A stretch of 64,000 nucleotides of DNA from positions 1 through 64,000 of the forward strand of contig NZ_KB889666.1 of assembly GCF_000372745.1 (NCBI RefSeq), written 5' to 3'. The DNA is from Embleya scabrispora DSM 41855. Its GTDB lineage: Bacteria; Actinomycetota; Actinomycetes; Streptomycetales; Streptomycetaceae. Under the pieces are notes generated by a model. The model did no database searches, had not been told where the DNA came from, and saw only the letters and a list, made by a program, of their open reading frames with translations. Each line of letters begins with the position of its first letter. The first letter of the stretch is position 1. A program made the position numbers and the translations under genes. Positions 1 to 64,000 of this stretch are shown in pieces.

Positions 1-1117
1 CGGTGTCGGGGTCGCCCGCCCAGACGAACTGCTCGTCGTCGGCCGTGACGGTCATGCCGTGCTCGTACAGGCTCACGGCGCCGCCCGCGATCCACGCGTC
101 CCACGCGGTCTCCAGTTCGTCGACGAGCCGGCGCGGACCTCCCTGGGAGGCGATCGCGCACCCGTTCGGCGGCGTGGAGATCGTCGCCCAGGACCGGGCG
201 CCATCGTGGAGGCGGGCATGGACGCCGCCGGTGTCGACGGTGGTGTCGAACAGGACGTCGGGCAGGCGCAGGCGCAGCGCCCACATCAGGTGGGCGTTGT
301 CGTGCAAGGGGCGTAGGTCGCGGGTGAGGGCGCGTTCGTGGTCGGGGTCGCGGTCGGCGCGGACCCTGCGGTGGGTGGGGGTGGTGGGGGTGCCTCGGGC
401 GTTCATGAATTGGGCGAGGCCATGGAGCCATCCGCTCGCCGAGCGGCCGTCCTTGGCGGTGGTGAGGGCGAAGTAACCCAGGCGGGTCCAGGGGAAGACG
501 ATGTCGCCGCCGGGGGTGGTCTGTTCGATCCAGGCGCGGGGGACGCGTTCGACCGCATAGGTGGCGATCAACCGGTCGAAGGGGGCGGCCGGGGCCCAGC
601 CGAGGGCGCCGTCGCCGACCCGGACGTCCACGCGGACTCCGGCCCGGGCCAGGGTCGCGGCCGCGCCGGTGGCGAGGGCAGGGTCGGTCTCGACGCTGGT
701 GACGTGTCCGGTGGGTCCGGCGCGGTGGGCGATCAGGGCGGCGTTCCAGCCGGTTCCGGTGCCCAACTCCAGGACGCGGTGGCCGGGTTCGAGGTCGAGG
801 GAGTCGAGCATGTCGACGACGATCGACGTGCAGGACAGGGACGAGGACGGGATGCCGTCGGTGATCTCGGTGATCGTCGCGTCGTCGGGTCCGGCGTGGA
901 CGAGCCGGGCCCAGGCTTGCGGGTCGTCGGCGCGGGCCACGCGCCGCCAGGCGTGGCCGTCCCAGGTCCACAGAGTGTCGGGCGCGAAGGCGTCGCGGGG
1001 CAGCGCGTCGACCGCGTCCCGCAGCCACGGGGAGTCCTTCGGCCACGCGTTGCCGGTGTCCATCGCCGCGAGCGCGCGGCGGCGATGGACACCGATGTTC
1101 TCGGGGTCGGCGTTCAC
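1..1117 (-). CDS. PIMT-like SAM-dependent methyltransferase (3' end outside window)
   Basis: Methyltransferase of the protein-L-isoaspartate O-methyltransferase (PIMT) type; its C-terminus lies beyond the left edge. The SAM-binding motif LELGTGTGWNAALIA is near residue 115, followed by the acidic strand VTSVETDP and by GDGALGWAPAAPFDRLI. The GTG start has a CAGGAG ribosome-binding site and overlaps the stop of the upstream small ORF as GTGA, so the two are probably translationally coupled. At more than 372 residues it exceeds housekeeping PIMT (about 210-230). C-terminally extended PIMT homologues are known from RiPP clusters (graspetides, lanthipeptides, imiditides), where they methylate an Asp of a precursor peptide and lead to aspartimide or isoaspartate. 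The family call is firm. The RiPP role is inferred from the neighbour. Confidence 0.8.
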   Translation of the reverse strand, partial: MNADPENIGVHRRRALAAMDTGNAWPKDSPWLRDAVDALPRDAFAPDTLWTWDGHAWRRVARADDPQAWARLVHAGPDDATITEITDGIPSSSLSCTSIVVDMLDSLDLEPGHRVLELGTGTGWNAALIAHRAGPTGHVTSVETDPALATGAAATLARAGVRVDVRVGDGALGWAPAAPFDRLIATYAVERVPRAWIEQTTPGGDIVFPWTRLGYFALTTAKDGRSASGWLHGLAQFMNARGTPTTPTHRRVRADRDPDHERALTRDLRPLHDNAHLMWALRLRLPDVLFDTTVDTGGVHARLHDGARSWATISTPPNGCAIASQGGPRRLVDELETAWDAWIAGGAVSLYEHGMTVTADDEQFVWAGDPDT

Positions 1118-1239
1118 TCCTGCCGGTCCTTCTTGTGCTTGCCCTTGGGGTCCTCGGGCTTCGGTACCCGGCCGTCCCCGTTCCCGGGAGGCGGGTCGCC
1201 CTTGTCCAACGGCTGGTCCGGCTTGCTGTGCTCGCCCAC
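1114..1239 (-). CDS. 41-residue Asp/Pro/Lys-rich small protein, candidate RiPP precursor
   Basis: Small ORF starting at GTG with a strong AGGGGG ribosome-binding site six bases upstream, ending in a GTGA overlap with the PIMT-like gene. The peptide begins VGEHSKPDQPLDKGDPPPGN and ends in a basic stretch PKGKHKKDRQE. It has no Cys, no signal peptide and no membrane segment. It contains Asp-Gly (D22-G23) and Asn-Gly (N20-G21), the dipeptides most prone to aspartimide formation, plus several Asp-Pro and Asp-Lys pairs. Tight coupling to a PIMT homologue suggests it is the substrate, as in the two-gene imiditide type of RiPP locus. I recognise no precursor family in it, so this is inference. It could also be a small protein of unknown role. 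Confidence 0.6.
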   Translation of the reverse strand: MGEHSKPDQPLDKGDPPPGNGDGRVPKPEDPKGKHKKDRQE

Positions 1240-1328
1240 CGCACACCCCCTGGGATCGTCACGCTCCGGGGTCCCATGATGACGCGACACACACCTCGAG
1301 GGGAACCGGCGAACACCCGACATCGCGG

Positions 1329-1807
1329 TCAGGTCCCTTCCTCGGTGGCGCGGGCATCGGGCCCGTCGTCGAGTTCGCGTTCGTGTTCGGCGATCCGCCG
1401 GTCGACCGCGCCGTCGCATGCCGCAATCTGCTCCCGGCAGTGACGCAGCAGGAGCTCCGTGGTGGGCTCCGGGTCGTCGGTGCGGCCGATGATGTGCAGG
1501 AGGGATTCACGCAGTTGCCAGTCGGCGCCCTGGTCCCAGCGTTGCTCGTCGAACGCGTCGTCGCCCGGCCAGTCCATGCGGACGACGATCTCCTCCCAGT
1601 CGGTCAGGTCCTCCGCCGCCCAGGCCCAACGTTCGGTCGGGGTCGGGTCGGGCACACCGGAGTCCTCGACATACACGGGGTGGTCGGCGAGTACTACGGC
1701 CGCGTACTCCAGGGGGATGCCGCCGTGTTCGACGGCCCACCCCACCCCCACACGGCCAAGGCCTCGACGAACGACGGACTCTCGGAGGGCGGGATGCCGC
1801 GAAACAC
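1329..1807 (-). pseudogene. Frameshifted hypothetical gene upstream of the small-ORF/PIMT pair
   Basis: A GTG start at 1807 follows the ribosome-binding site GAAGGAAGGG and opens a frame reading FRGIPPSESPSFVEALAV. Near 1745-1760, in a G-rich tract, the plausible frame shifts by one base and continues as WAVEHGGIPLEYAAVVLAD through DWEEIVVRMDWPGDDAF to a stop at 1329. The joined product would be about 160 residues, acidic, Trp-rich and soluble. No family is recognised. It reads toward the small ORF about 90 bp downstream and may be in the same operon. The frameshift could be genuine decay or an error in a homopolymer run. Confidence 0.45.
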
Positions 1808-1955
1808 GATCGTGTGTCCCTTCCTTCGGTGGTGCGCCGCACACCCTTGGCTCACGCTGTTCGATCGAAGTCGGCGCGGCGACGAACGTTCGCGGCGGAT
1901 GGCGTAGGGCGTGGCCGGGTCGGCGGCCGGCCCGTGCCGTGGCCGGTCCCTCGAT

Positions 1956-2258
1956 GCCGGCGAACTCGATGGTGTAGCAACCCATCGCCCGGCCGCCGTG
2001 CAGCAGGGGGAAGTATCCGCGCGCTCCCTCGCCGGGATGCACGGTGACGCCCGGATAGGCACGCTCCACCTCTTCGCCCGAGCCGAAGATCCTGGCCCTG
2101 GCCGTGGCGACCGTGTCGGTCTCCGGAGTGCGCCGGGACAGCGGCGTCCCTTCGATGTCGCGGACCGCATCGCGGGGCAGACCGGCGGCCCCCGCCACGT
2201 GCAGCCGCTCCCGCTCGACGACGGACAGCGCCGAGGCCCTGCCGCCGAAGGCCTGGAC
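1956..2258 (-). pseudogene. Duplicated GAF-domain fragment of the SpoIIE phosphatase gene at 34211-36454
   Basis: About 303 bp nearly identical (roughly five mismatches seen by eye) to 35438-35740, inside the phosphatase gene on the minus strand. The frame reads AGAAGLPRDAVRDIEGTPLS and continues to AMGCYTIEFAG, the second GAF domain of the full-length protein. Similarity stops abruptly at both ends: there is no GAF start, phosphatase domain or ATPase domain, so this is a non-functional partial copy. On its upstream side, 2259-2296 resembles 36778-36815, a histidine-kinase tail lying upstream of the full-length gene. The locus therefore looks like a shortened copy of the 35-37 kb region. Confidence 0.85.
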
Positions 2259-2302
2259 TGGGGGTTGGCTCCGTGGGCCTTTGGGGGTGGGGGCGATGTG
2301 CC

Positions 2303-2380
2303 GGGCGGGCGGGCGGTGGTCGGTCGACCACCGCCCGCCCGCCCCTGACGTTGCGTCAGGGCGCTGGGTTCAGCGCCCTG
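2303..2380. terminator. Cluster of three hairpins
   Basis: Three consecutive inverted repeats: a perfect 19-bp stem at 2303-2321/2326-2344 with a 4-base loop GGTC, made of GGGC repeats; a 6-bp stem at 2345-2350/2354-2359; and a 10-bp stem at 2357-2366/2371-2380 with loop GGTT. The second and third overlap by three bases, so they may form alternatively. They follow the stop of the minus-strand lectin-like gene and would end its transcription; no U-tract is present, as is common for high-GC actinomycete terminators. Confidence 0.75.
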
Positions 2381-2407
2381 GGGGTCTCGACGACGCCGGG
2401 ACGGTCG

Positions 2408-3004
2408 TCAGACCTGTTCGAGCCAGAACATGTCGGCCGTATAGCGGTGTTGTTCGGTTACCGCGCCGACCACCGAGAAGCTCGGGATGGAAACGAACAT
2501 CTTGGTGTGCTGGACCTGCATGACGAACGGCCGGGGGTGCGCCATGGGGCCGTCGCTGAAGAACAGCTTGAACCGCTGGCTCGCAAGGTTGTTGCAGTCC
2601 TCGACCTTGAGCATGGCGCCCTCGTAGGCGGCGCCTCCGGTGACGCCCATGCACCACGGGCCACCGGCCCACCTGGTGACGAACGTGTACTCGAAGTCGT
2701 CGATGGGCCCGCCGAAGACCGGCCGGGTGCGGCACATCGTCCACTTCTCGTCGTCCCAGTCGTTCCAGGGCATTTGGATGACCCTACCGTGCAGGGGTTC
2801 CCAGCGATTCTGGTCGAAGTCGAGGAGCATGCCGCTGTTGGTGTGGATGATGTAGACGCCCCCACAGTCCATGTCGGACGGCCACGACGGGCCGGCCTGG
2901 GCGGTGGGCGAGGCGGTGAGGAGCATCGCCGCCGCGACGATCGTGGTGGTGACCGCGGCGACGAGGCGCCGGATCGGTATCGGGGTTCGGGTCGTACGCT
3001 TCAT
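2408..3004 (-). CDS. Secreted ricin-type lectin-like protein
   Basis: 198-residue secreted protein. The ATG start gives a basic N-terminus (MKRTTRTPIPIRRLV), then a hydrophobic core and a likely signal peptidase site after PTAQA. The mature part has beta-trefoil lectin-like features: GGVYIIHTNSGMLLDF, the Gln-x-Trp-like WDDEKWTM, and WCMGVTGGAAYEGAMLKVED followed by SQRFKLFF. These resemble ricin B repeats, with several conserved positions changed, so carbohydrate binding is plausible but unproven. The ribosome-binding site is TAGGGAA. The gene starts only 46 bases after the stop of another secreted protein on the same strand, so the two are probably co-expressed. The hairpin cluster lies just downstream. 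Confidence 0.6.
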   Translation of the reverse strand: MKRTTRTPIPIRRLVAAVTTTIVAAAMLLTASPTAQAGPSWPSDMDCGGVYIIHTNSGMLLDFDQNRWEPLHGRVIQMPWNDWDDEKWTMCRTRPVFGGPIDDFEYTFVTRWAGGPWCMGVTGGAAYEGAMLKVEDCNNLASQRFKLFFSDGPMAHPRPFVMQVQHTKMFVSIPSFSVVGAVTEQHRYTADMFWLEQV

Positions 3005-3050
3005 CGGTTCCCTACCATTTCGGGGTTGGTGGGACGGGGTATGGGACCGG

Positions 3051-3695
3051 TCAGCAGTGCAGGCGGGCACGGGCGACCGCGCGCACGGTGCCGGGGGGTT
3101 CGGCCTGGGCACACGAGACGGTGCCCTGATCGGGGAACGTGAAGGTGACGTACGTTCCGGTGCCGGCGGGGCCGCCGACCCAGACCCACTTGCCGGTGGT
3201 GGGGCCGGTGCGGCCGCAGATCTCCAGGAGCCACTGGCCCTCCACCCGCTCGGTGCCGCGGTAGAGCCCGTAAACACCGGGTTGGTTGAAGTGCACGTTC
3301 TCCGTCAAGGTGCTGGTCGTGGTGCTGCCGGCGCTGGTGGCGACACTGAGACCGAACTTGGTGCCGACGCTGCCGAGGGTGGTCTTGTCCTCGGACGAGA
3401 AGTCGACGCTGTTGTTGACCGATGTGCTGACCGAGTTCACCTGGGTGAGCGTGCGGGTCTGGTCGATGGAGGTACCCGGCGCGACGGCGAAGCTGTCCCA
3501 CTCGGTGATGACCGGCGTGAGCACCGCGGTGATGGGCGTGCCGCGATAGCGGGTGACGTTCGGGTTGCAGTCGGGCGCATCCGCGTACGCGGGGGCGGCC
3601 TGGATGCCCACGGCCATGCACGCCAGCGTCGCGAACGCGGCGGAAACGGCCAGCGAGCGCCGCAATATCGGACGGGGAACACTACTCGTGCTCAC
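3051..3695 (-). CDS. Secreted Ser/Thr-rich beta-strand protein, possible pore-forming-toxin-like fold
   Basis: 214-residue secreted protein from a GTG start with ribosome-binding site GAAGGGG seven bases upstream. The signal peptide ends at about APAYA-DAPDC. The mature protein alternates Ser/Thr with hydrophobics (SIDQTRTLTQVNSVSTSVNN, SVATSAGSTTTSTLTENVHF), a pattern seen in amphipathic beta-hairpins of aerolysin/ETX-MTX2-type proteins. It ends in a beta-rich part with WVWVGGPAGTGTYVTF. Three Cys in the mature region may pair. I cannot assign a family; the pore-former resemblance is only a pattern. The lectin-like gene follows on the same strand, and lectin plus beta-pore pairing would suit a secreted effector acting on cell surfaces. 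Confidence 0.6.
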   Translation of the reverse strand: MSTSSVPRPILRRSLAVSAAFATLACMAVGIQAAPAYADAPDCNPNVTRYRGTPITAVLTPVITEWDSFAVAPGTSIDQTRTLTQVNSVSTSVNNSVDFSSEDKTTLGSVGTKFGLSVATSAGSTTTSTLTENVHFNQPGVYGLYRGTERVEGQWLLEICGRTGPTTGKWVWVGGPAGTGTYVTFTFPDQGTVSCAQAEPPGTVRAVARARLHC

Positions 3696-4469
3696 GAATC
3701 GACCCCTTCGATGGACGGAGCCGCTTCCTCCGCGCCGGCGAGGGAGCGCGTCGTTGCGGGGGCGGCCCGCATGAGCGTGACATCGGTGAGGTGAACCCCC
3801 CATCAACTCGTAGGATGGAAGCCGAGGACATCCCACCGGAGGAGTTGGTGGTGACCGGTGATGCCGTGGTGACCATCCGGCGTCATCCGGTCGCAGGATT
3901 GTCGGAACATGCGATCTTGTGGGAATGGCGCATCGCGTGCACGCCGGCAGCGTTTCGATGTCCGCGCAGGCCACAGGCCGTGTGAAGGGCATCCTGTGCG
4001 GGCGGGTCCCGCGTCGAGTGGCGCGGGCGGGTGCCGGCTTCGGCGGCCGTGCCGGATGAGACCAGCGGAGGATGGCCCCGAGGTCGAGCACGCGCGTCGC
4101 GGCGGCCGTACGACTTCAACAGCCGGCGCGCGCATCACGCCTGCGTGCGCACGCGTGCACGTCGCCGTCGATGTGGCGGTAACGCGACTTGCCTGGCGGG
4201 TCCGCGACTTCGTTCCATCCGGGCGATGCGTCGGCGGGTCGGTGCTTCGGTTCCGTCCGATTCGTCGGCCCGATCGATCCATGTTTCCAGCGTCCTTGTG
4301 CCGGAAGGGGGCGGGTGGAGACAGAGTTCGATGGGAGCGCAGGTGAGGGTCGGACAGGCACCAGGACCGGTGGCCGTCGTGGCCGGCGGGGCGCGTGCAG
4401 CGTCCAGGGGCAATGGGGTGGGCCATGCGGGTGGAGCGGGCAACCCCGACACCGCGCCGAGGACCGGGT
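3696..4469. other. Long non-coding stretch, no convincing gene
   Basis: Contains the promoter region of the secreted-protein pair at its left end. A forward frame from 3818 to 3985 reads MEAEDIPPEELVVTGDAVVT and stops after 55 residues; it might be the truncated 5' end of a gene, but it has only a weak ribosome-binding site and no recognised domain. The rest shows open frames on both strands with arginine/proline composition typical of random high-GC sequence. Confidence 0.4.
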
Positions 4470-4750
4470 TCTGCGGCGAGGTTTCGGGGGTGCGACCCGG
4501 CCGGTCGGCGAGTCCTGGGCCGTGGGTGCCGGTGGTTCCGTGGGCGGCGTGGCCGACGGCGGTGTCGTCGATTGCGTGGAGGGTGTCGAGGGCGTGATGG
4601 CGGGGGCGGGCCCGGCCGGCGGTGGCCTCGCCGGAGTCGGCGTGTCGGAGGCCGTCGTCGTGATCGCCCAGCCGGCCGCGGCCAGGGCCAGTACCGCTGC
4701 CGGGGCGCGGACCCGGTCGGCCAGCAGCGGCTTACCGGTGCTTTGTTGAC
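4470..4750 (-). pseudogene. Possible membrane-protein fragment (one TM segment plus Pro/Thr linker)
   Basis: A minus-strand frame shows a hydrophobic segment VRAPAAVLALAAAGWAITTT preceded by basic residues, followed by a long Pro/Thr/Ala-rich tail (TPSTPSTQSTTPPSATPPTE). This is the architecture of the extracytoplasmic linker of single-pass actinobacterial membrane proteins such as Ser/Thr kinases. No start, no ribosome-binding site and no domain on either side can be seen, and the frame runs into the regulator remnant upstream. Confidence 0.3.
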
Positions 4751-4829
4751 GGCGGCTCTCGTTCGCAGTATGCCGTGAAGTAGCAGTCTTCGTGGGTATG
4801 TTCGGGGACACAGACCTCGGTGCCGCCGT

Positions 4830-5490
4830 CGACGCCGCTCGTTGCCAACGCGCGGAGCTGTTGCAGCAGTCGGCGCCGATACCGTCGTCACCGACGGCGA
4901 TCGCGTGATCGGCGGCGGCCTTGGCGCGCGGTATCCAACCCGCCGGGTCGCCGAGACGGCCTGCGTGATGGGCGACCTGAACGAGTGGAGGCGGCTGCGA
5001 TCCGTTCAAGACCTCGATCGCCCGGCGGTGCAGTCGTCTGCGCCGCGGACCGAGGATGCGGGCGTAGAGCGCCTGGCGGAAGGTGTACCGGTCGTCCGCG
5101 ACCTCCTCCAGGACACTCGCGGTCAGGGCCGCCTCCAGGGCCTCCTCGGCCTCCTCCGGTTCCAGGCCCGTCATCCGGGTGAGCAACTCCTCGTCCCGGG
5201 CACCGCGAGAACCGCTGCGGCCCGCACGATCGCCACCGCGGGGCGCGGCAACTCGTGGACGCGGCTGCCGATCACCTCCTGAAGCGCTCGCGGCACGCCG
5301 ACGTGCTCCAACGCGGCCGCGGAGACGCTGCCGCCGGTGGCCGCGAGACGCTCCTCCAGCACCCGCAAGTCCTCCTCGACCGCCGGCGGCAACCCCGCGC
5401 TGCGCTCGTACAACTGCCGGTCCAACGCCGCAGCCGCGGTCGAGCCGAGCACAGCGGCGGCCGGCTCGGCAACCCCGGCCTGCTCTTGCA
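4830..5490 (-). pseudogene. Remnant of a large AAA-ATPase/LuxR-type regulator
   Basis: Two minus-strand frames joined by a frameshift near 5185 resemble the middle of an AAA-type (LuxR/SARP-associated) transcriptional regulator. The upstream part reads LYERSAGLPPAVEEDLRVL and HVGVPRALQEVIGSRVHELP; the downstream part reads LTRMTGLEPEEAEEALEAAL, DDRYTFRQALYARILGP and HHAGRLGDPAGWIPRAKAAA. Sensor-domain leucine-rich helices are preserved, but the Walker motifs and the C-terminal helix-turn-helix are missing and the frame decays near 4830. This is a dead fragment; the family label is by pattern only. Confidence 0.55.
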
Positions 5491-5727
5491 CCCGGCGCTG
5501 GATCTTGACGCCACCACTAGCCTGAAGCGGGGCGGCCTGCTGGGCGCCCCGCCGGTCCGGGCTGGTGTGGACGGCCCATTGCGCACCGTGCGAGTAGCAG
5601 AGCGTCCGGGCTGCCCTGCGCGGATCGGGTACCAGCCTGCGGGAGTGTTCGGTCGCGTGGTCACCGAGGGCCCACTATCGCGAGTTGATTCCTGACCGGT
5701 CCTCACGACGCGGTGGTCATCGTCCTG

Positions 5728-7782
5728 TTACTCCGTGATGATCGCGGGGTCGCTGACGCCGGGGGTGCCGTTCTCGACGTGTCCGGCGAATCGCCGCAGA
5801 AACGTCGAGTCGGCGTTCGATGTGACGGTGAGGTCGTACCAGCGGCGAGTGGCTGCGAGGTCGACGGTGTGCCGCACCCGGGCGCCCGGGCGCACCTGGA
5901 AAGTCAACGGCCGTCCGGTGTGGCCGTTGGCGAGCTTCAGCATTACCGTGCGGGATCCCTTGTTGGTGAAGGTGAGTTCGACGCAGTCGCCGCAGTGGCG
6001 GGCTGTGACCTCGGGGCCGGCGGCCTTGCCTGGGCCCTTGAAGACGCGCAGGAAGCCGTTCGGGCCGTGCACCGTCAGGTCGTAGGAGCCATTCGAGAAC
6101 GCCGAGTTCCAGGTGTCGGCGACCGTCTTGCCGGCCTCGGTGGTGTAGGACCACGGGCCGTCGGTGCGGTTGCCGGAGGTGACGAGGAAAGCGGCGCCGG
6201 CCTTCGCGCCAGAGGTGAAGGTGAGGGTGAACTTCCCGGCCGCGCTGTCCACCGAACCGTCGACGATGGGGGCGTACTTGAGCGGACGGGTAGGCTTGCG
6301 GCCGCGTTCCTGCCGGGGCAGGACGGGGTTGGCGGGCGGCACCGGCACGTAGTCGGGGTGGCGGTCGTGGTCCGGCGGCTTGTAGCCGGCCGGGTCCGGC
6401 AACGTGACCGGCCGGGTGTCCTTGCGGGAGAAGTCGAACGCGGCGGTCAGATCGCCGCATACCGCACGCCGCCAGGGCGAGATGTTCGGCTCGTGCACGC
6501 CGAAACGGCGCTCCATGAACCGGATGATCGAGGTGTGGTCCAGGGTCTCGGAGCAGACGAACCCGCCCTTGCTCCACGGGGAGACGACGAGCATCGGCAC
6601 ACGCTGACCCAGACCGTAGGGTCCCGCGACATGGTTGCCGTCGCCCTCGAAGACGTCCGGGCCGACATCGACGGTGGACTTGCCCTGGGCGGCGGAAACC
6701 GGGGGGAACGGCGGGAGTTGGTGGTCGAAGAAGCCGTCGTTCTCGTCGTACGTGATGAACAGGGCCGTCTTCGCCCACACCTTCGGGTCGGAGGTGAGCG
6801 CGTCGAGGACTTGGGCGACGTACCAGGCGCCGTAGTTGGCGGGCCAGTTGGGGTGCTCGGTGAATGCCTCGGGCGCGACGACCCAGGAGACCTGCGGCAG
6901 CTTTCCGCCCTTGACGTCGGCCTTCAGCTCGTCGAAGAAACCCTCGCCCTTGCGTGCGTCGGTGCCGGTGCGGGCCTTGTCGTACAGCGGGTCGCCGGGC
7001 CGGGCGTTCCGGTACTGCTCGAAGTAGAGGAGCGAGTTGTCGCCATAGTTGCCGCGGTAGGCGTCCTGGATCCAGCCCCAGGAGCCGTTCGCGTCGAGGC
7101 CGTCGCCCACGTCTTGGTAGATCCTCCAGGAGATCCCGGCCTTCTCCAGGCGCTCGGGGTAGGTCGTCCAGCCGTAGCCCGCCTCGTCGTTGCCCAGGAC
7201 CGGCCCACCGCCCCGGCCGTCGTTGCCGGTGTAGCCGGTCCACATGTAGTAGCGGTTCGGGTCGGTCGAGCCGATGAACGAGCAGTGGTAGGCGTCGCAG
7301 ATGGTGAAGGCGTCGGCGAGCGAGTAGTGGAAGGGGATGTCGTCGCGGGTCAGGTACGCCATCGTCGTGGCGCCCTTGGATGGCACCCACTTGTCGTACT
7401 TGCCCCCGTTGAGGGCCGCGTGGCCGTCGTACCAGCCGTGCGGGAGGTCCTGGAGGAAGGCCATGCCGAGGTCGTCGGCGTTCGGGTGGAACGGCAGGAG
7501 GTCCTTCGTGCCGTCCGACTGGTACCAGACCGGCTTGCCGTCCTGGCGGGTGATGACGGGACGCGGGTCGCCGAAGCCGCGGACACCTCGGAGGGAACCG
7601 AAGTAGTGGTCGAACGACCGGTTCTCCTGCATCAGGACGACTATGTGCTCGACGTCCTCGATCGATCCCGTGCGGTGGTTCGCGGGCAGCGCGGCGGCCC
7701 GCTGGATGCTGCCGGAGAGTGCGGTGAACGCCGTGGTGGCGCCCGCGAGTTGAAGGAACCGGCGCCGATTGACTTCGGGCAT
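5728..7782 (-). CDS. Phosphocholine-preferring phospholipase C, Tat-exported
   Basis: 684-residue phosphoesterase of the acid phosphatase/PLC-N family that hydrolyses phosphatidylcholine or sphingomyelin outside the cell. The N-terminus MPEVNRRRFLQLAGATTAF is a twin-arginine signal. The catalytic domain opens with IEDVEHIVVLMQENRSFDHY, whose Glu-Asn form the metal and nucleophile region. ADAFTICDAYHCSFIGSTDP, FITYDENDGFFDH and GLGQRVPMLVVSPWSKGG follow, all typical of the family. Two C-terminal beta domains (about residues 490-684) match the repeated domain found after the catalytic part. Length is normal for the family. The gene stands alone; the upstream 180 bp separates it from the GH92 gene. 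Confidence 0.93.
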   Translation of the reverse strand: MPEVNRRRFLQLAGATTAFTALSGSIQRAAALPANHRTGSIEDVEHIVVLMQENRSFDHYFGSLRGVRGFGDPRPVITRQDGKPVWYQSDGTKDLLPFHPNADDLGMAFLQDLPHGWYDGHAALNGGKYDKWVPSKGATTMAYLTRDDIPFHYSLADAFTICDAYHCSFIGSTDPNRYYMWTGYTGNDGRGGGPVLGNDEAGYGWTTYPERLEKAGISWRIYQDVGDGLDANGSWGWIQDAYRGNYGDNSLLYFEQYRNARPGDPLYDKARTGTDARKGEGFFDELKADVKGGKLPQVSWVVAPEAFTEHPNWPANYGAWYVAQVLDALTSDPKVWAKTALFITYDENDGFFDHQLPPFPPVSAAQGKSTVDVGPDVFEGDGNHVAGPYGLGQRVPMLVVSPWSKGGFVCSETLDHTSIIRFMERRFGVHEPNISPWRRAVCGDLTAAFDFSRKDTRPVTLPDPAGYKPPDHDRHPDYVPVPPANPVLPRQERGRKPTRPLKYAPIVDGSVDSAAGKFTLTFTSGAKAGAAFLVTSGNRTDGPWSYTTEAGKTVADTWNSAFSNGSYDLTVHGPNGFLRVFKGPGKAAGPEVTARHCGDCVELTFTNKGSRTVMLKLANGHTGRPLTFQVRPGARVRHTVDLAATRRWYDLTVTSNADSTFLRRFAGHVENGTPGVSDPAIITE

Positions 7783-7981
7783 GAGTGCGACCCCTCATTC
7801 AGACGTGCTGAATTGTTGGAACGTGGCGGATTCCGTGCGATCGACGGTTTCGAGCGCAGCACCGTCAGGACAAGCTTCGATTGAGTCGACGTGACGGTCG
7901 GCGATGCGTGACGGCGCGGGCGGTGTTCGCGCCGCCGAGAACACGCGTCCCCGTTTTCGATCAGGGCAGGGCGTCACTCCG

Positions 7982-10309
7982 TCATCGCCGGGGAGGCGTT
8001 GTCGAAGCCCCCCACGCCTGGGGCACCTCATTCATCGTGAAGTCGAGGTGTCCGCCGCGTATCAGCGCCTCGTGGCTCACGAACGGCTTGTTGATGCTGT
8101 CTCCGTTCAGCTTGACCGCTTGCACGTAGGCGCGGGACTTCGCGTGGGAGGCCGAGATGACCAGCGGGCGACGCGCCCCGGGCAGGTCCAGGGTGACCTT
8201 GTCGAACAAGGGGCTGCCCACGGCGTAGTTCCCCGAGGCGGGGTTGACCGGGTAGAAGCCCATGACGGAGAACAGGTACCAGGACGACATCTGACCGCAG
8301 TCCTCGTTGCCGGGCAGTCCGTCAGGGGCATGGCGGTAGCTGCCCTCGGCGGTCTGCCGCACCAACTCCTGGGTACGCCACGGCCGGCCCGAGTAGTCGT
8401 ACAGGTAGGGGATGTGGTGGCTCGGTTCGTTGGTGTGGTTGTTGTGGCCCCCGGCGAAGTACCCGTCGAGCCATGAGGCGAACTTGTCGTTTCCTCCCTT
8501 GAGGGCGATAAGGCCTGGGACATCGTGAATGACGTCGTTGGTGTAGACCCACTCGTCGCCCTCGGTCCAACCGCCGTCGGCCCAGGTTCCGTCGAGGTTG
8601 CGCGCCTGCATGAAGCCGGTCGCGGCGTTGTACTGGGTCTTGTAGTTCTCGCTGCGCTTGAGGAAGTACGCGGCGTCGTCGGGCTTGCCCACGGCTTTGG
8701 CGACCTGCGAGACGGCGTAGTCGCCGTAGGCGAAGTCCAGGGTCCTGGTTCCGGCTTCGGCGGTGCGGTCGGCCGCGACCCAGCCGTTCTGCATGTACCA
8801 GGTCAGTCCGGCCCGGGCTTCGACGGCCGTGGCCATCTCGCGGTCTTCGTAACGCTGTTGGGTGTCCTTGTCCGGGGGCGTCATGGCGTTCTTGCGGACC
8901 GCCTGGTAGGCGAGGTTACGGTCGAAGCCGTGGAAGCCCTTGACGACGGCCTCCGCGATCACCGAGTCGGCGCCGCTGCCCTCCATGATGTTGGTCTCGG
9001 TGATGTTCTTCCACAGCGGCAGCCAGCCGCCCTGCTGGTAGTCCTGCAGCATGGAGGTGACCATGTCGTCGATGCGCTCGGGGGCGAACAGGGTGAGGAA
9101 CGTGTTCTGCGCCCGGAAGGTGTCCCACAGCGAGTATCCGGTGTAGCTGACACCCTTGTGGACCTTGTCGTCGTAGGCGCTGTAGTAGCGACCGTTCTCG
9201 GACATCTCCGACGGGTACTGCAGTGCGTGGTACATGGCGGTGTAAAAGGTCGCGAGCTGATCGGGCGTGCCACCGCCGATGCGAACCCGGTCGAGCTTGT
9301 CCGCCCACGCAGCTTTGGTCTTGGCCACGGTCGCGTCGAAGCCCGCCCGGTCGGGGGCCTCGTTCTCGAGGTTGGCCCGCGCCTGGTCCACCGAGATGAA
9401 CGAGGTTGCGATCCGCACGGTGACGGTCACGGCGCCGGCGGGGAAACGCACATAACCCGAGACGCTCCGGTCCGTACGGTCGGACTGACCCTCATGCTGC
9501 GTCGCGCCGGTCGCCGTGCCATGGGTGTCGAAGGCGGTGTCGAAGCGCGCCACGAAGTAGCCCTTGAATCCCGGCGCCTTGAACGGGCCGAGATTGCTGT
9601 CCTGACGGTCGGGGTTGTAGCCGGTGATCTCCCGTTTGGTGGGGTCGATGTGCACCTGACCGGTGATGCCGGATCGCGTCGCCTGCACGACGAAGTTGGC
9701 CGGCACACCGCTGGGGTAGGTCATCCGCAGAAAGCCGATGCGGGACGTGCCGGTGAGTTCCGTGCGCAGCGTCTGCCCGGGCGTCGGGTGCATGTTCACG
9801 GTGTACTTCTCGGGCGAGGCCGTCTCGTCGCCGTGGCTGTAGGGCAGGGCCCGGTCCTCCTCGGCCGTCTTGACGGTACCGACTCCGGGCATGCCGACCA
9901 CGTATCCGGAGTCCCCCATCCAGATCGCGGGTTGGTGCGTGCCGATGAACCCGGTCATCTTCGGATCGTTGAGGCGGTACGGGAGTCTGCTGACGTAGTT
10001 GGTGCGCGTCATCGGTGACCACCGCGTCATCGCGAACGGAGGTGCCGCACTCGGGATCATGCCCCCGTACTCGGTGCCGCTGTCACCCGTCGTCCCGATG
10101 AACGGGTCCACCTTGCCCACGTTCGAGTTCTGTCGGTCACGCAGGCGTTCGGTACCCGCAGGGGAGGCCGCCCGCGTCGGGGGAAGCAGTGCCGCTGGCA
10201 ACGCGATGAGGATCAGGGCTGCCCACCACGACGGCGCCCGCCCGCGCGACGCCACGGGCGAAGCGGGAGCCGTCGATTGGCGCCGAACCCGGCCCATGCG
10301 GATACGCAT
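7982..10309 (-). CDS. Secreted GH92 family alpha-1,2-mannosidase
   Basis: 775-residue glycoside hydrolase family 92 exo-alpha-mannosidase, probably acting on mannose-rich glycans outside the cell. The ATG at 10309 is chosen because GGAGG lies just upstream and a signal peptide follows (MRIRMGRVRRQ, then WWAALILIALPAALLP). Family landmarks in order are VDPFIGTTGDSGTEYGGMIP near the N-terminus, YSLWDTFRAQNTFLTLF, GGWLPLWKNITETNIMEGSG, and GNEDCGQMSSWYLFSVMGFY carrying the catalytic acid region, then the C-terminal beta domain. An in-frame extension to 10513 is unlikely because it would put the signal peptide internal. Phospholipase C lies downstream on the same strand. Confidence 0.93.
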   Translation of the reverse strand: MRIRMGRVRRQSTAPASPVASRGRAPSWWAALILIALPAALLPPTRAASPAGTERLRDRQNSNVGKVDPFIGTTGDSGTEYGGMIPSAAPPFAMTRWSPMTRTNYVSRLPYRLNDPKMTGFIGTHQPAIWMGDSGYVVGMPGVGTVKTAEEDRALPYSHGDETASPEKYTVNMHPTPGQTLRTELTGTSRIGFLRMTYPSGVPANFVVQATRSGITGQVHIDPTKREITGYNPDRQDSNLGPFKAPGFKGYFVARFDTAFDTHGTATGATQHEGQSDRTDRSVSGYVRFPAGAVTVTVRIATSFISVDQARANLENEAPDRAGFDATVAKTKAAWADKLDRVRIGGGTPDQLATFYTAMYHALQYPSEMSENGRYYSAYDDKVHKGVSYTGYSLWDTFRAQNTFLTLFAPERIDDMVTSMLQDYQQGGWLPLWKNITETNIMEGSGADSVIAEAVVKGFHGFDRNLAYQAVRKNAMTPPDKDTQQRYEDREMATAVEARAGLTWYMQNGWVAADRTAEAGTRTLDFAYGDYAVSQVAKAVGKPDDAAYFLKRSENYKTQYNAATGFMQARNLDGTWADGGWTEGDEWVYTNDVIHDVPGLIALKGGNDKFASWLDGYFAGGHNNHTNEPSHHIPYLYDYSGRPWRTQELVRQTAEGSYRHAPDGLPGNEDCGQMSSWYLFSVMGFYPVNPASGNYAVGSPLFDKVTLDLPGARRPLVISASHAKSRAYVQAVKLNGDSINKPFVSHEALIRGGHLDFTMNEVPQAWGASTTPPRR

Positions 10310-10354
10310 CTTGCCTCCACATACGGAGAGGATGGGAAACGGTGCATGGCAAGT

Positions 10355-10652
10355 GGTGACAACGGTGTGGCGTCCGAAGCGCGTCGTCCCCAACCCCGGC
10401 GCGCCCAGGACGTGGCGGCGAGCGCGATGACGACCAGCCACGGCAGCCCAGCAGACGCCCGTCGCCGACGGCTCCGGTGAGTTTCGTCGGTACGCCGCGA
10501 ACGTCCTGGCCATCCGTCGTGACCGGAGCCGGGCGCCATGCCGAGACTGCCCAGGGTGATGATGAGCGCGGGCACCCGCGCCTTGGCGATGAGGAACCCG
10601 TTGATCGGCCCCACGTGGCGCCTGCGGCGAGCCCGGCGAGAAGCCCGACCAT
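10355..10652 (-). pseudogene. Remnant of a sugar ABC transporter permease (RbsC/XylH type)
   Basis: Two minus-strand frames give pieces of a ribose/rhamnose-type permease: VGLLAGLAAGA, then after a shift PINGFLIAKARVPALIITLG and SLGM, then DVRGVPTKLTGAVGDGRLLG and LPWLVVIALA. These are the substrate-pathway helices of this permease family, in the right order, but frameshifted and truncated at both ends. No ATPase or binding-protein gene remains beside it. Confidence 0.7.
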
Positions 10653-10747
10653 TATTCGATCCCCATCCCGCTTCGGCCCCGGCGATGCCGGACCGCAGCA
10701 GGACGCGGGGCCGGAGAGTGGTGGATGATCATACGGAAGCCTTCAAT

Positions 10748-10762
10748 ATGAGTAGTACTCAT
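10748..10762. promoter_or_regulatory. 15-bp palindrome ATGAGTA-G-TACTCAT
   Basis: A perfect inverted repeat with 7-bp arms and one central base, inside a locally AT-rich stretch (CAATATGAGTAGTACTCATG) upstream of the permease remnant. It looks like a repressor operator, and may be the orphaned control site of the lost sugar-transport operon. No intact regulator gene adjoins it. Confidence 0.35.
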
Positions 10763-11198
10763 GTTTCGTCCATATGTTAGGGACACGTGCCCACGACGCC
10801 AACCCTTGACGGGGGCTGTCATCGGAATGTGGGGAGACCGCGGCGATACTGCCGGCAACCGTGACGAGGCGCTCACTCGTGTCGGCGGCGAACGACCGGT
10901 CGGACTGGGGGCGTCCGGGCCCTGCGCACAGGGGGCTGCTTGGTCGGTGCGCACCGCGCCCCACCAGCCGCGTTCCGGGCCGTCACGCCCTTGGGCGCCT
11001 GTGCACCCCCAACGCCACGGACCGTGATGTCGCGCCGCCACGATGTCCCTGCCCGCCTTGGCACCCCGGCCGAACGCACTCCGGGTGGGTCACGCCAGGT
11101 GGGCAGGGTGCTGTCATTCCGCCGTGCCCTGTTGCCGCTCGGCCATGGCGCGCCGGCTGGAGGCTGCCGCGCCTACTCCGCTGTCGACGAGTACCGGG
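10763..11198. other. Non-coding stretch between remnants and phosphatase gene
   Basis: About 440 bp with only short arginine-rich frames on both strands, no convincing ribosome-binding site and no recognised domain. It lies downstream of the stop of the minus-strand phosphatase gene. I see nothing specific in it. Confidence 0.4.
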
Positions 11199-13691
11199 TC
11201 ACGATGCCGTTGTGTCGGCTGAGGGAAGGTTCTGCTCCGCCCAGATGATCTTCCCCGCGCCCGTGTAGCGGGTTCCCCATCGCCGGCTGAGGTGTGCGAC
11301 GAGGAACAGACCCCGGCCGCCCTCGTCGGTCGTACGGGCATGCCGCAGACGCGGAGACGTGTTGCTGCTGTCCGAAACTTCACAGATGAGGGCGTCGTCA
11401 AGGATGAGGCGCAGGCGAATGGGCCCGCCACCGTAGCGCATGGCGTTGGTGATCAGTTCGCTGACGATCAGTTCCGTGGTGAAGAACAGGTCCTCCAAGC
11501 CCCATGACACGAGCTGATCATGTACGAGTCTCCGGGCGCCTGCGACGGCAGCCGGATCGCTCGGCATATCCCACGTGACAACCAGGCCGAGACCAAGGGC
11601 ATGGGTACGCGCTACGAGCAGCGCGACGTCATCGGACAGCGGCCCCGACACAAGAGCGCTGATCACGGCGTCGCAGATGCCTTCGGGATGCGTGTCATGC
11701 TCAGCGAGGACAGCGGCCAAGCGAGCCATTCCCTCATCGATGTCCTGATCACGGGTTCGGACGAGCCCGTCGGTGTACAGGGCGAGCACGCTGCCCTCGG
11801 GGAGTTCGAACTCGGCGGACTCGAAAGGCAGCGCCCCAAGGCCCAGCGGCGGCCCGGCAGCGAGGTCGGGAAAGGACACCGCCCCGTCCGGGCTGACCAC
11901 AGCGGGGGGCAGGTGCCCGGCCCGCGCCATCGTGCAGCACCGGCTGACCGGGTCGTAGACCACGTACAAACACGTTGCGCCCGTGGCCGCGGCAGCCACC
12001 GTCTGTGTCTCATCCCCCCCGACCGCGTCCTCCGTTCCCTGCAACTCGAGAACGAAGTCGTCCAAATGGGCCAAGACCTCCTCCGCAGGAACTTCCAGAG
12101 TGGCCAACATGTGAACAGTTGTTCGAATACGTCCCATGGCCACGGCGGCGTGGTAGCCGTGCCCAACGACATCGCCGACGACCAGCGCCACGCGGGCCCC
12201 GGACAGCGGGATCATGTCGAACCAGTCACTTCCCAGCCCATGGCTGGCCACCGCCGGGAGGTAGCGCGATGCCACTTCCAGGGCGGGGCGCTCGAACAGG
12301 ACACGCGGCATCAGGCTGCGCTGAAGGACCGTAGCCGCCGTCTGCTCACGGGTGAACCGTCGCGCGTTGTCCACGCATACTCCAGCACGCGCGACGAGCT
12401 CCTCGGCGAGGAGAACGTCGTCCTCCTCGAACCGGTCCGGAGAGCGCCAGCGTGCAAAGCACACCACTCCCAGCGTCACGCCGCGGGCCCGCAGTGGTAC
12501 GGCCATCACCGAGTGCGGCCGCAGCGCGCCGACCTTCGACCACGGGTCCTCGGCGGCCGACGCCGCCGTGACCGTTTCCAGGACGGCCCTGTCCTCAGCC
12601 AGGGTACGGGCTGCGAGCGAACCCAGCGGGTGGCGGATCGCCTCTCCGATCCGTACGCGGGCCTCCGGGTAGTCCCCGGAGACCGACCGCATCGCCGCCC
12701 GATACATGTCTGGGATGTCGTCGGCTCGGCCGGGAGCAGGCTCGACACCTTCCGGAACCGTATACAGCAGGTCGATCGCGGCAAAGTCGGCCAAGCGGGG
12801 AACCGCGACATCGGCCAGTTCCTGAGCAGTCCGTGTGACATCCAGAGTGCTACCAATCCGCGCGCTGGCCTCGTTGAGCAGCACCAAACGCTCCCGAGCC
12901 CGCCAGCGGTCCGTGATGTCGCTGGTGATGTACCACACCCCGTGAACTCTGCCCGCTTGGTCCTCAAGCCGGAAGAACGACATGCGGTACACGTACTCAC
13001 GGGAGTCCTTCGTCGGTACGCGGCCACGGAACTCGTAGTCCAGAATCGGAACGCCGGACTCAAGCACCCGCCGCACCCGCGTCTCAACCCCCCGAACATC
13101 CACGTGCGGGACCGCCTCCGCAATGTGCAGGCCGAGCCGCCGAGCGCGAGGGATGGCGCCTCCGTATTCCAGCGCATCGTTGACCCAGACGTAGCGCAGG
13201 TCCGTGTCGAGCACCGCCACGCCGATGGGGGAGCCGACAACGAAGGGCTCGAACATCATCTGGCTGAGCGTCGAGGCCGACTTGCGCTCGTCATCTTCGG
13301 CAGACACCAGCCAGCAGGTACGCCCGGTGGTGTCGAGCAGCGGGGATGCCAGCACGGCCCGTTCCAGACGTCCGCCGTCTCGGTGGCGGAGCGGCACAGT
13401 ACCGCCCCAACTACTACGCGCCCTATGCTCTTTGGCCATTCGGAGCACCCCTCGAGCGTCCCCCGCCAAAAGCGCAGCGGCCGGCCGATTCAGGATCTCT
13501 TGGGGCGCATAACCGAGAAGCTGCTGCGCAGCCAGGCTCCACGCGATGACCGTACCTCGAGGATCCAGCACTGCTGCCGCCACGCCTGCCACGTCAAAGG
13601 GCCGTGCCATCTCCCCCGCCGGCCCCGTGCCTCTCGCCGCCGACTCTTCCGGTCCGTATTCAGCGCGAGGGCGGTCATGTGGGTTGCACAC
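11199..13691 (-). CDS. PAS-PAS-GAF-SpoIIE phosphatase with C-terminal ATPase/anti-sigma domain
   Basis: 830-residue cytoplasmic signalling protein. In order: a PAS domain (about 28-130; VAAAVLDPRGTVIAWSLAAQ), a second PAS (about 150-270; GVAVLDTDLRYVWVNDALEY), a GAF domain (about 280-450), a PPM/SpoIIE Ser phosphatase (about 460-690; GLGSDWFDMIPL, VVGDVVGHGYHAAVAMG, LALYTDGLV, SDDVALLVAR), and a HATPase_c anti-sigma-like domain (about 710-830; ELIVSELITNAMRYG, DEGGRGLFLV). The usual GGDWYD metal motif is GSDWFD here. Such proteins set the phosphorylation of anti-anti-sigma factors. The GTG start has AAGGTGG upstream. A later start at Met28 is possible. Confidence 0.9.
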   Translation of the reverse strand: MCNPHDRPRAEYGPEESAARGTGPAGEMARPFDVAGVAAAVLDPRGTVIAWSLAAQQLLGYAPQEILNRPAAALLAGDARGVLRMAKEHRARSSWGGTVPLRHRDGGRLERAVLASPLLDTTGRTCWLVSAEDDERKSASTLSQMMFEPFVVGSPIGVAVLDTDLRYVWVNDALEYGGAIPRARRLGLHIAEAVPHVDVRGVETRVRRVLESGVPILDYEFRGRVPTKDSREYVYRMSFFRLEDQAGRVHGVWYITSDITDRWRARERLVLLNEASARIGSTLDVTRTAQELADVAVPRLADFAAIDLLYTVPEGVEPAPGRADDIPDMYRAAMRSVSGDYPEARVRIGEAIRHPLGSLAARTLAEDRAVLETVTAASAAEDPWSKVGALRPHSVMAVPLRARGVTLGVVCFARWRSPDRFEEDDVLLAEELVARAGVCVDNARRFTREQTAATVLQRSLMPRVLFERPALEVASRYLPAVASHGLGSDWFDMIPLSGARVALVVGDVVGHGYHAAVAMGRIRTTVHMLATLEVPAEEVLAHLDDFVLELQGTEDAVGGDETQTVAAAATGATCLYVVYDPVSRCCTMARAGHLPPAVVSPDGAVSFPDLAAGPPLGLGALPFESAEFELPEGSVLALYTDGLVRTRDQDIDEGMARLAAVLAEHDTHPEGICDAVISALVSGPLSDDVALLVARTHALGLGLVVTWDMPSDPAAVAGARRLVHDQLVSWGLEDLFFTTELIVSELITNAMRYGGGPIRLRLILDDALICEVSDSSNTSPRLRHARTTDEGGRGLFLVAHLSRRWGTRYTGAGKIIWAEQNLPSADTTAS

Positions 13692-13727
13692 ATTTCCACC
13701 TTAACAGCCAGTAGATTAGCGAACCCA

Positions 13728-13870
13728 TCATCGGCCAGGAGCCCACACGAACAAGGGCAGCAGGTGTTCGTGGACGACGTCCACCACGTCCTGACCGGTG
13801 ACTGCCGAGGCGAGTGCCATGGTCGTCGCGGCGATTCGCTCGGTGCGGTCCACGGCCACTTCGCGCGTTT
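13728..13870 (-). pseudogene. GAF-domain start of another phosphatase-type gene, truncated
   Basis: A minus-strand frame reads REVAVDRTERIAATTMALAS, then AVTGQDVVDVVHEHLLPLF, and stops. This is the helix that opens a GAF domain in actinobacterial SpoIIE-type phosphatases. The rest of that domain and everything downstream is missing. It lies immediately upstream of the intact phosphatase gene, suggesting a lost or recombined paralogue. Confidence 0.5.
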
Positions 13871-14334
13871 GATCCCGCGGCATTCGACTGGGGCGGGCGC
13901 CGGTGGAGGCGACGATGGAGACGGCCAGTCCCCCTGGATCACCGAACTGATGCACAACGCCGGCGACGCCACCTACGAAGGGGAGTTCCGCAAGGAGATC
14001 GCTCGGGCGGAACCGGAGCGCCGGTTCACCTCGCCCACGGCGAGCCGTCTCTTCGGCGAACTCAGCGCCGGACTGCTCTGAGCAACAGCCTCGGGCGCAC
14101 CCCACGGAGTCCCTGGAGCCGGTGACTCACCGGCTCCAGGGCCGCTGGAGCAGCCGACCCCCGTGCCGACCGATGCCCCCATCACCCGGGCGCAGAGCCG
14201 AGAAGAAGTCCGCAGACAAGGCATTTCCCCGGCATATCCCCACGACCTCGCGGCCGCCTTGGCGCCGAGCGCACAGGCGGGCGCAAGCACGCCCGCACAT
14301 GGCCGTCGCCGACGCCCCATTGTGCCCGTGCCCG
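13871..14334. other. Non-coding stretch, one unassigned short frame
   Basis: A forward frame from about 13938 to 14081 encodes ITELMHNAGDATYEGEFRKE and ends LFGELSAGLL; it has no ribosome-binding site and no family match I recognise, and may be the 3' end of a lost gene. The remainder shows only composition-driven frames. Confidence 0.3.
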
Positions 14335-14460
14335 GGCCGCGTTGCCGATCCCCATCCGACGTTGCAGCCGTCCGAAATCCGGCCGGCCCGTCTTGTCCAG
14401 GGCGACCACCTCCCCGTCCAACACCACCGCTCTTCCGCCCAACTGCGTACCCGGCGCTAA
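14335..14460 (-). pseudogene. Fragment of an ATP-dependent DNA ligase (LigD-type)
   Basis: The minus-strand frame reads LGGRAVVLDGEVVALDKTGR, then PDFGRLQRRM, the conserved stretch just after the adenylated lysine of ATP-dependent DNA ligases in actinobacteria. Neither the KYDG nucleophile motif nor the rest of the gene is present. Confidence 0.65.
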
Positions 14461-14553
14461 GAGGTCCTACTTAAGCCGGACCATCCACCTCTCACGCACG
14501 AACCCGCTGTTTCCCCCGGAATCGCAGCCTCCGCGTGTGGCGTTCCCTGCCGG

Positions 14554-15663
14554 TCATCGTCGGCGTAGTTCGTTCACCGTCGTGGTGACCTCGTCCAGCA
14601 CCGCCGGGATCGGCGTGACACCGAGGCCGGGACCCGTCGGTACTGTCAGGTGCCCGTCCCGCAGGACGAAAGGCTCGGTGATGTCGGTGGCGAAGTATCG
14701 GTCCGAGGCCGAGATATCCCCCGGCAGCGTGAAGTTCGGCAGCGCGGCCAGTGCCGCGTTCCCGGCTCGACCCAGCCCGGTTTCGAGCATTCCGCCGCAC
14801 CACACCGGAATGCCGGAGGCGGCGCAGACGTCGTGGATCCGACGGGCCTCGAGGTAGCCGCCGACGCGCCCGGGTTTGACGTTGACGATGTGGCAGGCGC
14901 CCAGCGCGATGGCGTCGGCGGCCGAGCGGGCCGAGACCACGGATTCGTCGAGACAGATCGGGGTGTGCAGACTCCGCGCGAGGGCGGCGTGTCCGAGCAG
15001 GTCCTCTTCGTCGAGCGGTTGCTCGATCAACTGGAGGTCGAAGGAGTCGAGTCGGGCGAGGTGTCGGGTGTCGGCACGCGTGTAGGCGGCGTTTGCGTCG
15101 ACCTGTAGGAGTGTGTCGTCACCGAAGCGCTCACGGACCGCGCGAACCGGCGCGATGTCCCAGCCGGGTTCGATCTTGAGCTTGATCCGTCGGTAGCCCT
15201 GCGCCAGGTAGCCTGCCACGGCGTCGATCAGCTCCGGCAGCGAGTCCATGATTCCGACCGATACCCCGCTGGGGACGCGGTCGGCGACGGCGCCCAGACC
15301 GGCCGCGAACGACCTGCCGTAGGACCGCAGTTCGGCGTCCAGGACCGCCATTTCGAGTGCGGCCTTCGCCATGCGATGGCCTTTGACCGCGGCGACCAGG
15401 GGCGCCAGGGTACGAGCGGTCACGGACTCGGCCGCCAGCAGTGGGGGCACCAGATGCCGCAGGAGGACGTCTTCGGCGCCCTCGACGTACTCCGAGGAAT
15501 AGTCGGGTTCGGCCCCGGCGACGCACTCGCCCCATCCCTCGGCGTCCGCTGTGAACACCTGCACCACCAGCGCCGAGCGCTCGTATTCGATGCCCAGGGA
15601 CGTGCGGAAGGGGGTGATCAGGGGCAGGGAGATGCGTCGAAGGCGGACGTGCTCGATCCTCAT
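14554..15663 (-). CDS. N-acylamino acid racemase / o-succinylbenzoate synthase (enolase superfamily)
   Basis: 369-residue enolase-superfamily enzyme, very close in motif layout to the Amycolatopsis N-acylamino acid racemase. It has the capping-domain motif EGWGECVA, SSEYVEGAEDVL, and KGHRMAKAALEMAVLDAELR. The first catalytic lysine lies in RIKLKIEPGWD. The metal ligands are in QVDANAAY, LIEQPLDEEDLL and CLDESVVSA, and the second catalytic lysine is in NVKPGRVGG. N-succinylamino acid racemization or menaquinone OSBS activity are both possible. The ATG overlaps the stop of the upstream acetyltransferase-like gene. That partner is the known companion of the racemase branch, and the pair lies head-to-head with an NRPS operon, so racemization of an N-acylated building block is the better guess. 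Confidence 0.88.
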   Translation of the reverse strand: MRIEHVRLRRISLPLITPFRTSLGIEYERSALVVQVFTADAEGWGECVAGAEPDYSSEYVEGAEDVLLRHLVPPLLAAESVTARTLAPLVAAVKGHRMAKAALEMAVLDAELRSYGRSFAAGLGAVADRVPSGVSVGIMDSLPELIDAVAGYLAQGYRRIKLKIEPGWDIAPVRAVRERFGDDTLLQVDANAAYTRADTRHLARLDSFDLQLIEQPLDEEDLLGHAALARSLHTPICLDESVVSARSAADAIALGACHIVNVKPGRVGGYLEARRIHDVCAASGIPVWCGGMLETGLGRAGNAALAALPNFTLPGDISASDRYFATDITEPFVLRDGHLTVPTGPGLGVTPIPAVLDEVTTTVNELRRR

Positions 15664-16538
15664 CGGCCCTCGCCTCGGGTGAGCACGTAACCGCAGGCCG
15701 TCCGGTCGAAGTCGACCAACCGGCCGCCGTCGGCCAACACGGTGCCCAGGGTGTCCCGGAGGGCCAGGCGCCAGTCACGGGCGACGGACGGCCGTCGGGC
15801 ACGGAGAAGGTCGATGTCGGGTGGTACGGCGACCAGGACCGTCGCGTCCCCTGCCCGCCGAGTCACCGGCCGATCGCCGTCGATGTCCAGCAGTGCCCGT
15901 GGGGTCGGCCCGGCGGGCGTGGGCGCGGGCGCGGGCCCGGTGTCCTTGTCGCATGCCGCCATGACCCGCTCGGCGCGCAGATCCCAGTGCAGCATCAGCC
16001 GATCCGACTCGTCGGCGGAGTTGAGCCCGTCCGACAGGGGTCCGTAATAGTCGGGCAGGTACGTGTTCGTCGTGCCGCCGAGTTTGTGCAGATTGAAGTG
16101 GGCGTTGCGGGCGACGAGCGGGTCGAACGTCCAGGTGATGCGATCGACGCCGTGCTCCAGGGCGTGCGCCCGCTGATCCAGCTTGAGCGCGTAGCCGACC
16201 TCGCGTCCGCGGGCGGCGACGTGGACGCCCGCGATGTGGCTATGCATTCCCGGCCGGCCGGGTGGGCTCCACAGGCCGACGCACGCTCCGAGAAGCCGGT
16301 CGTCGCCGTCCGCCTCGTCGAACGCACCCACCACGTAACTCCCCGCGTCCGCCATCGCCTTGACGACGTCGCCGGCGAGTGGCGGGCGGTCCGGATCGGT
16401 CTGCCACACCTCGCAGAGGAAACGCGCACAGGTGTGGCCGTCGGCCGTGGAATCCAACATCCGGATCCGTACGCCGGATTTCTTGCCGGCGCTCGTCGCG
16501 CTCGCTCGTGCCCTGGTTGCCGCAACACCGATGTCCAT
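15660..16538 (-). CDS. GNAT-like predicted acyltransferase (COG3375 type), racemase partner
   Basis: 292-residue protein of the GNAT-fold group encoded next to N-succinylamino-acid racemases. Recognisable stretches are CARFLCEVWQTDPDRPPLAG near the N-terminus, VGAFDEADGDDRLLGACVGL, the acyl-CoA-loop part HSHIAGVHVAARGREVGYAL, ITWTFDPLVARNAHFNLHKL and TNTYLPDYYGP. In characterised systems the partner N-succinylates D-amino acids, which the racemase then inverts. It overlaps the racemase gene by ATGA. The start at 16538 lacks a close ribosome-binding site; translation might begin downstream near residue 26 (VRIRMLDS), where the family usually begins. Confidence 0.75.
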   Translation of the reverse strand: MDIGVAATRARASATSAGKKSGVRIRMLDSTADGHTCARFLCEVWQTDPDRPPLAGDVVKAMADAGSYVVGAFDEADGDDRLLGACVGLWSPPGRPGMHSHIAGVHVAARGREVGYALKLDQRAHALEHGVDRITWTFDPLVARNAHFNLHKLGGTTNTYLPDYYGPLSDGLNSADESDRLMLHWDLRAERVMAACDKDTGPAPAPTPAGPTPRALLDIDGDRPVTRRAGDATVLVAVPPDIDLLRARRPSVARDWRLALRDTLGTVLADGGRLVDFDRTACGYVLTRGEGR

Positions 16539-16662
16539 AACACGCCATTGTCGGCAACTCCGGTGCCCGGTAGGCGAATCGCGATCATCGTTAAGATCAC
16601 CTTCGGGTGAATGCCAACTTCCGGTTACGTCAAATATCCCTGAGGCAACGACCGTTGGGGCC
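16539..16662. promoter_or_regulatory. Divergent intergenic region between racemase pair and NRPS operon
   Basis: 124 bp between two outward-reading operons, with a locally AT-richer core (GTCAAATATCCCTGAGG). It must hold both promoters, but I see no clear -35/-10 pair or inverted repeat. NRPS 1 begins after a weak GTTGGGG ribosome-binding site. Confidence 0.45.
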
Positions 16663-19600
16663 ATGAACCTCGGCAGGCGGAGCCATCGGCGTCTCGTCCT
16701 TCTCAGGCCCGACATCTCCTTAGCGGACACCGCGGTCCGGACACTGGCGGAAGTCGCCCGACGGCTGAGTCGGGATCTGGTCCCCACAGCGACCGCGATC
16801 GACCCGACGGCTGTCGCCGTCCACACGCACGACGCGTCCGACGACACCGTCGGGCCCACCATGTACGTACGGATCGAGCCACCCGATCGACTGTCGCTCG
16901 AACTCCGATTTCCTCCCGGCGATGTGTGGGAGCGGGCCGCGTCGGCGGTCACCGAGATGCACACCGAACTGCTGGGCGCGGTGCTCACCGATCCGGACCC
17001 GGACCTCGATGAGGTCGCCGCGCTGTCCCGGGACACCGAGTCGGCGGTGCTCGGCCCGCTCGCCGGAACACGCGTGGACCACGGCCCCTACCGCAGCGTC
17101 CCGGAACGGATTCTGGCCGTCTGCCGCTCCGTTCCGGACGCCGTGGCGGTGTACGCAGCCGACGGAACCCTGACCTACCGGCAGTTCGTCGCCCACGCCG
17201 GCACGCTGGCCGCCCGGATCCGCGCCGCGGCACCGAGAACCGACGGATTCTTGCCCATTCTCGTCGCGGACGGCCTCGCTCTGCCGGTGTCGTGGGCCGC
17301 CGCGATGATCGCCGGGATCGGCTACGTGCCGATCGACCCCCGCTGGCCCCCACAGCGGATCGCCCACACTCTCGATCTCCTCGACGCCCCCGCGGTGCTG
17401 TGCGCCGACCCCGCCGCCGTCCCCGCCGCCCATCGCGACCGGGCGATCCGAGTCGAACTCGCCGAGCCCGACGAGGACATCGCCTTGGACGGCCCGCCCG
17501 ACCCGCCCCGCACGGCGCCGCACGACGTCGTCTACGGGGTGTACACCTCCGGTACCACGGGAACACCCGTGTGCGCGGTGAACCTGCACGGCGGCCTGGC
17601 GAACCGGCTGGCGTTCATGGACCGCTGGTTCGGACCCCCACCGGGTCGCGAAGTGGTGCTGCAGAACACTCGGCACACGTTCGATTCGGCTTTCTGGCAG
17701 CTGTTTTGGCCGCTGACCACCGGTGGCGCGACGGTGGTGCCCACCACCGGAGAGCATCTCGACCTGCAGCACACCATCGACCTCATCGACACCCACGGCG
17801 TGACCGTCACCGACTTCGTACCGGCGGTACTGGGCGCGCTGCTGACCCTGCTGGAACGACGACCGGCGACGGTCGAGCGGCTGCGATCGCTGCGACACCT
17901 CGTGGTCGGTGGCGAACAGATCAATCCGCAGGACGTACGGGCCCTGCGGGAGTTGCTGCCGGGGCTGCGCGTCAGCAACGCGTACGGGCCCTCGGAGGCG
18001 TCCATCGGCATGATCTTCCACGAGGTGACCGCCGAGGACGGCGACGACATCCCGCTGGGACGGCCCATCGACAACTGTGTCGCCGTCGTCGTCGATGTCG
18101 ACGGGCGGCCCCTGCCGCCCGGAGCGACCGGGGAGATCGTCATCGGCGGCGCCTGTGTCGGGGCCGGCTACCACGGCGAGCCCCACCGCACCGCGCAGCG
18201 CTTCTTCGCTTCCCCCACGTTCGGCCGGATGTACCGCACCGGTGATCTCGGGCACCTCGACACCGAGGGTCGCTTTCACTTCGCGGGACGCGTCGACCAG
18301 CAGATGAAGATCGGCGGGGTACGCATCGAGCCGGGCGAGATCGAGAACGTGTCCCTGGCCTGCAAGGGAGTTCGGCAGGCCGTCGCACTGGTCGCCGGGT
18401 CCGCCGAGAGTCGTGAGCTGGTGCTCGTGATCACCGGGACGGCGAGCGAGGAGGCGGTGCTCGCACATCTGCGGGCCGGACTGCCTCGTGCCTGCATCCC
18501 GCGACGCGTCGTGGTCGTCGAAGGGATGCCCCTGACCGAGGCGGGAAAGATCGACCGGCGGCAGCTGGCCCCGCGGGTCGAACAGCCCGACTCCCCGCCC
18601 CCCGCCATCGGCGCCGATCCCGTGCTGGCCATTCTCCGAACCGCCCTGCGGCGCCCGGACTTCGCAGCCGACGACGACTTCTTCGCCGCGGGAGGAAACT
18701 CACTGCAGGCGGTTGCGGCGGTGGTCGAGCTGAGCGACCGGTGCGGGACGGACATCGGGGTCCGGGACATGGTCGATCATCCGACGGCGACCGGTCTGCG
18801 TCGGCTGATCGCACGGCGCGGGCGCGACCCCATACCGTCCTCGGCCGAGTTGGTCGCCGCCGACCTCGCCGCCCTGGTGGCGATGCCGGCACCTCGCCAC
18901 GAGCGGCGAAGCCGGGCACCGCGCACGGTGCTGCTCACCGGCGCGACGGGGTTTGTCGGTACGCGGCTGCTCCACGAACTCTTCGAAAACACCGACCTGA
19001 CGGTGCTCTGCCTGACCCGCGGCAGGGACGATTCCCACGCGCGGGAACGTCTCCTTGAAGCCCTGTCCGCGCGCGGGCTCGACCACACCGGGTACGCCGG
19101 ACGGATCACCGCGATCGCCGGGGACCTGGCCCGACCCGGACTCGGGCTGACGGACACCCGCCGGCGCTCGCTCGCCGAGGAGTGTGACCTGATCGTCCAC
19201 GGCGGCGCCCTGGTCAACCTCTTGTACGACTACCGCGCGCACCGCGAGCCGAACGTGCTGGGCACGGCGGAGATGATCCGCCTCGCCCGGGAAGCCGGCG
19301 GCGTCCCCCTGCACCACATCTCGACCCTCGGAGTCCTGCACGACCACGCGCTGGCCGACGGCCGGCCCGTACCCGAAGACGTGGACATCACCACCGTGAC
19401 CCCACCGTCGAGCGGATACAGCCTGTCGAAGTGGGTGGCCGAGCAACTCGTACACGCCGCCGTCGACCTGCCCGTGACGGTGCTGCGCCTGGGCGAGGTC
19501 ATGCCCGCCGTCGACGCCCTCGCAGCACCCAACCCGACGGCGCTCACCCATCTGCTGCTCACCGCCTTCGACCGGCTGGGATCGGTGCCCCGGGCGACGA

Positions 19601-19959
19601 TCCGATCGGACTACAGCCCGGTCGACGCGATCGCACGGGCCATCGGCGAAGCGATCCGGGATCCGGCGATGCACGGACGTGCCGCGCACCTCTTCAGCCC
19701 GGGCAGCGTGCACTTCGACGAACTGGCCGGCGCGCACGCGGAGCGGGTTTCCTGCCTGCGTTTCCTGTCCCGGCTGCGCACCGCCGCAGCGGCCGGAGAC
19801 GCCGAGCTCGGCATGCTGCTCGCGATCGTCGAACACCGCGCCGGCGGCCGCCGCGACGACGAGGCGGACATGCGCGAGGTGCTCGAAAACCTCCTGCAGG
19901 ACAACCCCGCCCTGTTCACCACATCCAACACCCGCCCGAAGGAGCCCGTCGGTGCATGA
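16663..19959 (+). CDS. NRPS 1: adenylation-PCP-thioester reductase
   Basis: 1098-residue enzyme with the A-PCP-R layout of Lys2 and carboxylic-acid reductases. It would load one amino acid and release it reductively as an aldehyde or alcohol. Residues 1-140 look like a leftover C-terminal piece of a condensation domain (no HHxxxDG). The adenylation domain spans about 140-640, with YTSGTTGTPV at 294, NAYGPSEAS, MYRTGDLG and the A10 lysine in EAGKIDRRQL. The usual Lys-Gly of core A3 is replaced by Val-Cys. PCP: AAGGNSLQAV, Ser680. Reductase: NAD(P) motif TGATGFVGTRLL at about 759, Ser in HHISTLGV, and Tyr919/Lys923 in YSLSKWVAE. The specificity residues read by eye are DSWDVGAIG-K, which I cannot assign. 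Confidence 0.88.
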   Translation: MNLGRRSHRRLVLLRPDISLADTAVRTLAEVARRLSRDLVPTATAIDPTAVAVHTHDASDDTVGPTMYVRIEPPDRLSLELRFPPGDVWERAASAVTEMHTELLGAVLTDPDPDLDEVAALSRDTESAVLGPLAGTRVDHGPYRSVPERILAVCRSVPDAVAVYAADGTLTYRQFVAHAGTLAARIRAAAPRTDGFLPILVADGLALPVSWAAAMIAGIGYVPIDPRWPPQRIAHTLDLLDAPAVLCADPAAVPAAHRDRAIRVELAEPDEDIALDGPPDPPRTAPHDVVYGVYTSGTTGTPVCAVNLHGGLANRLAFMDRWFGPPPGREVVLQNTRHTFDSAFWQLFWPLTTGGATVVPTTGEHLDLQHTIDLIDTHGVTVTDFVPAVLGALLTLLERRPATVERLRSLRHLVVGGEQINPQDVRALRELLPGLRVSNAYGPSEASIGMIFHEVTAEDGDDIPLGRPIDNCVAVVVDVDGRPLPPGATGEIVIGGACVGAGYHGEPHRTAQRFFASPTFGRMYRTGDLGHLDTEGRFHFAGRVDQQMKIGGVRIEPGEIENVSLACKGVRQAVALVAGSAESRELVLVITGTASEEAVLAHLRAGLPRACIPRRVVVVEGMPLTEAGKIDRRQLAPRVEQPDSPPPAIGADPVLAILRTALRRPDFAADDDFFAAGGNSLQAVAAVVELSDRCGTDIGVRDMVDHPTATGLRRLIARRGRDPIPSSAELVAADLAALVAMPAPRHERRSRAPRTVLLTGATGFVGTRLLHELFENTDLTVLCLTRGRDDSHARERLLEALSARGLDHTGYAGRITAIAGDLARPGLGLTDTRRRSLAEECDLIVHGGALVNLLYDYRAHREPNVLGTAEMIRLAREAGGVPLHHISTLGVLHDHALADGRPVPEDVDITTVTPPSSGYSLSKWVAEQLVHAAVDLPVTVLRLGEVMPAVDALAAPNPTALTHLLLTAFDRLGSVPRATIRSDYSPVDAIARAIGEAIRDPAMHGRAAHLFSPGSVHFDELAGAHAERVSCLRFLSRLRTAAAAGDAELGMLLAIVEHRAGGRRDDEADMREVLENLLQDNPALFTTSNTRPKEPVGA

Positions 19960-20983
19960 CGAGGAGCGAGCGATGGTCGCCGACGAGCGAGAGACGCCGA
20001 TGCGAGAGCGCACCATGGGACGGCTCGGCTGGAAGGTCGGCGAGGTCGGCTACGGGATGTGGGGAATCGGCGGCGGTCCGGGCGGATTCACCGGATGGGA
20101 CTACGACATCGCCCCCAACGCCCTCGACCTCGCCGTGGACATGGGATGTACGTTCTTCGACACGGCCTGGGTCTACGGGCGCGGCAAGTCCGAGTCCCTG
20201 CTCGGCGAACTGCGCGACCGCCGGCCCGGCTCCGGAATACGGCTGGCCACCAAGGTTCCCCCGCTCAACCGCGAATGGCCCCCGCGCCCGCAGGACACCC
20301 TCGAGGACGTCTTCCCCCTCGATCACATCCTCGACTACACGCGCCGCAGCCTGGACAACCTCGGCGTCGACAGGATCGACCTCCTGCAGTTCCACGTCTG
20401 GGAGGACCGCTGGGCCGCGGATCCCGCCTGGCGGAAGGCCGTCACCCTGCTCAAGGAGCGGGATCTGATCGACGGATTCGGCATCAGCGTCAACCGCTGG
20501 GAGCCGACGAACTGCTTCGCCGCGCTCGACACCGGGCTGGTCGACTCGATCCAGGTCATCTACAACATCTTCGACCAGGCCCCCGAGGACGAGCTGTTCC
20601 CCCGCGCGATCGAGGAAGACATCGCGATCATCGCCAGGGTCCCCTTCGACGAGGGTTCCCTGACCGGGAACCTGAGCGCCGACACCGTGTTCCCACCCGA
20701 GGACTGGCGAGCCGTCTACTTCGGACCGGAGAACCTGCCACCCACCGTCGAACGCGTCGACGCGCTGCGGGGCCTGGTCCCCGCCGGCCGGACCCTGCCG
20801 GAACTGGCGCTGCGATTCGCACTGCACCACCCCGCCGTCTCCGTGGTCATCCCGGGCATGCGCCGCCCCGAGCACGTGCGCTCGAACCTGCGCGTGTCCG
20901 GATCGGATCCGCTGCCGCCGGACCTACTCGAAGCCCTGCGCGCCCACCGCTGGGACCGGCGGCCGACGCACTGGTCGATGTGA
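19952..20983 (+). CDS. Aldo/keto reductase
   Basis: 343-residue NADPH-dependent aldo/keto reductase. The GTG start has AAGGAG eight bases upstream and overlaps the end of NRPS 1 by eight bases. The catalytic tetrad is Asp70 and Tyr75 in FFDTAWVYGRGKSE, Lys101 in LATKV and His148 in LLQFHVWED; the nucleotide-binding C-terminus contains SVVIPGMRRPEHVRSNL. Placed between a thioester-reductase NRPS and a second NRPS, it most simply reduces the aldehyde released by NRPS 1 to an alcohol, or reduces a carbonyl intermediate. Several later ATG codons (for example MVADE) could be alternative starts, but the ribosome-binding site favours this one. Confidence 0.9.
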   Translation: MHDEERAMVADERETPMRERTMGRLGWKVGEVGYGMWGIGGGPGGFTGWDYDIAPNALDLAVDMGCTFFDTAWVYGRGKSESLLGELRDRRPGSGIRLATKVPPLNREWPPRPQDTLEDVFPLDHILDYTRRSLDNLGVDRIDLLQFHVWEDRWAADPAWRKAVTLLKERDLIDGFGISVNRWEPTNCFAALDTGLVDSIQVIYNIFDQAPEDELFPRAIEEDIAIIARVPFDEGSLTGNLSADTVFPPEDWRAVYFGPENLPPTVERVDALRGLVPAGRTLPELALRFALHHPAVSVVIPGMRRPEHVRSNLRVSGSDPLPPDLLEALRAHRWDRRPTHWSM

Positions 20984-21000
20984 AAACCGAGGAGACCCGG

Positions 21001-24000
21001 GTGACCCCAACCCATGACACGTCGCCCTCCACAGTCGACGGCGACGTCTGGTCGTCCCTGGCCACGCAGGCCGTCCGGACACCGCACGCGACGGCACTGG
21101 TCGACGCGCACGGCGAACTGGACTACGAGACCCTGTTCGACCTGGTCGCCGACCTGGCGGACCGACTGGCCGACGCAGGCGTTCGTCCGGGCGATCTCGT
21201 CGGAATCCCGCTACCGCGTGGCCGGGACGCCATCGTGGCCATCCTCGCGGTCCTGCGCGCCGGAGCCGGGTACGTACCGCTCGACCCGGTCTATCCGGCG
21301 GCCCGCCTGGACCTGATGATCGAGGAGACCCGGCCCCGCGCGCTGATCACGGCCGACGGCGTGCTGGCACTGGACGAGAGCGTGCGCAGGCGGGATCCCG
21401 CGTATGTCATCTTCACCTCCGGTTCGACGGGCCGGCCGAAGGGCGTCCTGGTCGGCCGTCGGCAACTCCGCGATTTCACGGAGGTCTTCGCGGACCGGTT
21501 CGCCTTCGCGGAAGGCGACCGGATCCTACAGTTCGCCTCGCTGAGCTTCGACACCAGCGTCGAGGAAATCTTCTGCCCACTGCTCCGGGGTGCCACCCTG
21601 GTCCTGCGCGACGACGACATGATCAGCAGACCGGACCTGTTCTTCGAACGCTGCGACGCGCTCGGGATCACCGTCCTGGACCTGCCGACCGCGTACTGGC
21701 ATCAGCTGGTCGCGGCCCTGGATCGGGGCGAGACCGCGCTCCCGGCCGCCGTGCGGTGCGTGATCATCGGTGGCGAGACCGCGCGGCCGGACGCGGTACG
21801 CCGCTGGCAGGCCGCGGTGGGCGGCGCCGCCCGGCTGTTCAACACGTACGGCCCCACCGAGACCACCGTGGGCGCCACGGCCGCAGACGTGACCGAGTGG
21901 TCGGGGGACGTGGTCCCGATCGGCCTCCCGCACCCGGGCGTGACCTGCCGGATCGGCGACGACGACGAGCTGCTGATCGGCGGCATCGGCGTGGTCGACG
22001 GCTACCTGAACCGCCCCGAGCTGACCGCCGAGCGGTTCGTCACGACCCCCGGCCGGGGCCGCGAATACCGCACCGGCGACCGGGTCCGCCGGTCCGCCGA
22101 CGGGCAACTCGAGTTCCTGGGACGGCTCGACAACCAGGTGAAGATCCGGGGCCACCGGGTCGAACCGGCCGAGGTCGAGGCGACGCTCCGCACGCTCGAC
22201 AACATCACCGACGCCGTGGTCCTGGTCGACGAGCACACCGGCCGCGCCAGGCTGATCGGCCACGTCGTCACCGACGCCACGACCGACCTCACCACGGTAC
22301 GCGCCGCCCTCGCCGACCTCGTACCCGCCCACCTCGTTCCCGCCGCCCTGATCGCGCACCCACGGTTTCCCCTGAACCCGCAAGGAAAGATCGACAAGGC
22401 GGCCCTCGCCGCGAAGGCGCCGCAGCAGCACGCTCCGGACATCGCCCGTACGGCGGCCGAACGGAGCGCGGGCACGCTGATGGGGGAGGTCCTCGGCGTC
22501 CCCGTCACGAGCGCGGGGGACGATTTCCTCACCCTCGGCGGCGATTCCCTGGACGCCGTACGCCTCATCGCCGCCCTACGGCTGCGGCACGGCGCGGAGC
22601 TGACCCTCACCCGGTGGTACGCGGATCCGACCGTCGCCGCGCTCGCCGGGCTGATCGACGGCGCGAAGGGGACGACGGGCGCGAAGACCGATCCTCCCAC
22701 CGGCACGCTCGCCGAGGGGGTCCCGCACAAGCTGAGCCCGATGCAACGCGACTACTGGATCGCCGAGCAACTCTGCGCCGATCTGCCCGTGTACACGCTG
22801 GGCATCAAGTATCGCTGGGCAGAACCGGTCGACGTCGCGGCGTTGACCACGGCGCTCGCGGAACTGTCCCGCAGGCACCCGCTGTTGCGAGCGCGCTTCC
22901 CCGACGACGGCACCGAGCCGAGTATGGTCGTCGCGCCTGCGGCACAGATCCCGCTGACGCTCGGCGAGCCGGATCGCGCCGGCATCGACTTCCGGGACGG
23001 CCCGGTCGCACACGCCTTCCTGAACGGCGACGAACTCGTCGTGATCGTGCATCACCTCGCCTTCGACGGATGGTCGGCGGGTGTGCTGGGGCAGGAACTC
23101 GCCGCCCTGTACCGGGCCATGCGCGAAGATGCGGACCCGGCCACCGTCCCCGGTCTGCCGCCGGCCGCCCCCGTGCCCGACCTCGCCGCCCGCAGCGCCG
23201 AAGCGAAGGGCGACGCGTCACTCGTCTCGTACTGGCGGGAGCGATTCGACGGCGCCGATCTCGATTCGGAGCTGCCCACCGACCGGCCTCGCCCGGCCAC
23301 CCCCTCGTACGCCGCCGGCCGCATCAGCCGCCCCCTCGATCCCGACCTGCTGGACCGGCTGCGTTCCTACGCCGGCGAACAGCGGGCAAGCCTGTTCATG
23401 GTGGTCCTGGCCGGGCTCCAGGTCGTACTGCACCGGTACACCGGACGCACCGACGTCACCGTGCTGGCACCGGTGGCCGGGCGGTCCACCGGTGAGTCGG
23501 CCTCGTTCATCGGCCCCGCGTTGAACGTCCTGCCGCTGCGCGGCGACGTGTCCGGCGATCCGTCGTTCGCCGAACTCGTCGCGCGAGTGCGGGACGCCGT
23601 CCTGGGCGACCTCGACCGCGGGCAACTCGCGCTGCCCGATCTGGTGGACGCCCTGGCGCGGCCCGGTGGTGCCAAGCGCCTGAGCCCGGTCATGCTGACC
23701 GTGCACAACACCCCGGCATCCGACGACCCGATCATGCTCTACGCCGGCGAGCTGGCACCGGCCGCGACCATGGTCGACCTGGCGATCGGCCTCGACTTCC
23801 CCGCCGACGGCGCGGTGCTGAATGCCGACTACGCCGCCGAACTCTTCGACGGCGCACGCGTCGAGGCGTTCCTCGACCACCTGCTGACCCTGCTCGACGC
23901 GGCGACCGGCGGGACCGGGGCCACCGCGGCGACCGGCGGGACGAGCACGCCGGTCACCCGGCTGCCGATGCTCACCGACGGCGAGCGCCGCCGCATCGTG

Positions 24001-27000
24001 CACGACTGGAACGACATCGTCGCCCCGATACCGGATGCCACCGCCGTACACCAGCTGTTCGAACGCCACGCCGCGGCCACGCCCGACGCGCCCGCGCTCA
24101 CCGTCGGCGGCGACACCCTCGGCTACGGGGAGTTGAACCGCCGGGCCAACAGGCTCGCCCGAAGACTGCGTCGGGAGGGAGTCCGGCCGGGCCACCGGGT
24201 GGCGATCAACCTGGATCGCGGCGTCGAACTCTTCACCGCGATGTGGGCGGTGCTCAAGTCGGGCGGTGCCTACGTGCCGCTGGATCCGGCCTACCCTCGC
24301 GACCGGCTGGACCACATGCTGGCCGACAGCGCGCCGACGGTCGTGATCAACCGCGACTACCTCGCCGGAGGACTCCCTGAAGGACCGCCCGAAGGACTCC
24401 TCGGGGGATTCCCCGAAGGACCTCTCGAAGGACTTCCCGAGGACGACGGCGATCCGCCCCTGTGCAACTCGGCCGACGATCCGGCGTATGTCATCTACAC
24501 CTCGGGATCCACCGGCAAGCCCAAGGGAGTTGTCGTCACACACGGCAACCTCGTCCACGCCGCCGGCATGTGGCAGCAGGCGTACCGGCTGCGCCCGGAG
24601 TGGACCTACCTGCAGGCGGCCAGCTTCTCCTTCGACATGTTCGTGGGCGAAACGCTCCGGGCGCATCTCAGCGGCGGCCGACTGGTGGTCGCCCCGCGCG
24701 AGACACTGCTCGACCCCGCCGATCTCCACGCGCTGATGAACACCGAGAACGTCAACTGCACCGAACTCGTGCCCGCGGTGCTGCGCGCGCTCCTCGACCA
24801 CACCGAGAGCAGCGGGGCGGATCTGTCGTTCGTCCGCCTGCTGATCGGCGGCGGCGAGAAGTGGCACGTCAAGGAGTACGAACTGGCGAAACGCCTCGTC
24901 GGCCCGGACAACCGCGTGGTCAATTCGTATGGTGTCACCGAGGCCACCGTCGACAACGTGCTTTTCGAAGGCTCGGTCGAACACCTCCCCGACGACGCGC
25001 CGTTGCCGATCGGACGGCCCTTCCCGAACAACCGGGTCTACGTCCTCGACGCGCATCGCCGGCCGGTTCCGGCGGGTGTGGTCGGCGAGCTGTATCTGGG
25101 CGGGCTCGGCGTCGTACCCGGCTATCACGACCGGCCCGAGCTGACCGCCGAGCGATTCGTGTCCGATCCGTTCGTCACCGCACCCGGCGCCCGGATGTAC
25201 CGCACCGGCGACTCGGCCCGGTTCCACCTCGACGGCACGGTCGACTTCCTCGGCAGGCTCGACGACCAGGTCAAGATCAACGGATACCGGATCGAGCTCG
25301 GCGAGATCGAGGCCCGCCTCGGCACGCCGGCGAACGTGGCGGCGTGCGCCGTGGCCGCACACCGGCCGACCGGCGGCATCAGCCGGCTCATCGGCTACGT
25401 GGTGACCCGCGACGGGGCGGATGCCGACGAGGCCGCCTACCGCGAGATGCTCGCCGCCGGTCTGCCCGCGCACATGGTTCCCACGCGTATCCTCACGCTG
25501 CCCGCACTTCCGTTGACGCCGAACGGGAAACTGGACCGGCGCGCACTGCCCGCCCCGGCCGGGACGGGGCCCGAGGTCGCCGTGACACTCGCTCGGACCG
25601 ACACCGAGAAGCGGATCGCGGCGATCTGGGCGGAGGTCCTCGGGGTTCCCGAACCCGGCATCGACGACAGCTTCTTCGCCCTCGGTGGCGACTCGTTCTC
25701 GGCTCTCAAGGTCGTCCGTCGCCTCGAACCGGCGCCCAGCCTGGTCGAGTTCTACCAACACGCCACCATCCGTCGACTGGCCGTACATTTGGGCGCGCGG
25801 TCGGAGGCCGGGCCCGCCGAGCAGCGGCTGCTGCAACGGCTCACCGCCACGGACGCCGACCCGGCGACCGGCGGGCACACCGTCGTCGCGGTGCCCTACT
25901 CCGGTGGCAGCGCCGTCGCCTATCAGCCGCTCGCCGACGCGCTTCCGACGAACTGGGCGCTGCGGGCAGTGGAGTTGCCCGGCCACGACCGATCCAGACC
26001 CGACGAGGAACCGGAGCCGATCGCCGTCGTCGCCGACCGCATCGTTGACGAAATGCGAACGATCGACGGCCCGGTCCTCCTCTACGGACACTGCCTCGGC
26101 GTCGCGCTCACCGTGGAGGTGGCACGGCGCGCCGAGGCCGCGGGCGTGCCGCTCGCCGGGGTCGCGCTCGGGGCGGGATTCCCGACCGCCCGGCTGCCGG
26201 GACGATTCTTCGACTGGATCTACCGGCACGTGCCGGTGGACCGCTTCACCTCCGACCGCGAATACCTGGCCTACCTCCGCGCGCGCGGTGGTTTCACCGA
26301 TCTGGACGACGAGGAGCAGGAGGCCTTCGTACTCCGCAACGTCCGGCACGACGCCCGCGACGCGGAGGAGTACTTCACGGCCGCGTACCGGCAGACGTAC
26401 CGCCCGCTGAAGGCTCCGGTGCTCACGGTCGTCGGCGCCCGCGACCGGGTCACCGAGCACTATCAGGAACGCCACCGGGAATGGCGGCACTTCACCGAGG
26501 GCGACCTGGGCCTGGTCGTGCTGCCGCGCGCGGGGCACTTCTTCCTCAAGAGCCACGCGGAGCCGCTCGCGGAGGCATTGGTGGCCGCCGTCGTCTCCGG
26601 CGCCCCGCAGTCGCCCACCGAGCCCACCGGCCGGCCGCCCACCGAGGTACAAACCCCGGCGCCGGGAACCGCACCCGATCTGCGCAAGTTCGCGCTGGTC
26701 GCGTTGGGTCAGCTCCTGTCGATGATGGGCAGCGGGCTGAGCACACTGGTACTGAGCATCTGGGTGCTCGACCGGACCGGCTCGCTCACCTCCTTCGCGG
26801 TGGTGAGCGCGATCGGACTGCTCCCCGGCATCCTCGTGGGGCCGGTCGCCGGGGCCGTCGCCGACCGGTGGGACCGCCGCAAGGTGATGCTCGCGAGCGA
26901 CACCACGGCCGGACTCTCGATGGCGGCCCTGGTCGTCCTCATGCACGGCGACGGCCTGCGTCTGTGGCACGTCTGTCTGGTCGTGTCGGTGACGTCGGTG

Positions 27001-27981
27001 GCCGGCGCGTTCCAGCGGCCAGCCTATCTCGCGGCGGTCGCGCAGCTCGTACCCAAGCGCTACCTCGGCCACGCCGCCGGAATCGGGCAACTCGGGGTCG
27101 GCGCCGGGCTGGTGTTCTCACCCATGCTCGGTGCCGCCCTCATCGACCCGATCGGCATCGACGGCGTGCTCCTCCTCGACACGGGCACCTTCGCGATCGG
27201 GGCACTCACCCTGCTTCTCGTCCGCTTCCCGAACCTCATGTTCCGCGTACGTGAGGAAACCTTCGGTACGGAGATCCGCAACGGCTGGCGCTACATCACC
27301 CGCCGACCCGGCCTGCGCGCCGCGCTCCGGTTCTTCGTCGTCGACCACGTCTTCTACACCGTGGGCTTCGCCGTCATCACACCGATGCTGCTGGCCGAGC
27401 AGTCGGACTCGGTGCTGGGTCTGGCGCTGGGTGCCGGCGGCGTCGGCGGGCTCTTCGGCAGCGTCCTGATGGGCCTGTGGGGCGGTACCGCCCGGCGCAG
27501 TCACGGAATGCTCCTCTCGATGGCCATCGGCAGTTTCGCGATGATCCTGGTCGGAATCTCCACCGTTCCGGCCCTGATCATCGCCGGGATGTTCCTCGTT
27601 GGCTTCGGCGAATCCCTCGCCGAAGGTCATTGGATCGCGATCGTGCAGAGCAAGGTCGGGTTCGAACTGCAGGGCCGCGTCCTGTCCCTGTTCATCGCCC
27701 TGATGATGCTGACGATGCCGCTGGGCTACCTCGTCGTCGGGCCCCTGGCCGAACGATTCGTCCAGCCACTGCTCGAATCCGAAGGCCCGGGACGGGGCCT
27801 CGCCCTGCTGATCGTCGTCAGCGGACTGCTGCAACTGGCCTGGTCCGTCCGCGGCTGGTTCGACGACCGGCTGCGGCTGATCGAGGACGAACTACCCGAC
27901 GCGATACCGCCCGCCGAGATCGGCACGCGCGACGACCTGCAGCGCGAAGCCGACGAACTGCTCTCCGCCCGCACCCGGTGA
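21001..27981 (+). CDS. NRPS 2: A-PCP-C-A-PCP-TE fused to an MFS exporter
   Basis: 2326-residue protein starting at GTG with GAGGAG six bases upstream; a GTG at 20980 overlapping the previous stop is possible. A1 (about 15-490): FTSGSTGRPKG at 138, NTYGPTETTVG, QGKIDKAAL. PCP1 Ser516 (LGGDSLDAV). Condensation domain (about 577-1000) with IVHHLAFDGWS at 684. A2 (about 1002-1530): YTSGSTGKPKG at 1165, NSYGVTEATVD, NGKLDRRAL. PCP2 Ser1565. Thioesterase (about 1626-1870) with nucleophile motif GHCLG, Cys1698 in place of Ser, and His1846 in AGHFFL. From about 1891 an MFS transporter with some 10-12 helices follows. By-eye codes are DTEDIGTVG-K (A1) and DMGEIGSVD-K (A2); the latter is close to the known ornithine code. 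The product is probably a small basic peptide exported by the same polypeptide. Confidence 0.93.
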   Translation: MTPTHDTSPSTVDGDVWSSLATQAVRTPHATALVDAHGELDYETLFDLVADLADRLADAGVRPGDLVGIPLPRGRDAIVAILAVLRAGAGYVPLDPVYPAARLDLMIEETRPRALITADGVLALDESVRRRDPAYVIFTSGSTGRPKGVLVGRRQLRDFTEVFADRFAFAEGDRILQFASLSFDTSVEEIFCPLLRGATLVLRDDDMISRPDLFFERCDALGITVLDLPTAYWHQLVAALDRGETALPAAVRCVIIGGETARPDAVRRWQAAVGGAARLFNTYGPTETTVGATAADVTEWSGDVVPIGLPHPGVTCRIGDDDELLIGGIGVVDGYLNRPELTAERFVTTPGRGREYRTGDRVRRSADGQLEFLGRLDNQVKIRGHRVEPAEVEATLRTLDNITDAVVLVDEHTGRARLIGHVVTDATTDLTTVRAALADLVPAHLVPAALIAHPRFPLNPQGKIDKAALAAKAPQQHAPDIARTAAERSAGTLMGEVLGVPVTSAGDDFLTLGGDSLDAVRLIAALRLRHGAELTLTRWYADPTVAALAGLIDGAKGTTGAKTDPPTGTLAEGVPHKLSPMQRDYWIAEQLCADLPVYTLGIKYRWAEPVDVAALTTALAELSRRHPLLRARFPDDGTEPSMVVAPAAQIPLTLGEPDRAGIDFRDGPVAHAFLNGDELVVIVHHLAFDGWSAGVLGQELAALYRAMREDADPATVPGLPPAAPVPDLAARSAEAKGDASLVSYWRERFDGADLDSELPTDRPRPATPSYAAGRISRPLDPDLLDRLRSYAGEQRASLFMVVLAGLQVVLHRYTGRTDVTVLAPVAGRSTGESASFIGPALNVLPLRGDVSGDPSFAELVARVRDAVLGDLDRGQLALPDLVDALARPGGAKRLSPVMLTVHNTPASDDPIMLYAGELAPAATMVDLAIGLDFPADGAVLNADYAAELFDGARVEAFLDHLLTLLDAATGGTGATAATGGTSTPVTRLPMLTDGERRRIVHDWNDIVAPIPDATAVHQLFERHAAATPDAPALTVGGDTLGYGELNRRANRLARRLRREGVRPGHRVAINLDRGVELFTAMWAVLKSGGAYVPLDPAYPRDRLDHMLADSAPTVVINRDYLAGGLPEGPPEGLLGGFPEGPLEGLPEDDGDPPLCNSADDPAYVIYTSGSTGKPKGVVVTHGNLVHAAGMWQQAYRLRPEWTYLQAASFSFDMFVGETLRAHLSGGRLVVAPRETLLDPADLHALMNTENVNCTELVPAVLRALLDHTESSGADLSFVRLLIGGGEKWHVKEYELAKRLVGPDNRVVNSYGVTEATVDNVLFEGSVEHLPDDAPLPIGRPFPNNRVYVLDAHRRPVPAGVVGELYLGGLGVVPGYHDRPELTAERFVSDPFVTAPGARMYRTGDSARFHLDGTVDFLGRLDDQVKINGYRIELGEIEARLGTPANVAACAVAAHRPTGGISRLIGYVVTRDGADADEAAYREMLAAGLPAHMVPTRILTLPALPLTPNGKLDRRALPAPAGTGPEVAVTLARTDTEKRIAAIWAEVLGVPEPGIDDSFFALGGDSFSALKVVRRLEPAPSLVEFYQHATIRRLAVHLGARSEAGPAEQRLLQRLTATDADPATGGHTVVAVPYSGGSAVAYQPLADALPTNWALRAVELPGHDRSRPDEEPEPIAVVADRIVDEMRTIDGPVLLYGHCLGVALTVEVARRAEAAGVPLAGVALGAGFPTARLPGRFFDWIYRHVPVDRFTSDREYLAYLRARGGFTDLDDEEQEAFVLRNVRHDARDAEEYFTAAYRQTYRPLKAPVLTVVGARDRVTEHYQERHREWRHFTEGDLGLVVLPRAGHFFLKSHAEPLAEALVAAVVSGAPQSPTEPTGRPPTEVQTPAPGTAPDLRKFALVALGQLLSMMGSGLSTLVLSIWVLDRTGSLTSFAVVSAIGLLPGILVGPVAGAVADRWDRRKVMLASDTTAGLSMAALVVLMHGDGLRLWHVCLVVSVTSVAGAFQRPAYLAAVAQLVPKRYLGHAAGIGQLGVGAGLVFSPMLGAALIDPIGIDGVLLLDTGTFAIGALTLLLVRFPNLMFRVREETFGTEIRNGWRYITRRPGLRAALRFFVVDHVFYTVGFAVITPMLLAEQSDSVLGLALGAGGVGGLFGSVLMGLWGGTARRSHGMLLSMAIGSFAMILVGISTVPALIIAGMFLVGFGESLAEGHWIAIVQSKVGFELQGRVLSLFIALMMLTMPLGYLVVGPLAERFVQPLLESEGPGRGLALLIVVSGLLQLAWSVRGWFDDRLRLIEDELPDAIPPAEIGTRDDLQREADELLSARTR
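24370..24441 (+). repeat. Six tandem 12-bp repeats inside the A2 domain of NRPS 2
   Basis: Six imperfect copies of a 12-base unit (first copy GGACTCCCTGAA), exactly in frame, encode GLPE-GPPE-GLLG-GFPE-GPLE-GLPE at residues 1124-1147. The insert sits in the loop just before core motif A3, where adenylation domains vary in length. In-frame units mean that gain or loss of copies would keep the gene open. Confidence 0.9.
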
Positions 27982-27994
27982 AGGAACCATCTCC

Positions 27995-28903
27995 TTGTTG
28001 CCTCCGATTTCCGTCGCGCCCACCGATCCGTACCTGACCCCATTGATCGTCGCGGACGGCCTTCTGCCGGGCGTCCGCGTCTTCCTCAAGGACGAGACCC
28101 GCTACGCCTCCGGCAGTCACAAGGAACCCGCCGCCCGCGCGGTCGTGGCCCGCGCCGTCGCCGAAGGACACGACCGGATCGTGGTGGGATCGTGCGGCAG
28201 TTACGGGCGGGCGATGGCGACGGCGTGCGCGGCGGCGGGCCTGCGGTGCACCGTGGTGCTGCCCGCCGAATGGAGCGACGGCGGCGGCGCCGCCGCGACC
28301 GTCGGGGCCGACATCCGTCTCGTCCACGGCGGTTACGAGGATGCCGTGGACGAATCCCACCGCCTGGCCCACACGTTGGGGGCTCTCGACGGCAATGTCG
28401 ACGGTCCCTGCAAGGACGCGATCCTGGAGGGCCACGGACATGTCGTCCACGCCCTGCACCGAGAACTGGGCGGCGCTCCGGCGCACCTCTGGATCCCGGT
28501 CGGCAACGGCACGACGACCGTCGCCGCCCACCGCCAAGCCCGCCTCCTGACCTGGCCGGTGACCCTCCACGCCGTCGGCTCCTCCGGCAACAACCCGATC
28601 GTGACGAGCTGGCCGGGCCCTTACCGCACCCTGCCGAGCCACGACGTCGTCACGACGGAGCACAACGAGCCCCTGGTCAACTGGCACGCCCTGCACGGCC
28701 CCGAGGCCCTGACCGCGATAGCCGACTCGAGCGGCGCGGCGCACGCCGCGGACGACGACGAACTACTCGCCGCCCAGGCCCTGCTGGGCCGCTACGGAGT
28801 TCACCCCACCGCGGCGGGCTCGGCCGCGCTCGCCGGCCTGCTGGCCCACGCCGAAACCACTACGGTCAGCGGGAACCAGATCGTCCTGCTGACCGGCCGC
28901 TGA
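27995..28903 (+). CDS. Fold-type II PLP enzyme (threonine synthase/cysteine synthase superfamily)
   Basis: 302-residue PLP-dependent lyase/synthase-like enzyme. The start is taken as TTG at 27995 because GAAGGAA, overlapping the end of NRPS 2, lies eight bases upstream. Lys43 in SGSHKEPAARAV is the likely PLP lysine (threonine synthase has SFKDR at this place). VVGSCGSYGRAMATACAAAG is the substrate/phosphate loop that follows, and IPVGNGTTTVAA resembles the glycine-rich PLP-phosphate motif. Reactions in this superfamily are beta- or gamma-replacements and eliminations. It is shorter than true threonine synthases, and as the last gene of the NRPS operon it most likely makes or modifies an amino-acid building block. 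The exact reaction is unknown. Confidence 0.75.
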   Translation: MLPPISVAPTDPYLTPLIVADGLLPGVRVFLKDETRYASGSHKEPAARAVVARAVAEGHDRIVVGSCGSYGRAMATACAAAGLRCTVVLPAEWSDGGGAAATVGADIRLVHGGYEDAVDESHRLAHTLGALDGNVDGPCKDAILEGHGHVVHALHRELGGAPAHLWIPVGNGTTTVAAHRQARLLTWPVTLHAVGSSGNNPIVTSWPGPYRTLPSHDVVTTEHNEPLVNWHALHGPEALTAIADSSGAAHAADDDELLAAQALLGRYGVHPTAAGSAALAGLLAHAETTTVSGNQIVLLTGR

Positions 28904-29277
28904 GTGGGCGTTCAAAGGGCACCGTCGTCGGCGTCGCAGCTCCGGGCAGCCGATGAGTTCGGGCCGCGGGAAAGCCTGACGGATCCGGCCCGGCGCCCCA
29001 CGTCCCGGGCCGGGTCCGCGACGCCGCCCACGCGGCACCCGCACTCGGGGTGCGACCCCTGCGGAGCCCATGTCGCGCGGACCGGGGCAGCAACGACAGC
29101 GCGGACTCGTCCGCGAACACGATCCCCGCCCCGTCCGTACCGCCATGGTTTTACCCGGGCCACACCGTGCGCCGCCAAGTCGTCATCGCCGGCGGGAGGC
29201 CCCGGAGGCGCTCGGCGCCGCAGTTGGTCGATCGCCAACCAGCCCGCTTTCGGGCGTGAGGATCGATTCGATCGGGT
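28904..29277. other. Intergenic region between convergent genes
   Basis: 374 bp between the end of the NRPS operon and the end of the arylsulfatase gene, which converge. Apart from the hairpin at 28981-29017 nothing is recognised; open frames here are short and arginine-rich. Confidence 0.5.
28981..29017. terminator. Hairpin between convergent transcription units
   Basis: A 13-bp stem (GGATCCGGCCCGG paired with CCGGGCCGGGTCC, one mismatch) with an 11-base loop, 78 bases after the PLP-enzyme stop. Its position suits a bidirectional terminator for the NRPS operon and the arylsulfatase gene. Confidence 0.6.
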
Positions 29278-31628
29278 CTACTGACGGGCCAGATGCATGC
29301 GCATCTCGCTCTCCGCATCGGTGATGAGTTCGCCCGACACGTCGATGGTCACGGTGTGCAGCGTGCCGGTGAAGCGGAAGGGTGAAGTGTATTCGGGGGT
29401 CACCGGCGGTCCGGGGTTGGCTCCGCAGGTGACGCCGCCGGGGTTGAACATGATGGGTGTGGTGACCGGAAAGTCCTTGGCGCCGACGAGTTGGCGGTCG
29501 ATGTACAGCTGGGCGCGGCACGGCGTGCCCTTGCCGCCGGCGAGGTCGGGCTTGCCGGTGGGCTCGAATTCGAACCGCAGCTCGTGGTGGCCTTCGGGTA
29601 CCGGGCCCTCGGAGGTGACGGTGTCCCAAGTGCGGCGGACGTAGTTGTGCGTGTAGTGCAGCCTGCCGTCCTTGAGGTAGAGGGCCCAGCCGCCGGCGCT
29701 GGTGCCCTGGCTCATCAGCACGCCTTCGGCGCCGTCGGCGGGGATCTCCACATCGGCGGTGATGCTGTGGGGGCGGTTGAGCACCCTGGGGGAAACCGAC
29801 GCCGGAAGGGTCTGAGTGCCGGGCCGGAAGGTGAAGGAGTCGCGGGCTTTGGTGATCTGGGGGCGTTCGACCATCATGCGCGCGAGGGTGTTGCTGTCGA
29901 TGGGCAGTACTCCGTACTTCCCCGCCTCCACGTACCACAGGGAGATCATCTCGATCAGCTTGTCGCGGTGGTCGGCGGCGATGTCGCGGGTCTCGGCGAA
30001 ATCCTCGTCGACGTGGTAGAGCTCCCAGTTGTGGGCATCCAGCGCGGAGAGCGTCTCGGAGGTGATGGGAGTGCCGAACGGCTGGTCCGATTCCGTGAAC
30101 GAGGGACCGGGCCACGGGCACACCGCGCGCCATCCGTCGTGGTCGATGGCACGGTGGCCCAGCATCTCGAAGTACTGGGTCCGGTGGCGACCGGGCGCGG
30201 ACACGTCGTCGAAGGTGTGGGCGAAGCTGACGCCTTGGAGCGGTGATTGGGTGACACCCTTGATGGTCTCGGGCGGCTCGACCCCGAGGACGTCCAGCAC
30301 GGTCGGGAGCATGTCGATGAGGTGGGCGTACTGGGTGCGCACCTCTCCCCGTGCCTTGATTCCGCGCGGCCAGTGGACCAGGAACGGGTCGCTCGCGCCG
30401 CCTCGGTAGGTCTCCCTCTTCCAGCGCCGGAAGGGAGTGTTGCCCGCCCAGGTCCAGCCCCACGGGTAATGGTTGAACGTCGTGGGGCCGCCGAGGTCGT
30501 CGATCGCTTTGAGGCTGTCCTCGATCGGCTCGGGCGCGTTGTTGAAGAACTGCGCCTCGTTGGCGGTGCCGGTGGCGCCGCCCTCCGGACTGGCGCCGTT
30601 GTCGGAGACGACCATGATCAGTGTGTTGTCGAGTTCACCCGTCTCGGCGAGGAAGTCGATCAGGCGGCCGATCTGGTGGTCGGTGTGGGACAGGAAGCCC
30701 GCGTAGACCTCCATCATGCGTGCCGCCAGGCGCCGGCTTTCGGCTGGGAGGGAGTCCCATTGCGGCACGTCCGGGTCGTGCCGGGAAAGCTCGGCGTCGG
30801 GTGGTGCCACTCCGAGCCGCTTCTGGTTGGCGAAGGTCTTCTCCCGGTACGCGTCCCAGCCGTCGTCGAACCGCCCGCGGTAGCGGTCGGCCCATTCCTT
30901 CGGCACGTGGTGCGGGGCGTGGGTGGCACCGGTGGAGAAGTTCATGAAGAACGGCTTGTCGGGGGCGACCTGCTTGGAGTCGGCGATGAACGCCATCGCC
31001 TTGTCCGCCATGTCCACGGTCAAGTGGTAGCCCTGTTCCGGTGAAGCGGGGGGGTCGATCCGGTGGTTGTCGTAGACCAGGTCCGGATACCACTGGTTGG
31101 TGTCGCCGCCGAGGAATCCGTAGAACCGCTCGAAGCCGCGCCCCAGCGGCCAGCGGTCGTACGGTCCTGCCGGCGACTCCTGCTCCGAGGGCATCAGGTG
31201 CCACTTGCCGAGCATGTAGGTGTTGTATCCGTGTTGCAGCAGCATCTCCGACAGGAAACCGTTCTCGAAGGGGATGTTGCCGTTGTAACCGGGAAAACCG
31301 GTGGCCATCTCCGTGACCGCCGCCACGCCGTTGGCATGATGATTGCGGCCGGTCATGATGCACGATCGGGACGGCGAACACAGGGCCGTGGTGTGCATGT
31401 TGTTGTACAGCAGGCCGCCTTTGGCGAGCCTGTCCAGGTTCGGGGTCTGTATCGGGCTGCCATAGCAGCCGAACTGCCCGTACCCGGTGTCGTCCAGGAC
31501 GATGAACAACACGTTCGGCGCACCCGGAACGGCGCGCATCGGCTCCGGCCAGGCCGGGCTGGACTCCTCGGTCGTCCGCCGATCACTCCGGGAAACGCGC
31601 TGCCCTGCTTGTACTCGTTAACAGGCAT
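29278..31628 (-). CDS. Arylsulfatase (Cys-type), with an N-terminal frameshift
   Basis: Sulfate ester hydrolase with about 780 residues if joined. The alkaline-phosphatase-fold core has NVLFIVLDDTGYGQFGCYG (metal Asp-Asp), the formylglycine-type active-site motif ALCSPSRSCIMTGRN, the Lys of LGKWHL, ATHAPHH and VVSDNGASPEGG. A C-terminal jelly-roll-like domain (ITADVEIPADGAEG) follows. The expected start is ATG 31628 with AGAAGGAGG upstream, opening MPVNEYKQGSAFPGVIG. One base is missing near 31579, and the frame resumes as RTTEESSPAWPEPMRAVPG. The uninterrupted frame begins only at ATG 31539, which lacks a ribosome-binding site. If the shift is real the protein is probably not made, or starts internally. 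Confidence 0.85.
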
Positions 31629-32256
31629 GGCGCCCGTCCTCCTTCTGATCGATCCCATGCGTGTACATCGCTGTCCGGCACGAGTTCCAGGACATTGCCG
31701 AACTCAACGCGGAGACCAGGAGACGCCCACGGAAATGCGTGTAGTGGAATCGAGGTCCCGTGCTTCACTCGAGCGGCACCGGGTCGCGAGATGAGGCACG
31801 GCATCTTCGGGTACGCGACCCACCGTTGAAGGGATTTCGGGCACCACCCTTGTGCGCATCGCACAAGATTCATCCTAGGTACGGCCGAGGGCGGATGCCA
31901 CTTGCGCATGAAGGGTGTTTCCCGCCCGCTATTCCGGGTAATTCCCAGTGCGTTCAGCGTGCCGTTCTCGAGAGGCGGCCGGACAATGGGGCACGCAGCC
32001 CTGGCATCCATCCTGGGCAGTTGCGCAGGGCGACTCATCCTCGACGACGAGTACGTGCCCGCTGCAGGGCCCCGAACCGGATTGGTATGGCGGCGCCGGG
32101 TGTTGCGCCCGCCGAACGGTGCGGGTCTCCCGGGTGACACTTCTACTCGGCCTTCATTCCGAAGAAATTCGAACGATTTCGCATCGAAGCCCCCATGAGG
32201 AGATGTCTCGGGAATGCGGCGATTTACCGCCGTCCGGCGTGTGGAGGTTGCCTTTC
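31629..32256. other. Intergenic region upstream of divergent arylsulfatase and SRPBCC genes
   Basis: About 630 bp, less GC-rich than its surroundings (for example GAAATTCGAACGATTTCGCA near 32162), so probably a promoter region for both directions. Short frames occur on both strands, none with a domain. A 36-codon frame from 32195, rich in Cys and Arg, overlaps the SRPBCC start and is not supported further. Confidence 0.45.
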
Positions 32257-32826
32257 ATGTTTGGAAACTGGCATCCACTCACCGAATGTGGAGACATTTT
32301 TTTGAAGTCCGCGCCTTTCCGGTGCGTGGACTCCGTTGACATCGATGCGCCGCCTGCCCGCATCTGGGAGATCATCACCGGCGATGCGCTGGTCACATGG
32401 ACTCTGGTCTTCACCGCTCTCGTCTGGCACCCCGACCCACCGTCCGGCCCGGGCACGACCCGAGAGGTCACGCTGCTGCGGCTGCTCACCGTACGCGAGC
32501 GGTTCTTCCGCTGGGAGGAGAACAACCGCTACACCTTCAGCGCCGTGGGCACCTCCCTCCCTGGCCTGCGCCACGTGGCGGAGGACCGGGCCATCGAACC
32601 CGCTCCGGGCGGCACCCGTCTCGTCTGGACCCTCGCCGCCCAAGCCGCCGTACCCGCCGTTCCGCTGCTGTGGGCGAGCCGCCCGCTCGTCAAGCTCATG
32701 CAATGGCACGTCCTGCGCTCGGTCCGACTGCACGCAGAGAGCCGAAACGCGCCGCGCTCGCGGGCACGGTCCGGACAACGCCGCCCCGGCGACGGCCGAG
32801 CGGCGCGGCTGTGGCCCGGGTCATAA
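32257..32826 (+). CDS. SRPBCC/polyketide-cyclase-like family protein
   Basis: 189-residue protein of the START/SRPBCC fold (hydrophobic ligand-binding cavity). The ATG has GGAGG ten bases upstream. VDSVDIDAPPARIWEIITGD is the first strand and helix typical of this fold, TREVTLLRLLTVRERFFRWE the central sheet, and APGGTRLVWTLAAQA the long strand before the C-terminal helix that ends VLRSVRLHAESR. The tail is Arg-rich. Function and ligand cannot be read. It stands alone between the arylsulfatase and a small hypothetical gene. Confidence 0.7.
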   Translation: MFGNWHPLTECGDIFLKSAPFRCVDSVDIDAPPARIWEIITGDALVTWTLVFTALVWHPDPPSGPGTTREVTLLRLLTVRERFFRWEENNRYTFSAVGTSLPGLRHVAEDRAIEPAPGGTRLVWTLAAQAAVPAVPLLWASRPLVKLMQWHVLRSVRLHAESRNAPRSRARSGQRRPGDGRAARLWPGS

Positions 32827-32949
32827 CGGCCGGCGCCGAGTCCGGCATAAGGTGCAAAGATTCTTCTCGGGGGGCTCGTCGAGCAGACCGCCGACGTTGC
32901 GCTGCAAGGCTCGTTTTTTGAGGTTTCCACAGAGGGAGATCTTCGTAAG

Positions 32950-33273
32950 GTGCAGCAGGCTTCCCTGGACGATGTGCGCGTGCGCGCGGTCATACGAACT
33001 CTCGGTCCCTACGGGTGGCGCGGGCTTACCCCCGAGATGGTGAGCCGTCGCGCGCTCGCGGCCGTCGACGGTCACGTGGCGACCGAGACGGTGCCCGTAA
33101 CGCGGCACGACGAGCGAATCGACGTGCTCCTCGAGTTTCTCGGGTGCTGTTCCTGGCGCACCCTGACAGTCGGTGCCCTGAGTCGGCGGCTGGTGACCGC
33201 TCTGGACGCCTGGCAGAGCGAAAGCCAATGGCTCGAGATCGAACTGTGTTGGCTACTCGACGCCGACGACTGA
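32950..33273 (+). CDS. Hypothetical protein, 107 residues
   Basis: A GTG start with AGAGGGAG about 11 bases upstream opens QQASLDDVRVRAVIRTLGPY, then GWRGLTPEMVSRRALAAVDG and a C-terminal half rich in Trp, Leu and Glu (FLGCCSWRTLTVGALSRR, WLEIELCWLLDADD). The two halves look like repeats of a helical unit containing W-R-x-L-T. It is soluble, with no known domain. Coding composition and the ribosome-binding site support a real gene. Confidence 0.55.
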   Translation: MQQASLDDVRVRAVIRTLGPYGWRGLTPEMVSRRALAAVDGHVATETVPVTRHDERIDVLLEFLGCCSWRTLTVGALSRRLVTALDAWQSESQWLEIELCWLLDADD

Positions 33274-33331
33274 GTGAAGCCCGGCCCGGGCCCTACCTGG
33301 CAACGCCCGGAGCCGAGACCAAGCACACGCA

Positions 33332-34084
33332 CGCAGCGCCGGCGAACGCAACCCGCGCACCCTCGCAGACCTCGCCAAGGGCAGCCTGGTCAAGAAGAAG
33401 CCGGCCCTCATCGAGGGCCTGACCGGGCAGTTCCAGGACCACCACGCCCGGCCGCTGCGGGTGTTGCTCGGCACCGTCAACCACCTCACCGCACAGATCC
33501 GGGAACACGACCGGCTCATCGCCCACACGCTGGAAGAGATCACCACCCCGCACGACCGCCCGTCAGCAGACCCGTCCGCCGCCGGCACGGGCGCCCGCGC
33601 CCCGGCCGAGAAGCCGGACGCCGTTCCCGGCGTCGGCCCGGCCACCACGCAGATCATCCTCGCCGAGATCGGCGCGGACACGAGCCGCTCCCCCACCCCC
33701 GAACACCTGGTGTCCTGGGCCAAGTTGTGCCCCCGCACGATCCGGTCCGGAGCGAAGAACACCGCAGACCCGGCCGGGCGGGGCCCGTGGCTCAAGGGCG
33801 CCCTCGGCAAGGCCGCCAACGCCGCCGCCCGCACCGACACCTTCCTCGGCGCCCGCTACCGGCGCATCGTCAAACGCCGCGGGCACGCCAAAGCCCTGGT
33901 CGCCGTCGCCCGCTCGATACTCCTCATCGTCTGGCACCTGATCAACGACCCGGACGCCTCCTACCGGGAACTCGGCTCCGACTGGCACCAACGGCATCTC
34001 AACCCCGCCCGCAAGACCCGCGACCTCGTCCGCCGGCTCCAGGCCCTCGGCCACCAGGTCACCCCCGAACCCACGGCCGCCTGA
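33332..34084 (+). pseudogene. IS110-family transposase remnant (C-terminal part)
   Basis: Open frame for the C-terminal two thirds of an IS110-type transposase: LADLAKGSLVKKKPALIEGL, then VPGVGPATTQIILAEIGADT (helix-hairpin-helix part of the Transposase_20 domain), LVSWAKLCPRTIRSGAKN and the Ser-nucleophile-side region GNxG-like LKGALGKAANAAARTDTFLG. The N-terminal DEDD catalytic domain and any start codon are missing, so the element is inactive. No inverted repeats are expected for IS110, and none were sought further. Confidence 0.85.
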
Positions 34085-34210
34085 CCGACCTCACCCCGAC
34101 GTCCGGTCCGCGAGCGGCCCGGATGCTGCCGCCTGCCCGGCTGAGCATTGATTTTCCGATCAGCATCCGGGTCACTGCGGCCGGCGCCCCGCCGGGACGG
34201 ATTCCGGTGC

Positions 34211-36454
34211 CTACAGCCCGTCCGCGCGCATGCCGATCTCGAACCAGGTCGTCTTGCCCCGTCCCGCGGGCGAGCTGCCCCAGGCCGTGGCGAGGGCGTC
34301 GACGATCAGCAAGCCTCGTCCCGACTCGGCCTCCACGTTGCGTGCGTCGTCCTGGAGCAGCGTGGTCGGTACGGGGGGATACGGATCGCTGTCGCGCACC
34401 TCCACCCGGATCCGGTGCGGATAGGCACGCAGTCTCAGGTCCACCTCGCTGTGGGCGTGGATGAGCGCGTTGGTCACGACCTCGGAGACCAGTACCTCCA
34501 GGTCGTCGAGCATGGGCAGCAGCGACCACCGCCGCAGCACGTCCCGCAGGAAGCGACGGGTCTGGGCGACCCCGAGCAGGTCGTGCCGTTGCACCGACAT
34601 GCGGGCGACGCGCGCCGTCTCGTGCGGCCGCGCGCCTTCGAACCGCATCAGGACAAGGGCTGCGTCATCGCCGCCGGCCTCCCGCGCCGAGCCGGCGTGG
34701 ACCATGGCGTCGGCCAGCACTTCGAGGTCTTCGCCGCCCTTGTCGGCGAGTAGACCGGTCAGTCGCACGACCGCGTTGTCGAAGCCCAACCGGCGTTCCT
34801 CCAGCAGGCCGTCGGTGAACAGTGCCACCACCGATCCCGGGCGCAGATCGATCGCCGTGTCCCGGTAGACGGCCCGCGTGTCGACCCCCAGCGGCGGCCC
34901 GACCGCGAGTTGCGGCTGCGCCACGTCGGGGCCGTCACCGACCAGGGGTCCCGGGTGCCCCGCGCTCGCGATGGTGGCGGTGCCGGCCGCCACGTCGACC
35001 CACATGCAGCAGCACGTCGCGAACAGGTTGGCGTCCAGGCCCGACAGCACGCTGTTGCTCCGCTCCAGCACGACGGCGGGATCATGCCCCTCCGCGGCGT
35101 ACGCCCGTACGACGCTGCGCAGTTGGCCCATCACCGCTGCGGCGGCCAGGTTGTGGCCCTCCACGTCGCCGATCACGAGCCCGATACTTCCGTCGGGCAG
35201 GTTGAGCACGTCGTACCAGTCACCGCCCACCGCCACGCCCTCGGTCGCGGAGAAGTACCGGGCGGTGGTGACGGCTTCGGGAATGTGCGGCGGGCTCCCG
35301 GGCAGCAGGGTGTGCTGGATCCTGCGGGTGAGGGCGTGCTCGACCTCCTGCGACCGGGCGCGGGCCAGGGACTGGGCCACCTGCTCCAACAAGAGGCTCA
35401 AAAGCATGGTTTCCGTGGCGGACAACGGCTTCCGTGAGCCGGCGAACTCGATGGTGTAGCAACCCATCGCCCGGCCGCCGTGCGGCAGGGGGAAGTATCC
35501 GCGCGCTCCCTCGCCGGGATGCACGGTGACGCCCGGATAGGCACGCTCCACCTCTTCGCCCGAGCCGAAGATCCTGGCCCTGGCCGTGGCGACCGTGTCG
35601 GTCTCCGGAGTGCGCCGGGACAGCGGCGTCCCCTCGATGTCGCGGACCGCATCGCGGGGCAGACCGGCGGCCCCCGCCACGTGCAACCGCTCCCCCTCGA
35701 CGACGGACAGCGCCGAGGCCCTGCCGCCGAAGGCCTGGACAACCCTGGTCTGGGCGAGTGCGAGAATGTCGGAGACCTGCGCCGCACCGGTCAGCTCCCT
35801 GGCAAGCCGCTGGATCTGGTACAGGTGGCTGCTGCGGACCGCCGCCGACGCCACGGCCTCCAGCAGCCTCGGCTCAAAGTCCGGGTGGCCTGCGGCGGGC
35901 TCCGGTTCCGCGGGGATGAACACCGGAACGGCGGGAGCCGTGACGGCCTCTTCTCCCCCGGTCAACTCCTCGAGGTCGGCGGCCAGCCGGTCGGCGACCG
36001 CCTGCATGTACTCCCGCTCCTCGGTCGTGACCGACCTCGGCGGTACCAGACGTATGCCGATGGTCCCGAACCGGTTCCGTGAGGTTCGTATCGGCGCAGA
36101 GGCGACCGCCATGGAGAAGGTGATGTTGGTCGGGAACCGATGCGGCGATCGACGCACCCCCTCCCATACGTCGACCTCGTCGAAGACCACCAGTTTCCCC
36201 GTCCGATACGACCGTGTCGTCGGCCACGACAGGTCGTCGATGTCGAATCCGGACGGAATGCCGAAACCCAGGGGAGAGTCCACGATCATGGACGCGGCCA
36301 GTGTCCGACGGCTTTCCGTCGGGAGATAGGCGGCACAGGTGCTCGCTCGCAGCCGGTGGTACACGTCCAGCAGCGCGGACGCGACCAGCCCGCCCTGGCG
36401 CGTCCCCGGGTCGATGACGCCGTAAGGCGGCTGGGCAAACAGTTCCCGGTCCAT
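34211..36454 (-). CDS. GAF-GAF-SpoIIE phosphatase with ATPase domain
   Basis: 747-residue cytoplasmic regulator. Residues 1-165 form a GAF-like sensor (SMAVASAPIRTSRNRFGTIG), about 205-350 a second GAF domain (QRLARELTGAAQVSDILALA), about 365-600 the PPM/SpoIIE phosphatase (VAVGGDWYDVLNL, VIGDVEGHNLAAAAVMGQLR, ALFTDGLLEER, GGDDAALVLMR), and the C-terminus a HATPase_c domain (LEVLVSEVVTNALIHAH, ESGRGLLIVDAL). All phosphatase metal ligands are present. It would dephosphorylate anti-anti-sigma proteins and switch a stress sigma factor. The ATG start has GGTAGG just upstream. A 303-bp piece of its second GAF domain is duplicated at 1956-2258. Confidence 0.9.
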   Translation of the reverse strand: MDRELFAQPPYGVIDPGTRQGGLVASALLDVYHRLRASTCAAYLPTESRRTLAASMIVDSPLGFGIPSGFDIDDLSWPTTRSYRTGKLVVFDEVDVWEGVRRSPHRFPTNITFSMAVASAPIRTSRNRFGTIGIRLVPPRSVTTEEREYMQAVADRLAADLEELTGGEEAVTAPAVPVFIPAEPEPAAGHPDFEPRLLEAVASAAVRSSHLYQIQRLARELTGAAQVSDILALAQTRVVQAFGGRASALSVVEGERLHVAGAAGLPRDAVRDIEGTPLSRRTPETDTVATARARIFGSGEEVERAYPGVTVHPGEGARGYFPLPHGGRAMGCYTIEFAGSRKPLSATETMLLSLLLEQVAQSLARARSQEVEHALTRRIQHTLLPGSPPHIPEAVTTARYFSATEGVAVGGDWYDVLNLPDGSIGLVIGDVEGHNLAAAAVMGQLRSVVRAYAAEGHDPAVVLERSNSVLSGLDANLFATCCCMWVDVAAGTATIASAGHPGPLVGDGPDVAQPQLAVGPPLGVDTRAVYRDTAIDLRPGSVVALFTDGLLEERRLGFDNAVVRLTGLLADKGGEDLEVLADAMVHAGSAREAGGDDAALVLMRFEGARPHETARVARMSVQRHDLLGVAQTRRFLRDVLRRWSLLPMLDDLEVLVSEVVTNALIHAHSEVDLRLRAYPHRIRVEVRDSDPYPPVPTTLLQDDARNVEAESGRGLLIVDALATAWGSSPAGRGKTTWFEIGMRADGL

Positions 36455-36777
36455 GAGACCTACCGTCGCTTGGGTAAACGGAAGCCGCTCCTATTTCCTG
36501 CATAAATATTAGTTCATTTCCCCATATTAATTCCATTATAGACAAGCAGGATCAGAGCGCCGCAAGCATTGTCGGAGCCGCCGAGGCGGGCTGTGTCGAA
36601 CTCTCTGAACCTCGGCCCCGGATGATCGTCGAGCAGGCCGGGATCCTTCTCCTCGACCGCGGGAGGACCCGGACGCCGCGGGGCCTCCCGCCGGCATTGC
36701 GCACGGTCGGGGACCGTCGACCCGGCGACCGCATCAACGACCAAGCCGCTCGTGCCGGTTTCGCTTTCGGATACGAG
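36455..36777. other. Intergenic region upstream of the phosphatase gene
   Basis: About 320 bp. The first 90 bp next to the phosphatase start are strikingly AT-rich (TAAATATTAGTTCATTTCCC), so the promoter probably lies there. The rest continues the frame of the histidine-kinase remnant without recognisable domains. Confidence 0.5.
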
Positions 36778-36931
36778 TGGGGGTTGTCTCCGTGGGCTTT
36801 TTGGAGTGGGGGCTATGGCTATGGCGAGGCCGCCATGGTGGTTGGCGGTGGTGGTGATCCGGGCGGCGTGGGCGTGGACGATGGCTTGGACTATGGACAG
36901 GCCCAGGCCGGAGCGAGGTCCGCCGCTACCG
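36778..36931 (-). pseudogene. C-terminal fragment of a sensor histidine kinase
   Basis: The frame reads GPRSGLGLSIVQAIVHAHAA, then RITTTANHHGGLAIAIAPTP, the G2 box and final strand of a HATPase_c kinase domain. It is cut on its upstream side exactly where IS transposase sequence begins (about 36931), so an IS insertion followed by deletion probably destroyed the gene. Confidence 0.7.
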
Positions 36932-37200
36932 GGCTGGTACCGGCACGTCACGTCGTCGATGCTCGCCCACACGTTCCTCGCCGCCCTCGCGACCGACGCC
37001 GCGGAAAGGAGGGAACCGACCCCAACCCGATGTCGTCCCGCTCACCGTGCGGAGATCAGGCGACTCCTGGCAGCTCTGAACGCGCCCCCGACGCACCGCC
37101 GACTCTCCCACATCCCCCACTGGTCCACTTGGCGCAGACGCCGCCACGCCGTCGCCCGCCGCCGCCACTTGCCGGCGCGGAAATCGCCGATACTCGGTAT
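36931..37200 (+). pseudogene. C-terminal fragment of an IS701-like DDE transposase
   Basis: The forward frame gives GWYRHVTSSMLAHTFLAALA, then AEIRRLLAALN and HWSTWRRRRHAVARRRH. This is the conserved tail of actinobacterial IS701-type transposases (WYRHVTLAMLAHA, then WSxWRRxHQAxARRxHY). The catalytic core is missing. It marks the left border of the catabolic island. Confidence 0.75.
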
Positions 37201-37280
37201 CGCCCGAGCCGTCACGGATAAACCAGAAACCGCCTCACATAGGCTCTGACCTGGACAGATCCCGAAGTGTTGCTGGGGTA

Positions 37281-38864
37281 CTAGGAGCCCGGGCGCCGCT
37301 GTGCGACCAGCGCGGCGACCTGTGCGCGGTTGATCTTCCCGGTGCTGCTGCGGCCGACGGAGTCGACGAAGTGGAACTCGCGCGGTGTCTTGAACCGCGC
37401 CAGACGGTCGGCCAGGTGACTGCGCAGGCGGGTGGCAGCCGGCTCGCCGCCCTCCTCGCCGCCCTTCAGCTGCACGACGGCGACGACGCGCTGCCCCCAC
37501 TCGTCATCCTGCACGCCGATAACCACGGCGTCGGCGACCGAAGGCTCCGTCACGAGGGCGGCTTCCACCTCGGCCGGGTAGATGTTGACGCCCCCCGAGA
37601 GGATCAGATCCGAGCGTCGGTCGCCGACGTAGAGATAGCCGTCCTCGTCGAGGTGGCCGATGTCGCCCGCGGTCCGGAACGGGTCGTGGGCGTCCGATGC
37701 CCCGGCGGGGATCAAGTCCCCGGCCGCGCCGCTGTAGGTGAAATCGAAGCCACCGCTGACGTAGATGGTGCCGGCCTCGCCCGCGGGGAGCGGCCGTCCG
37801 TCGCTCCCGCGGATCTCGAGCTGGATGCCGGGTGCCGCGCGACCTGCGGAGCCTGGCTTCTGCAACGCCTCCTCGGAAGTGATGATCGTGGCGATGCCGA
37901 ACTCCGTGCACCCGTAGTACTCGGTGAGCACCGGACCCCACCACTGGATCATCCGCTGTTTCAGCTCCGGCGGGCACGGTGCTCCAGCGTGGGTGACCAG
38001 CTGGAGCGAGCGGCCTGAGAAGGAGTCGCGGATCGACGCGTCGAGGTCGAGAAGCCGATGAAACATGACCGGGACCATGAACGTGGTCGTGACCCCGAAT
38101 CGGTCGATGAGCGAGAGCGTCTCAGCCGCGTCGAACCGTGTGGTGATGACGAGCTCCTGCCCCAGGTGCAGAGCGCAGAGCGCGTTCAGATTCGGTGCCG
38201 GGTGGTAGAGCGGGGCGACCACCAGGTGCACCTGGTGGAGCCCGGTGTCGGTGTCGTACTGCGCGAACCGCTGTCGAGCTCGGGCATCGGCTGCCTCGTC
38301 GGGGGTCGTCGTCGGCAGCGCCCGACGGACACCCTTGGGGCGCCCGCTCGTCCCAGAGCTGTAGTACTGCACCGAGCCTGCGCTCCGCTGCATCGGCGCA
38401 GAGGCAGGATGCCGTGCGAGCAGGTTCTCGGCCGAGAGTCCGTCCGACGCGCCTCCGACCACGACGACGCGGTCGGGGGCGAGGCCGCCACCCAGGCGAG
38501 CCCCTTCGACGGCAAGCGACTCGAGGGCAGACTCGGTCACCACGGCGCGAGCCCCGGAATCCCCGATCAGGTAGGCGGCCTCGGAGGCGGTCAGGTGCCA
38601 GTTGACTGGAACGAGGTATAGGCCGATCTGCTCCGCCGCGAGCTGTGCGGCGATGAAGGTCGCACCGTTCCTCAGGACGAGGGCCACGGTCTCGCCGCGC
38701 TGCAGATCCAGGTCGTCCCGCAGCAGGCGGGACCAACGGTGGGCGTCATCGAGCAGGTCGCCCCGCGTGACGGTCTCGGACCCGAGCCGCAACGCGACGC
38801 AGTCGCGGTCGCCGGCCGCGATCTCGAAGAAGCCCCGAGCAGGCGCGGCCGCCGGTGTTGTCAT
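37281..38864 (-). CDS. Acyl-CoA synthetase (AMP-forming, class I)
   Basis: 527-residue AMP-dependent ligase that activates a carboxylic acid to its CoA thioester. Motifs in order: the P-loop YYSSGTSGRPKGVRRAL, YHPAPNLNAL, TEYYGCTEFG (adenine-binding), the hinge region TAGDIGHLDEDGYLYVGDR with SDLILSGGVNIYPAEVE, and the A10 catalytic lysine in GRSSTGKINRAQV. Length is normal for medium/long-chain or aromatic acid ligases; the substrate cannot be told. It overlaps the thiolase-like gene by ATGA and is the last gene of the minus-strand operon starting at 40452. Confidence 0.92.
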   Translation of the reverse strand: MTTPAAAPARGFFEIAAGDRDCVALRLGSETVTRGDLLDDAHRWSRLLRDDLDLQRGETVALVLRNGATFIAAQLAAEQIGLYLVPVNWHLTASEAAYLIGDSGARAVVTESALESLAVEGARLGGGLAPDRVVVVGGASDGLSAENLLARHPASAPMQRSAGSVQYYSSGTSGRPKGVRRALPTTTPDEAADARARQRFAQYDTDTGLHQVHLVVAPLYHPAPNLNALCALHLGQELVITTRFDAAETLSLIDRFGVTTTFMVPVMFHRLLDLDASIRDSFSGRSLQLVTHAGAPCPPELKQRMIQWWGPVLTEYYGCTEFGIATIITSEEALQKPGSAGRAAPGIQLEIRGSDGRPLPAGEAGTIYVSGGFDFTYSGAAGDLIPAGASDAHDPFRTAGDIGHLDEDGYLYVGDRRSDLILSGGVNIYPAEVEAALVTEPSVADAVVIGVQDDEWGQRVVAVVQLKGGEEGGEPAATRLRSHLADRLARFKTPREFHFVDSVGRSSTGKINRAQVAALVAQRRPGS

Positions 38865-40006
38865 GCCGACACCTCCTGGTTCGAGAGCACCAGCGTCGCC
38901 GCCTCCGAGAAGAAGTGTCCAACACCCTGGACCACACTGACCTCCACGTCGGGCACCTGGGCGAACGCCTCGCCCCGGAGCTGGCGGACGGCCTCCTGGA
39001 TCGCGAACATCCCGTACATGCCGGTGTGGGTGTAGCGAAGGCCGCCGCCGTTGGTGTTCATCGGCAGGTGGCCGCCCGGGGCGGTGTTACCTTCGGCGAC
39101 GAACGCGCCGGCCTCCCCACGCCCGACGAAACCGAGCGCCTCGAGGCCGTACAGCGGTACGTGTGCGAACGCGTCGTAGACCATCAGGTGATCCACGTCG
39201 TTGTGGCTGATGCGCGCCTCGGTGAAGGCAGCCGCGGCCGACCGCTCGAACGTCTCGGCGCGCGTGAGGTCAGGCATCTGCGACACCAAAGGGCTGTCGG
39301 CCGCCTCGCCCGACCCCCACAGATAGACGGGGGTGCGGCGCAGTTCGCGGGCGCGCTCTGCCGACGTGACGACCAGCCCACCGCCTCCGTCGCTCACCAT
39401 GCAGCACATGAGCTTGGTGAACGGCCAGGCGATCGGCGTCGATGCCAGGACCTCGTCGACGCTCGCGAGAGAGGGGCGGGCCGCTCGGGGATTTCCGTGC
39501 GACCACTCGCTCTGCCGAGCCGGCACGGAGGCCAGCTGCTCGATCGTCGTCCCCGTCTCGTGGGCGTAGCGGAGGTAAGGGAGCGTGAACATCGTGGGAG
39601 GGCCGTAGACGCCGAACGGTAGCTCGAACTGACCGAGCATCCCGTCGGCCGGCACCGGACGCGGATGGCGCCCGACCACCGACCGACGGGATTCGCCGTG
39701 CAGCACGAGGACGACTTCGGCCTGTCCGGCAGCGATCGCGGCAGCAGCGTGACGCACGTGCACCAGAAACGACGTCCCGCCCACACTCGTGCCGTCGAAC
39801 CACGTCGGACGGACTCCCAACGCGTGAGCGATCTCGACCGGGTTGTGCACGGCGCTCGTGATGCCGTCGACATCGTCGAGGCTCAGGCCGGCGTCGGCGA
39901 GAGCGAGCAGCGCGGCATCGACGTGGAGGTCCAACTCAGACATGGCGGGCAGTCGTCCGAGGCTCGTTTCGGCGGCGCCGGCGATGGCGGCCACGGGGCG
40001 ACTCAC
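38861..40006 (-). CDS. Thiolase-superfamily protein without nucleophilic Cys (lipid-transfer protein/aldolase type)
   Basis: 381-residue thiolase-fold protein related to SCP-x/Ltp2-type enzymes. VDGITSAVHNPVEIAHALGV and WFDGTSVGGTSFLVHVRHAA cover the place of the thiolase Cys, which is absent. LMVYDAFAHVPLYGLEALGF and GGHLPMNTNGGGLRYTHTGM are the typical C-terminal motifs. Proteins of this type that work with a DUF35 partner (Ltp2 in steroid side-chain degradation) are retro-aldolases that split beta-hydroxyacyl-CoAs carrying a tertiary alcohol. A DUF35 gene lies directly upstream, overlapping by ATGA, so the same type of complex is likely. Aldolase activity is inference from this pairing. 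Confidence 0.82.
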   Translation of the reverse strand: MSRPVAAIAGAAETSLGRLPAMSELDLHVDAALLALADAGLSLDDVDGITSAVHNPVEIAHALGVRPTWFDGTSVGGTSFLVHVRHAAAAIAAGQAEVVLVLHGESRRSVVGRHPRPVPADGMLGQFELPFGVYGPPTMFTLPYLRYAHETGTTIEQLASVPARQSEWSHGNPRAARPSLASVDEVLASTPIAWPFTKLMCCMVSDGGGGLVVTSAERARELRRTPVYLWGSGEAADSPLVSQMPDLTRAETFERSAAAAFTEARISHNDVDHLMVYDAFAHVPLYGLEALGFVGRGEAGAFVAEGNTAPGGHLPMNTNGGGLRYTHTGMYGMFAIQEAVRQLRGEAFAQVPDVEVSVVQGVGHFFSEAATLVLSNQEVSA

Positions 40007-40452
40007 GCGGCGTGCTCCTCTCGGGGGGCGAACACCGGGACCACCTGGCCGCGCCGGTCCTCGAAGGCGACCCGCAGCGGCATGTCGATGACCAGCTGGT
40101 CGGGCACAGCGTCGCTCCCGATGATGTTCGTCATCATGGTCGGCCCTTCCTCCAGCCGGACGATCGCGATGACGTGCGGACCGACTGCTTCGAATCCGGG
40201 GGCGGGGAGGTGGTTGATGACATAGCTCAGCAACGTCGCGCGTCCGCTCACGTCAACCCACGACACCTCGCGGGAGCCACAGGACGGGCACGCGATGCGG
40301 GGGTAGAAGAAGTGCGTTTCACACGACCCGCACTGCTGGACCACCAGGCGGCCCTCGGTCGCGGCGTCCCAGAAGGGGCGGGTGGTCGGTGTCGGCAGCG
40401 CCTGCGCGGCGCCCTCGCCAGGGGTGACCCCGGACACAAACATTGGTACCAT
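40003..40452 (-). CDS. Zn-ribbon OB-fold protein (DUF35)
   Basis: 149-residue DUF35 protein with a rubredoxin-like zinc ribbon and an OB fold. Four cysteines occur in VVQQCGSCETHFFYPRIACP and the following SCGS; the OB part includes SGRATLLSYVINHLPAPGFE and HVIAIVRLEEGPTMMTNIIG. Such proteins bind CoA thioesters and serve thiolase-like partners, here the downstream overlapping gene. The start is ATG 40452, without a ribosome-binding site. A -10-like TATAGT at 40465-40460 and CTGGAC at 40488-40483, 17 bases apart, would put the transcription start at or next to this ATG, so the mRNA is probably leaderless. ATG 40443 is the alternative. Confidence 0.85.
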   Translation of the reverse strand: MVPMFVSGVTPGEGAAQALPTPTTRPFWDAATEGRLVVQQCGSCETHFFYPRIACPSCGSREVSWVDVSGRATLLSYVINHLPAPGFEAVGPHVIAIVRLEEGPTMMTNIIGSDAVPDQLVIDMPLRVAFEDRRGQVVPVFAPREEHAA

Positions 40453-40455
40453 GAG

Positions 40456-40483
40456 CGGTACTATACAGGTCGTTATGATACCG
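40456..40483. promoter_or_regulatory. Operator 1: CGGTA-N18-TACCG over divergent promoters
   Basis: 28-bp inverted repeat with half-sites CGGTACTAT and (other strand) CGGTATCAT. The minus-strand promoter CTGGAC-17-TATAGT (40488-40460) overlaps it almost entirely. On the plus strand TATGAT (40474-40479) may serve as the -10 for the amidohydrolase operon, with a weak -35. One of four sites with identical spacing in the island; the encoded TetR protein is the likely binder. Confidence 0.75.
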
Positions 40484-40530
40484 TCCAGTCGTTGCTCGGC
40501 ACTCGGCGCAACCGAGCGGAAGGAAGATTC

Positions 40531-41955
40531 GTGGGCACTCGAACGATCTACACGGGCGCGTTGGTCTTGGTGGGCGACCCCCGCAACGGCAGCTTTCAGC
40601 GAGTCGACGTCGAGGTCGTCGACGGCCGGATCAGTCGGCTTGCCGAGAACCTCGGGTCCACGCCCGAAGGTGCCGATGTCGTCGATGCGTCCTGGGCTTG
40701 GATCATCCCGGGGTTCGTGGACGCGCATCACCACATGTGGCAGGCGACGATGCGCGGCCTCACGGTGGACTTCACGCTGTCGGACTACGTGTGGACGATC
40801 CGGCGCAACCACTCCGGCGTGCACCGCGCGGTCGACATCTACAACGGGACGCTCGGTGCGGCCGTGGGGCTGCTCGACTCCGGCACGACCTGCTCGGTCG
40901 ACTACTCCCACAGCATCTTGACCCCTGAGCACGCCGACGCGGGCGTGGCGGCCATCAACGAGTCCGGAATCCGTGGCGTGTGGTGCTACGGGCTCTATGA
41001 CCCCCACACGACGAATCCGTACTTCACGTCTGTCGAGTCCCGTCTCGAGGACGCGCGACGCGTGCGTTCATCGTTGTTCGAGACCAGCGGCGGGCGGGTG
41101 CGCTTCGGGATCGCCCCGACCGAGATGAGCCTGAACGGCATCGAGCAGGCCGCCCAGGAAATGGTGCTCGGGCGCGAGCTGGATTGCCTGATCCACACTC
41201 ACACCAACGCCCGGTGGAAGCCCGGATACCGGTCGGAGATCAAGCAGCTGGCCGAGGCTGGGCTCCTCTGGTCGCACCAGCTCCACTCGCACTGCAACAC
41301 CTCCGACGCCGAGGACTTCGCGATCCTGGCCGATCATGGGGCCAAGGTCTCCTCCACCCCCGAGACCGAGCTCAATATGGGGATGGGGTTCCCGATCGCC
41401 GCCGTCGCCGACCGCGTCGGTGTCGTGGCGGGGCTGGGTGCGGACATCCAGTCGAACAACTCTCCCGACATGTTCACGACCATGCGCCTGATGCTGGCGG
41501 GGGAGCGTGCGCGGGCCAATCAGCGCGCGCTGGAGGAGAAAGGCATTTACGACATGGGCGGCCTCGAGTTGCGTGCTGCCGACGTGCTGTACTTCGCGAC
41601 GCTCGGCGGAGCCACCGGTCTGGGCCTGGAGGACGAGTGCGGTTCGATCGACGTCGGCAAGGCCGCCGATCTCCTCTTCATCCGCAACACATCCCTGAAC
41701 CTGACACCAGCCGTCGACCCGATGGGTGCGATCGTCATGAGCGCTCGAACCTCCGACGTCGACACCGTCCTCGTCGGCGGTGAGGTCGTCAAGCGGGACG
41801 GCGCGATGCGTGCCGACCTCGTCGAGAAGGCGATCCGAGGCCTACAGGAGTCGGGCACCCACATCGTGAACGAGTCGCAGGCGTACGGAGGCATGACGCC
41901 TCCGCAGCCCGAGTGGTGGGGCGCCGCGACCGCAGCGACGGGCTCGCCGTCATGA
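40531..41955 (+). CDS. Amidohydrolase, TRZ/ATZ (cyclic deaminase/chlorohydrolase) family
   Basis: 474-residue metal-dependent hydrolase of the group containing atrazine chlorohydrolase, guanine deaminase and S-adenosylhomocysteine deaminase. Metal ligands: PGFVDAHHHMWQATMRGL after strand 1, His in LIHTHTN, the following His of HQLHSHCN, and Asp in VVAGLGADIQSNNSPDM. GSIDVGKAADLLFI closes the barrel before the small beta domain. The GTG start has AAGGAAG upstream. The substrate is probably an amine, amide or halide on a ring, but cannot be told. It is the first gene of a plus-strand operon with the FAH and metallo-beta-lactamase genes and is controlled from operator 1. Confidence 0.9.
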   Translation: MGTRTIYTGALVLVGDPRNGSFQRVDVEVVDGRISRLAENLGSTPEGADVVDASWAWIIPGFVDAHHHMWQATMRGLTVDFTLSDYVWTIRRNHSGVHRAVDIYNGTLGAAVGLLDSGTTCSVDYSHSILTPEHADAGVAAINESGIRGVWCYGLYDPHTTNPYFTSVESRLEDARRVRSSLFETSGGRVRFGIAPTEMSLNGIEQAAQEMVLGRELDCLIHTHTNARWKPGYRSEIKQLAEAGLLWSHQLHSHCNTSDAEDFAILADHGAKVSSTPETELNMGMGFPIAAVADRVGVVAGLGADIQSNNSPDMFTTMRLMLAGERARANQRALEEKGIYDMGGLELRAADVLYFATLGGATGLGLEDECGSIDVGKAADLLFIRNTSLNLTPAVDPMGAIVMSARTSDVDTVLVGGEVVKRDGAMRADLVEKAIRGLQESGTHIVNESQAYGGMTPPQPEWWGAATAATGSPS

Positions 41956-42007
41956 CCCGTCGGCGGCCTCGTTTCGAGCGCTGGGACAGCGAACTCCGGG
42001 AGACGAC

Positions 42008-42949
42008 ATGCGGTGGGTGACATGCCGGCACCGGCACGGTCTGCGGGTCGGTCTGGTCGTCGACGACGCGGTGCATGTCTTGGACGACGACCGCACGCTG
42101 ATCGACGTGATCTCCGCAGGCCAGGTCGAGATGGAGCGCATCGCCGAGACGGTGCGGCGATCGCCCGCGACCGTCGTCCCACTCGAGTCGATGGTGCTGC
42201 ACTCCCCGATCCCGCAGCCGCCCTCCGTGCGCGACACGGTCGGCTTCCTCGACCATGTCCGCGGGTGCCGAAGGGCCTACGGCCGTGACCCGGAACTCGG
42301 CGAGGTCTGGAGCCGCGTTCCCGCCTTCTACTTCGCCAATCCGGCCACCCTGTTCGGCGCTCGCGACGACGTCGCGATCGCGCCGGGCTCACGCTGGTTC
42401 GACTTCGAGCTCGAAGTCGCAGCGGTCATCGGCACGCCCGGCTCGGACCTGGATCCTGTCGCCGCCCAGGACACGATCGCGGGCTACATGCTCTTCTGCG
42501 ACTGGACCGCCCGGGATCTGCAGCAGGCCGACATGGCGCTCGGCATCGGTCAGGGCAAAGGCAAGGACTCCGGCATGACGTTCGGTCCGTGGCTCGTGAC
42601 GGCCGACGAAGTCGCGAACCGGCTCGTCGACGGTCGCCTCGACCTCGAGGTGGCGGTCGAGGTCAACGGCGTCGAGATCGCCCGCGGGACGACCGGTGCA
42701 ATGGACTGGACCTTCGGAGAGATCGTGTCGTTCGTGTCGCGCGGCACCCGTTTGGTCCCCGGCGACGTCATCGGGTCCGGCACGATCCCCGGCGGTTGCC
42801 TGCTGGAGCACCTCGTCGGTGACCCGGAGACCTACGACGGATGGCTGAAGCGAGGCGACACCGTCTCACTCAACGGCCGCGCCCTCGGACGCACGCATCA
42901 GCGCATCGTCGACGGCGCCCGCCCTCACCCGCTCTCGAGCGGCTACTGA
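42008..42949 (+). CDS. Fumarylacetoacetate hydrolase-family protein
   Basis: 313-residue FAH-superfamily enzyme, which cleaves C-C bonds of beta-diketo or acylpyruvate acids, or hydrates/decarboxylates related diacids. The divalent-metal site is visible as the Glu-x-Glu of WFDFELEVAAVIG and the Asp of LFCDWTARDLQQADM. VNGVEIARGTTGAMDWTFGE and PGDVIGSGTIPGGCLLE are further core motifs, the usual GTPxGxG being GTIPGGC here. An N-terminal cap domain of about 80 residues is present. The ATG start has CGGGAG upstream. It lies between amidohydrolase and MBL-fold hydrolase in the same operon. Confidence 0.9.
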   Translation: MRWVTCRHRHGLRVGLVVDDAVHVLDDDRTLIDVISAGQVEMERIAETVRRSPATVVPLESMVLHSPIPQPPSVRDTVGFLDHVRGCRRAYGRDPELGEVWSRVPAFYFANPATLFGARDDVAIAPGSRWFDFELEVAAVIGTPGSDLDPVAAQDTIAGYMLFCDWTARDLQQADMALGIGQGKGKDSGMTFGPWLVTADEVANRLVDGRLDLEVAVEVNGVEIARGTTGAMDWTFGEIVSFVSRGTRLVPGDVIGSGTIPGGCLLEHLVGDPETYDGWLKRGDTVSLNGRALGRTHQRIVDGARPHPLSSGY

Positions 42950-42971
42950 TCCCGACCGACACGAGGAACCT

Positions 42972-43931
<960 letters not shown>

Positions 43932-44007
43932 CGCCCCGGCGCCGCGGCCGACGACGGATGGTTCGGCCGATGAGGTCCGCCCGATCTGTCAGCAGCGAGG
44001 CGGGCCC

Positions 44008-44285
44008 GTGGTCTCGCGACAGTCCGACGTGCTCGACGCACTCGAAGCGGCGTTCCTGGACGAGTGCCGGCGTACAACAATGCGGCTCTGGTCCGAAAAT
44101 AGAACTCTCCGTGCCTTCATGGTCCGCTACCACCTCGACGAGATCGACCGCCTGCGATCCACCGCCACCGCGTTCGACACGCGCATCGCCAACTTCGGGA
44201 CCCCGAGGTGCTGGACCGGATCGGTGCCGCACGAGGCGAGGCGTTGGAGCCGTTCGGGCATCTCTGCCGCCGTGGCCTGTCCTGA
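44008..44285 (+). pseudogene. TetR-family regulator remnant, paralogue of the gene at 48661
   Basis: The N-terminal piece RQSDVLDALEAAFLDE matches RQSDVLNALEEAFLAE of the intact TetR gene at 48661, and the C-terminal piece DPEVLDRIGAARGEALEPFG, in another frame, matches DPDVLDRVGATRADALELFG there. The terminal CRRGLS mirrors CRRGLA. The recognition helices and most of the ligand-binding domain have been replaced by about 130 bases of unrelated frame. This is a dead copy; its intact ancestor presumably stood before the SDR operon, whose operator is still present. Confidence 0.8.
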
Positions 44286-44324
44286 TCGGGCGTCGCCGAG
44301 AGCCGGCGGGGGGAGCGCATTCAC

Positions 44325-44357
44325 TTGTGCGGTACCAAAGAAGCATCTATAGTACCA
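44325..44357 (+). promoter_or_regulatory. Operator 2 overlapping promoter TTGTGC-N17-TATAGT
   Basis: The inverted repeat CGGTA-N18-TACCA (44330-44357) has half-sites CGGTACCAA and, on the other strand, TGGTACTAT. It covers the 17-bp spacer and the -10 TATAGT (44348-44353) of a good promoter whose -35 is TTGTGC (44325-44330). It would drive the SDR-to-CoA-transferase operon, starting at 44496, and leaves a leader of about 135 bases. Confidence 0.78.
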
Positions 44358-44495
44358 GAACTGTTACCAGCATCACGCGCTGGTCCGCGGTGTGCGCGGT
44401 GGAACGGCGGTGGCGCTCTTGGCGCCGCTCGGATCGCTGACGACCCCCGCAAGGATCCGCGTCGGCGTGCTGTTCATCGTCGGAAGGACCTGTCA

Positions 44496-45260
44496 ATGAC
44501 CGACACCCCATCGGTGTACGTGGTGACCGGAGGTGCCGGCGGACTCGGCGGCGCCACGGCGAAGCTCTTGGCGGAGCGCGACGTGTCCGTCGTGGTGACC
44601 GACCTGGTCGACGCCGACGAGAGCGAGCTGCGCGCGCGGCTCGGTGAGCGCGTGACGTTCGTCCGCGGCGACGTCTGCTCGGAGAGCGACCTCGGCCAGG
44701 TGCTCGACCACGCCTCCGAACGCGGCACGATCCGCGGGCTGGTCCACTGTCCGGGGAAGGGTTTCCCCCGCAGGATCGTGGACCGTGCCGGGACGCCATT
44801 CCCGCTGGACCGGTTCGAGACCGCCCTGAGGCTGAATCTGGTGGGCACCTTCAACGCCCTGCGGCTGACGGCCGCACGCATGGCCACGAACGACCCCGAC
44901 GAAGGCGAACGCGGGTCGATCGTCATGACCGCGTCGGTCGCCGCCTGGGACGGGCAAGTCGGACAGATCGCCTACGCCGCCGCGAAGTCCGGCGTCGTCG
45001 GCATGACCCTGTGCGCCGCTCGTGACCTCGCCGACCTCGGCATCCGCGTCAACACCATCGCTCCTGGCATCTTCGATACCCCGCTGCTGGCCCGGTTCTC
45101 CCAGGACATCCGCGACGGCCTCGCGGAATCGGTCACCTTCCCCAAGCGCCTCGGTGACCCGGAGGAGTACGCCTCGCTCGCCGACCAGCTACTCCATAAC
45201 CGCTACCTGAACGGCGAGGTCATCCGCCTCGACGGCGCCATCCGGATGGCGCCCCGATGA
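44496..45260 (+). CDS. Short-chain dehydrogenase, 3-hydroxyacyl-CoA dehydrogenase type II-like
   Basis: 254-residue NAD-dependent SDR resembling HSD10/17beta-HSD type 10, which oxidises 2-methyl-3-hydroxyacyl-CoA. The cofactor motif is VTGGAGGLGGATAKLLAE, with Asp in VVVTDLVDAD selecting NAD. The catalytic Ser is in VMTASVAAWDGQVGQIAYAA, where Tyr is followed by AAKSG. IRVNTIAPGIFDTPLLARF and HNRYLNGEVIRLDGAIRM are characteristic of the HSD10 group. The ATG start has GGAAGGA upstream. It is the first gene of an operon with enoyl-CoA hydratase, racemase and CoA transferase genes, and it overlaps the next gene by ATGA. Confidence 0.9.
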   Translation: MTDTPSVYVVTGGAGGLGGATAKLLAERDVSVVVTDLVDADESELRARLGERVTFVRGDVCSESDLGQVLDHASERGTIRGLVHCPGKGFPRRIVDRAGTPFPLDRFETALRLNLVGTFNALRLTAARMATNDPDEGERGSIVMTASVAAWDGQVGQIAYAAAKSGVVGMTLCAARDLADLGIRVNTIAPGIFDTPLLARFSQDIRDGLAESVTFPKRLGDPEEYASLADQLLHNRYLNGEVIRLDGAIRMAPR

Positions 45261-46030
45261 GCGCCGCCGGTGCCCCGGTCTTGTTCGAGGAGACCGACGG
45301 TGTCGCGACGATCACCCTCAACCGTCCCGCGGTGCGCAACGCCGTCGACGCCTCGATGGCGGGAGCTCTCGCCGAGATCGTCGACCACCTGGACGAGCGC
45401 AGCGACCTCCGCGCAGCCATCCTCACCGGTACCGGCGGCAGCTTCTGCTCGGGCATGGACCTGAAGGCCTTCGTCCGTGGCGAGAAGTCCTCGATCCCGG
45501 GCCGCGGGTTCGCCGGATTCACCGCCCGCCCTCCCGCCATCCCCGTGATAGCCGCCGTCGAAGGTGCCGCCGTCGCCGGCGGCTGCGAGCTCGTGCTCGC
45601 CTGCGACCTGGTTGTCGCGGCCGAGTCCGCACGCTTCGGGGTGCCGGAGGTCAAGCGCGGACTGGTCGCCGTAGGCGGCGCGCTCCTCAAGCTGCCGTCG
45701 CGGATCCCGTACCAGGTCGCAATGGAGTGGATCCTGACCGGCGACCTGGTCGGCGCTCGTCGCGCCCACGAGGTGGGGCTGGTCAACGCGGTGGCGCCGG
45801 ACGGTGAGGCACTGGCGGTCGCCCGGCGCTTGGCAGACCGCGTCGCCGCCAACGGCCCGCTGGCGCTTCGCGCCAGCAAGCAGATCGTCGCGGCGTCGTC
45901 CTCGTGGAGCCACGAAGAGGCGTACGAGCGTCAGCTCGAGATAGCGCGCCCGGTGACGGAGTCGGCGGACGCCCAGGAGGGCGCCCGTGCCTTTGCCGAG
46001 AAGCGAAGCCCCGTGTGGAGCGGTCGATGA
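45257..46030 (+). CDS. Enoyl-CoA hydratase/isomerase family protein
   Basis: 257-residue crotonase-superfamily enzyme. ATITLNRPAVRNAVDASM is the N-terminal family stretch. The oxyanion-hole backbone regions are GSFCSGMDLKAF and AAVEGAAVAGGCELVLACD. ARFGVPEVKRGLVAVGGALL covers the catalytic Glu region; one of the two usual glutamates is present (PEVKRGL). LGxxRA-type motifs are represented by GDLVGARRAHEVGLVNAV. It hydrates the double bond of an enoyl-CoA in beta-oxidation, feeding the SDR encoded just upstream. It overlaps both neighbours by ATGA. Confidence 0.9.
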   Translation: MSAAGAPVLFEETDGVATITLNRPAVRNAVDASMAGALAEIVDHLDERSDLRAAILTGTGGSFCSGMDLKAFVRGEKSSIPGRGFAGFTARPPAIPVIAAVEGAAVAGGCELVLACDLVVAAESARFGVPEVKRGLVAVGGALLKLPSRIPYQVAMEWILTGDLVGARRAHEVGLVNAVAPDGEALAVARRLADRVAANGPLALRASKQIVAASSSWSHEEAYERQLEIARPVTESADAQEGARAFAEKRSPVWSGR

Positions 46031-47190
46031 GCGCGGGGCCGCTGGACGGCGTGCGTGTCGTCGAGCTCGGCGGGATCGGACCGGCGCCGTTCGCGTGCAT
46101 GATGCTCGCCGACCTCGGCGCCGACGTCATCAGGATCGACCGGCCGGGAGCCGAGCTCCACCCGGTGATGCACCGCAATCGCCGCTCGATCGCGCTCGAT
46201 CTCAAGTCTCCGGAGGGCCGCGCGATCGCGATGCGGCTGGTCGCGGCCGGCGACGTCGCCATCGAGGGCTTTCGCCCAGGGGTGGCCGAACGCTTGGGCC
46301 TTGGGCCTGACGACGTCTCGCGCGAGGCGCCGCACGTCGTGTACGGCCGGATGACCGGTTGGGGGCAGGACGGTCCCTGGGCACAGCTTCCCGGGCACGA
46401 CATCAACTACATCGCCCTGACCGGCGCCCTCCATGCGATCGGCCCCGCCGACGGGGACCCAGTGGTGCCACTCAACCTCATTGGCGACTTCGGCGGTGGC
46501 GGCATGCTGTTGGCCTACGGCGTCCTCGCGGCCGTCGTCAGCGCTCGCACCACAGGGCGAGGGCAGGTCGTCGACGCCGCGATGATCGACGGCTCGGCGG
46601 CCCTCATGGCGATGCTCCACGGGTACCTCGCCGAGGGGCGATGGGTCGACGAGCGTGGGGTGAACCACCTCGACGGCGGCGCTCCCTACTACCGGACGTA
46701 CGCGTGCAGCGATGGTCGGCACGTGGCGGTCGGCTGCATCGAGCCGCAGTTCTACGCGAGCCTGCTCAAGGGGCTTGACCTGGGCGACGACCCGGACTTC
46801 ACGGCCCAGGACGATCGCTCGCGATGGCCGTCCATGGTGCACCGCCTGCAGGCGATCTTCGGTTCGAGGCCGCGTGACGAGTGGGCCGAAGTGTTCGCCA
46901 CGAGCTCGGCCTGCGTCACCCCGGTTCTGTCGATCGGTGAAGCGCCACTGCACCCGCACCACGTCGAACGGCAGACCTATACCTTGCTCGGCGACGGTCA
47001 CATGGCGCGACCCGTGCCTCGCTTCGCGGGAACACCTGCCGCCGAGCCGCGCCCGGCACCCGTCGTCGGTAGCGACGGCTTTGCGCTGCTGGGGGAACTC
47101 GGCCTCGAGGCAGCCGAGGTCCGGAGTCATCTTGAGGCGGGGGTGGTCGTGCTGCCGCCGAGCGCCACCGACGAGGGGGGACCGAGGTGA
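46027..47190 (+). CDS. Alpha-methylacyl-CoA racemase-like class III CoA-transferase family protein
   Basis: 387-residue CaiB/BaiF-family protein. It has the racemase signature LPGHDINYIALTGALHAIG and PLNLIGDFGGGGMLLAYGVL (catalytic His and Asp of AMACR/MCR), with no transferase-type catalytic Asp at the position used by formyl-CoA transferase. MMLADLGADVIRIDRPGAEL and HRNRRSIALDLKSPEGRAI are the CoA-binding family motifs. It should interconvert 2R and 2S 2-methylacyl-CoAs before dehydrogenation, implying a branched substrate. It overlaps the hydratase and CoA-transferase genes by four bases. Confidence 0.88.
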   Translation: MSAGPLDGVRVVELGGIGPAPFACMMLADLGADVIRIDRPGAELHPVMHRNRRSIALDLKSPEGRAIAMRLVAAGDVAIEGFRPGVAERLGLGPDDVSREAPHVVYGRMTGWGQDGPWAQLPGHDINYIALTGALHAIGPADGDPVVPLNLIGDFGGGGMLLAYGVLAAVVSARTTGRGQVVDAAMIDGSAALMAMLHGYLAEGRWVDERGVNHLDGGAPYYRTYACSDGRHVAVGCIEPQFYASLLKGLDLGDDPDFTAQDDRSRWPSMVHRLQAIFGSRPRDEWAEVFATSSACVTPVLSIGEAPLHPHHVERQTYTLLGDGHMARPVPRFAGTPAAEPRPAPVVGSDGFALLGELGLEAAEVRSHLEAGVVVLPPSATDEGGPR

Positions 47191-47900
47191 CGACGGCGCG
47201 CGAGCTCGTGGCTCGTTACGTGTTCGACGGCATGACGATCGCCGTCGGGGGTTTCGGCCTCTGTGGCAACCCGTTCGACCTGATCGAGGCGGTCCGTGAC
47301 TCGGGCGTGACCGACCTGACGATCGTCTCCAACAACATGGGTACCGACGGCAAGGGTCTCGGCGTGCTCCTGGAGGGTCGGCAGGTCCGCAAGGTCGTGG
47401 CGTCCTACGTCGGTGAGAACCGCCGGTTCGCCCAGCAGTACCTCGACGGGCAGCTTGAGATCGAGTTCACCCCGCAGGGCACCCTGGCCGAACGGCTCCG
47501 CGCGGGCGGGGCGGGGATTCCCGCCTTCTACACCCCGACCGGAGCCCACACGATCGTCGCCGAGGGCAAGCCGACCACGCAGATGGGCGGCCGTACCGTG
47601 ATCCTGGAGCACGCGATCGTCGCGGACCTCGCACTCGTGCGCGCCCACCACGCGGACGCGGCGGGCAACTTGACGTATCGAATGACAGCGCGGAACTTCA
47701 ATCCCGTCGTCGCCACTGCGGGGCGGGTCACGCTCGCGGAGGTCGACCGGGTGGTGGAGGAGTACCTCGACCCCGACCTCGTGCAGACGCCGGGAATCTA
47801 CGTCGACGAGGTGGTCGTCGCGTCGGCGCGAGCGCCGGAGATCGAGCAACGGACGACGCGGCCGCGGCAGTCCGAAGGAGGCGCCCATGTGGAGGCGTGA
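47187..47900 (+). CDS. CoA transferase family I, subunit A
   Basis: 237-residue alpha subunit of a two-subunit acid CoA transferase (SCOT/3-oxoadipate CoA-transferase type). [20 protein letters not shown] with the GGFGxxGxP motif, [39 protein letters not shown] and [11 protein letters not shown] are typical. It moves CoA from succinyl- or acetyl-CoA to a free acid. The GTG start overlaps the previous stop as GTGA. The B subunit starts 14 bases before this gene ends. Confidence 0.93.
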
Positions 47901-48543
47901 GCAGATGGCCGCCGTCGCGGCGCGCGAGCTGGTCGACGGCGCGTATGTCAATCTCGGGATCGGCATTCCGACGTTGGTCGCGAATCACGTGCCGGCGGCC
48001 ATCCGGGTGACCCTGCAAAGCGAGAACGGCATGCTGGGCATGGGGGAGTTCCCGCTCGAGGGCAACGAGGACGCCGACCTCATCAACGCTGGTAAGCAGA
48101 CGGTCACGATCGAGCCGGGTGGCAGCTTCTTCGGGTCCGACCAGTCCTTCGCGATGATTCGCGGCGGCCACATCGACCTGGCGATCCTCGGGGCCATGCA
48201 GGTGTCGGGGTCGGGCGACCTCGCCAACTGGACGATCCCCGGTGTGCTCGTCAAGGGCATGGGCGGCGCGATGGACCTCGTGGCGGGGGCCCGGCGGGTC
48301 GTCGTCCTGACCGACCACACGACGAAGGACGGCCGGCCCAAGATCGTCGAGACCTGCGACCTGCCCCTGACCGGCCGCGGTGTCGTGGACCGGGTCGTCA
48401 CCGACCTGGCCATCTTCGACGTGACGCAGGCAGGTCTGGCGCTGGTCGAGCTCGCCCCCGAGGTGACGCTGGAGGAGGTCCGCGACCGCACGGGCTGCCG
48501 GTTCGACGATCTCCGGGAGGGTACGGCGCACGGCATCGACTGA
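47887..48543 (+). CDS. CoA transferase family I, subunit B
   Basis: 218-residue beta subunit, with the catalytic glutamate in [16 protein letters not shown] and the family motifs [35 protein letters not shown] and [19 protein letters not shown]. The ATG has AAGGAGG upstream inside the A-subunit gene, so the two are made in step. It is the last gene of the operon; the TetR gene with its own operator follows after about 115 bp. Confidence 0.93.
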
Positions 48544-48581
48544 CGGTGCAGCCGCCCGACCACGACTCCAGGCCCAGGAAG

Positions 48582-48609
48582 CGGTATCGTTCGCGACCTC
48601 GGAGTACCG
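48582..48609. promoter_or_regulatory. Operator 3: CGGTA-N18-TACCG upstream of tetR
   Basis: 28-bp inverted repeat with half-sites CGGTATCGT and, on the other strand, CGGTACTCC, 51 bases before the TetR start codon. Spacing matches the other three sites exactly. The -10 region here is poor, consistent with weak autoregulated expression. Its position suggests that the regulator represses itself. Confidence 0.72.
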
Positions 48610-48660
48610 TGAATCGGGCCGGCCCAGTCCCGGTGACGACGCAGTGAAGTGAGGTGGACC

Positions 48661-49239
48661 ATGCCGGACGTCAGGTCGAACGCCCTTTCCGGGCGGCAGT
48701 CCGACGTACTCAACGCCCTTGAGGAGGCCTTCCTCGCCGAGGGCTTCCGCCATCTCACGATTGGTGACATGGCCGCCCTCGCTCGCACCTCCCGTCGCAC
48801 GATCTATCACCTGGGGCAGACCAAGGACGAGGTCGTGGTCGGCGTCGTCGACCGCTACTTCAACTCGATGGGCAAGGAGGCACTGCGCCGCGCCCACGAC
48901 ACAGCGAATGTGCACGACCAGATCGAGGCCTATCTGTCAGCCTCCGTTGAGCGCAATCGTCGAGCCAGCCGTCAGTTCGTGCACGACGTCGAGAACTATC
49001 TGCCTACGAGCCACGTCTACGACCGCCATCAGGAGATCGCGATTCGGGAGCTGGAGACGATCGTGCGAAAGGCGATGGAGCGGGGAGAGGTTACCGGTGG
49101 GTCGCCGGCCTTGTGGGCCGAGATGCTCGGCGCAGTGATCCGTCACCTGCGGGACCCCGATGTGCTCGATCGAGTGGGCGCCACCCGCGCCGACGCACTT
49201 GAGTTGTTCGGGCGGTTCTGCCGCCGCGGCCTGGCTTGA
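48661..49239 (+). CDS. TetR-family transcriptional regulator of the island
   Basis: 192-residue regulator. The N-terminal helix-turn-helix covers about residues 10-55: SGRQSDVLNALEEAF, then LTIGDMAALARTSRRTIYHL and a C-terminal helix GQTKDEVVVGVVDRYFNSMG. The remainder is all-helical ligand-binding domain with an Asp/Glu/Arg-rich character. The ATG has GAGGTGG close upstream. The inverted repeats at 40456, 44330, 48582 and 50140 are its probable binding sites, and a pathway CoA ester or the imported substrate its probable inducer; both are inference. A truncated paralogue is at 44008. An IS1182-like remnant begins three bases after its stop. Confidence 0.88.
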   Translation: MPDVRSNALSGRQSDVLNALEEAFLAEGFRHLTIGDMAALARTSRRTIYHLGQTKDEVVVGVVDRYFNSMGKEALRRAHDTANVHDQIEAYLSASVERNRRASRQFVHDVENYLPTSHVYDRHQEIAIRELETIVRKAMERGEVTGGSPALWAEMLGAVIRHLRDPDVLDRVGATRADALELFGRFCRRGLA

Positions 49240-49242
49240 GCC

Positions 49243-49970
49243 TGACTCTGCCGGGGATCTTGGATGGCCGGACTCAACTACCGAGGGTGCGCCAGGACTT
49301 CGGCCTGGGAATCGCGTTCTCATCCAGGAAGGTCTGGAAGGCAGTCGGCGGCCTCGGTTCTCGCGGGGGGAAGCCCACCTTCCGGGCGCTCTCGCGGGAG
49401 CTGGTGCACCGAGGGCGGTCCGGACACGGCCGGCACTGGCTCGTGGTGAACCGCGCCACGATCAAGGGGTTGCCCGGCAGTGGACCGCTGACGGTGATCC
49501 GGTGTTCGCGGGCGGCGCGTTCCGGATGGACCAGTGAGGTGTAGCCGCCGTCGACCGGGTGCTCGTCGGGCAGCAGCCCGCGACGCGCCAGGCGGGTGTC
49601 GGGGCGTGTGAAGTCGATGCGGCATCGGACCGCTTCCGCTGCCTGACGGTCCGACAGACCGAGCAGGAACTGCGGTACACACACCGGCCAATTGGGCGGG
49701 CGAGACGCCGGGGCGTCCGTCGCGCGGGTACCGGCCCGCGAAGTCCTCGTCGCATCCCAGTCCGTCCAGCCGGTCTCTCACCCACATCGCCGTCGTACCG
49801 CTCGGATTGCTCGCGCGCGATCTGCGCGGTCAGAGACGGGACTTGCTCACCGGATCGGGGACGGAGCGACGACGGGCACCTCGCAGCCGCATCGGTCTTT
49901 GAAACAGTCCCGAGCATGCCTGCTGATCATGGTGGTGCACCGGGAAACTCCAAGATCCCCGGCAGAGTCA
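49243..49970. mobile_element. IS1182-family element remnant with terminal inverted repeats
   Basis: Bounded by perfect 22-bp inverted repeats at 49243-49264 and 49949-49970 (starting TGACTCTGCCGG). Immediately outside both ends is AGCC (49239-49242 and 49971-49974), a possible 4-bp target duplication. At 728 bp it is far shorter than a complete IS1182 element (about 1.6-2 kb) because the transposase gene inside has lost its middle. It inserted between the TetR gene and the ABC-transporter operon. Confidence 0.8.
49320..49835 (-). pseudogene. IS1182-type transposase, internally deleted and frameshifted
   Basis: N-terminal pieces [34 protein letters not shown] and, in another frame, [20 protein letters not shown] match the start of IS1182 transposases. 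The frame then jumps to [19 protein letters not shown] and [18 protein letters not shown] from the C-terminal half. The catalytic centre is lost. It lies inside the inverted repeats 49243/49970. Confidence 0.8.
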
Positions 49971-50134
49971 AGCCGAGACGCGATCGTGTGGCCGCTCGAT
50001 AGGCGGCAGCGGCACGCCGGACTGAACGGCATGGGACCGCATTCGATGTAGCCGCCCTGCCGCCGTGGTCCGGCCCTGTGACGCTTCTGCTGCCGTCCTC
50101 GGAGGACCGCCGAGGGCGAGGTTCGATGACGGCC

Positions 50135-50167
50135 TTGACCGGTACCAGAGGTGCGCTTACGATACCG
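50135..50167 (+). promoter_or_regulatory. Operator 4 overlapping promoter TTGACC-N17-TACGAT
   Basis: The inverted repeat CGGTA-N18-TACCG (50140-50167; half-sites CGGTACCAG and CGGTATCGT) covers the spacer and -10 of a near-consensus promoter, -35 TTGACC at 50135-50140 and -10 TACGAT at 50158-50163. It is 160 bases upstream of the ABC-transporter gene and would control the whole importer-to-hydratase operon. Confidence 0.78.
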
Positions 50168-50330
50168 ATGGCAGTACCAAATGTGGGCTGGGTCACTCGA
50201 TCGATCGTGATCGTCAGCGCAGTTCCGCGGCCTGCGAGTGGCTCCCCCGAGCGACTCGTGTGGTCATCCAACTGCCGCAGGACGGGGCGGACCTGGTCCG
50301 CGCCGACGTGAAACCGAGGGAGGAGAAGGT

Positions 50331-51494
50331 ATGACGAGAACTCGCATCGCGGCGGTGTGCGGGGCGCTGCTGGCGCTCACGCTGTCGGCGTGCGGCAGCT
50401 CGTCGTCGGACGGTCCCACCGGGTCGACCAGCGACGTCATCATCAAGCAGGCGAAGGCCTCGACGGAGCACGCCCTCGCCGGCACCGATCGTGCCCTGCC
50501 GACCCACGGTCCCAAGGCGCAGGCCGGCAAGACCGTGTGGGCGCTCGCCTGCAGCACCCAGGCGGCCGGCTGCGTCGTGCCGGCCCAGGGATTCGTCGAC
50601 GCCTCGAAGGCGCTCGGGTGGGAGGTCAAGCTGGTCGACGGCAAGGTCGACCCGGCGGTCTACAACTCCCAACTGCGGGCCGCTGCGGCTGCGCACGTCG
50701 ATGCCGTCGCCTTGTTCGGCGTCGATTGCTCCGTGGTCAAGGCCTCGATTGAGGTGGTGCACGCAGCCGGCGTCAAGGTCTACGGCGGCAACGCGCTCGA
50801 CTGCGACGACAAGTTCAGCCACGGTGGCAAGCCCCTGTTCGACGAGTACCTACGGTTCAACCAGGACCTGATCTCGTACGAGGACTACATGAGCACCTTC
50901 GTCGGCCCCACGATCGCCGACTGGGTCATCGCCAAGACCGACGGCACGGCGGACGTCGTCCTGATGCGCCAGGACGACAACGCCACCCTCCGGATGGTCG
51001 GAGACGCCCAGGCCGGCCGCCTCGCCGAGTGCGGCGGATGCGTGGTCCATCAGGTGACGTTTACTTCTGTTGACCTGTTCGGCGGGAAGCTGCAGGGCAA
51101 GGCCGCCGCCGCGCTCCAGCAGTTCCCGAACGCGGACGTCGTCATGGTTCCGGCCGACTCGGCGATCACCCTCGGAGTGGGGGCGGCTGTCGACCAAGCG
51201 CGCCAGGGCGGGCGTAAGGACCTGCTGCTCGCGGGCAACGAGGGTGTTGCCTCGTCGATCACCCTGATTCGCAACGGGACGCAGTCCTACGCGGTCGGCC
51301 GGCCGCTCACCTGGACCGGCTGGGCTGCGGCGGACGGCCTGAACCGGCTCTTCGCCGGCGAAAAGCCGGTCGATTCGGGCATGGGCATCGGCAGCATGGA
51401 CGCCAAGCACCTCCCCGGCGGCAACGTGTACGACGGCAACCCGGCATCGTCGGGCTACCAGGAGAACTACAAGAAGATCTGGGGAGTGGGCTGA
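50331..51494 (+). CDS. ABC transporter substrate-binding lipoprotein (sugar-type)
   Basis: 387-residue lipoprotein with signal peptide MTRTRIAAVCGALLALTLSA, then Cys of the lipobox, attached outside the membrane. The binding fold is of the periplasmic binding protein type 4 used for sugars and related ligands: KTVWALACSTQAAGCVVPAQ, VDGKVDPAVYNSQLRAAAAA, PNADVVMVPADSAITLGVGA and LLLAGNEGV. The ligand cannot be read; the genes around it suggest the catabolic substrate rather than a sugar. The ATG has GGAGGAGAAGG directly upstream. It is the first gene of the operon under operator 4, one base before the ATPase gene. Confidence 0.9.
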   Translation: MTRTRIAAVCGALLALTLSACGSSSSDGPTGSTSDVIIKQAKASTEHALAGTDRALPTHGPKAQAGKTVWALACSTQAAGCVVPAQGFVDASKALGWEVKLVDGKVDPAVYNSQLRAAAAAHVDAVALFGVDCSVVKASIEVVHAAGVKVYGGNALDCDDKFSHGGKPLFDEYLRFNQDLISYEDYMSTFVGPTIADWVIAKTDGTADVVLMRQDDNATLRMVGDAQAGRLAECGGCVVHQVTFTSVDLFGGKLQGKAAAALQQFPNADVVMVPADSAITLGVGAAVDQARQGGRKDLLLAGNEGVASSITLIRNGTQSYAVGRPLTWTGWAAADGLNRLFAGEKPVDSGMGIGSMDAKHLPGGNVYDGNPASSGYQENYKKIWGVG

Positions 51495-53036
51495 GTGGTC
51501 GACGCCACCTCCGGGAGACGGGCGAGCGCTTTGGCGCTCGCCCGCCTCTCCAAGACCTTCCCCGGCACGCGAGCCCTCGCGGACGTGAGCCTCTCGGTCG
51601 CGCCCGGCCACTTCCACGCACTCGTAGGCGGCAACGGCTCAGGGAAGTCCACGCTCATCAAGATCCTCGCCGGCGTCTACAGCGCCGACCGGGGTGGGTC
51701 GCTCCACCTGGGTGACGAGAGCTTCGACGTCGAGCAGTTGACGCCGCGCTGGTCCCGGGAGGCAGGCATCAGGTTCGTCCACCAGGACCTCGGCCTGTTC
51801 CCGGAGCTGACCGTGACAGAGAACGTCCTCGCAGGCAGTCCTTTCCCGCGACGGCGCGGCGGCATCGACTGGTCCGAGGCACGCCGATCGGTCCAGCGAC
51901 TGCTGGACGCGCTCGAGATCCCTGTCCACGCGCGGTCCCTCGTGCGTGACCTGCGACCTGCCGACCAGACGCTCATCGCGGTGGCGCGCTGCCTGCGCGA
52001 CCGCGACTCCTGCGGCGTCGGTTTGCTCGTCCTGGACGAGCCGACGACGCGCCTGCCCGCCGACGAGGTGGACGGCCTGCTTCAGCGGCTGAGTGCCTAC
52101 AGCAGTCGGGGCCAGAGCATCCTCTACGTCACGCACCGGCTCGACGAGGTTCTCAGCTACGCCGACACCGTGACGGTGCTGCGCGACGGCCGCCACGTCG
52201 ACACCCGCCCCGCGGCCCAGCACGATCGCGAGAGTCTGGTGGCGCACATAGCAGGACACGCGCCCGCTAAGCGACAGCGCCGGCCGCGGACCTCCTTCGG
52301 ACCAGCCGTGCTCTCGGTCGAAGGCCTGCGGGGTGGCCCCCTGGAGAACGTCACCTTCGATATCCGCGCCGGGGAGGTCGTGGCCCTGGCCGGGTTGGTC
52401 GGCAGCGGCCGGACCAGCGTGATGCAAAACGTCATGGGAGCGGTCAAGCCGCGGGGAGGCTCGGTCTCAGTGAGCGGCCGACGGCTCCGGTCCGGGCACG
52501 TCGCCGAGGCGATCTCGCGTGGCCTCGCGATCGTCCCCGAGGAGCGGGCGCGCGACGGTGCGTTCCTGTCCCTGTCGGTGACCGAGAACCTCTCGGCGTC
52601 GACGATCGGTCGGTACCGGCGCGGCGGCTGGTTGCGACGCACCGACGAGCGCAGGGATGCCGAGCGCGACATCGACACTTACGGCATCAAGGGAACGGCG
52701 GACGCACCGATCGCTCGGTTGTCGGGCGGGAACCAGCAGAAGGCCGTGATGGCGCGGGCGATGAGGTCCGCCCCGGTCGTCCTCCTCCTGGACGAGCCGA
52801 CGCAGGGGGTCGACGTCGGTGCACGGGCCGACATCCACGCCCGGATCGACGCAGCCGTCGCCGGCGGTGCGGGAGTGCTCCTTGCGACGTCCGACCTCGA
52901 TGAGTTGCTCCATCTCGCCGACCGGGTGCTCGTGCTTGCCGACGGCCGCATCACAAGCGAGGCCTCGGGTCCGGATATCACCCGCACATGGATCTTCGAC
53001 AACGTCTACCAGCACGAGAAGGAGGCATCGACATGA
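51495..53036 (+). CDS. Sugar-type ABC transporter ATP-binding protein, two ATPase domains
   Basis: 513-residue RbsA/XylG-type ATPase. The first domain has Walker A VGGNGSGKSTLIKILAG, Q-loop HQDLGLFPELTVTENVL, a poor signature (RDLRPADQTL) and Walker B VGLLVLDEPTTRLP. The second has the degenerate Walker A GLVGSGRTSVMQ usual in this group, the signature LSGGNQQKAVMARAM and Walker B VVLLLDEPTQGVDVGARAD. It energises uptake together with the neighbouring binding protein and permease. The GTG start immediately follows the binding-protein stop; its end overlaps the permease start. Confidence 0.93.
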   Translation: MVDATSGRRASALALARLSKTFPGTRALADVSLSVAPGHFHALVGGNGSGKSTLIKILAGVYSADRGGSLHLGDESFDVEQLTPRWSREAGIRFVHQDLGLFPELTVTENVLAGSPFPRRRGGIDWSEARRSVQRLLDALEIPVHARSLVRDLRPADQTLIAVARCLRDRDSCGVGLLVLDEPTTRLPADEVDGLLQRLSAYSSRGQSILYVTHRLDEVLSYADTVTVLRDGRHVDTRPAAQHDRESLVAHIAGHAPAKRQRRPRTSFGPAVLSVEGLRGGPLENVTFDIRAGEVVALAGLVGSGRTSVMQNVMGAVKPRGGSVSVSGRRLRSGHVAEAISRGLAIVPEERARDGAFLSLSVTENLSASTIGRYRRGGWLRRTDERRDAERDIDTYGIKGTADAPIARLSGGNQQKAVMARAMRSAPVVLLLDEPTQGVDVGARADIHARIDAAVAGGAGVLLATSDLDELLHLADRVLVLADGRITSEASGPDITRTWIFDNVYQHEKEAST

Positions 53037-54088
53037 CATCCCAGGACGCCCGTACCACCCTCGAGATGCCGACCGAGAAGCCACCCGCCGAGGACAACGC
53101 CGTGCCGACGACGAATGGATGGCGCCCGTCGCTCCTGCGCCTGACCGAGCGTTTTGGACTCGTGATGCTGCTGCTGGGCGTCGCGATCTACTTCGCCCTC
53201 GATCCCGCCACGTCGGCGACGTTCCCCACGGTGTCGAATCTCCGCAACATCGTGGCCAACGAGTCGGTGCTGATCCTGGTGGCACTCGCCGCCCTGATCC
53301 CCTTGGTGGCGCATCGCTTCGACCTCTCGGTAGGAGCGATCGTGGCACTGACGTCGATCGCCGCGGCCAAAGCGACCACCTCGATGGAGCTGCCGATCCT
53401 CGTCGGCGTGGTCATCGCCGTGACGATCGGTGCGCTGGTTGGGCTGGCGAACGGGATCCTCACCGCGTACTTCCGGGCCAACTCGCTCGTCATCACCCTC
53501 GGCATGGCCACCCTGCTCGGGGGCGTGGCGTCCGCGTGGTCCGGCCATCAGACCATCGTCGGCGTCCCCGTGACCCTCACGAACTTCGGCAACGGCCTGT
53601 GGTTCGGCGTCCCGCGGCCGGTGTACCTCGTCATCGTGGCCGCACTGGCGGTGTCCTTCCTCCTCGGGCTGACGATCTTCGGGCGGCGTCTGTTGTCGGT
53701 GGGCGTCAACGAGACGGCGGCACACCTCGTGGGCCTGCCGGTCCAGCGCACGGTCGCTCTGGCCTTCGTCGCCTCGGGCGCGCTCGCCGGCCTGGCGGGT
53801 GCGCTGCTCCTCGCTCGGACCGGTAGCGCGGCCTCCGGGGTCGGGGTGGGCTACCTGCTTCCGGCGCTCGCTGCGATCTTCCTGGGGTCGACCACCATCC
53901 GCCCGGGGCGCTATACCGTCGCGGGCACTCTCGTCGGCGTGTTCTTCGTCGCCATCAGCATCAACGGCTTGACCCTCGCAGGAGCGGCCGACTGGGTCGA
54001 GCCCGCGTTCAACGGCGGCGCCGTCATCGTCGCGGTGGCGGTCTCCTCACTGCTGACCCACCGTCGCCTGACGGGTGCGTCGCGATGA
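53033..54088 (+). CDS. Sugar-type ABC transporter permease
   Basis: 351-residue inner-membrane permease of the RbsC/XylH family, with about ten hydrophobic helices (for example LVMLLLGVAIYFALDP, LILVALAALIPLVAHRFDLS, NSLVITLGMATLLGGVASAW, SGALAGLAGALLLARTG). RFDLSVGAIVALTSIAAA is the family motif before the third helix. It probably works as a homodimer with the double ATPase. The ATG has GAAGGAGG upstream. It overlaps the ATPase and the acyl-CoA dehydrogenase genes by four bases each, so uptake and degradation are made from one mRNA. Confidence 0.92.
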   Translation: MTSQDARTTLEMPTEKPPAEDNAVPTTNGWRPSLLRLTERFGLVMLLLGVAIYFALDPATSATFPTVSNLRNIVANESVLILVALAALIPLVAHRFDLSVGAIVALTSIAAAKATTSMELPILVGVVIAVTIGALVGLANGILTAYFRANSLVITLGMATLLGGVASAWSGHQTIVGVPVTLTNFGNGLWFGVPRPVYLVIVAALAVSFLLGLTIFGRRLLSVGVNETAAHLVGLPVQRTVALAFVASGALAGLAGALLLARTGSAASGVGVGYLLPALAAIFLGSTTIRPGRYTVAGTLVGVFFVAISINGLTLAGAADWVEPAFNGGAVIVAVAVSSLLTHRRLTGASR

Positions 54089-55245
54089 TCGCCTCGTACG
54101 AGCTCGACGCGGAGGAGACCGCGATCGTCGCCGTCGTCCGCGACTGGGTCGACCGCGAGGTCAAACCCGTGGTCCAAGAGCTGGAGCACGCCAACACCTA
54201 CCCCGCGAAGCTCATCGACCAGATGAAGCGGATGGGCATCTACGGCCTGGCCATCCCCGAGCCGTGGAACGACGCCGGGGTGAGCACGCCGTGCTACGCC
54301 GCGGTCACCGAGGAGCTCGCCCGCGGATGGATGAGCCTCGCCGGTGCGATGGGCGGCCACAGCGTCGTGGCGAAGCTCCTGATCGACCACGGCACGCAGG
54401 AGCAGAAGGACCACTACCTGCCGCGGATGGCGACCGGCGAGATCCGCGCGACGATGGCGCTGACCGAGCCGGGAGGGGGTTCCGACCTGCAGGCCATGCG
54501 CACGACGGCCCGCAAGGAGGGCGACGACTACGTCGTCAACGGCTCCAAGACCTGGATCACGAACGCGCGGCGCTCCCAGCTCGTGGCGCTCCTGTGTCGC
54601 ACAGACCCGGACGCGGAGCCCGTGCACCGGGGCATCAGCATCCTGCTGGTCGAAAAGGGTCCGGGCTTCGAGGTCTCCCGTGATCTGCCGAAGCTCGGCT
54701 ACAAGGGAGTCGAGAGCTGCGAGCTCTTCTTCGACGGGTACCGCACCCGGCAGAGCAGCCTGCTCGGGATCGAGGAGGGCCAAGGGTTCGCGCAGATGAT
54801 GCGTGGTCTCGAGATCGGTCGCATCCAGGTTGCCTCGCGTGCGCTGGGCGTCGGCGCCGCGGCCCTCGAGGACGCGCTGCGCTACAGCCAGGAGCGCGAG
54901 AGCTTCGGCAAGCAAATCTGGGAGCACCAGTCGATCGGCAACTACCTGGCCGACATGGCCACGCAGCTGACCGCAGCCCGTCAGCTCGTGCAGTACGCAG
55001 CGCGGCGCTTCGACTCCGGTGAGCGCTCCGACATGGAGGCCGGCATGGCCAAGCTCTTCGCATCCGAGGTGGCCATGAAGATCGCCCTCGACGCGGTGCG
55101 CATCCACGGCGGTTACGGCTACTCCACCGAGTACGACGTGGAGCGGTACTTCCGCGACGCGCCGCTCATGATCGTCGGCGAGGGTACCAACGAGATCCAG
55201 AAGAACGTCATCGCCCGCCAACTCGTCAAACGGAACCCGGCCTAA
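54085..55245 (+). CDS. Acyl-CoA dehydrogenase
   Basis: 386-residue FAD-dependent dehydrogenase. MALTEPGGGSDLQAMRTTA and DDYVVNGSKTWITNARRSQL are the two family signatures around the flavin, ESFGKQIWEHQSIGNYLADM lies before the C-terminal helices, and RIHGGYGYSTEYDVERYFRD precedes the catalytic Glu of GEGTNEIQKNVIARQL, the position used by short- and medium-chain enzymes. It introduces the 2,3 double bond. With a CitE lyase, class III CoA transferase and MaoC hydratase following, a methylsuccinyl-CoA-like diacid thioester is an attractive substrate, but this is inference. Confidence 0.93.
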   Translation: MIASYELDAEETAIVAVVRDWVDREVKPVVQELEHANTYPAKLIDQMKRMGIYGLAIPEPWNDAGVSTPCYAAVTEELARGWMSLAGAMGGHSVVAKLLIDHGTQEQKDHYLPRMATGEIRATMALTEPGGGSDLQAMRTTARKEGDDYVVNGSKTWITNARRSQLVALLCRTDPDAEPVHRGISILLVEKGPGFEVSRDLPKLGYKGVESCELFFDGYRTRQSSLLGIEEGQGFAQMMRGLEIGRIQVASRALGVGAAALEDALRYSQERESFGKQIWEHQSIGNYLADMATQLTAARQLVQYAARRFDSGERSDMEAGMAKLFASEVAMKIALDAVRIHGGYGYSTEYDVERYFRDAPLMIVGEGTNEIQKNVIARQLVKRNPA

Positions 55246-56048
55246 TGGGCGTGAGCAACCGCACATGGTTGTTCGTCCCCGCCACGACCCCACTGCGGTT
55301 CGCCGGCGCCGCGGCCTCGGGTGCCGACGCCGTGATCGTCGACCTCGAGGACGCCGTCGGTGTCGATGCCAAGGACTCGGCCCGTGGGTCGGCTGCGGCG
55401 TGGCTCTCGAACGGAGGCCGGGCCTGGGTGCGGGTCAACGCGACCGGCACGCCATGGCACGACGACGACGTCGCGGCACTCGCCGAGCTGCCCGGCGTGC
55501 TGGGTCTCGTAGTGCCGAAGGCCGAGGACCCGGTGGCGCTCACGGAGCTGGCCGGACGTCTGCCGGCCGGGCGGGGTTTGGTCGCGCTCGTGGAGTCCGC
55601 ACTGGGCGTCCACCGGTCCGTGGAGATTGCCGAGGCCCCCGGCGTGGAGCGGCTGGCGTTCGGCTCGCTCGACTTCGCGGTCGACGTGCGGGCCGAGCAC
55701 GTCGACGACGCGCTGCTGCCGGCGCGCAGCACCCTCGTGCTCGCCTCCCGCGTCGCGGGGCTGCCCGCACCGATCGACGGCGTCACGACCTCGGTCTGCG
55801 ACACCGACCTCGTCGCCGCAGAGGCCCGCCGGTCCCGCGCGCTCGGGTTCGGCGGGAAGCTCTGCATCCATCCTGCCCAGCTGGAGGCGGTGGCGCGGGT
55901 GTTCGCGCCGACCGCAGAGCAGCTGACGTGGGCTCGCGGCGTCGTCGAGGCAGCCGCGGCCGCAGGTGGAGGCGTGGTCGCCGGTCCCGATGGTCACATG
56001 ATCGACAAGCCCGTGATCGATCGCGCACGCGCGATCCTGCGGGACTGA
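55245..56048 (+). CDS. CitE-family (hydroxyacyl-CoA) lyase, citramalyl/malyl-CoA lyase-like
   Basis: 267-residue HpcH/HpaI-CitE family lyase. The N-terminus SNRTWLFVPATTPLRFAGAA, the Mg-binding VDLEDAVGVDAKDSARG, the Arg of AWVRVNATGTPWHDDD, LVVPKAEDPVALTELAGRL and the second metal region ALVESALGVHRSVEIA are all present. GFGGKLCIHPAQLEAVARVF is the usual C-terminal motif. Enzymes of this length split citramalyl-CoA or malyl-CoA to acetyl-CoA (or propionyl-CoA) and a 2-oxoacid. The ATG overlaps the previous stop (TAATG). With its two downstream neighbours it matches the gene set for itaconate or mesaconate breakdown. Confidence 0.9.
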   Translation: MGVSNRTWLFVPATTPLRFAGAAASGADAVIVDLEDAVGVDAKDSARGSAAAWLSNGGRAWVRVNATGTPWHDDDVAALAELPGVLGLVVPKAEDPVALTELAGRLPAGRGLVALVESALGVHRSVEIAEAPGVERLAFGSLDFAVDVRAEHVDDALLPARSTLVLASRVAGLPAPIDGVTTSVCDTDLVAAEARRSRALGFGGKLCIHPAQLEAVARVFAPTAEQLTWARGVVEAAAAAGGGVVAGPDGHMIDKPVIDRARAILRD

Positions 56049-56065
56049 GCAGGAGGGAATCCCGC

Positions 56066-57223
56066 ATGCTTCCTCTGGAGGGACTCACCGTCGTGTCGCT
56101 CGAGCAGGCCGTGGCCGCACCGTTCGCGACCCGGCATCTCGCCGACCTCGGCGCCCGCGTCATCAAGGTCGAGCGACCCGGCGCGGGCGACTTCGCCCGC
56201 GGCTACGACCGCACCGTGCACGGAGACTCCAGCTACTTCGTGTGGCTCAACCGCGGCAAGGAGTCGATCGAGCTCGATATCAAGGCGCCCGAGGACCGCG
56301 CTGTGCTCGACGCCATGATCGCCTCGGCCGACGTCGTCGTGCAAAACCTTGTGCCCGGTGCCGTGGAACGTCTCGGCCTGGACGCGGCGAGCCTTCGAGC
56401 ACAGCGCCCGGAGCTGATCCACTGCTCGATCTCGGGGTACGGCACCGTGGGGCCGTACCGGAACAAGAAGGCCTACGACCTGTTGGTGCAGTGCGAGACC
56501 GGGCTGCTGATTGCCACAGGTACGCCCGACACCCCCAGCAGGGTTGGCACTTCGGTCGCCGACATCGCTACGGGGATGTACGCGTACTCCGGCGTTCTCG
56601 CCGCACTGCTGCAGCGCGCGACGCAAGGAATCGGCGCCACGATCGAGGTCGCGATGATCGATGCGCTGGGCGAGTGGATGAGCCAGCCCGCCTATCACGC
56701 GGTGCACGGAGGCACCGAGACGCGTCGCACTGGCGCGAAGCACGCCTCGATCGCACCGTACGGCCCCTACCCCGCCGGCGATGGAAACCTCGTGTTCCTC
56801 GGGGTCCAGAACGACCGCGAGTGGGCGAGGCTCTGCACCGATGTCCTGCACCGGCCGGAGCTCGTCACGGACCCGAGGTTCGTCGGCAATCCCGAGCGCG
56901 TGGAGAACGACGAGCAGATCACTCCGGTTATCGCCGAGGCCTTCGCCGGTATCGATGCCGAGGAGATCGTCGCGCGCCTCGACGCGGCGGGCATCGCCTG
57001 CGCGCGCTTGCGGGCACCCTCCGAGCTTATGGCCCACCCACAGCTCCAGGCTCGCGACCGATGGCGCGAGGTTCGGACCCCGGGTGGCGTGATTTCCGCG
57101 ATGCTGCCGCCGGTGTCAATGGACGGTCAGGAGTCGCGCATGGGTGACGTCCCGCGCCTTGGTGAGCACAACGTGGCGCTACGCGCCGAGTTCGCAACCG
57201 GACGTATTGAGGTCTCCGCGTGA
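56066..57223 (+). CDS. Class III CoA transferase (CaiB/BaiF), dicarboxylate type
   Basis: 385-residue CoA transferase. ATRHLADLGARVIKVERPGA and FVWLNRGKESIELDIKAPED bind CoA. The catalytic Asp, the covalent acyl carrier of the family, is in NKKAYDLLVQCETGLLIATG, in contrast to the racemase-like relative at 46027. The ATG has AGGAGGG upstream. Homologues include succinyl-CoA:itaconate/mesaconate CoA transferases and an intramolecular mesaconyl-CoA transferase; the gene context (CitE lyase, MaoC hydratase) favours that group. Confidence 0.9.
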   Translation: MLPLEGLTVVSLEQAVAAPFATRHLADLGARVIKVERPGAGDFARGYDRTVHGDSSYFVWLNRGKESIELDIKAPEDRAVLDAMIASADVVVQNLVPGAVERLGLDAASLRAQRPELIHCSISGYGTVGPYRNKKAYDLLVQCETGLLIATGTPDTPSRVGTSVADIATGMYAYSGVLAALLQRATQGIGATIEVAMIDALGEWMSQPAYHAVHGGTETRRTGAKHASIAPYGPYPAGDGNLVFLGVQNDREWARLCTDVLHRPELVTDPRFVGNPERVENDEQITPVIAEAFAGIDAEEIVARLDAAGIACARLRAPSELMAHPQLQARDRWREVRTPGGVISAMLPPVSMDGQESRMGDVPRLGEHNVALRAEFATGRIEVSA

Positions 57224-58062
57224 GCGAGCACCCGACCCACATCGAGCGCCGCGAGGTGCTCCGGCCGGAGCCCGCGCTCGCGCTGACCCGCCTGCTGGAG
57301 GTTGGTGAGCCGGACTTCGATCGCGACGGTCTGCCGCTGCTGTGGCACTGGCTGTACCTCCTCGAGCGGCCGGCCCAGGCCGATCTCGGCACCGACGGCC
57401 ACCCCGTCAGCGGCGTGATTCCGGCGCCGCCGGAGCCGGGGCGGCGTCGCATGTGGGCAGGCGGACGGGCCACGAGCCTCGCGCCGCTGCGCTTCGGCGT
57501 CCTGACGACCCGGCGCACCGAGATCGTGTCGTCGACCGACAAGGACGGCCGCAGCGGACGGCTGACCTTCGTCGTGGTCCGCCACACGATCGAGCAGGAC
57601 GACGCACCCGTCGTGGTGGAGGAGCAGGACATCGTCTACCGCGACGCCGTGGCGCCGGGTGCCCCGGCGCCGGTCGAACAGGTCGAGGACATCGGACTGG
57701 AGCCAGAGGAGTGGCGTCTGCCGATCGATCCGGCGCTGCTGTTCCGGTTCTCCGCCCTGACCTACAACGCCCATCGCATCCATTACGACCGTGACTACGC
57801 GCGCGAGGTCGAGGGGTACGCCGGGCTTGTGACGCACGGTCCGCTGCAGGCGATCGCGATGGCCGAGGCCGCGCGCGAGCGGGGAGCGGACCGAGGGGTC
57901 TCGATCGACTACCGACTGGTGTCCCCGTTGTTGGACCACCAGGGGCTGGTGGTCTCGGCGGTCGCCGATGGTGCGAGCTGGCGCACGGGCGCGCGTGACC
58001 TTTCCGGCCGCGCGACAGCTCGCGGGCGAGTCACTCGAGGCGGGCTCGTGCAACCCTCCTGA
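57220..58062 (+). CDS. MaoC-like hydratase (mesaconyl/itaconyl-CoA hydratase type)
   Basis: 280-residue protein with an N-terminal FAS1-type dehydratase-like half and a C-terminal hot-dog domain. The second half carries FRFSALTYNAHRIHYDRDYA, with the Asn-x-His-x-x-His/Tyr-Asp hydratase motif, and EVEGYAGLVTHGPLQAIAMA. It resembles mesaconyl-C4-CoA and itaconyl-CoA hydratases in length and arrangement. It would add water to give citramalyl-CoA for the CitE lyase two genes upstream. The GTG start overlaps the previous stop. A few extra residues (GGLVQPS) end the protein exactly at the right border of the island, so the original stop may have been lost at the junction. Confidence 0.85.
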   Translation: MSEHPTHIERREVLRPEPALALTRLLEVGEPDFDRDGLPLLWHWLYLLERPAQADLGTDGHPVSGVIPAPPEPGRRRMWAGGRATSLAPLRFGVLTTRRTEIVSSTDKDGRSGRLTFVVVRHTIEQDDAPVVVEEQDIVYRDAVAPGAPAPVEQVEDIGLEPEEWRLPIDPALLFRFSALTYNAHRIHYDRDYAREVEGYAGLVTHGPLQAIAMAEAARERGADRGVSIDYRLVSPLLDHQGLVVSAVADGASWRTGARDLSGRATARGRVTRGGLVQPS

Positions 58063-58074
58063 CCTATTCGATGC

Positions 58075-58465
58075 GATCCTGGGCCAGTCGGATCCGACCA
58101 CAGGGCGCGCGCGAAGGCGGCGGTGTCGCCCGGGTCGTGTTCGTGGGCGAGTTGGGCGATCGCCAGGGCCAGGCCCGCGCGCACGCGCGCGTCGTCCTCG
58201 ATCCTCAGGCGCTCGTGCAGGGCCGCGGAGATCTCCCCCGCTCGCCCCGAGGCCGCGGCGAGGGCGTACGCGGCCGCCTCCCGTATCGCGGGGTCGGGGT
58301 CGTACAGGAGCGCGATCGGGATGTGCGCGTACGCGGCGATCGCGTCGCGCGCCGCCTCGACCGTCCAGTTCCGGAGGTAGCCGCCCACGTCGAAGTGCCG
58401 GGAGTCGTCGGGATCGGCGACCCGCAACAGGCCCGCGCGGGACCCGTCGTCCCAAAAGCGCGGCC
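58075..58465 (-). pseudogene. HEAT-repeat protein fragment cut by the island border
   Basis: The minus-strand frame reads LLRVADPDDSRHFDVGGYLR, LLYDPDPAIREAAAYALAAA, then ARVRAGLALAIAQLAHEHDP and ends near 58080 in ALWSDP, where the island sequence begins. These are HEAT-like helical repeats from the N-terminal part of a larger protein. A one-base shift near 58455 separates it from the piece upstream. Confidence 0.6.
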
Positions 58466-58760
58466 GCGCGGGCCGTCATAGTCGTCCAAGTCGGGTCCTG
58501 CGCGGTGTTCGAGGGGGCCGATCGGCAGGTGGGCCTTGAGCGCGGACAGGTAGACGGTGTTCATGTCCAGGGCGACGACCTCGTGATCCCCGGTGGGCAG
58601 GTGCTTGTTGCGCCATTTGGGGCGGGCCTCCCACACCGCGTCCGACTCCTCCTTGCTGCGCTTGCGCAACAACTCCGGCAACGGCGGGTACCAGGTGTGC
58701 TCGTAGCGGGAACCCGCCCGGGCCAGGCGGCGCGGACGCGGGACACGGGGAGGTACCCGG
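58466..58760 (-). pseudogene. Fragment of an unidentified protein, possibly from an integrative element
   Basis: The frame reads RYEHTWYPPLPELLRKRSKE, KWRNKHLPTGDHEVVALDMN and TVYLSALKAHLPIGPLEHRA. The strand VVALDMNxVYLSA recalls the polymerase-like A motif (ALDxNxAYLSA) of proteins on actinobacterial plasmids and integrative elements. There is no start, and the frame ends in the HEAT fragment. Identity is uncertain. Confidence 0.35.
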
Positions 58761-58802
58761 ATCCACGACATCGGCTCCGCGGCGGAACCAGCCGCCGGCG
58801 GT

Positions 58803-59600
58803 CAGCGCGTCGGCGACGCCCGTCGCGTGCGACGCCCGGGGGCCGTCGAGCACGTACGCGGAGAGGCGTTGCCCGCGGTCACGGTGCCGTCGGGGCGGAA
58901 GACTGGGGCCAGTCCGGCCAGGGCCTGCGGCGTGGTGGCGCGGATCGACTCGTCGCGGATCGGTCCGACACCGGGAACCTCAATCACCTGGTTCGCGTAG
59001 AAGCCGCGGTCCCAGGCGCCGGCCGCGGCCCGATGCGAACGCAGCGCGAAGGCGTCCTGGTCCTCGCGGAAGATGCCCTCGCGCTCGGCGAGTTGCTCGG
59101 TGGCCTCCCCCAGCGACACGGTCCAGACGGCCGGCATCGCGGGGTTGACCAGTCGCCATCCCAGCGTCGTCGAGACCAGTTCCGCGCCGGCCGCCGGGAA
59201 GGCGCGCTCCGGTTTGGGCAGCACCCAGGGCGCCCGGGACATCGATTCCACCCCGCCGACCAGCACGAGATCGCTTCCCCGAGGGCGATCTGCCGCGCGC
59301 CCGCGATGGTGGCCTCCAGGCCGGAGCCGCACAGTCGGTTCACGGTGACCGCGGGTACCGAGACCGGGAGCCCGGCGAGCAGCACCGCCATGCGGGCGAC
59401 GTTGCGGTTGTCCTCCCCCCGCGCCGTTGGCGTTGCCGAACACCACCTCGTCGATCCGCGCCGGATCGAGCGCCGGGGTGCGGGCGAGCAGCGCGCACCG
59501 CCAGCGCCGCCAGATCGTCCGGGCGGCAGCCGGCGAGCGCGCCGCCGTACCCGCCGAACGGGGTGCGAACCGCGTCGTGGACGAACACTTCGCCGGTCAT
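58803..59600 (-). pseudogene. Acetyl-CoA acetyltransferase (thiolase, PcaF-like), frameshifted and truncated
   Basis: The ATG at 59600 opens [20 protein letters not shown], the usual thiolase N-terminus, but at least two frameshifts follow. One frame preserves [20 protein letters not shown] with the nucleophilic Cys, another [20 protein letters not shown] and [20 protein letters not shown]. The sequence ends near residue 250 without the C-terminal His and Cys motifs. It is not functional. Confidence 0.85.
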
Positions 59601-59683
59601 GCGCGGCCCTCCCCTGCGGCGTGCAGAAGCCTGTCCAACTCCGGCCGGGTGACCGGCCTCGGATTGGCGTAGGGGTTGGCCGA
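59597..59683 (-). pseudogene. C-terminal tail of a maleylacetate reductase-like gene
   Basis: A frame overlapping the thiolase start by ATGA ends in [20 protein letters not shown] and HAAGEGRA. The NPRPVTR stretch is characteristic of the end of maleylacetate reductases. Together with the thiolase remnant it is the relic of an aromatic-acid degradation operon. Confidence 0.5.
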
Positions 59684-59796
59684 GGTGTCGGCCGAGCTGG
59701 TCGACCTGGGCATGCCCATCTTCACCGACAACGCACCGCCGCCCCAACCGGATGCGGGAAGACCCGGGCCTCAAGGCTGACCACTGAAGCAACTAC

Positions 59797-59818
59797 CGGC
59801 CCCGCCCGGGCGGGGCCG
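59797..59818. terminator. 22-bp perfect palindrome, GC-only hairpin
   Basis: CGGCCCCGCCC followed at once by its complement GGGCGGGGCCG. It lies 80 bases downstream of the DinB-like gene's stop on the minus strand and would end its transcription; a U-tract is missing. Confidence 0.65.
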
Positions 59819-59896
59819 TATTCACTGAAGCTCGCAGCCACGGAGCGGCACGGAGTCCACGTAGGTTTTCGAAGCTCGATCGCCGGTTACCGGAAG

Positions 59897-60460
59897 TCAT
59901 ATGCGGCTCGGTACGGCTCCGTCCTGCCAGCGGTAGAGGTCGCGCAACAGGGAAATCTCGGCGCCGTGATGGATCAGCTCCCTGTTGACGTGCAGGACCC
60001 TGTTCTCCATGGGAAACCGCTCGGGACCCACCGTGGGCGGATTCTCCAGGTCAGTGTCCGAGAGTTCACGGACCCCCGCGTTCCATCTCGCATACATCTC
60101 ATCGAGCTGCTTCAGCGCCTGGTCAGCGGTCCCCGCGTAGGGGAATGTCTCGGAGTTGACGTCCTGGCCGCCGAAGTACCATCCGACCCGATAGCCCAGG
60201 CAGGAGACGATGATGTGCGCCAGTCGCCAGGCAATCGTGGTCACCGGCGCCGGCTCCGGGCCAGGGGACGCGAAGTCCATCGTCCATTGCCCCGAACCTT
60301 CCGACATCGGTGCGGCCGACGTGCCACGTGGGCGGACACTCCAGCAGCCGCGCACCGGCTCCCAGAAGTACTCCTCATTGGTAAGACCGTCCAGCCGCGG
60401 CCGTAGGTTCTTGTGCCAGTACCAGTCCAGCTGGTCCGCGAGTCGCTCGCTCCTTGTCAT
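59897..60460 (-). CDS. DinB-like four-helix-bundle protein
   Basis: 187-residue DinB/YfiT-like metal-binding helical protein. SERLADQLDWYWHKNLRPRL opens the first helix. The three putative metal His are in LAHIIVSCLG (about residue 80) and in RELIHHGAEISLLRDLYRWQ near the C-terminus. Relatives act as small-molecule (mycothiol/bacillithiol-dependent) transferases or are uncharacterised. The start is ATG 60460 with a weak ribosome-binding site (GCGGAA). It is a single gene. Confidence 0.85.
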   Translation of the reverse strand: MTRSERLADQLDWYWHKNLRPRLDGLTNEEYFWEPVRGCWSVRPRGTSAAPMSEGSGQWTMDFASPGPEPAPVTTIAWRLAHIIVSCLGYRVGWYFGGQDVNSETFPYAGTADQALKQLDEMYARWNAGVRELSDTDLENPPTVGPERFPMENRVLHVNRELIHHGAEISLLRDLYRWQDGAVPSRI

Positions 60461-60828
60461 TTCCGCACACTACTTACAACGAAGACCTGGCTGTGACCCT
60501 CGCGGACGCCGTCGTCGGCCCGCAATCCCCTGATCCATCCGCTGGCGATCCCGTGTTTGACACAGCGGACGCCACGGCGAGCCACTGCAAGATCGCGACT
60601 TCAACGCCAGTCCGGAAAAGGGCCGTGGTCCGGCGGGGTTGCCACTCGATGCGACGATATGCCCGGGCCCGCCCGAGGCGGCCGAAGCGATCCCGGGCCG
60701 TGTGGCCGGGAACCGGGTGGTGCTCCCAGGGTCGGGCCGGGCCCGGCGTCCGACGGGCCTCCTACGCTGATCGCTGCCGCGCTCCGCTCGGGGAGGTGCG
60801 GCCGTCCCGGCGAGGAGTGGCAGCCCAG

Positions 60829-63438
60829 GTGAACACGTACGAGAGTCTGACGGTCCAGCGCGCGGCGTTGTATGCCGCGCACCACCTCGCGCCCGCCGCG
60901 ACGGCCGCCGAGCTGGTGGTGCGGCTGAGGATCGAGACGCTCCGAGCGCTCACCGCCGATCACATCGCCCCGCCCCCGAACCTGATCGAGACCGTACTCG
61001 CGTCGGGTGACCGCGACCTGCTGGTGCAACTCGCGGGCAACCGGCACCTCGACGAGGAGGCGGCCGTGCGCATGGCCCGCGGCGGCGACCCGGCCGTGGG
61101 CCATGCGCTGCTCACCTGCCGCGACCGCGGTGAGCGGGTGCGTGCGGCGGTCTGGGCGGACGCGGACCCCGCGTCGGCGGACTGGCACACCGAAGTCGTG
61201 ACACCCCTCCTGGAGCACACATCGCCCTGGCTGCTGCGGTCGGCGTTGTACGCGCCGTTCCCCGAACTGGTCCGGCACGCGGTCCGCCATCTCGCCCCGT
61301 ACCTGCCCCCGTGGATCGTGGTGGACCGCGTCCTGAGCACCTGCGTCGCGCACCCCCGGCCCGTGCACGCGCGCGCCGAACTCGAAGCGTTCGCGGAGCT
61401 GTTCCACGACGAGGACAACGCATCGCACCACCCGGAACCGGCTGCGGTGTTCCGGGAGGCCGCCGCCGCCGACGAGCCCGCCGCCGTGTTGCGCGCCGCC
61501 CGAGCGCGGCTCGGCGGCCATCCGCGGCCACGCGCCGACCACGACTCCTGGCTGCTCGGGCTGCGGTTCGGCGATCGCCTCGAGGCACCGCCCGGCGGCG
61601 TCGACTGGGCGGCGGTCCTGCGCGAGGACGCCCGGCTCCCGTACGCCATCGGCCCCAAGGTCGAACTGACGAGGCACGAAGGATGCCCCGAAGCACTCGT
61701 CTTCGCGGCCGTCCGCGCCGGCCTCGATACGTCGTACGCCGTGCACCTGCGCTCGGTACAGCCCACCGCCCCACTGCCGTCGGACGTGCTCGACGACGAT
61801 CCGCCGGCCGACCTCCTCGTCTGGGGAATCGACAACGACCGCTTGGCCCTCGACGAGGTCCTTCGCGTCGTCACCCCGGCGAGCGAGGTCCTGGCCGCCC
61901 TCCACCGACTGTGTCCCCGCCGAACGGACTCCGTGCCCGACGACGAGGACGACGACGGTTCCACCCGCTACCGCGGCCCGGTACCCGCGGCGCTCGCCCC
62001 GGCCCTCGCCCGGCTGATCGAACCACTCGGCGACGACCCCGAGGCATGGATCTCGCTCCACCACCTCGTCGCCCGATTCCCCGGCACCTGCCACGAACTC
62101 GTCGCCGCCGCCGTGGCGCACGCCGCCGACGAGCGCGCCAAGGGAACGCCGGTCACCTGGCCGCGCGGCCTGGCCGCGCGTTTTCCACCCGACGCCCCCA
62201 AGGGCGCACGCGCGCATCTCTACGCCCTCCTCAACGCCGCACCCGACCACGTGCAGTGCGCAGTGATCCCCGCACTCGACCTGCGTGCCGTCCAGCACCT
62301 CACCGTCTACTACCCGCTGTCCGCGAAGGTCCGCGCGCACACGTACGCCGTACGCGGCACCGAGGCCGCCGTCGCCAACGCCGCGCACTGGGAGATGCCG
62401 GCCGACGTCGTCGACGGGCTGCTCGACCTCGACGATCCCGAAGTCAACGCGAGCCTCTACGACTTCGGCGGGATCGCCCAACACGAACGCATCCGCATAT
62501 GCGCGGGCAGGCCCCGCGGCGGCGGCAGCGGGCGGGTTCCGATCAGCCCGGCCCTCGGCGACCTGCTCGCTCGCACCAGCGCCGCGACCCGGCGCAACTG
62601 GCTGCTCGCCGCGCTCGATTCGGGCGACCCGATGCTCGTCCGCTCGATGCTGGGCCGGACCCGCCTGAACACCGAGGTGGGTCGGCTGCGGGTCGCGGTC
62701 GGTCTGTGGGAACGTCACGGCCCCGACGCCGTGGCCTCGCTGCTGGACGAGACGCAGTACCCCGGCCGCCGCCCGGGCGCCAAGCACCCCTTCCCGGCGA
62801 CGACGCACCGTACGCTCCGCACCGCACTGGCCGCGCCCACGCCCGAGGCGGGGTTGGCGTCCGTCCGCGAAATCCTCGCTGCGGCCCGGACCCCGGACGC
62901 CGCGGCCGGGTACATCCTCCGCACCGGCCGGAGCGACGAGCGGCTGGAGCACTTCGAAGCCGAGTACGGCATCACCGTCCCGTGGGACCTCCTGATCGCC
63001 GCCGACGACCGGCAGCCGCTCTCCGAAGACCTGTCGGCGGCCCTTGCCGCACACCCCGACTGCCCGCGGCGCCTCCTGACCGCCTACCTGGCACGCATCG
63101 ACTTTCCGATCGGCATACACGAACCGGACTGGCTGCCGAGCGCTCTGGACGACGGCCGGCTCGTCCCCGCCGACCTCCTCACCCTGGCCGCCCCCGCGGG
63201 CAACGCCCTCGCCCATCTCGGCGGAACCGACCTGCCGTTCACCGAGGACTTGACCCGTTTGGCCGCCGAAACCGACTTCGACCCCGCTCACGCCGAACAC
63301 TGGACGGTGGCGATCCGCCTGCTCCCCGAATTCACCGGCACCCTCCCCGAACTCCTCGCCACCACGGCCTCCGTCCTCCGCCATCCGCTGGGAAGCGCCG
63401 TCGCGCCCGTCGAAGGGCGCGACAGCGCTTCATCATGA
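60829..63438 (+). CDS. Large alpha-helical repeat-like protein of unknown function
   Basis: 869-residue Ala/Leu/Asp-rich protein. The GTG start has GAGGAG about 11 bases upstream; in-frame codons further upstream are unconvincing. The N-terminal half has recurring helical units such as LASGDRDLLVQLAGNRHLDE, AVRMARGGDPAVGHALL and LAAHPDCPRRLLTAYLARID in the C-terminal part, which resemble variant leucine-rich or HEAT-like repeats. An acidic linker (PDDEDDDGS) lies near residue 370. No signal peptide, membrane segment or catalytic motif is seen. Relatives in streptomycetes are annotated only as hypothetical. It ends 10 bases before the convergent aldo/keto reductase gene. Confidence 0.8.
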   Translation: MNTYESLTVQRAALYAAHHLAPAATAAELVVRLRIETLRALTADHIAPPPNLIETVLASGDRDLLVQLAGNRHLDEEAAVRMARGGDPAVGHALLTCRDRGERVRAAVWADADPASADWHTEVVTPLLEHTSPWLLRSALYAPFPELVRHAVRHLAPYLPPWIVVDRVLSTCVAHPRPVHARAELEAFAELFHDEDNASHHPEPAAVFREAAAADEPAAVLRAARARLGGHPRPRADHDSWLLGLRFGDRLEAPPGGVDWAAVLREDARLPYAIGPKVELTRHEGCPEALVFAAVRAGLDTSYAVHLRSVQPTAPLPSDVLDDDPPADLLVWGIDNDRLALDEVLRVVTPASEVLAALHRLCPRRTDSVPDDEDDDGSTRYRGPVPAALAPALARLIEPLGDDPEAWISLHHLVARFPGTCHELVAAAVAHAADERAKGTPVTWPRGLAARFPPDAPKGARAHLYALLNAAPDHVQCAVIPALDLRAVQHLTVYYPLSAKVRAHTYAVRGTEAAVANAAHWEMPADVVDGLLDLDDPEVNASLYDFGGIAQHERIRICAGRPRGGGSGRVPISPALGDLLARTSAATRRNWLLAALDSGDPMLVRSMLGRTRLNTEVGRLRVAVGLWERHGPDAVASLLDETQYPGRRPGAKHPFPATTHRTLRTALAAPTPEAGLASVREILAAARTPDAAAGYILRTGRSDERLEHFEAEYGITVPWDLLIAADDRQPLSEDLSAALAAHPDCPRRLLTAYLARIDFPIGIHEPDWLPSALDDGRLVPADLLTLAAPAGNALAHLGGTDLPFTEDLTRLAAETDFDPAHAEHWTVAIRLLPEFTGTLPELLATTASVLRHPLGSAVAPVEGRDSASS

Positions 63439-63448
63439 TGACGTGGGG

Positions 63449-64000
63449 TCAGCGGCCGATCTTGTCGAGCTCGGCGAGGTCTTCGTCGGAGAGCGAGAGT
63501 CCCGCGCCCGCGACGTTCTCGCGCAGGTGTGCCACCGAGGAGGTGCCGGGAATCAGCAGGATGTTCGGCGACCGCTGCAGCAGCCAGGCCAGGGCGACCG
63601 ACATCGGTGTCGCGTCCAGTCGGGTGGCCACGGCCGTAAGGACCGAGGACTGCAGCGGGGTGAAGCCGCCGAGCGGGAAGAAGGGCACGTAGGCGATGCG
63701 CGCTTCGGCGAGCTCGTTGATGAGCTCGTCGTCGTGTCGGTGGGCGAGGTTGTACATGTTCTGCACGGACACGATCGGTGCGATCGAGCGTGCCTCGGCG
63801 ACCTGTTCCGGCGTCGCGTTGCTTACGCCGAGGTGCCGGATGAGGCCCTGCTGCCGGAGTTCGACGAGCGTCTCGAATGCCTCGGTGAGCGAGCCGGGCA
63901 CAGGGCCCTGGGCGTCGCCGAGCCGGAGGTTGACCACATCCAGCGTGTCGAGGTCGAGGTTTTCCAGGTTTTCCCGGACTGCGCGGCGCAGGTCGTCGGG
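63449..64000 (-). CDS. Aldo/keto reductase (5' end outside window)
   Basis: C-terminal 183 residues of an aldo/keto reductase. ENLDLDTLDVVNLRLGDAQG, FETLVELRQQGLIRHLGVSN, APIVSVQNMYNLAHRHDDEL, VALAWLLQRSPNILLIPGTS and SVAHLRENVAGAGLSLSDED are the typical barrel strands 4-8 with the NADPH-binding end. The catalytic Asp, Tyr and Lys lie outside the right edge. The barrel-strand-4 His region reads VVNLRLG, so the usual His seems replaced by Asn or Arg. Confidence 0.88.
   Translation of the reverse strand, partial: PDDLRRAVRENLENLDLDTLDVVNLRLGDAQGPVPGSLTEAFETLVELRQQGLIRHLGVSNATPEQVAEARSIAPIVSVQNMYNLAHRHDDELINELAEARIAYVPFFPLGGFTPLQSSVLTAVATRLDATPMSVALAWLLQRSPNILLIPGTSSVAHLRENVAGAGLSLSDEDLAELDKIGR

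Follow-up and report, generated by a model that had tools for sequence, protein, structure and literature searches.

The window, the stretch of 64,000 nucleotides of Embleya scabrispora DNA analyzed here, carries a gene cluster that serves the breakdown of an organic compound. Within it lie four 28-bp inverted repeats (S1 to S4), to which the TetR-type regulator encoded in the cluster, P0001, very probably binds. Transcription units were assigned from gene order, and the features are as follows.

37281..40452, minus strand: leftward unit; AMP-binding acyl-CoA synthetase, thiolase-like protein, ChsH2-type zinc ribbon/OB-fold protein
40444..40452, plus strand: third half-site of S1, TGGTACCAT; 12 bp beyond the left arm, overlapping the predicted leftward start codon region
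40456..40483, no strand assigned: S1, CGGTACTATACAGGTCGTTATGATACCG; 28-bp inverted repeat, zero mismatch, divergent units on both sides
40531..43931, plus strand: rightward S1 unit; amidohydrolase, FAA-hydrolase family protein, metallo-beta-lactamase-fold protein
44330..44357, plus strand: S2, CGGTACCAAAGAAGCATCTATAGTACCA; one mismatch (last base A), upstream of the SDR unit
44365..44369, minus strand: third half-site of S2, TACCA; 12 bp beyond the right arm
44496..48543, plus strand: S2 unit; SDR, enoyl-CoA hydratase, CaiB-type CoA-transferase, CoA-transferase subunits A and B
48582..48609, plus strand: S3, CGGTATCGTTCGCGACCTCGGAGTACCG; zero mismatch, upstream of tetR, without a third half-site
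48661..49239, plus strand: tetR, encoding the TetR-type regulator P0001 (192 aa; alternative GTG start at 48649)
50140..50167, plus strand: S4, CGGTACCAGAGGTGCGCTTACGATACCG; zero mismatch, upstream of the transporter unit
50175..50179, minus strand: third half-site of S4, TACCA; 12 bp beyond the right arm
50331..58062, plus strand: S4 unit, transport part; ribose-type ABC transporter (binding protein, ATPase, permease)
50331..58062, plus strand: S4 unit, enzymes; acyl-CoA dehydrogenase, HpcH/HpaI-type lyase, CaiB-type CoA-transferase, MaoC-like dehydratase-region protein

A preliminary description of this DNA had placed CGGTA-N18-TACCG repeats at the positions of S1 to S4, and we found them there, three exact and S2 with one mismatch. 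When one mismatch is allowed, the window holds eight matches to this pattern (mean 1.25, largest 4, in 100 shuffles), the remaining four being at 23434, 26198, 36041, and 39617. The pattern GGTAY-N16-RTACC occurs at exactly four places in the 64,000 bases, namely S1, S2, S3, and S4. The proposed half-site consensus, CGGTAYYRT, is approximately right: GGTA is present in 8/8 arms, CGGTA in 7/8, YY in 8/8, R in 7/8, and the final T in 5/8. The centers of the two GTAC-like arms lie 20 bp apart, and a third GTAC-like half-site stands at a 12-bp step at S1, S2, and S4, while S3 has the pair only. S2 and S4 provide the cleaner evidence for the third half-site, because that of S1 overlaps a predicted gene start and coding sequence. 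The earlier picture of the regulon had the sites right but overlooked both the third half-site at its fixed step and what looks like a code shared by a TetR subfamily (see below).

Since S1 sits between two divergent units, the four sites serve five units. The preliminary description had them precede three catabolic units and tetR; a site does precede tetR, and the number has to be corrected to four catabolic or transport units plus tetR. It had also placed three sites across −10 elements with 17-bp spacers. By eye, this holds at S1 (ATGAGC/TATGAT and CTGGAC/TATAGT, one per direction, both with 17-bp spacers and poor −35 elements), S2 (TTGTGC/TATAGT, 17-bp spacer), and S4 (TTGACC/TACGAT, 17-bp spacer). 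A consensus promoter scanner confirmed fewer, recovering only S4 and leftward S1, the latter with a 16-bp spacer (two found versus 0.3 expected). Inspection by eye gave no convincing −10 element at S3. At S1 (in both directions), S2, and S4, as judged by eye, the left arm lies just past the −35 element and the right arm over the −10 element. The predicted leftward S1 transcript may be leaderless: TATAGT is followed by seven bases and an ATG, an arrangement identical in the Nocardioides cluster described below. RipC is the closest match of the lyase in the S4 unit, at a score well under the RipC cut-off (151 bits versus 375).

P0001 scores 20.5 bits against Pfam TetR_N, below the cut-off of 24 (E 0.00043), and its best solved-structure match is TtgR (residues 13–69, E 0.00065). 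Its assignment to the TetR proteins therefore rests on HTH similarity, with a score below the Pfam cut-off and TetR structures as best matches. MftR (NCBIfam TIGR03968) was rejected as an identity, P0001 reaching 27.7 bits versus a curated cut-off of 224.9 bits. A structure prediction for P0001 by itself was of too low quality for use (mean pLDDT 50.7). At E 0.001, the genome contains no other relative of P0001 except a decayed copy beside S2, and at E 1e-20 the regulator was detected in one of four genomes of the genus, namely its own. The predicted operator upstream of tetR itself, S3, is palindromic.

A motif common throughout the genome would speak against a dedicated regulon, as the preliminary description had pointed out. 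The 5-base arms with N18 have six exact places in the 11.39-Mb genome (190 contigs), three of them in the window; with at most one mismatch, the genome has 301 places per strand and the reversed control 218. The short arms by themselves are thus unspecific and indeed common. This is not true of the fuller motif, CGGTAYYR-N12-YRRTACCR, which has three exact places in the genome, all in the cluster (S1, S2, and S4), S3 being one of 13 places that match with one mismatch; this specificity is partly circular, because the pattern was derived from S1 to S4.

Contigs of genomes were scanned with the TetR protein, a search that detects close relatives only. Two loci were returned, in Streptomyces samsunensis (L005, 98% identity) and Nocardioides carbamazepini (L006, 94%), and each has four GGTAY-N16-RTACC sites in the same order as in the window. 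Comparison of the window with Nocardioides shows agreement at 40/40 positions for the arms (ten bases per site) and at 64/72 for nine-base arms; the corresponding figures are 21/40 for the ten central bases and 131/240 for the 60 flanking bases. The third half-site of S1, S2, and S4 is kept in all three genomes; S3 has none, and its two arms are kept in all three. With zero mismatch, the strict motif occurs at three and two places in the two related genomes, all within the cluster; with one mismatch, further places appear. The comparison with related genomes suggested in the preliminary description thus identifies S1 to S4 as a conserved footprint beside tetR in both; the sites and tetR occur together in Streptomyces as well as in Nocardioides.

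To follow the motif to more distant homologues of the regulator (25%–36% identity, non-redundant), we took 250 bases upstream of each gene plus 30. The first sample comprised 49 homologue places (the window's own excluded) and two of three more distant ones, 51 loci; L054 was omitted (its coordinates are those of L015), L064 gave no match at E 1e-6, and three near-copies were dropped, leaving 47 regions. Counts of GTAC pairs in these regions are 32 at a distance of 20 bp, 20 at 12 bp, 13 at 8 bp, and 8 at 32 bp. Across 300 dinucleotide shuffles, these distances had means of about 0.1 and largest counts of 1, 1, 2, and 2, and no distance exceeded 3. An exact 20-bp GTAC pair is present in 27/47 regions. 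When ATAC and GTAT are allowed, the pair is found in 29, of which 24 carry a further core at the 12-bp step and five do not, and it is absent from the other 18; every array of this sample with the 12-bp step also has the 20-bp pair. Control sequence from further upstream (39,702 bases) gave at most one 20-bp pair, the commonest distance being 33 bp (four times), and 50,955 bases from downstream gave three 20-bp pairs, equal to the counts at 44 and 24 bp.

In 23 of 50 first-sample loci, we recognized a divergent frame similar to the cluster's acyl-CoA dehydrogenase; some dehydrogenases may have been overlooked by the frame picker. The 20-bp pair is present at all 23 (as exact GTAC in 21), compared with 9/27 of the others. 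A later sample was drawn from 120 genomes of one family (f46), 80 of which yielded 81 homologue places at E 1e-10. The best 30 of these 81 places, none of them in the first count, left 27 regions after near-copies were dropped, and 26 contain the 20-bp pair, the exception being L108; because these loci are related to one another, 26/27 reflects conservation inside one family and should not be read as 26 independent events. All 30 genes are divergent from an acyl-CoA dehydrogenase gene. In the window, unlike these 30 and the 23 of 50, the acyl-CoA dehydrogenase gene belongs to the S4 unit and is not divergent from tetR. Seven plasmid records also matched the TetR protein. Among the five actinobacterial ones examined, the array is present on R. 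oxybenzonivorans pRB98, R. pyridinivorans pA (its own array being CAGTACTG), and in S. nojiriensis, and absent at the R. opacus and P. equi homologues.

Mapped on a tree of 58 proteins, the array requires seven changes, whereas shuffled labels require 17.7 on average (0/500 as low); the tree was built by a quick method, 20 of its 55 inner branches are weak, and the window's branch is long. HTH positions S44, Y49, and G28-F29 are common to all 58 aligned proteins. The motif CRGTACYG-N12-CRGTACYG alone was found at 36 places in 35 of 394 genomes versus 34 places for the reversed control, and 5/36 lie beside a first-sample homologue; because it is no more frequent than this control, we make no claim that it can predict regulons in the absence of the regulator gene. 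Following the motif to tetR homologues, a check also put forward in the preliminary description, thus revealed the same 28-bp geometry upstream of many of them in other actinobacteria. The 20/12-bp grid looks like a shared operator code of a TetR subfamily, wider than the window's cluster.

The dehydrogenase-divergent homologues of actinobacteria, such as those on the R. oxybenzonivorans and R. pyridinivorans plasmids, share the 20/12-bp GTAC grid with the window at an identity of only 25%–36%. Their half-site is mostly CRGTACYG, in contrast to CGGTAYYR in the window, and each has one array where the window has four sites over 10 kb. Of studied regulators, the nearest by biology is BkaR (Rv2506, MSMEG_4718), described in the consulted part of PMC3920632 as a mycobacterial TetR repressor of branched-chain keto-acid genes, with adjacent acyl-CoA catabolic genes, a divergent operon, and autoregulation as likenesses. 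Its operator is another one: the sequence given in that part, GTTA(N)T(N4)A(N)TAAC, has a 16-bp core bound by one dimer and differs from CGGTA-N18-TACCG, and BkaR was rejected as the family of P0001. By operator architecture, the likeness is to QacR and CprB, which, in the sections of PMC4150764 available to us, bind 28 and 22 bp, respectively, each as two dimers. The window sites equal the QacR operator in length and fall within the 22- to 32-bp two-dimer range given there. The same sections list recognition-helix distances of 37 Å for QacR, 38.2 Å for CprB, 31 Å for TetR, and 32.2 Å for SimR; the 12-bp half-site step (about 40 Å) fits the 37–38 Å of QacR and CprB. The half-site sequences differ, the window has a third half-site outside the 28 bp, QacR and CprB control efflux or antibiotic genes whereas the window targets are catabolic, and P0001 resembles QacR only weakly in sequence (E 0.23–0.46). 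AGTACT in the excerpts of PMC1995591 and PMC7480387 was rejected as an operator, both occurrences being PCR primers. The operator described here was not found in the literature searched, which included few subscription journals; the motif logos of PMC4482099, a source available in part, may include it.

We consider it likely that S1 to S4 are operators of an autoregulated TetR repressor, P0001, probably with two dimers per site. P0001 without ligand would bind all four sites. Over the −35 and −10 elements at S1, S2, and S4, it would repress the catabolic units and the transporter, and at S3, upstream of its own gene, it would repress itself. Repression is argued from the position of the sites over promoters and autoregulation from a site standing before tetR, both being usual TetR behavior. 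A pathway compound would release P0001, probably an acid or acyl-CoA ester derived from the imported substrate; the genes present point to an acid or acyl-CoA intermediate as the ligand class. Each operator would consist of GTAC-like half-sites arranged on a fixed grid, with centers 20 bp apart and an optional third at 12 bp. The preliminary reading as an apparent TetR regulon is supported, and we infer it from the conserved sites, the lack of another intact relative in the genome, and the recurring geometry.

That P0001 binds S1 to S4 is itself a prediction from sequence, and a regulator encoded elsewhere might occupy them; we regard this as very improbable, given the joint occurrence of sites and tetR in Streptomyces and Nocardioides and the presence of the same grid upstream of TetR homologues in other genomes. 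P0001 could also act at S1 to S4 as an activator, as some TetR proteins do (FasR is so named in the NCBIfam listing), but the arms cover the −35 and −10 elements, the usual place of a repressor, which makes activation improbable. Inclusion of the −10 hexamer in the right arm at S1, S2, and S4 would also be expected of a conserved bidirectional promoter element that is no operator. This last explanation is hardly credible: S3, without a clear −10 element, nevertheless keeps both arms in three genomes, the GGTA/TACC bases that lie beyond the hexamers do not vary, and the grid recurs at homologues.

How the repressor would sit on the grid is a finer question. Two dimers per 28-bp site, each spanning about 12 bp between its recognition helices in the manner of QacR and CprB, are modestly favored, on distances only, over one dimer plus a helper. 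A single dimer holding the arms 20 bp apart, with the third half-site merely recruiting a second dimer, is rather unlikely, though it accords with the 20-bp pair looking like the basic unit, present in every first-sample array with the 12-bp step, and with BkaR occupying its shorter operator as one dimer (PMC3920632, consulted part). The 20-bp step corresponds to about 66 Å and seems too long for one dimer, because solved complexes have 31–38 Å between recognition helices (PMC4150764, sections available). Orientation cannot tell which pair one dimer holds, because the half-sites are nearly palindromic.

We would put at slightly better than even the broader proposal of a modular code used by a large TetR subfamily of actinobacteria: GTAC half-sites would stand on a fixed 12/20-bp grid, the third lying inside, outside left, or outside right according to lineage. 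The number of half-sites would tune promoters (two at S3; three at S1, S2, and S4), the code would persist at about 30% protein identity, and targets would be readable from sequence if anchored to the regulator gene. If true, this provides an operator and testable targets for a TetR group that, in these samples, lies mostly beside acyl-CoA dehydrogenase genes. The optional third half-site would offer a simple handle on the cooperation of TetR dimers on DNA. The regulator and its operators would form a self-contained set common to Streptomyces and Nocardioides, and a possible sensor, given its ligand.

The catabolic island (36914-58081; L047-L048 in the comparison) is common to the window and Streptomyces samsunensis, with a DNA identity of 96-98%. 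Its surroundings have been rearranged, since a gene of the SpoIIE type (34167-36611 in the window) lies on the opposite side of the island in S. samsunensis. Further features are as follows.

40441-40467: putative leaderless start of the leftward transcript
43960-44285 (5173-5624 in L005, the S. samsunensis cluster): decayed second copy of tetR, the TetR-type regulator gene
47160-48575: two CoA-transferase subunit genes
49240-49973: insert of ~730 bp between tetR and candidate operator S4, with terminal inverted repeats
L055, 9413-9440: candidate operator of the same kind as S1-S4, in a genome of the Nocardioides genus

The insert, absent from the S. samsunensis cluster, is bounded by 25-bp terminal inverted repeats (96% complementary) and is either an IS-like or a small non-autonomous element. 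The decayed copy, ~74% identical to tetR at the DNA level, is found immediately upstream of S2. The parts missing from it differ between the window and S. samsunensis, and no such copy is present at the corresponding place in the Nocardioides carbamazepini cluster. That cluster also lacks both CoA-transferase subunit genes; there, S3 and tetR come nearly immediately after the CaiB gene. At S1, a -10-like TATAGT is followed by seven bases and an ATG, an arrangement kept in N. carbamazepini, and from its sequence the leftward transcript looks leaderless.

The enzymes encoded in the S4 unit at 54085-58062 (acyl-CoA dehydrogenase, RipC-like lyase, CaiB-type transferase, and MaoC-like protein) resemble a module of the itaconate or citramalyl-CoA type, with all scores below curated cut-offs where such cut-offs exist. 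The distant TetR at L055 is 36% identical and accompanied by the same predicted operator; genes for a ribose-type transporter and an E1-type dehydrogenase, not an acyl-CoA dehydrogenase, lie nearby.
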